Below are positions 1 to 21,883 of a stretch of DNA of 21,883 nt, in pieces. Source of the DNA: a virus. The stretch spans positions 1 to 21,883 of IMG/VR virus record IMGVR_UViG_3300020213_000425. The stretch is one strand, 5' to 3'. The notes below the pieces were generated by a model. That model was given only the letters and a program-made list of their open reading frames with translations. It had not been told where the DNA came from and did no database searches. Both the position numbers and the translations under genes were made by a program. The stretch's first letter is position 1, and every line of letters starts with the position of its first letter.

Positions 1-456
1 GAAGTTGTCAAAGAGCATATAGCCAACACCATTGATACCAACTTCATATGTCTTGCCCACGGATAAGTTGTCTGGGAAGTCTGAGACAGTTGGGAGATCC
101 GTAAAGATAGTGACACAATTTTCAATGCCCATGTCCACGTAGTCCCCAACGGAGACACAGATCTGGTATGTTTCTTGATCTGAAAAAACAAAGGGCAGCA
201 CAAAGGTAGTACCAGCCCCAGCTGTAATTTCTGAATCATACAACTCTTCGCCAGATAAGTACATGGCTCTGACACGGTACCTGGTTTGTGGTCTGGCAAC
301 AGGAGATGAATAGGTCCATGTAACTGAGGTGGTCGTTGCAGTCAGGGTTGTACCTGTTACAGGACTGGTAATCACAGCAGCTGGAGGTGCGTGCAACAAC
401 AGGCCGCCAAGACTGGTGGCTGCTGCTAGACTGGTAGTTCCAAGCGCTGTGCTCAT
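1..456 (-). CDS. Fn3-like minor tail protein, partial (C-terminal part outside window)
   Basis: A frame from the ATG at 456 runs open to position 1 (152 codons), so the gene continues outside the window. It begins one base after the fibre stop (TAGCATG), with no clear Shine-Dalgarno site, so translation is probably coupled. The product starts MSTALGTTSLAAATSLGGL and then has PPAAVITSPVTGTTLTA, SVTWTYSSPVARPQTRYRVR and YQICVSVGDYVDMG, which fits a fibronectin type III-like beta-sandwich of the sort found in phage tail tip and fibre proteins. Such domains often mediate weak cell-surface binding. The hydrophobic start is not convincing as a signal peptide. The rest, including any receptor-binding or enzymatic part, cannot be seen. 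Confidence 0.65.
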   Translation of the reverse strand, partial: MSTALGTTSLAAATSLGGLLLHAPPAAVITSPVTGTTLTATTTSVTWTYSSPVARPQTRYRVRAMYLSGEELYDSEITAGAGTTFVLPFVFSDQETYQICVSVGDYVDMGIENCVTIFTDLPTVSDFPDNLSVGKTYEVGINGVGYMLFDNF

Positions 457-457
457 G

Positions 458-1720
458 CTAGAACTTTATAATTTTATTGATAGTGATGAATGGCTGCATA
501 TTGCTGTGTGCTCCACCAGAACCACTAGATGTTGTAGTCAGTGTGTGCGTATGTGCTCCGGTTGTCCCAGTAGTCGAGTTGCCAGAATCTATGTACCCAA
601 ATCCACCAGTTCCAGAGGCACCAGCCCCAGGGTCTGCTTGTCGGACATACGTGTGGGCATGATCTCCGTTTGACGATGTAGTTGCAGTGTGAGTGTGTGC
701 AGGGACTTCGCCTGATGTAAGCGTTACTGTTTCTGCACCGCCTGCTGTGCCCATTGTGTTAGCAGACGTCAACCTGGTAGCATCAACACCACCCATGTTG
801 TCTGTTCCTACCCCAATGCGTCCTCTAAAGTCTGGTAGATTGAATGTAGTAGCACCATCTCCCACGCCAAAGGCTGTGGAGACAAGGGTAAACAAGTCTG
901 AGTATGTGGCTCTGGATACTGCTTGTCCATAGCACAACAACCAACCTGTTGGTGCTGTTGCTCCTACATAGTCATGAACGACCCCCACTGGGATTTGTTC
1001 TGCCAACTCTATCTTAGCTCTAATCACAGCTAAGGCTGCAATTTTGTCAGACGTCACAGCACCATCTTCAATCTCAGCTGTTGTAACAGCCAAAGCTGCT
1101 AGATGCTCTGTATCGACTGCATCGTCAGCAATCTTGGCACCTGTGATTGCGTCATTGGCGATCTTGCCAGTGGTGACTCCCAGGTCTGCAATCTTACCAG
1201 TAGTCACATTAAGATCTTCAATCTTTGCTGTCTCCACTGCACCTGTTGCAATTTGTGCTGTGTCTACTGCCCCCCACTTAAGCCCTGTTGTTTCACCTGA
1301 GGCAGCTATCAGCACGGTGTCATTGGCACCAGCAGTCAGTGTCCCTACAGTTTTGGCTGCTGTTCCAGCAACGATGTCACCCTTGGCTGCTGTTTTGAAG
1401 AATGGGAGTTCCTCCATATCATTGGAAGTAGCAGGCAGTGTCCAGATTGTATTTATGACGTGGCTAGTAGCTGCAACGAAGCCTCTCGTGCTCAGCCGTC
1501 CACGGCCTCCTGTTACAACTACATCGTTGGAGGCTGCTGCATGAGTGACATAAACTAACTCTGGGCCGTTGTCCGCACCAGCTGCGTCCAGCACCAGTTG
1601 AAGGTAGTTTGGTGCAGTCACTGTGGGCAAGGCAGCAAAAGTTGCATGAGTGATCGTTGTCACAGCGTTGTCAATAGCTGGGATAATCCCTGCTAGTGTA
1701 TTATGGTATACCTGAGCCAT
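458..1720 (-). CDS. Tail fibre with decapeptide shaft repeats, phage collar domain and HxH tip
   Basis: This 420-aa protein is a receptor-binding fibre candidate. Residues 1-105 form a beta-rich region with GGRGRLSTRGFVAATSH, probably the virion-attachment part. Residues about 151-240 consist of nine repeats of ten residues with consensus AVTTxKIADx, a likely trimeric shaft. Residues about 242-310 match the phage tail collar domain (IPVGVVHDYVG, APTGWLLCYGQAVSR, FNLPDFRGRIGVG). The C-terminus carries three HxH motifs (HTH at 342-344, HAH at 354-356 and HTH at 390-392) and ends MQPFITINKIIKF. In the T4 long tail fibre tip, HxH motifs coordinate iron; whether they do so here is inference. AGGA lies seven bases before the ATG, and the preceding stop is three bases upstream. 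The next gene starts one base after this stop. Confidence 0.75.
   Translation of the reverse strand: MAQVYHNTLAGIIPAIDNAVTTITHATFAALPTVTAPNYLQLVLDAAGADNGPELVYVTHAAASNDVVVTGGRGRLSTRGFVAATSHVINTIWTLPATSNDMEELPFFKTAAKGDIVAGTAAKTVGTLTAGANDTVLIAASGETTGLKWGAVDTAQIATGAVETAKIEDLNVTTGKIADLGVTTGKIANDAITGAKIADDAVDTEHLAALAVTTAEIEDGAVTSDKIAALAVIRAKIELAEQIPVGVVHDYVGATAPTGWLLCYGQAVSRATYSDLFTLVSTAFGVGDGATTFNLPDFRGRIGVGTDNMGGVDATRLTSANTMGTAGGAETVTLTSGEVPAHTHTATTSSNGDHAHTYVRQADPGAGASGTGGFGYIDSGNSTTGTTGAHTHTLTTTSSGSGGAHSNMQPFITINKIIKF
1001..1270 (-). repeat. Nine 30-base coding repeats (decapeptide shaft of the fibre)
   Basis: Nine consecutive 30-base units encode decapeptides of the type AVTTAKIEDG, including NVTTGKIADL, GVTTGKIAND and AVTSDKIAAL. 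Units diverge at the DNA level but keep the period exactly, with no insertions. The consensus (small hydrophobic-V-T/D-T at the start, K-I-A/E in the middle) suggests a repetitive helical or beta shaft. The DNA period can mimic a short repeat array, but it is coding. Confidence 0.8.
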
Positions 1721-1723
1721 ACT

Positions 1724-2623
1724 TTATCCTAAAGGTTGTTTTTTGAAGGGTCGATATTTCGGTACGATTACCAGCTTGCGAGCTTCTTCAACAGTCCGGT
1801 AAAAGTCATTCCAAAGTTGTTTTGTGTACGCAGCAGATAGGCCGGTGTTTCTTGGAGATTGGGATACCCACTCTTCTACGTGGTCAATGTCTGTTCTGGA
1901 GATCTCTCTCCCAGAAGCTAGGAATGCTGCTGCATAGAATGCGGGTAGTTCTTCGGTACCTGCCCACAAATCTATTGTGTCTGACTCTATTGGGTCTGCT
2001 GTACTAAATGCCCAGGGTGTCTGCCTGACTACTTGGATTGCATTGTTTACATTTGCTTGCCAGGAAGGAACAGAAATAGCTTGCCCTGATGCTATCAGCG
2101 CTGTTGGTACGTTAGGCCAGTATTCCCAACCGCCCAATTCGTTGAACCTACCATCAGTAGGGTTGAGGTAGTACACTTGGAGGACCCTCATTGTAGTTGA
2201 GGGCACTTCTATGTACATGCTGTCTACCGTTGGATACAGGGTAGATGTCTGGATGTTTGGGATCCACGTATTGATCCGTCGCATCCCTTTTAGAATAGCT
2301 CTTTTGATGCGGTACCTGCTAAAATTGGGGTTGATTAGTACATCATCAGTTGTGATGTGGGCTGCTGTAGGAGAGCCCATGTAGCCCCTGACAACAGTGA
2401 GAGTCGGGTTGGCGTCTGATGTTACTTGTCGAATCAGTATCATCTCTTGGCCAATTTCCAGTACATCATTCTCAGAGCACACGTAGGTGCTCAGCTTCAT
2501 TGTCGTTGTTCCGGCAGAGATGTCTTCATACAGGTAATCTTGCATTGGGTGGTCTTGTGGCCTTACCAAAAGATCATAGGTGTTATCTATTAGATCTTCT
2601 AAGGACAGTGTTGTTTTGCTCAT
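1724..2623 (-). CDS. Head-tail adaptor/connector candidate
   Basis: This 299-aa protein starts at the ATG sharing its A with the preceding stop (TAATG); AGGAG lies within the upstream gene ten bases ahead. A start at 2644 would extend 21 bases into that gene. The N-terminal half has LSLEDLIDNTYDLL, an EDISAGTTTMKL strand, EIGQEMILIRQV and VVRGYMGSPTAAH followed by VLINPNFSRYRIKRAI, then long helices (GMRRINTWIP). The EIG-E, RG-x-x-G and NP-x-F-x-R order resembles head-tail adaptor or connector proteins of short-tailed phages as I remember them. The C-terminal region is helical and basic (RKLVIVPKYRPFKKQPLG). It lies in the tail and fibre module, not next to the portal. An alternative is another tail structural protein. 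Confidence 0.5.
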   Translation of the reverse strand: MSKTTLSLEDLIDNTYDLLVRPQDHPMQDYLYEDISAGTTTMKLSTYVCSENDVLEIGQEMILIRQVTSDANPTLTVVRGYMGSPTAAHITTDDVLINPNFSRYRIKRAILKGMRRINTWIPNIQTSTLYPTVDSMYIEVPSTTMRVLQVYYLNPTDGRFNELGGWEYWPNVPTALIASGQAISVPSWQANVNNAIQVVRQTPWAFSTADPIESDTIDLWAGTEELPAFYAAAFLASGREISRTDIDHVEEWVSQSPRNTGLSAAYTKQLWNDFYRTVEEARKLVIVPKYRPFKKQPLG

Positions 2624-3126
2624 TACATTCTCCTGCGTCCCCAAGACCTAGTTTTATTTACATAAAACCTATCTCGAATAATAAATGATAGTGGTTGTTG
2701 GTGGATGTCTACATACCCAACTCTGACTTCTACAAATTCTGGTGTCTCCCACACAGCAAATGCTTTATAGTTGATGCCCTCTGACAGATAGGCTGTGTCA
2801 GTTGTTGTGTGTGCCAGAATACTTGATATGACACTCTCAGAACAGATCGCTGTGTCGGTACCAAGCAGCGTAATTAGATTACTTAAGAGCGCATCTGTAA
2901 CTATGCCATCATCCGATTTGATAATGAATACGTTCGTGCCTATTGCTTCTGACAGAACCAACCCATCTGACGACAAAAAGGATATAGCTGGCAGACTTTC
3001 GGCGATGGTTCCAGTATCGGTAACCATCATTATACTTGATTGCATTGTATTAGTGTCTGTTAAGACACCAGAGTCTGACCTGCTGAGAACTGCATTATTA
3101 TTATTGAATAGTAGTAGTATACTCAT
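2623..3126 (-). CDS. Small structural protein with repeated T/S-D-x-x-x-x-(S/T)-(D/E) motif
   Basis: I do not recognise a characterised family for this 167-aa protein. About five to six degenerate units of roughly 20 residues are visible: RSDSGVLTD, VTDTGTIAES, SSDGLVLSE, KSDDGIVTD, GTDTAICSE and TTDTAYLSE. Each has an acidic turn and a hydrophobic strand, which suggests a repetitive beta structure such as a fibre shaft. The last 45 residues (VWETPEFVEVRVGYVDI and onward) form a separate more regular region ending in basic residues (RSWGRRRM). The start codon is coupled as TAATG to the preceding gene, and the stop likewise to the next. The N-terminus reads MSILLLFNNNNAV because of two short trinucleotide runs in the DNA. 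Confidence 0.55.
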   Translation of the reverse strand: MSILLLFNNNNAVLSRSDSGVLTDTNTMQSSIMMVTDTGTIAESLPAISFLSSDGLVLSEAIGTNVFIIKSDDGIVTDALLSNLITLLGTDTAICSESVISSILAHTTTDTAYLSEGINYKAFAVWETPEFVEVRVGYVDIHQQPLSFIIRDRFYVNKTRSWGRRRM

Positions 3127-3551
3127 TATGCCGGTCCAATATCTTCAACCATAATGAATTGTTCTGAGTCATCAGCTGCTTCTCCATAAGCAGTGACAGT
3201 CCCTGTCCCAGCTGCACGAGACACTGTATAGTCATAAGTGTGTGCCCCAGCCGATACTCCAGTCAGCCGTTTGATTGTCCACTCAGCAGATCCACCTCTG
3301 ATAGAGTATGTTGCCCGTAGGATCGTAGCACCTTCTTTGATAGCAAGTCTGATGGTGTCAGTCCCAACAGTTGAGATGACATACCTGGTTCCACAGGTCA
3401 CTTTATACTTTCTATCTGCTACAGCAGTAAATGCTGCTGAGCAAATTACTACATCTGTTGTTGAAGCAGAGGTAGCATTATTAACATTATCCGCATAAGC
3501 TACTTCACCCCATGCTGTGTTCCAAGGTTGCTGGCCCCTAAGTGATGACAC
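3126..3551 (-). CDS. Small tail structural protein of the PWG...VEDIGPA type
   Basis: This 141-aa protein begins with GTG, which shares its first base with the preceding stop (TAGTG). GGAGGT lies six bases before the GTG and inside the upstream gene, which settles the start; a longer frame from 3644 would overlap that gene by 94 bases. The sequence QPWNTAWGEVAYADN, then AVADRKYKVTCGTRYV, the beta strands around RLAIKEGATI, THDY-like strands (AHTYDYTVSRAAGTGTVTAY) and the end FIMVEDIGPA match a common phage structural pattern of the form PWG...R-Y...VEDIGP, found among minor tail or fibre genes. It is probably an all-beta tail-attached domain. The stop overlaps the next ATG as TAATG. Confidence 0.65.
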   Translation of the reverse strand: MSSLRGQQPWNTAWGEVAYADNVNNATSASTTDVVICSAAFTAVADRKYKVTCGTRYVISTVGTDTIRLAIKEGATILRATYSIRGGSAEWTIKRLTGVSAGAHTYDYTVSRAAGTGTVTAYGEAADDSEQFIMVEDIGPA

Positions 3552-5083
3552 TACGTGACCTCCGTACATCTGGCATTGCCAGTTGCAGATGCCCAGATTC
3601 CGTTGATCTGCCCAGTGTATATTGGGGACGAGTCGTCCACCCAAGTTTCGTATGGCCCTAGCCTCACTACATATGCAGTTGCGCTAGCAGCAGCTCCATA
3701 ATTGACATATAGTATTGCAGTACTGTCATTAACAATGACAATCTTCCTTCTGGCAGTATTCAGTGCGATAATGGAAACTGTGGAGGCACTACCAGCAGTT
3801 GATGTAAGAGTTGGGATAGTTGCTGTTGTTTCTACGGTTGTGACAACAGAGCCTGTCCGCCTGACCCACAGCCTTGTAACGTCACTATCGGCTGACATGG
3901 CTGTCGGGATTGACGAATTAGAAGAACCAGCTATAACATGAGGGCTGCCTGATACAGCAGCATCAGCAGCTGCAACACCGCCAACTATGAATGTACCAGA
4001 TCCAGCTGTTGTAACAGTTCCAGTGACTGTTGTCTCGCCAAGTGTGTACTTTGAAAATGGCAGCGGATGGCACACAGCTACTATTTGACCAGTGCCACTT
4101 GAACCAGCATTAGACACTCTAACCCTGAAATACCTGGTCGGGATGCTCGATGTCCAGTGCCCAACTGCTTGCCAATTTGGTACGGGTTGAGTGGCCCAGG
4201 CAGTGTCCACAGGCCAGACTGGAATGTTCACCCATGTATTGCTGTCATTTGACCCCTCCAGCGCATATGCAGGAGAACCAGCAGGAAGCGCTACTTGTTG
4301 GATTGTGACTGTCTGTCCTTGTGCTTCTGTTGCTGCAATTGCAATGGTGTTGAGTGTAAATGATGATATTTGGTCAATAACTAGTGGTATGGCACTTACT
4401 GATTGTCTGCCGTATCTGTCAGCAGCTCCTATTGTATAGTCACCATTAGCACTTGTTGTTGCTGTAGTGATGCTGTCAGATCTGACAAACAGAGGAGGCA
4501 TTCCAGAATCCCCAGAAGTAGCAGCAACGTCCTCATTCTCTGGGCCAGTGGCAGTGACTGTTCCAGTGATTGATCCAGATACTGTTTGATTTCCAGTTGG
4601 TATTGCGGTTATGGTGTTGCCCCCAGAGACAGATGGGTATACATAGCCTGTGACGGCAAAACTCCCAACGCCAGAGTTGTGCCGGACCCGAAAAAATCTA
4701 CCCTCTGCACGGCCACACCACAACGAAGTGGTAGTTGCAAAGGCGCTAGTTGTTAGGCCATTGTCCCTGAGGGAAGTTTGGTGCCAGTTGGAACCATCAT
4801 TGGATGAGTCGAAATACACAGTAATCGTACCAGTTTTGACTAACTGTACTGACAACCACCCACCATCAGCTGTTACCTGTAGGTTAGGTGAGCCACTGTC
4901 AACCGTCCCTGAAAAAAGGATCGAGACTGGTTTGGTTGCTAGGCCATATTGATCTGCTGGCACTTGTGAGTTGTCATCAGTCTGAGATGAAATTGACATG
5001 GCTTGGATGAATCCAACAGGACCATCAACACCAGCAATTGGTTGTCCAGATCCCTCTGAAATATCTACTGAGTCGAAAGCCAT
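3551..5083 (-). CDS. Beta-rich tail/fibre or capsid-surface protein with two internal repeats
   Basis: This 510-aa protein contains two copies of a beta-sandwich-like unit. Copy 1 has FDSSNDGSNWHQTS (91-104) and RFFRVRHNSGVGSFAVTGY (129-147). Copy 2 has LEGSNDSNTWVNI (275-287) and RYFRVRVSNAGSSGTG (317-332). Between them lies a Gly/Thr/Ser-rich linker (about 150-185). The C-terminal domain (about 440-510) has TARRKIVIVNDST, LYVNYGAAAS, and GIWASATGNARCTEVT, a module I associate with phage virion surface proteins. No enzyme motif is visible. The SNDG-NW and RYFRVR pattern suits a carbohydrate- or surface-binding fold, but binding is inferred only. There is no clear Shine-Dalgarno site; the ATG is four bases after the preceding stop. 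The stop TAG shares its G with the next gene's GTG start. Confidence 0.6.
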   Translation of the reverse strand: MAFDSVDISEGSGQPIAGVDGPVGFIQAMSISSQTDDNSQVPADQYGLATKPVSILFSGTVDSGSPNLQVTADGGWLSVQLVKTGTITVYFDSSNDGSNWHQTSLRDNGLTTSAFATTTSLWCGRAEGRFFRVRHNSGVGSFAVTGYVYPSVSGGNTITAIPTGNQTVSGSITGTVTATGPENEDVAATSGDSGMPPLFVRSDSITTATTSANGDYTIGAADRYGRQSVSAIPLVIDQISSFTLNTIAIAATEAQGQTVTIQQVALPAGSPAYALEGSNDSNTWVNIPVWPVDTAWATQPVPNWQAVGHWTSSIPTRYFRVRVSNAGSSGTGQIVAVCHPLPFSKYTLGETTVTGTVTTAGSGTFIVGGVAAADAAVSGSPHVIAGSSNSSIPTAMSADSDVTRLWVRRTGSVVTTVETTATIPTLTSTAGSASTVSIIALNTARRKIVIVNDSTAILYVNYGAAASATAYVVRLGPYETWVDDSSPIYTGQINGIWASATGNARCTEVT

Positions 5084-5086
5084 ATG

Positions 5087-5650
5087 TTATGCCAATGATA
5101 GGGACACTGTGAGGGACCATGTGCTGCCAGCAGCTTTGGTTCCCATAGCATCTACTTTTCGATTAATGATTGGTGCTGTTACAGTGGTACCAGCAGTTGC
5201 TCCAGCATCAATTCCCCACTCTGCCCAAACAAAGTTGCCGTTGGCCGAAGCCCAAGTTGCTGCATACTGTACTGTTGCGCCACTCATTAGTGGGTATGTG
5301 GCATCCATCGTCATAAAATATCGGTTGGCAGCACCAGCAGCAGCTGATAGATCCGTGTCTGCTACATTTTCAGCTGTTACTCCATTGCCAACACCTATTC
5401 GGGAGTTGGCTGCATTTAGGGCTTGGACGGCATTGCCTGCTAACAAATTGAAAATCCGGGTAGCTCCGGCAGTCAGAAGAAGATTCCCCTCTGATTCATA
5501 CACTTCATATGGATCTACGTGTAGTACTTCAAAATCTCTTTTGGTTGGCTCAAGAATCCCTGTCTTATTCTGGACCCAGTTAGTCTGCTCTTCATCATAC
5601 TTCTGTATTTTAATCTTTGGTACCCATTTACTGGGATCAAGTTGTGTCAC
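5087..5650 (-). CDS. Phage structural protein with a conserved GVGN/NFVWAEWGI-type domain
   Basis: This 187-aa protein belongs, by pattern, to a family of phage structural proteins with GNLLLTAGATRIFNLLAG, then RIGVGNGVTAEN, DTDLSAAAG, YPLMSGATVQ, NFVWAEWGI and a closing strand TWSLTVSLSLA. Members occur among tail or fibre genes of many phages; the exact role is not known to me. I prefer the GTG at 5650 (protein VTQLDPSKWVPKI) because AAGGA lies six bases before it and the family normally begins close to the VPKI segment. An ATG at 5704 would add 18 hydrophobic residues (MVGLRLLAGGLSLYKGFL) but has no Shine-Dalgarno site. The gene opens the fibre and tail module after the capsid genes, and its translation may depend on the hairpin just upstream. 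Confidence 0.65.
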   Translation of the reverse strand: MTQLDPSKWVPKIKIQKYDEEQTNWVQNKTGILEPTKRDFEVLHVDPYEVYESEGNLLLTAGATRIFNLLAGNAVQALNAANSRIGVGNGVTAENVADTDLSAAAGAANRYFMTMDATYPLMSGATVQYAATWASANGNFVWAEWGIDAGATAGTTVTAPIINRKVDAMGTKAAGSTWSLTVSLSLA

Positions 5651-5655
5651 AAGAA

Positions 5656-5695
5656 ATCCTTTATATAAGGATAGGCCTCCGGCTAAAAGCCGAAG
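5656..5695 (-). promoter_or_regulatory. Two adjacent RNA hairpins; the second covers a ribosome binding site
   Basis: In the minus-strand RNA a first hairpin (5695-5677) pairs CUUCGGCU with AGCCGGAG (8 pairs, one G-U, loop UUU). A second (5672-5656) pairs AUCCUU with AAGGAU around an AUAUA loop. The AAGGA of the second stem is the Shine-Dalgarno site for the GTG at 5650, six bases away, so folding would hide it. If translation instead starts at the ATG at 5704 these hairpins lie inside the coding region. Neither is followed directly by a U-tract, so a terminator is unlikely. Confidence 0.45.
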
Positions 5696-5709
5696 ACCCA
5701 CCATATTTG

Positions 5710-6132
5710 TTAAATGGAGTTAGTAGCATCTCCACGTTGCCAGTGTCGGGGGAAAACCTTCACTGAGGCTGCTTCAAAATCTGGCGTTGTTCCCGCCACT
5801 GTAAATACTGCACGCACATATCTCTTGTCACAATACACGTCAATACGGTTTGTTTTACTTGAGTTAGCTGCGTCAGTTCCTGACAGTGTTCGAAAAGCAC
5901 CAATCTCTTCATTGCCTGATGCAAACGTAGATGAGTCAGACGCTTGAATTACAACGTCAAATACCCCATCATTTGCTCCTGTTGTAACTGCTCCAGAAGC
6001 CAGCTCTACAGTAATGTAGCCTGGCCGCCATACTGCAAAAGCGTCACCTTCATCGGTTCCGGCTGCATTCAGTGTGGCTCCTGTTGTCAGTTCGTATACA
6101 TTGTCTCCATCTGATACTGATGTTCCTGGCAT
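5710..6132 (-). CDS. Capsid cement/decoration-type protein, copy 2 (paralogue)
   Basis: This 140-aa protein is a diverged tandem copy of the preceding gene. Shared landmarks are MPGTSVSDGDN at the start, RPGYITVELASG, VIQASDSSTFASG, DVYCDKRYVRAVFTVAGT and a closing strand SVKVFPRHWQR. By the same reasoning it is a probable jelly-roll cement or decoration protein, perhaps occupying a different capsid site from copy 1 or forming heteromers with it. AAGGAG stands five bases before the ATG, and the gap to copy 1 is only 9 bases. The stop is followed by a leader with two hairpins ahead of the next gene. Confidence 0.65.
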   Translation of the reverse strand: MPGTSVSDGDNVYELTTGATLNAAGTDEGDAFAVWRPGYITVELASGAVTTGANDGVFDVVIQASDSSTFASGNEEIGAFRTLSGTDAANSSKTNRIDVYCDKRYVRAVFTVAGTTPDFEAASVKVFPRHWQRGDATNSI

Positions 6133-6141
6133 ATGTTCTCC

Positions 6142-6561
6142 TTAACCAGCAGTGTTTGATAATTGACGGTGTGTGTCACGAGCACGTAGCTTGAGTGTCG
6201 TGGCTGCATATGAACCAGCAGTCCCAGTAACAATCGCCACAACACGTACATATCGTTTTTTGATATCTACGTCCATGAAAAAGTCACCATTTGACTGGTT
6301 TGCATCTGTGCCACCCACTTTAAAACTACCGTGAGTACTAACGTCAGAAGAGAAGGCAGCTGCGTCACAAGACTGAATCTCAGCCTCAAACTCAGCTACG
6401 TTACCAGTCGAAGAAACTGTAGCAGTCTCTAGGTGTGCTCTAACAGCACCTGGTCGTCCAACTTCTGCTGCGGTCCCGGTTTGGGTACTGGCAGCTACGG
6501 TTAGTGTTGTTCCAGCCAGTAGGTTAGTGGCGTCTTTGTCCTGTACGGGTGTACCTGGCAT
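6142..6561 (-). CDS. Capsid cement/decoration-type protein, copy 1
   Basis: This is a 139-aa beta-rich protein beginning MPGTPVQDKDA, with a PGAVRAHLET strand, an EAEIQSCDAAAF segment, and a C-terminal DIKKRYVRVVAIVTGT motif. The pattern of IQ-x-(S)D-x-x-x-F followed by RYVR and a G-rich strand resembles small jelly-roll capsid cement proteins of the Bbp16 type, which sit on the outside of the shell and stabilise it. That family link is from memory. The gene follows the major capsid protein directly with its own Shine-Dalgarno site TAGGAG. It is clearly paralogous to the next gene: both start MPGT-x-V-x-D-x-D and share KRYVR and the spacing of the other motifs. Confidence 0.65.
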   Translation of the reverse strand: MPGTPVQDKDATNLLAGTTLTVAASTQTGTAAEVGRPGAVRAHLETATVSSTGNVAEFEAEIQSCDAAAFSSDVSTHGSFKVGGTDANQSNGDFFMDVDIKKRYVRVVAIVTGTAGSYAATTLKLRARDTHRQLSNTAG

Positions 6562-6573
6562 TGATGTCTCCTA

Positions 6574-7506
6574 CTAAGCGTTCGTGATGCCCGAAAGACG
6601 AGCCAACGAAAGTGGATTACGGACACACAGTCCAGGATAAGCTTCAACTCGGCCAAGGTGTCCTGGGGCTGCTTCGGTCTCGCCGAAGTCAGAAACTTCC
6701 CATTGTCCACCAGCACCAGCTAGTCCATGTACTCCATCATCAGCAAAGTCAACAGCCCAAATGGACGTGTTAACGGTGCCTGATCCTTCTGTTTCCGTGA
6801 AAGGAAGGATTGCTGTTCCTGAGCCATCATCACCAATGATGCGGATAGGAACGCCATTATATTGATAGACTTGGCGACCAAATACATCCGTGCCAACATC
6901 AATCAGGGAGATACCCGTGACAGTTGTTCGTGCAAGAGATGTGATCTTACGTCGCATAGTCCGATTCATTAGCAAAGCGGATGGTGTTTGGGTGCGTAGA
7001 GCATCCAACAACTGATCCAATTTGTCTAGGGTGAGGGCTGCACCATTGGTGCTATTGATAACAGCTTGTCCCAGTCCTTCGGCTACAAGAGCTTTTGCAC
7101 CCTTGAAGTCGTCGGCTGTTCCTGTGCCATCAAACCAGTACTTGTCATAAGTACGAGCCATTGATTTTGCCATCTTTTGAAACTGTCGGGCCTTTAGGTC
7201 GATTTGATCCGCTGCAACTCTAACTTCAAAGTTGTCTACGAAGATTTCTCCACCAAGAATAGCTACACCATAAAACTCTGTACGGTCAGTGCCATACGTG
7301 CGGGTGTAGGTATCGTTCACCTTACGAAAGGCGGTACCTGGTAGTGTGTCTTCGATTCGCACTTGAAGTGCATTGCCGGAAAAAGCCATCCAAGGCTGCA
7401 TTTCCATAATAGGAGACTCTTGGATTAGAGTCTCTGCCACACCTTGTGCCGTTGGGTCTGATCCCCATTTGACGGCTTCAAGGAGTGGTACTGAGCCGGT
7501 AGCCAT
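6574..7506 (-). CDS. Major capsid protein (HK97-fold type)
   Basis: This 310-aa protein builds the capsid shell. The N-terminal region (TLIQESPIMEMQPWMAFSG), then RIEDTLPGTAFRKVN, LGGEIFVDNFEV and a basic helix with AKSMARTYDKYWFDG, followed by a MNRTMRRKI segment, follow the order of the N-arm, E-loop and spine helix in HK97-fold coat proteins. The C-terminal part (VDFADDGVHGLAGAGG, ending in LSLARLSGITNA) also fits. No N-terminal delta-domain or prohead cleavage region is evident, consistent with the separate scaffold gene just upstream. I set the start at Met-6 of the longest frame because GGAGGA lies seven bases before it. The next gene begins 12 bases after the stop and is a cement-type protein, as expected in a capsid module. 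Confidence 0.85.
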   Translation of the reverse strand: MATGSVPLLEAVKWGSDPTAQGVAETLIQESPIMEMQPWMAFSGNALQVRIEDTLPGTAFRKVNDTYTRTYGTDRTEFYGVAILGGEIFVDNFEVRVAADQIDLKARQFQKMAKSMARTYDKYWFDGTGTADDFKGAKALVAEGLGQAVINSTNGAALTLDKLDQLLDALRTQTPSALLMNRTMRRKITSLARTTVTGISLIDVGTDVFGRQVYQYNGVPIRIIGDDGSGTAILPFTETEGSGTVNTSIWAVDFADDGVHGLAGAGGQWEVSDFGETEAAPGHLGRVEAYPGLCVRNPLSLARLSGITNA

Positions 7507-7562
7507 ACCGTATTCCTCCATGTTTGTTTTTATATTGGGCTAAGGAGGGATCTGCTCTAAAA
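7507..7562 (-). promoter_or_regulatory. Leader of the major capsid gene with strong ribosome binding site
   Basis: This 56-base gap separates scaffold and capsid genes. It contains GGAGGA (7519-7514) seven bases before the ATG at 7506, the strongest Shine-Dalgarno site seen in the window. An ATG at 7521 in the same frame has no such site upstream and itself overlaps the GGAGGA, so the site fixes the start at 7506. The A/T-rich run CAATATAAAAACAAAC just before it should keep the site unpaired. I see no clear promoter. Confidence 0.5.
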
Positions 7563-8030
7563 CTACATCTGGCGTTTAGCCTGCCGTTTAGCAGTTGCTT
7601 CAAGTCCAGCACGTATTTTAGCTAGTGGTGACGAGCTTGGGTCGATAGACGTGATGGAAGGCGACGTACCATTCAAGTTTCCAATTGCTTTAACAGATCC
7701 GAAGTTGTTCACTTCGTTTGTCGATTCTGGATTGAGAAACTCTTGGACAGCTGATTCCATGTTGTCTTCCGAAACACCTTTGCTTGTCAGCAAATCCCGG
7801 ACCAGTTGTTCTTGAGAAACTTTCCTAGAAGCTTCTAGCTCCTGGGCACGCTCTTCAATTTCACCTGGCTCGAAACCAGAAAGGTCTTCAGCTTTCACGA
7901 ACCTGTAACCATTTTCAGATATCACTGCATGTGACTTATACTTACTTAGTTGCTGTTCGAGGTCCCTGTTTCGCTTTTGGGTCTCTTCTAACTTATTTCG
8001 GAGTGAACTTCCATCTTCATACTCGGTCAT
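7563..8030 (-). CDS. Capsid scaffolding protein
   Basis: This 155-aa protein has the features of an internal scaffold that guides procapsid assembly and is then lost. It is charged, begins with a short coiled coil (about 8-33: LRNKLEETQKRNRDLEQQL), continues with a helical acidic middle (50-105), and ends in a basic segment KRQAKRQM, the type of C-terminus that binds the coat protein inner surface. It lies directly upstream of the major capsid gene, the usual place. No protease is fused to it. The ATG has AGGAG six bases upstream. The family assignment is by architecture and position rather than by a recognised motif. Confidence 0.7.
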   Translation of the reverse strand: MTEYEDGSSLRNKLEETQKRNRDLEQQLSKYKSHAVISENGYRFVKAEDLSGFEPGEIEERAQELEASRKVSQEQLVRDLLTSKGVSEDNMESAVQEFLNPESTNEVNNFGSVKAIGNLNGTSPSITSIDPSSSPLAKIRAGLEATAKRQAKRQM

Positions 8031-8061
8031 TCTATTCTCCTATACGCCCAGAATTGTTACG

Positions 8062-8088
8062 CTTTTTATAGCTGGGGTCCATAAAAAG
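8062..8088 (-). promoter_or_regulatory. Inverted repeat in the gap before the scaffold gene; possible promoter region
   Basis: The 109-base gap 8031-8139 is the largest non-coding stretch in the window. It holds a perfect 8-bp inverted repeat (CTTTTTAT / ATAAAAAG) with an 11-base loop. Upstream on the minus strand lies TGGACA (8118-8113), then TATATA or TATAGA (8099-8092). The spacing of 13-15 bases is too short for a good sigma-70 promoter, so promoter function is only possible. There is no U-tract to make it a terminator. The scaffold ribosome binding site AGGAG (8041-8037) follows, six bases before the ATG. Confidence 0.3.
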
Positions 8089-8139
8089 GGTTCTATATAC
8101 ATTCCCAGAATCTGTCCAATTAAGCTGTGACCAGGGAGT

Positions 8140-9414
8140 TTAAAATTTGGATGAGAGTCCTGTTTGCTGGATTTTGCCACCTTTAGCCTGGGTTATTGGT
8201 GAGTATCCTGAGTTCTTTCCAAGAGCTTCTTCGGACTTGAGGGCCTGATCCATCAGATCAGCAGCTGGTGCTGAGTTCAGGAATACTGCATCTTCAAAGT
8301 CTGTCTGGGTAAACGAGTTGGCTCTGTTAGATCGCTCAACAGCACCGGAGATCCAGTTCTTCTTTCTTGCGAAAGATCCATACTGTTCTTGGGCCTTAGC
8401 TCTGTTGACTCCTGCTTGCCTGAAAGCATTGATCCTTTCTGCTGTTGGTAGTCCCATGCCTGCCTCACTGGCAGCTGATCCGATCATAGCCATCTCAAAG
8501 CTGGTGACTAGTGAGTTGAGATCCAAGTAATCTGTGCCATTAGAGTAGAGGGCATCAGCCATCTGTCGTGCAAAGTCAGGGCTTGATTGTTGGATGTTAG
8601 CAATGGCTCCACCTGTGTCAATACCTTGTTCTTGCAGTCGCTCCAAGTTGGACACTACTCTATTGAGACCCACCTCTGTAGCTCGGGTAATCCATGTGTT
8701 GTAATCCATTGGACTAGCAGCGACTGACCGGTCATACTCTGATTGTAGTTGCTTGGCTTTCTCTGGGTCTACAGTAGCAGCGTACAAATCATCAGATGAC
8801 AGGTTCATTCCTGCGTACACGTAAAAAGCATCTTTCACGTTCTGAGAGGACTTCTCAACCTCGCCGTATACATCAAGTCTCTTCTTAAGCTCATTTGGGT
8901 CTACTTCATTTTCAATGAATGAAGCGATCTCTTTGTGTGTGATGTTAGGATTACGTCCATATTCATTCATTACTTGTCTGTAGTCAGTCACCCTTGATAG
9001 GTAGTCTCCCTCTGTCATACGCAAAGTGCCATCACCCCGACGGATTGACGGGAAGTACTCTTGCCACTGTGGTGTCTGTCGCAAGGCAGCTACGATAGCT
9101 TCTGGTGTATATCCTAGGATGATCCAGTTCCTAATATCATTCGTTAGTCCCAGCTGAGCAATCCACGGCATGAGATTACTCATAGTGTCCATAGCATTGA
9201 TGTTGCTGGTTGGGACCGTGGGACTAGGCCCTGCAAGACCACCAGTCAGGTTCTGGACGTTGTTTAGTGTGTCTTGATAGCTTGGAGGAGTTGGGAACCC
9301 ACTACCTGGCGGCGTCAGAGCGTATACAGGCCCTCCTGTCGGAGGTGGAGGTGTCGGTGGAGTTGAGGAGGGTCCACCTCCAGGTGCCCACAAATTCCAG
9401 TCAGTTATTGTCAT
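8140..9414 (-). CDS. Helical virion/ejection-block protein with Pro-rich N-terminus
   Basis: This 424-aa protein begins with about 65 Pro/Gly-rich residues (PPTPPPPTGG and similar), followed by charged helical sequence. The core has LGLTNDIRNWIILGYTPE, then LRQTPQWQEYFPSI (about 110-124), MTEGDYLSRV, and later ENEVDPNELKKRL. I associate this pattern of short helices, an aromatic-FP motif and a YLSR-type helix with large internal or tail-associated proteins of actinobacterial phages, but the match is from memory and weak. A similar RQT-W motif occurs in the C-terminal half of the neighbouring transglycosylase protein. The start is coupled to the preceding stop (TAATG). It is the last gene before the only gap over 100 bases, so it closes the block that starts at the portal. 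Confidence 0.55.
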   Translation of the reverse strand: MTITDWNLWAPGGGPSSTPPTPPPPTGGPVYALTPPGSGFPTPPSYQDTLNNVQNLTGGLAGPSPTVPTSNINAMDTMSNLMPWIAQLGLTNDIRNWIILGYTPEAIVAALRQTPQWQEYFPSIRRGDGTLRMTEGDYLSRVTDYRQVMNEYGRNPNITHKEIASFIENEVDPNELKKRLDVYGEVEKSSQNVKDAFYVYAGMNLSSDDLYAATVDPEKAKQLQSEYDRSVAASPMDYNTWITRATEVGLNRVVSNLERLQEQGIDTGGAIANIQQSSPDFARQMADALYSNGTDYLDLNSLVTSFEMAMIGSAASEAGMGLPTAERINAFRQAGVNRAKAQEQYGSFARKKNWISGAVERSNRANSFTQTDFEDAVFLNSAPAADLMDQALKSEEALGKNSGYSPITQAKGGKIQQTGLSSKF

Positions 9415-10994
9415 TATGAAAATCCCATCAATTTGCCAACTTGGTCGGCGGTCTTAGTGATATCGGTCTGTGCATTCTCAGTTGTCAGCCATTCATCTTT
9501 AGACTTCAGCTGTTGCTCAAACTCGAATACTGGTAGTTGCTGTGTCATTGCACGTTGTACGTCCGGTGCAAACATACCAGCGTCTGGTCGCTCAAGAATT
9601 TTCTGGTATGTGGCAATGTATGGCTGAGCCCACGTTTGAGTGTCAATCTCTCTTGGTTTCCCTGCATATAAGTTCTTTGCTAGGTCCTTGGCTTCTTCTG
9701 TGATGTCATCCAGGGATGACTGATTATTGAACATTGCTGTAGCTTTTTGTGAGATCATATCGCTGGACATCTGGATGCCCCAACGATCATACATTTCACG
9801 GAGTTGTGCAGCCTGGTTTTCAATATCAACACCTTGCTTACCCCTGTTTCGCTCTAGGTCTGCAATGCTTTGGTACCCAGGAGACAGTGGGTCTGCCATG
9901 TACAAAGGCTTGATCCAAGAATTAATTACTTGGCCCAGTGTTTTATTCCCTGATGCTACCTCTCTAGCGTTCGTCCTAAGAACTGCATCATTCATGTCAA
10001 TGTCTTTGCCCAGCAGCTTTTGGTATTCTGTGATGAGGGCTTCAGCTGCTTTCTGCGTCTGTGTCCCTTGCTCTGCTTCTGCAAGGTCGTCCCACTGACG
10101 TTGTTTGTCATTCAGGTTCTGGTACCAGCCAGTTTGTCTGATGAGTGCTTCAAACTCTGCTTCACCCATGTCTGGTCGGGCAACACGTTGCAAGATGGCT
10201 CTACGGATCCCGACATCCCCACGGGCTTCTGGATTGGATACCAGTATTTCCATGTAGTAATCAAAAGCTGCATTGAATGTACTGAACCTCGGGTCCCAGT
10301 TGGCGAATGCTTGTGCTGAGCCACCCGAGATTGGACTGTCACGGTGGAATTCAGCTTCTGGGATTTCAAACCTGTTAGTGATGGCTGAGATATCTTCAGA
10401 CCCGTCTAAGAGGTAGAAGATCTTGGCACCATTAAGGTCATACAGTACCACGTTGACACGTTGGCCATCTGCTGTAATAACAGTAGCAATACCTGCTTTT
10501 GTTGGGTCTGCCGGTGCTGGGAGTCTCACACCTCCCTTGGTTATTTGATTCCCGCTCACTGCTGTTTCTGGGGCTGTCTGGGGCACTCCTGATCCTCCTT
10601 GATCTGCTGGCATTGCATATTGTCCTGATGCTGCTACGTCAGCTACTTCTTGTAGTCGGGCTCTGTATGAGCCTGATGTGTAAACAGTCCAAGCACTCCA
10701 TTGGGTGCCCTGTCTTGATAAAGATAAACAGATTGATAGGTTGATGATTGGGTCTTTAGCACCCTCGATACCCTGCCCATATGCCAGGATCATGTCTCTG
10801 TGGGTACTTGTTAGTACTTGTCCAAGTCCTGTTGCAGATGACCCAGAATTTTTAACCCCTGGTCTGCCTCCTGACTCTTGAAGTACAATAGCTGTCATTG
10901 TCTGGGCAGCTTGTGGGTCAAAACCAACATGTAGACACATAGCATACACTTCGGCTGCTGTATATCTTACGTTGGGATCTTGAATAATAGCCAT
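9414..10994 (-). CDS. Virion-associated lytic transglycosylase (SLT-like domain) with helical C-terminal region
   Basis: The N-terminal 120 residues form a lysozyme-like lytic transglycosylase domain. The likely catalytic Glu is E40 in LQESGGRPG, followed by the conserved SATGLGQV (53-60) and a WSAWTVYTSGSY segment (99-110) seen in such domains. These enzymes cleave the MurNAc-GlcNAc bond of peptidoglycan. A mid region (about 145-215) is beta-rich. The C-terminal 300 residues are charged and helical, with segments such as RQTGWYQNL. The enzyme has no signal peptide and lies among virion genes far from any holin, so it is probably carried in the particle to open the cell wall during DNA entry rather than acting as the late endolysin. 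The ATG shares its A with the preceding stop (TAATG) without an obvious Shine-Dalgarno site, and the 3' end couples likewise to the next gene. Confidence 0.75.
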   Translation of the reverse strand: MAIIQDPNVRYTAAEVYAMCLHVGFDPQAAQTMTAIVLQESGGRPGVKNSGSSATGLGQVLTSTHRDMILAYGQGIEGAKDPIINLSICLSLSRQGTQWSAWTVYTSGSYRARLQEVADVAASGQYAMPADQGGSGVPQTAPETAVSGNQITKGGVRLPAPADPTKAGIATVITADGQRVNVVLYDLNGAKIFYLLDGSEDISAITNRFEIPEAEFHRDSPISGGSAQAFANWDPRFSTFNAAFDYYMEILVSNPEARGDVGIRRAILQRVARPDMGEAEFEALIRQTGWYQNLNDKQRQWDDLAEAEQGTQTQKAAEALITEYQKLLGKDIDMNDAVLRTNAREVASGNKTLGQVINSWIKPLYMADPLSPGYQSIADLERNRGKQGVDIENQAAQLREMYDRWGIQMSSDMISQKATAMFNNQSSLDDITEEAKDLAKNLYAGKPREIDTQTWAQPYIATYQKILERPDAGMFAPDVQRAMTQQLPVFEFEQQLKSKDEWLTTENAQTDITKTADQVGKLMGFS

Positions 10995-12766
10995 TACGTT
11001 AAGTCATTTGCTTGTGAGGCTGCTTGGAACATGCGCTCTAGGAAAGTGGAATTGTTCTTAGCCTGGTCTGAGAACGCTACAGCAGCAGAGGTTGAATTTG
11101 TCTGTCCAGTTCTCATACCAGCATGTACTGACTTGTTGTCAACAATAACATTTCCAAGTAGGTCTTGGCCTGCATTCTGGAACTGTTGCAAGTACTCTTC
11201 TTCTTTCGCACCATCTGGCTTAGCACCAAACAGGTCCTTGTAAGTGTCAGTCTTACGTACCATATCTGCTGCAAGAGCATCTGGGTTTGATCGCTCTACT
11301 ACCCTAACTCCTCCACGGTGTCCACCAGAAGAGAACTGCCCTTGGAAGTAGTTACCAAATCCTTCAGGGTTGGAGGATGATACTTGGGCTTGAGCTAGTG
11401 CAATCGCCTCAGACCTGAGAGTGCCATACAGAGAATCTACCATCCCCTCATCTGGCTCCATCTGGAACCAGGATCTAAATAGATTCCCGACAATCTCTCT
11501 GGACTCTTCTTTTGGCCGAACGTCTGCTGTAGCCGTGGATGTGGAAGTCAATGATCCGAAAGTCTGTCCACCTGATGCTGGAGTGGTAAGAGCTTTGTAG
11601 TCAAAGCCTTGTGGGTCCAGAGGATTTCCCTGTGTATACCCCATACTGGTCAAGATCTGACCAATTTGATTGGCCTGGTTTTGGTCAACTGGTCCACCAT
11701 TAGCATATACTTGATCTGCTAGTGCTTTGTTTTGAGTAGACAGGATTGTGAGCCCTCTGCTAGGATTATTGGCGTATTGACCGGCATTATTTATCGTGGA
11801 CATTACTTGTGTTAACTTGGCACTTGCTTTTCCAGCTAATCCTTTATTGTACTGGACCTGTTCAACCCTCTGGGCCAGTCCTTTAAAACCTCTGGCACCA
11901 CTGGCTGGGGGAGTTTCTCGGGTGGGCTGTGTATAGTCTTGTCCTTGTGTGGCAAAAAGATACGTGTTAAAGTCCATACCAGGATTGCCTCCTGTCATGT
12001 TTGATACTGTCGTCCACTCTATTAACTTTTCATCCCAGTTTGGGTCAATGGATGAGTATATCTCAACTTCCCTAGCACTGATAATTCTCGTTCCATTTAG
12101 GCTATTAACATCTCTGATTGCTACGGATGTTGTCACTGTTGGGATTCGGCTTGGGTCACGGCTTGAAATTACAGCCATCACCCCAAAGTCTGTCTGGTCT
12201 GTTGACCCCAGCCTTTCCTGTAGCTCTTCTGGATTATCTACTTCATTACCCAGTCTAGTATTCTTGTTGTATGTCTCTACATCATATTGGGTCAGTGGGC
12301 CACCAGGTACAACGACATCTTGGGTCCCATACCCAAAGACATCAAACATCCAAGGTTGGATCTTCATGTCAGAAGAAGACTGGCTTACTACCCTGGCTTT
12401 GGCAGCATCAGCTTCTTCGGTTGTTGTTGCATTCTCATCAATCCGTTTCAGTTCATCATCAAGGTCTTTTTTATCTTTGTTGTAGTGAACATTATCCCAG
12501 ATGTCTTTGATATCTGATTTTCTTATTGTCCCAAAATGGGCCTTCTTCTTGTAACCCCCAGGCTGCATACCAAACAATGGGTCTACACTATTAGGCGATT
12601 CAGGCCCACGAACACCTGAGGTATTAAAATCGTCAACATTATTAATAAAGTACAGCCACTCAGAGTCAGATATGGGGTGCCCTAGCTCTGCCTCAAAATC
12701 TTTTCTTGTTTTATTATCGGTAGTGAATTCAATTTCGGTGAATTCAATTTCGTCATCATTAGCCAT
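10994..12766 (-). CDS. Uncharacterised 590-aa virion block protein
   Basis: I do not recognise this 590-aa protein. The N-terminus is acidic and contains a short duplication (EIEFTEIEF), caused by a perfect 15-base tandem repeat in the DNA. The first half has mixed secondary structure. The central part (about 270-400) is rich in Gly, Asn, Gln and Ser and looks flexible. The last 150 residues are more helical, ending with a Gln/Asn-rich segment (LERMFQAASQANDLT). There is no signal peptide or membrane segment. The start ATG shares its A with the stop of the giant protein (TAATG), with GAGGA nine bases upstream, and its own stop overlaps the transglycosylase start the same way. Tight coupling to both neighbours suggests it belongs to the same internal virion or ejection complex. 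Confidence 0.55.
   Translation of the reverse strand: MANDDEIEFTEIEFTTDNKTRKDFEAELGHPISDSEWLYFINNVDDFNTSGVRGPESPNSVDPLFGMQPGGYKKKAHFGTIRKSDIKDIWDNVHYNKDKKDLDDELKRIDENATTTEEADAAKARVVSQSSSDMKIQPWMFDVFGYGTQDVVVPGGPLTQYDVETYNKNTRLGNEVDNPEELQERLGSTDQTDFGVMAVISSRDPSRIPTVTTSVAIRDVNSLNGTRIISAREVEIYSSIDPNWDEKLIEWTTVSNMTGGNPGMDFNTYLFATQGQDYTQPTRETPPASGARGFKGLAQRVEQVQYNKGLAGKASAKLTQVMSTINNAGQYANNPSRGLTILSTQNKALADQVYANGGPVDQNQANQIGQILTSMGYTQGNPLDPQGFDYKALTTPASGGQTFGSLTSTSTATADVRPKEESREIVGNLFRSWFQMEPDEGMVDSLYGTLRSEAIALAQAQVSSSNPEGFGNYFQGQFSSGGHRGGVRVVERSNPDALAADMVRKTDTYKDLFGAKPDGAKEEEYLQQFQNAGQDLLGNVIVDNKSVHAGMRTGQTNSTSAAVAFSDQAKNNSTFLERMFQAASQANDLT
12723..12752 (-). repeat. Perfect 15-base tandem duplication in the 590-aa gene
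   Basis: GTGAATTCAATTTCG occurs twice in direct succession on the plus strand (12723-12737 and 12738-12752). On the coding strand it duplicates the residues EIEFT in the N-terminus. The length is a multiple of three, so the frame is kept. Exact identity suggests a recent slippage event. Confidence 0.9.
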
Positions 12767-15700
12767 TAGTAAGTGTCCTCAATCGGTCCGTATACTCTTT
12801 TGTATAGAAGGTTGTATAGCTGTATAAACTCAGGGTCTTCCTTAGCGTAGATGATCGCCAAGTCTCTTGCTGATTTTTGGTATTGTACTGGCATATCGGA
12901 AGGGTCAGCTTCTGGGTTTACGCCATAGTAGAACTTATATTCATCCTGCATTGATTTCAGGTAGTCATCAAATTCTTTCAGCCGCTCTTCAGTAGGGTTC
13001 TGTGGGTTGCGGATGTACAGATTCTTCTTAGCCTGCGTCTCAGCAATCCAGCCAGCTGTCTCAATCTTTTGTAGGTTCCACTTAGGGTACTTGTCTTCAA
13101 TCTTTCCAAGTTTCTCCAGATAGTCTACTGCTTCTGGATACTTAAATTCGCCATTAGGAAGCCTAGCACTAAGCAAAGATTTAGACCCATTTGATAGTCC
13201 ATATTGGTCAGCAATCATATTGTATTCTGTTCTGAGTTCGTCAAACTCAGCAGATCCTTGTTTGACTTCAAATTCAGTCGTCATTCCCCATGAGCCGTAC
13301 CCAGGCTTACCAAGCGTTCCACTAACAACATAGAACTGCTCTTGTGTATACTCTGTTAGTTTTTCAATCTCATTCCAAGCAGGGAGCAGGCGCTTAAGTA
13401 GTTTCTCCCACTTTTTAGTGTCTCTTTGAGAGCCGACTTGAAGTGCCTGTGGCAGGAACAAGTGGATCAAGTCGTTGGTTTGGCTATTGGCTGGTGACAT
13501 AGAGACTGCGGTAGCTGTGGCGTTTATCAATGGTCTGTTGATACCACCAATCTCACCAGCTGATATACCACTTCCCCACATCGACAATCTTCCAATTTCT
13601 TTAGCTAGTGGTACGTGCTTCGCTAGTTTCTCATTAAGGTCATACTTGCTTCCCAGAAATTCGTACATTTTTAGTGCATCATGTATCAGAAGCATTCTTC
13701 CAGTTTCTGAGAACATCCACTCTCCCATTTCGGTTATGATCTTTTTCTGGAATGAGAACGGGAATACTAAATAATTAGCAGACAGCTCTAGTGCTGATCG
13801 TCCCTTTTCAGGGTATGTAAACATATTCCTGGCTGCATGAAAAGCCTCTTCTTTTGGCACTCCTACAGATGTCATATACGCATACGCCTTAAAAGATTCT
13901 TTCTCAACTGAGTAACCTAAGATTCCTCCAGCTTCCAGTAATTGGTCCACTCCCACACTGACTGATGGGTCAGTACGGGCTATGCTGCCTCTTGCCAATG
14001 TTGTCCACTCATGTCGGGCATTGGCCATAAATGGCTCTCCCAATTTTTTGGTTATTCCTTTGACCCTCGCTATTAGTGGTAAACCATCTTTAACTGCTTC
14101 TGGCTTGTATTTTGAAATTAGCCGAAGGGTGGCCCCTTCTACCCAGTTTCTTGCATCGAACATTGGGTTAGCGCTGAACCTGAAAAAGTCTCGTAACTTG
14201 AGCAATCCCTCTGAGATCTGTCCATAGTTTTCCCAGTCTCTATGAGCAATGTAGGATGTTACTTTATTGGCTTCATCTCCAGGTTGTAGCTGGAGTCCTT
14301 TGTTCCCTACTCTATTTATGGCTCTAGCAGCTCCTGCTCCCAGAGCTGCTCCACCTACTGCTCCAAGGACAGATTTCAAAGACCCATCCTCACCAAGGTC
14401 AGCTCCAGCCTCGCCACCAACAATCCCACCAATGAGTGTCCCAGGTGTGTTGTACTTGAGAGCTTTTGCTGGGAGGGCTGCACCAGCAATACCACCAGCA
14501 GCAGCCAATCCAATTCTCTCAAGTGGGTCATAGTCACCTTGTTCTTGTCCTACGTAAGCCCCTCCAGCTGCTCCAACAGCTGCCGACAACACTCTTCGAG
14601 ATGCTGCGCCTTCGTCCGTGATGGACGTGGAACCTAACATCTTGAGAGCTTTTGTTGATGCCGGATTAGCTATCAGCCAGCTATCTATGGCTGCTATTCC
14701 TAGAACATCAAATCCTGGATTGTTAGCTTTCTTTGCTGCTTCCTGTATCGCTTTAACTACAGGAGGATCTAGGTTCAAATGTGCCAGAGCTTTGCTTACA
14801 TTAGCAGCACTCATTGAAAACATACCCGTCGGTCTACTCAAGCTGGATACGGCTGCTGTTACACTGTTGCCAAAACCATTATTCAGTTGTTGGGTTTCTT
14901 TAAATGCTTCACGACTTTTCTGCGCATAGTTGTGGAGTGCATTCAGAGCATCATCAATGTATTTACTATCTGGGTTAATGTCGGTGCCTAAAAATATTCC
15001 TGGTTTGTTTGCTTCAAGCTCACGCAGACCACGGTTCATTACATCCTTGAATACTTTCTCTCTGCTGTATGTGATGTAGGAATTGTTTACGGGACTGAAG
15101 AAATTGTGCATAGAGTGTTTTCTGTGCATGGACTGTGTCATTTCAGCGAATGGCCCAACGGACAAATCATTCACATCAAAGCCATGGAAACCAGATCTTA
15201 TTTGTGCCAAATCGTAGCCAATAGCCTTCAACTGGGCAGCCAGTGGATCCGACGGGTCCTTGAACTGTAGTCTCCTGCCCAAGTAAGGTATGATTCTTTT
15301 TAGGTCATCTAGCTGAGATTCTACATCGCCAGATCTGTCAAGTCTACGGCCGATTTGTGAGTCTTTCCAGACTCGGTTAGATTTGATGATTTCCAATTCA
15401 GTGTCCAAATAAGAAACTGCTTTGGATGGGTCCTGCCCATTAGCAGCAATCATTCTGAACGTGCGTAGTAGACCCTCTCTTTCTTTTATTGTATCAGCAG
15501 AGCCTATTGCTGCTCTCTCTGCTATCCAGGCATCTGAGACAGAGTTAAGCCCATGAGCATCAACCTGGCCTGTGAACGTTTTCACCATAGAGGAAAATTT
15601 CCCAGGGCCATCGACCACAGGTACGGTAGGCAAGAACTTTTCAACATTTTTCCTGGCTGCGACCATCTTCTTTCCATGCACGTAAAACTCAGCTGCTTGA

Positions 15701-18225
15701 CTAGCATCTACTGTCTCAGGCTTCATTAAAACTTGACGGCTAGCAGGGTTCTTTGACGAAGCGAATGCTGTATAGAAATTCTTGTCCATATCAGCAGCTG
15801 GTGTTCTGAGGATAGAATCTTCCATCAGCAGTTCTGGGGTATATCCGGGAGTGGTTGCAGTTTTAGAATCCATCAAATTGTAGTTTTTAAAATCATTGTA
15901 TTCTGCTGTTAGCTGCACACGACTTCGGAGGTCTTTTGCCTCTGACAGAAGATTATCACCTTTCATGTAGTTTTTATTGTTGAACAATTCAGATCCCATG
16001 TCTTGCATGGCCTTGAAAAACTCTTCTTCTGATACAGACCCCCAGGTCCCATCTCCGTGTAGGATGTCATTCAGAGACCCTGGACGAAGACCATTGTGGT
16101 GGTTCATTCTTTGGATCAGCTCTCCTGTAGCTACAATAACTTCTGAAGGGTCATCACTTCGCATTCTGCGTGACAGTTCTTTAAAGATCTTCGTAGCCAT
16201 AGGATTCTCCATGTCCTCTGCATCGGCTAGTACATTGATCAGTACCTCTATGTCCTCAGGGTCTTCAATGCGCAGTTCCCGTAAATGGGAGCTGTCAGCT
16301 CTCTTCATTGCAAAGTATGAGTCTTGATATGCTCTTTCTTTTTTGACAGGGTCATCTATCTTTTTTGCTATATCCTGCGCATATATGTTAGCACGCTTGT
16401 CAATAGCGGTAGACACAACGTGCATCTGGAAAATTCTTCCCAGCATCTCATCGTCGGCTGCATCATATGCCCATTTTACAGCTTCCTTAGGGCCTTTTTC
16501 TGCTGCAATTGCATAAAAATTAGCCACAGCATCATCAACATTTTGGATTGTGTCAAACTGTGATAGTTTGTCGGGGGAGTCTACAACCACACCAAATTTG
16601 GGTTGGTTCAACATATGGTCTGGGACAGTCTCCATGATACCAAGAGCACGACTAGTTGCTTTGTAGTGTCCGTGGGACAAAGCTTCAACATTTGCCATCT
16701 GTTGGAAGTGTTCTTTGTTTGCGTTCATTGCACTGGTTTTCGCATTGGCCAGCCACGCAAGTGGGTTCTTGCTTTCGGTACTTACTAGTCCACCCAGACC
16801 ACCTTTTCCTGCACGTCCAAGGCTCTTTAGTGGATTAGCTAGTGCTCCGTCACGCAAAACTGTAGCTGGTGCCAGGAATATGTCTACTGGCATTTGAACT
16901 GCACTAACAATAGGGTGTTCAGAACGGAATTCTTTGAACCTATTGATGTCCAGCTTTTGTGACCTACCTGTGCCACCACCAAGGTCAGCGATTGATTGAC
17001 CAATGCCCTGGTCACCTAACAGTTCACCCTCAAGAGTAGACAGCCAGCCCATCTTCATAACCTCACCAGTCACACCTCTTGCTGTAATCAGTGCATTGTT
17101 TTGTCTGGATTTTGCCAGGCCACTACCTAACTTGTTGAGCGCACCAGGCATTGACGGCCTTTGTAGAATATTTGACGTCATTGATGGCCTAGATATTTGT
17201 GCTGCTCTTGCTAGTACCGAATCAGTATTCATGCTCCAAGAAGTTATGGGCTTCTTGGCAAAGTTGGCTATGTTCTGTCCTAGGGACAGTCCTCCCTTTG
17301 TTTGACTAGCTACCCGGTAAAAATCGCCAGCAGTGTCGGCGACCTTAAGTGCCTTGTATCCGCCAGCCATCATTCCAGCTCGTGCAAAAACAACAGCTCC
17401 CCCAACCCCAGATGCCATCAGCGCTAGATTCAAAGCTGGCAGTACTCCGTCAAATGCGAAGTCTTTAGCAAATCCCCAGAAGCTCTGTTCGCCATCTTTC
17501 CATTTACTGTACGAGTCTGCTACACCAACGAAGTCAGGGATGATCCCTAATTGTGCTGCTGCATGAGCCAGACCTGTGGGACTCATCCATTTATCGGCCA
17601 GGTCCATAGCGTTTTGGGCTGAGATAGCACCAGTTCTATTACCAGCAAATCTATTGGTGACATCCTGCTGCATCAGAGTCTTGAACCCAGTATTTCGAGC
17701 TGGGTCCCACATAGTGATGTCTGAGTCTTCTGAGATAATACCAGCAGCAATCATGCGTAAGTTGATACTCTCTACAGACCCTTCTGATAATCGTTTAGCA
17801 TCTGGAGCACCCATTACATCTGAATACACATCCCTGAAAGTGTCAGACTGGCTTTGTTTTTCTATGGCTGGGAGTGGTGCTTGTGGGATATTTGGATTGG
17901 TGAGGATAGGATCTCTTTCCGTACCGAACCCAGCTGCTTGTAAAGATGTTGTGTTGGCTGGTTGGAATGATCCCCTGTAGTCATTAGCTAGACCGTGCAA
18001 ATTGGCGGCTAGTTCATCAGCAGTGCTGCCCCACTCAGGAGCCATAGCAATATCTAATTTAACTTCATCCGGGATTGTACCCAGATTCCAAGTTTTTTCG
18101 ACATCAGTCATACGTTGTAGCTGAGAATCTATTGACCCTAGGTCCAGTGGAGCTTGCTCAACAATGTTGGGCTGGGCTGTTGGAGGAGCCAGTGAAGATA
18201 GAGAGTCCATAAAACCGTTATTCAT
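12766..18225 (-). CDS. Giant (1,819 aa) internal/ejection-type virion protein with glycine-zipper segments
   Basis: This is the largest gene in the window. No catalytic signature is visible. Three regions stand out: a hydrophobic stretch at about 255-292 (LPALNLALMASGVGGAVV), a glycine-zipper block at about 1210-1309 with repeated small-residue segments such as GLAAAGGIAGAALPA and LGAVGGAALGAGAARA, and an aromatic patch at about 1484-1510 (YLVFPFSFQKK). The rest is mainly charged helical sequence. Glycine zippers are common in proteins that insert into membranes. With a transglycosylase gene two genes downstream, the simplest inference is a DNA-ejection or internal core protein that helps form a channel through the cell envelope. 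A tape-measure protein is the main alternative, but it would be unusual between portal and scaffold. The start is an ATG with AGGAG six bases upstream, overlapping the preceding stop by 8 bases. The stop overlaps the next start as TAATG. Confidence 0.65.
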   Translation of the reverse strand: MNNGFMDSLSSLAPPTAQPNIVEQAPLDLGSIDSQLQRMTDVEKTWNLGTIPDEVKLDIAMAPEWGSTADELAANLHGLANDYRGSFQPANTTSLQAAGFGTERDPILTNPNIPQAPLPAIEKQSQSDTFRDVYSDVMGAPDAKRLSEGSVESINLRMIAAGIISEDSDITMWDPARNTGFKTLMQQDVTNRFAGNRTGAISAQNAMDLADKWMSPTGLAHAAAQLGIIPDFVGVADSYSKWKDGEQSFWGFAKDFAFDGVLPALNLALMASGVGGAVVFARAGMMAGGYKALKVADTAGDFYRVASQTKGGLSLGQNIANFAKKPITSWSMNTDSVLARAAQISRPSMTSNILQRPSMPGALNKLGSGLAKSRQNNALITARGVTGEVMKMGWLSTLEGELLGDQGIGQSIADLGGGTGRSQKLDINRFKEFRSEHPIVSAVQMPVDIFLAPATVLRDGALANPLKSLGRAGKGGLGGLVSTESKNPLAWLANAKTSAMNANKEHFQQMANVEALSHGHYKATSRALGIMETVPDHMLNQPKFGVVVDSPDKLSQFDTIQNVDDAVANFYAIAAEKGPKEAVKWAYDAADDEMLGRIFQMHVVSTAIDKRANIYAQDIAKKIDDPVKKERAYQDSYFAMKRADSSHLRELRIEDPEDIEVLINVLADAEDMENPMATKIFKELSRRMRSDDPSEVIVATGELIQRMNHHNGLRPGSLNDILHGDGTWGSVSEEEFFKAMQDMGSELFNNKNYMKGDNLLSEAKDLRSRVQLTAEYNDFKNYNLMDSKTATTPGYTPELLMEDSILRTPAADMDKNFYTAFASSKNPASRQVLMKPETVDASQAAEFYVHGKKMVAARKNVEKFLPTVPVVDGPGKFSSMVKTFTGQVDAHGLNSVSDAWIAERAAIGSADTIKEREGLLRTFRMIAANGQDPSKAVSYLDTELEIIKSNRVWKDSQIGRRLDRSGDVESQLDDLKRIIPYLGRRLQFKDPSDPLAAQLKAIGYDLAQIRSGFHGFDVNDLSVGPFAEMTQSMHRKHSMHNFFSPVNNSYITYSREKVFKDVMNRGLRELEANKPGIFLGTDINPDSKYIDDALNALHNYAQKSREAFKETQQLNNGFGNSVTAAVSSLSRPTGMFSMSAANVSKALAHLNLDPPVVKAIQEAAKKANNPGFDVLGIAAIDSWLIANPASTKALKMLGSTSITDEGAASRRVLSAAVGAAGGAYVGQEQGDYDPLERIGLAAAGGIAGAALPAKALKYNTPGTLIGGIVGGEAGADLGEDGSLKSVLGAVGGAALGAGAARAINRVGNKGLQLQPGDEANKVTSYIAHRDWENYGQISEGLLKLRDFFRFSANPMFDARNWVEGATLRLISKYKPEAVKDGLPLIARVKGITKKLGEPFMANARHEWTTLARGSIARTDPSVSVGVDQLLEAGGILGYSVEKESFKAYAYMTSVGVPKEEAFHAARNMFTYPEKGRSALELSANYLVFPFSFQKKIITEMGEWMFSETGRMLLIHDALKMYEFLGSKYDLNEKLAKHVPLAKEIGRLSMWGSGISAGEIGGINRPLINATATAVSMSPANSQTNDLIHLFLPQALQVGSQRDTKKWEKLLKRLLPAWNEIEKLTEYTQEQFYVVSGTLGKPGYGSWGMTTEFEVKQGSAEFDELRTEYNMIADQYGLSNGSKSLLSARLPNGEFKYPEAVDYLEKLGKIEDKYPKWNLQKIETAGWIAETQAKKNLYIRNPQNPTEERLKEFDDYLKSMQDEYKFYYGVNPEADPSDMPVQYQKSARDLAIIYAKEDPEFIQLYNLLYKRVYGPIEDTY

Positions 18226-20254
18226 TTGATGCTCCTCTAAACTTTATAGCCTTTTTAACTCCAAGTTGTTGGAGTGTTACTGCGATTGCGTTGGCTGTGG
18301 ACGCATCAACCTTGTTCTCAAGGTCTACTGGCACATATACTTGTAGGGTTTCTGAACGATCGCTGATTTTGAATGCTCCCGATTCTTCTGAGATCACCAC
18401 ACCTGTTGGGGTTGGTGTCATCCACAGAGTGTTTTTCTTCTCGAATAGAGAAGACTGTGGTGGGATCTTGCCCTGATACTCAGCAAGGGCATTGATCCAG
18501 ACCTTGCCATCTGTCTTGGTGACAGAAAAATCTGGCTTGTCTACCGTTTCGATTTCTTTATCAAGGAATACCTTAACCTGATTATCTCTGAGTGGGCCAG
18601 CTTTTTCAAAGCTGACCTTGTAAGTACCGGCTGGTGTTTTTTCGTGGGTTTCACGGTAGGCTATGGATCCTTCTGGAGCTTCTCCATCAAAATTGACGTA
18701 TGCTGCTTTCTCATAACTACCAAGAATGTCCTCTGCTGAGGCATCTAGGACTTGCCAAGCTCTTCGGACATCTCTTGCAGTCTTGAAATCAAGGATAACC
18801 CCTACCCTATTATTAGCTTGTGCTGCACCCTCAACCAGTCTTTTTGCCTGAAACAGGGATGTGCTGGTTACGTTAGTGGCTGTGATCCCAGCTCTGGCTA
18901 GTTGACCTGTAATTGCTTTACTAGCACCCAGCATCTCTGGGTTGACAGATAAGAATATGGACTTAGAGTCCTTTAAAGATGGCAGAGACTCAGGGGAAAG
19001 CGCTTCAGTGTACGTATTAGATACTTCACTGTCTGAAGCCCAGACCTGCATTGGGGCTTTTCTGCCCCATACACTGCCTCTAGGAGTGTTTATAACAGTC
19101 TTTGCTAGTCCTCTAACCTGTATATCAACGCCTTCAACAGAGGGACTTCCATCAGGGTCTACAATATGTATGCCCCTTTGGCCCTTAGTTTTTGTGTTTA
19201 AGTCAGATAGGTCAACGAAACGGGGTGGTTGTTGGTTCCAATCAGCAATTTCATGGAGGGGTTGAGCCTCTCCTGTGCCTACAAGGTGCCGGAAGATGTT
19301 AGCTTTTAGCAGTTCTGGGTTATCTGGGGTTGCTCCAGTAGCTTGTTTTGACACAACATCCATCAATTCCACTGGGGTTATTGGCTTCCCTAGTTTCTCT
19401 GACAGGATCTCAGCTGCCACAGAGTATGATTTCTCGATTGATTGTTGTGTCTTCTTGCCCACTTCGGCTGTGAAACCCAGGGCTACCTCAGCAGCTCCAT
19501 TCCAGTTTGGCTCTACATCCTTCTTTTTTGCTGGTGTTTGCCAGGCTTTAATTATGTTCTCAACCAATGGTTGTATCATTGCTGCTCTTGAAGCAGACGA
19601 AAGAGATTCTAGCCTCTTGGAGATCCCATCCTTGTCTAGCCTGTCCATGCTGGTCTCACCAAAGTGAACAGGTCTGATGATAGGCTTTAGATTCCCTGAG
19701 ATGTCTCTTACTAGGCCCTCTGTCCTGATGCCTACTCCCCTAACTAGGTCAGGAGTGGGGTTGTCACCTAGAGCGGAAGATACTTCCATGATCTTTTGGG
19801 TAAGTCCTGAAAACTCATCAGGTCTAAGAGTGGCACCGGACTTAAATTTCTTGAACAGGCCGGTATCTTCTGGGTCTGTTAGTATTTTAGAGTTGACCAG
19901 TCTGTCAAATCGGCCCATCTCAAAAGCAGCTGCTGATGCCATTGCTTGTCTAGGAGATTGGTACGAATACCTTTCAGGTTCTGCAACAGCTTGCTGGTGT
20001 TGTGGGACATTCTGCCCAAGGAAGTGACCTAGTTCATGGAACATAGCCCTAGACCCAGGTTTGTTCTCTCGTGAGGTAGCAAACTGGGATACTGCGTAGT
20101 CAGCAGATATGTCACCAGTGATATCATTGTCAGGGACAGCAAAAGAGAGCCTCTGAGTCCTGGGGGTCAGGGATGCCAGGGCTATCCTTGGATCTTGCTC
20201 CTGTGACCGACGAAGGTCATGGAAAGTCTTATCGAATTGCACTATTTCCACCAC
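18218..20254 (-). CDS. HELGH-motif putative zinc metallopeptidase, large virion-associated protein
   Basis: This 678-aa protein carries the zinc-protease signature HELGH at residues 73-77 (context RAMFHELGHFLGQNV). Established gluzincin and metzincin enzymes use the two His of HExxH as zinc ligands and the Glu as catalytic base. G80 sits where metzincins have the Gly of HExxHxxGxxH, but position 83 is Val rather than His, and the nearest later His is H86. The third ligand is therefore unclear and activity is unproven. The remaining roughly 590 residues are mixed alpha/beta with no family I recognise. The start is a GTG with no convincing Shine-Dalgarno site, 26 bases inside the preceding gene and just after an in-frame TAG. 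Other GTGs follow at 20251 and 20242, and a frameshift from the upstream gene cannot be excluded. Its position suggests a packaged or ejected protein, or a capsid-processing protease. Confidence 0.6.
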   Translation of the reverse strand: MVEIVQFDKTFHDLRRSQEQDPRIALASLTPRTQRLSFAVPDNDITGDISADYAVSQFATSRENKPGSRAMFHELGHFLGQNVPQHQQAVAEPERYSYQSPRQAMASAAAFEMGRFDRLVNSKILTDPEDTGLFKKFKSGATLRPDEFSGLTQKIMEVSSALGDNPTPDLVRGVGIRTEGLVRDISGNLKPIIRPVHFGETSMDRLDKDGISKRLESLSSASRAAMIQPLVENIIKAWQTPAKKKDVEPNWNGAAEVALGFTAEVGKKTQQSIEKSYSVAAEILSEKLGKPITPVELMDVVSKQATGATPDNPELLKANIFRHLVGTGEAQPLHEIADWNQQPPRFVDLSDLNTKTKGQRGIHIVDPDGSPSVEGVDIQVRGLAKTVINTPRGSVWGRKAPMQVWASDSEVSNTYTEALSPESLPSLKDSKSIFLSVNPEMLGASKAITGQLARAGITATNVTSTSLFQAKRLVEGAAQANNRVGVILDFKTARDVRRAWQVLDASAEDILGSYEKAAYVNFDGEAPEGSIAYRETHEKTPAGTYKVSFEKAGPLRDNQVKVFLDKEIETVDKPDFSVTKTDGKVWINALAEYQGKIPPQSSLFEKKNTLWMTPTPTGVVISEESGAFKISDRSETLQVYVPVDLENKVDASTANAIAVTLQQLGVKKAIKFRGASNE

Positions 20255-20651
20255 TGATTTGCTGGGCTAGGGTTCGTGCAAAGGCTTTCGTTTGAGGTGA
20301 CGTCTGGTCTGAGTTAATTAACTGATCTAGCAAAGCTAGTCTTTGTTGGTTTGGTGGCATGGGTGGTGGGGCCATTGTTGGGGGTGCCAGTGGAGTATTC
20401 ACTGGTGTACTGGGCTCTGTTGTTGGAGCCATCATCCCACCAGGTAGTCCCATCTCACCACTAGACGGTGGAGGTGGTACTGGCGGGCTGACTGGAGGCA
20501 ATGCTGGTCCAGCTTGTTGTTTCTGAGGAGCCATAGGAGGTAGTTGCTGGTTCAACCTATCAAGGTCAGCCTTCTCTCCATATGTACCTGAGCCTGGCTT
20601 ATTCACTCCGCCACCTGGCATTGGTTGCTTCATAATATCGGGACTATCCAT
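20229..20651 (-). CDS. Small proline-rich virion-associated protein
   Basis: I do not recognise a family for this 140-aa protein. Residues about 35-105 are low complexity, with many Pro, Ala, Met and Gln and runs such as PPVPPPPSSGE. Residues about 105-135 look like one amphipathic helix (LLDQLINSDQTSPQTKAFAR). It starts at an ATG sharing its A with the portal stop (TAATG), with AGAGG eight bases upstream, so it is translationally coupled to the portal. The similar Pro-rich composition of the portal C-terminus just upstream suggests a linker or adaptor that works with the portal, but this is inference. Its 3' end overlaps the next gene by 26 bases in the +1 frame. Confidence 0.6.
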   Translation of the reverse strand: MDSPDIMKQPMPGGGVNKPGSGTYGEKADLDRLNQQLPPMAPQKQQAGPALPPVSPPVPPPPSSGEMGLPGGMMAPTTEPSTPVNTPLAPPTMAPPPMPPNQQRLALLDQLINSDQTSPQTKAFARTLAQQISGGNSAIR

Positions 20652-21883
20652 TAGCTTCTAACCTCTGATCCTAGTAAGGACTGGGAGTTTCCGGCTGGAA
20701 CGCCTAGTCGTGCGAGAAGGTCCCCACCAGATGGGGGAGGCGCAGGCGCCGGTCCAGCGGGAGGCTGGCCTGGTGGGGACATACCTGGAGGACCCCCAGG
20801 TAGAGCTTCGGGGAGCCCAGATTGTAATTGTTCTTCTTGTGGAGCTACAATAACTTTTTTGTATACATCAATGAGATCATCCCCACGTTCTCTTGCTTCA
20901 ATGAAATCAATCAGTTGCTTGTCAGAGACGGCTCCTTGTTGGGCCATCTGGAGAAGCTTAGCAAACATCATAGCCTTCAACTTCTCAGAGTCGATGCGCT
21001 GTTGTTCACGTTTAACGTCGATGATTCCGTCAATGTTTTCTTGTACTGTCTCTCTGGAGATATACTCTCCTGAATTGTACTGGATATTCAATACGGCAGT
21101 CTGTGCAGGGTCACGGCCAAAGCCAAGTCCATACTCAACACTGATCCTGTTGGTCAGCATGATATCCGATGGGTCATACTCCACAACGAATTGTTGGTTA
21201 TAGAGCACTCCACTAACAGTTCTTTTCTTTCCTGCGAAGTACGTCTTGTCTACCTTGAGTGCTTGCCTGAGCGCTTTCTCCAACATGTTTTGGAAGATGG
21301 TGTGGTATGTTCTGATAACAGTGTTCATCATTCCAGCCGTAGCTTCCAAGAACTTGGCTGATGCGATTGCTTGGTCGATCTGTCCTGGTCGTGACTTAGG
21401 CCATCTACCACCCAGGTGGATACTGTCTTCCATCATTTGAAGGTCCTGTACTACAGAAAGAGCAGGGACTGCGGGAGCTACACGACCGATCTTGCCATTG
21501 ACGCCCAGCTCAATATAGCCACCTCCACCATATGGGATCTCTCCAATAAGGTCAGATACAAAGATGTCTGAGTATACAGCCTGGTCTGCATAGTCCAGCA
21601 CCATCGACATTAGTCTGATGTGAGCTTTCAGTACGTTGACCACTTGGTCGAACTGGCCACGAAACTCACCATCAAGTGTGAACCGGCTACCAAGGATGAC
21701 TGGGCAGATGCCAGTCTTTAAAGGAATCCGGTACAGCTCTACTGGAAGATAGGAGACTGTTTGTCCTGCCATCTTGCCCGTGGTACCATATAGGGCTGCA
21801 CATACTATTTCATCACAGGAGAAGTACTCAGCAATAACGACTTTCTGTGACTGGAGTTGTTTATTATCCATCGTCCTGGATAG
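20651..21883 (-). CDS. Portal protein, partial (N-terminal part outside window)
   Basis: This is the C-terminal part of a phage portal protein, the dodecameric ring at one capsid vertex through which DNA is packaged and ejected. The frame is open to the window edge. The first internal ATG (21871) has AGGA only two bases upstream, so the gene most likely begins outside the window. The visible 411 codons contain a mixed alpha/beta region, a long helix-rich stretch (about 165-210 counted from that ATG), and the segment SRETVQENID followed by a charged helix with EQQRIDSEK (272-297), which resembles the C-terminal helical part of many portals. The tail (about 352-385) is rich in Pro and Gly. The stop overlaps the next start as TAATG. 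The portal call rests on recognised family pattern and on the position ahead of the other head genes. A terminase gene would be expected to the right. The Pro-rich tail is atypical and may be a flexible linker. Confidence 0.75.
   Translation of the reverse strand, partial: LSRTMDNKQLQSQKVVIAEYFSCDEIVCAALYGTTGKMAGQTVSYLPVELYRIPLKTGICPVILGSRFTLDGEFRGQFDQVVNVLKAHIRLMSMVLDYADQAVYSDIFVSDLIGEIPYGGGGYIELGVNGKIGRVAPAVPALSVVQDLQMMEDSIHLGGRWPKSRPGQIDQAIASAKFLEATAGMMNTVIRTYHTIFQNMLEKALRQALKVDKTYFAGKKRTVSGVLYNQQFVVEYDPSDIMLTNRISVEYGLGFGRDPAQTAVLNIQYNSGEYISRETVQENIDGIIDVKREQQRIDSEKLKAMMFAKLLQMAQQGAVSDKQLIDFIEARERGDDLIDVYKKVIVAPQEEQLQSGLPEALPGGPPGMSPPGQPPAGPAPAPPPSGGDLLARLGVPAGNSQSLLGSEVRS

Follow-up and report, generated by a model that had tools for sequence, protein, structure and literature searches.

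The window analysed here, the whole 21,883-nucleotide stretch of IMG/VR virus record IMGVR_UViG_3300020213_000425, carries on its minus strand a run of large genes between those for the portal and the scaffold. An earlier note, made from the sequence alone, had listed five large open reading frames there (678, 1819, 590, 526 and 424 aa); all are present on that strand at these sizes, and a sixth, small and conserved gene also lies in the interval. Read from the portal, the genes encode p140 (20229..20651), a Pro/Gly-rich protein with homologs at the same position in relatives; p678 (18218..20254), which occupies what is here called the A slot; B (1819 aa, 12766..18225); C (590 aa, 10994..12766), in which the C-terminal ~100 aa are conserved; D (526 aa, 9414..10994); and E (424 aa, 8140..9414). 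Adjacent genes overlap by 1 base at the portal/p140, B/C, C/D and D/E junctions, by 8 bases at A/B, and by 26 bases at p140/A. These junctions resemble those of a tightly coupled operon, and the gene run is translationally coupled.

The flanking genes, likewise on the minus strand, define the block. The portal gene (20651..21883) is represented by its C-terminal part, an open reading frame of 410 aa with no upstream stop, whereas most relatives encode portals of ~590-650 aa; because the gene runs past the window end, the ATG that would start a 406-aa product is internal. Its identity is based on relatives (57% identity to viral-contig portals) and a weak PHROG match (0.0025), and the record from which the window comes yielded no hit to PF16510, the P22 portal family. 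The 155-aa scaffold (7563..8030) is presumed from its position, between E and the capsid gene as in relatives, and from its coiled-coil-like composition. It is followed by the major capsid protein (6574..7521; phrog_212, 1e-57) and, further on, by p306 (1724..2644; phrog_7578, 2.3e-16), a conserved short-tail or adaptor candidate that also occurs in Streptomyces podoviruses. No terminase gene lies within the window itself.

Relatives were collected via the portal first and then via alignments; as a lone query, B retrieved nothing from the viral collection and matched no annotated phage. Of 50 non-redundant contig groups, 11 were too short for comparison; in each of the 39 that carried enough genes, the core order portal-p140-B-C-D-E-scaffold-capsid was collinear and on one strand. 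This supports homologous blocks in the same gene order, which the earlier note had named as its own test. The portal-to-scaffold gap measures 12.6 kb in the window and 11.5-19.7 kb across 13 relatives, compared with 0.1 kb in T7 and ~14 bases in P22, the two phages looked up, for which the close adjacency of portal, scaffold and capsid genes that the note took as usual holds true. The block is thus real and shared with dozens of relatives, and is no quirk of this contig.

In each of the 25 loci listed, the A slot that separates p140 from B is filled by a single large open reading frame, whose family is hypervariable (505-1933 aa), with p678 as a short member (phmmer to the A protein of relative L131, E 6.9e-7). 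A single HELGH motif occurs at residue 73 of p678, where composition predicts 0.008, and HExxH is found in 14 of the 25 A-slot proteins listed (13 relatives plus the window), as well as in that of L146. The earlier note had named a protease candidate in the block, and the motif could mark p678 as a capsid-maturation protease instead of delivered cargo. However, HELGH is missing from L131 and L140, the only direct homologs of p678; HExxH is missing from 11 of the 25 loci, and in relatives it lies elsewhere, near the C-terminus of A proteins of 979-1933 aa. Since an assembly protease should be conserved, this pattern of absence leaves the protease label unsupported and makes a maturation protease quite improbable.

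Other domain signs in the A slot vary among relatives. DUF7178 scores above the cut-off in nine of the 12 A-slot proteins scanned, the window's being one of the three without it. In L127 only, the A protein matches Pfam DUF3293 above the cut-off (6.8e-8), with an overlapping match to S-AdoMet_lyase that falls below the cut-off (4.3e-6; 27.1 bits against 28). This region recurs in five further A proteins by phmmer, and no lyase in the PDB matched it, so that a SAM-lyase reading for part of A in relatives is kept as a hint. The domain signs are DUF7178, DUF3293 with the overlapping sub-threshold S-AdoMet_lyase match, and HExxH in relatives, and HELGH only in p678. A, the component most variable in size and domains, most likely enters the host as cargo alongside the DNA and is not a channel part.

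B is predicted to be a helical membrane/channel or core protein, and it has 38 viral-contig relatives. The glycine zippers that the note had seen in one block protein lie at its residues 1206-1310 (14296..14610), where 11 GxxxG motifs occur, a number equalled by none of 2000 shuffles. A hydrophobic segment at residues 256-274 (17404..17460) keeps its position in relatives: in the window, and in 22 of 26 relatives, B reaches its global hydrophobicity maximum within residues 200-330. The height of this maximum in the window's B is not above that of shuffles, being reached by 197 of 500. B has no significant family in PHROG, Pfam or PDB, and its structural model is weak (pLDDT 60); a fold comparison of the C-terminal 703 residues against PDB and BFVD gave nothing at E<=0.001. 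For the channel candidate proposed in the note, B offers the glycine zippers and the positionally conserved hydrophobic stretch but no known fold, so that a channel role is no more than putative. E (phrog_8424, 2.1e-18), an all-helical candidate partner, is homologous to gp13 of Immanuel3 and gp14 of Manuel; its model (pLDDT 77) had no PDB fold match at E<=0.001, and VIA-align gave a best Z of 4.8 over 52 residues. When alignment profiles of the four proteins B to E were compared with the PDB, none matched at E<=0.1. Colicin Ia, tape measures and a PhiM1 ejectosome chain appeared in the fold lists of B and E far below significance and were discarded.

The peptidoglycan-cleaving domain reported for the block is located in D, whose matches to SLT_3 (1.1e-8) and SLT (5e-7) both exceed the Pfam cut-offs; the muralytic function of D is accordingly a family-level prediction. 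D combines an exchangeable muralytic head, here of the SLT type (residues 19-103; 10686..10940) and containing QESGG...GLGQ, with a C-terminal docking domain (residues 245-526; 9417..10262) conserved among relatives. A muralytic head was recognised in 14 of 28 D proteins and belongs to one of five kinds, namely SLT, M23, VanY, phage-tail lysozyme and NlpC/P60, and none was recognised in the other 14. Relatives L067, with a VanY head, and L118, with another head, are 86% identical in DNA over 16 kb yet differ precisely at the head: their alignment runs at 86% as far as the start of D, is interrupted for ~0.7 kb and then resumes at 85%. On the tree of the C-terminal domain, the head types need 10 changes, the minimum possible being six. 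The enzyme is thus kept or exchanged among relatives, and this swappable-head architecture is what is new here.

In L060 and L107, where D has no recognised head, the C homologs carry M23 and SLT domains. A rule that a headless D is always offset by an enzyme on C was dropped because L070, L134 and the G017 contig break it, a muralytic domain having been found in neither D nor C (the D of G017 was read, not scanned). By eye, seven D proteins have a further, FNPxxTT-like head that looks lysozyme-like; it matched no Pfam or PHROG model, and hhalign gave no relation to the heads of SLT, lysozyme or VanY type. The muralytic domain found in D by family search would also suit a lysis endolysin located by chance in the head operon. 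This is very improbable, as Beephvirinae have a separate endolysin gene between terminase and portal, and the large, conserved, non-enzymatic C-domain of D is common to two different enzymes in one phage.

The isolated kin that were found are Streptomyces phages (Beephvirinae) only. The window portal matches that of Immanuel3 (phmmer, 1.8e-35), and profiles built without Streptomyces rows recovered Abafar through its portal (E 3.1e-62), terminase (6.1e-71) and p306 (1e-8). Against Immanuel3 and Manuel, D and E gave 6e-7 and 3.5e-9 in single-sequence searches and 4e-12 and 8e-13 in hhalign with profiles lacking Streptomyces rows. The hhalign values for A5/A6 versus S12/S13 and the D5/E6 rows were left unused, being circular because their alignments include Streptomyces rows. 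No homolog of B or C was detectable in the Streptomyces phages, so the isolated podovirus shares only part of the block. Among genome collections, the portal matched two MAG contigs, both filed as Acidimicrobiales, and a search of 395 class-mate genomes of the Acidimicrobiales MAG gave two matches, the seed itself and a partial one. The binning of these two MAGs and the kinship with Streptomyces phages indicate that the host is probably a member of Acidimicrobiia or of related Actinobacteria.

Tape measures are long, helical and frequently furnished with muralytic domains, and B is itself long, helical and hydrophobic, so a long-tailed phage in which B is the tape measure and D and E are tail-tip proteins deserves consideration; some non-significant BFVD matches of B are indeed tape measures (best E 0.55). 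Such an arrangement has only the slimmest likelihood, given that the block is situated upstream of the capsid gene and that, in G001, a relative bearing end repeats, none of 10 proteins encoded downstream of capsid matched a tape measure, tail tube or tail chaperone, in agreement with the note, which saw no tape-measure gene in the window. The largest protein of G001 outside the block is at most 649 aa. Moreover, Abafar, which has the same layout as the window block, is a podovirus by TEM with a 16-nm tail (PMC11536984). The short-tailed character proposed for the window phage is well supported for this reason, the imaged tail being that of its relative.

The block can be interpreted, with fair though not high confidence, as a DNA-delivery module carried in the virion of a short-tailed phage, probably one infecting Acidimicrobiia or related Actinobacteria. 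B, C, D and E would take their place at the portal vertex, on it or inside it, and leave the particle when infection begins; D (in some relatives C) would cut a hole in the wall, B would cross the membrane via its conserved hydrophobic and glycine-zipper stretches, and E and C would dock or bridge. Heads may be exchanged because each has to match the wall of whichever host the phage infects at the time. Alternatively, the proteins could be fixed tail-tip or tail-hub parts of the short tail that drill the wall and are never ejected, in line with the muralytic enzyme on the phi29 knob described in the relevant parts of PMC8954989 and PMC6116005, and with the "minor tail protein" annotation of D homologs in several Streptomyces phages. 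Fixed tail parts are nevertheless rather unlikely: the block sits between portal and scaffold, with collar and tail genes ~4-6 kb past the capsid gene, and B-C-D-E total ~3,360 aa, which is much for a 16-nm tail.

A delivery module of this kind suggests that a lineage tied to Actinobacteria, from marine and other samples, has its own delivery set. It yields a testable rule, that host wall chemistry should predict head type, which could aid host prediction for uncultivated phages, and its layout gives a basis for assigning names to many giant proteins now listed as "hypothetical" in podovirus genomes. Streptomyces isolates already exist, making direct tests possible. A broader proposal, tentative and rather doubtful at present, is that podoviruses of actinobacterial (monoderm) hosts possess an ejection machine of their own, unrelated in sequence to those of T7 and P22, in which wall-cutting heads plug as cassettes into a common docking domain, together with a co-encoded, virion-delivered, polyvalent anti-host A protein that has a SAM-lyase-like domain in some relatives; if true, restriction could be disarmed during DNA entry.

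Among known systems, the closest are the Beephvirinae Immanuel3, Manuel and Abafar, whose genes run from terminase and portal through some small genes and a very large one to the muralytic protein(s), the homolog of E, an open reading frame of scaffold size and the capsid. Terminase, portal, the D C-domain (in gp11/gp12), E and p306 are homologous to those of the window lineage. They differ in that a pair of paralogous enzymes (NlpC/P60 and SLT) takes the place of a single one, a tRNA array separates E from the scaffold, and an endolysin gene precedes the portal, and their 1646-1648-aa and 271-274-aa proteins (gp9/gp10) show no relation to A, B or C by hhalign. The A slot resembles phage polyvalent proteins, as portrayed in part of PMC5512222, in being very large, variable, often marked by an HExxH motif and adjacent to the portal, but the only domains recognised in A proteins were DUF7178 and DUF3293. 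Phi29-like podoviruses of Gram-positive hosts, in the relevant sections of PMC8954989 and PMC6116005, have no T7-type ejection proteins and rely on a tail-knob enzyme instead. P22 has several ejection proteins (gp7, gp20 and gp16) encoded in a late operon, as is predicted for the block; its ejection genes, unlike the block, come after those for head completion and the needle, and gp16 is described without a muralytic domain in the pertinent part of PMC8954989. The internal core of T7 (gp14-gp15-gp16) consists of several large virion proteins, one of them bearing a transglycosylase, much as is predicted for the block, but no sequence match to the block proteins was found, and their genes follow the tail-tube genes instead of lying between portal and scaffold. 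In T7-type ejection proteins, the enzyme domain can shift between partners, according to that same part of PMC8954989, whereas in the window lineage enzymes of five kinds occur on a single docking domain.

All genes of the window, which is an entire viral contig of 21,883 bases, lie on the minus strand, and they read from the right end as portal (cut off by the window end), p140 (a small conserved gene), A (678 aa), B (1819 aa), C (590 aa), D (526 aa), and E (424 aa), followed by a presumed scaffold, the capsid protein, two tandem proteins of 139 and 140 aa, and further virion genes, among them, towards the left end, one for a collar-fibre protein. From portal to E, neighbours overlap by 1 to 26 bases, and the sizes and coordinates that the earlier note had given for the five large proteins proved exact when the ORFs were checked. 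The related tandem proteins (5710-6132, 140 aa, and 6142-6561, 139 aa; both minus strand), directly 3′ of the capsid gene, both match phrog_5707 (6.3e-9 and 1.1e-5) and are likely duplicated capsid-decoration proteins. A 205-aa protein (5087-5704, minus) strongly matches phrog_23653, a family of unknown function (2.8e-37; 3.4e-55 for its homolog in the related genome G001), and the collar-fibre protein (458-1720, minus) carries short repeated units mid-protein, ahead of its collar domain (phrog_8763, 1.1e-39).

The block is conserved. Searches with the portal yielded 34 viral contigs, and alignments of E and B yielded 33 and 38 loci, respectively; merging loci with identical stretches, with the window and two Streptomyces records included, gave 50 groups. 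The core genes were collinear on a single strand in all 39 groups with three or more core genes, B or E among them; the other 11 were too short for this test. The portal-scaffold distance is 12.6 kb in the window and 11.5-19.7 kb in 13 relatives holding both genes. Two related genomes look complete: G001, of 47,344 bases with an end repeat of 99 bases, and G012, of 51,081 bases with one of 127 bases. Four further contigs (L139, L141, L142, and L143) resemble the lineage chiefly in the final third of B and, weakly, in portal/terminase, and two of them also have D or E; they may bridge the lineage to other podoviruses.

The earlier claim of a short-tailed phage is well supported by Streptomyces phages of the Beephvirinae. 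Single window proteins match Immanuel3 (portal, 1.8e-35; D, 6e-7; p306, a short-tail/adaptor candidate at 1724-2644, minus, 5.2e-7) and Manuel (protein E, 3.5e-9), and relatives' profiles from which all Streptomyces rows were excluded match Immanuel3 gp12 at 4e-12 and gp13 at 8e-13. Their cousin Abafar has the same gene order as the window (portal 3412-5235, to capsid at 17925), its portal, terminase, and p306 are recovered by profiles built from the window's lineage alone, and its tail measures 16 nm by TEM (PMC11536984). Among the 10 G001 proteins downstream of the capsid gene, some have minor-tail matches and none matches a tape measure, tail tube, or chaperone; the largest G001 protein outside the block is at most 649 aa. 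Titles, abstract openings, and selected passages on Beephvirinae, Immanuel3, podovirus ejection proteins, and virion hydrolases do not discuss the block.

D combines a variable head with a conserved C-terminal domain of ~280 residues. A muralytic head was recognised (E-value ≤0.01) in half of 28 D proteins (24 of the window's lineage, window included, and four from two Streptomyces phages): SLT/SLT_3/Rpf-like in six, including the window (1.1e-8) and L117 (borderline at the SLT cut-off), VanY in three, M23 in two, NlpC/P60 in two, and phage-tail lysozyme in one (5.1e-22). In the Streptomyces phages, an NlpC/P60 protein and an SLT protein are paralogs with a common C-terminal domain (hhalign 2.3e-57). 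Domain searches recognised no head on D of L060 and L107, whose C proteins carry M23 (7.4e-23 and 7e-25, respectively) and SLT (0.0017, below the cut-off, and 7.1e-11). Contigs L067 and L118 share 86% DNA identity over 16 kb, from portal through A, B, and C to the start of D, where about 750 and 640 bases, encoding a VanY head in L067 and a different, unrecognised one in L118, cannot be aligned before 85% identity resumes; by alignment, the two contigs differ by an exchanged cassette, bounded by the start of the gene on one side and by the end of the head on the other. When mapped onto the C-domain tree, head types, counting 'none' and one type assigned by eye, need 10 changes against a minimum of 6, so heads have been exchanged more than once, although the types are nonetheless clustered (0/200 shuffles as low).

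B ranges from 1496 to 2092 aa in relatives and is most strongly conserved in its last 500 residues. The Gly-zipper stretch of the window's B is far beyond chance; its hydrophobic maximum is ordinary in height (reached by 197/500 shuffles), and this maximum falls within residues 200-330 in 22/26 relatives and the window. AlphaFold models are all-helical for the C-terminal part of B (pLDDT 60 overall, rising to about 85 over the final 220 residues) and for E (pLDDT 77), with no fold match for either. Conservation of C is mainly limited to its last 100 residues.

The A slot is the block's most variable. All 25 listed loci have one large ORF of 505 to 1933 aa between p140 and B, a few with small extra ORFs. 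HExxH occurs in 14 of these 25 proteins, window included, and lies near the C-terminus in relatives. DUF7178 exceeded its cut-off in 9 of 12 proteins scanned (one only partially), the exceptions being those of the window, L060, and L134. In L127, whose 1587-aa A protein adjoins the portal, DUF3293 (residues 929-999, 6.8e-8) overlaps a just sub-threshold S-adenosylmethionine-lyase model, and the region recurs in five further A proteins (L071, L069, L129, L112, and L124). The window's 678-aa protein is a short member linked to the 1433-aa A of L131 (6.9e-7); its earlier designation as a protease candidate is weak, since its HELGH motif (residue 73) has no counterpart at the aligned place in L131 and L140. 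Size and domain turnover beside the portal resemble those of polyvalent proteins, which passages of PMC5512222 describe as thought to be injected together with DNA, and by this analogy A is probably cargo.

A portal search of a genome collection matched only two MAGs, one labelled Acidimicrobiaceae (67%) and one Acidimicrobiales (50%), and the cultured relatives are phages of Streptomyces. Across the class, 2/395 genomes matched, namely the seed itself and one with a partial match; the host link therefore rests on two bins and kinship.

In the proposed mechanism, the phage, presumably adsorbed via its collar/fibre genes, would release B, C, D, and E from the particle; the D head would cut the wall, as its domain families indicate, B, perhaps with E and C, would line a path through wall and membrane, and A would enter together with the DNA. 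We infer that the block proteins are packaged and released and that B has this role; the chief alternative is a drill that stays fixed at the tail tip.

Compared with the 12.6 kb in the window, portal and scaffold are 0.1 kb apart in T7 and about 14 bases apart in P22, and the ejection genes of both phages lie downstream of the capsid gene, whereas the window's block lies between portal and scaffold. Beephvirinae carry a long tRNA array within the corresponding module, between E and scaffold, and the Acidimicrobiales MAG contig L146 has a tRNA-Met gene at the A/B junction (13778-13852). A muralytic enzyme on one member is common to the block and the T7 ejection family, but gene location differs, and we keep the block out of that family. 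Profiles of B, C, D, and E gave no PDB match at E ≤0.1, although remote homology to the T7 proteins may still exist; in our reading it works like an ejection module, which does not imply descent from one.
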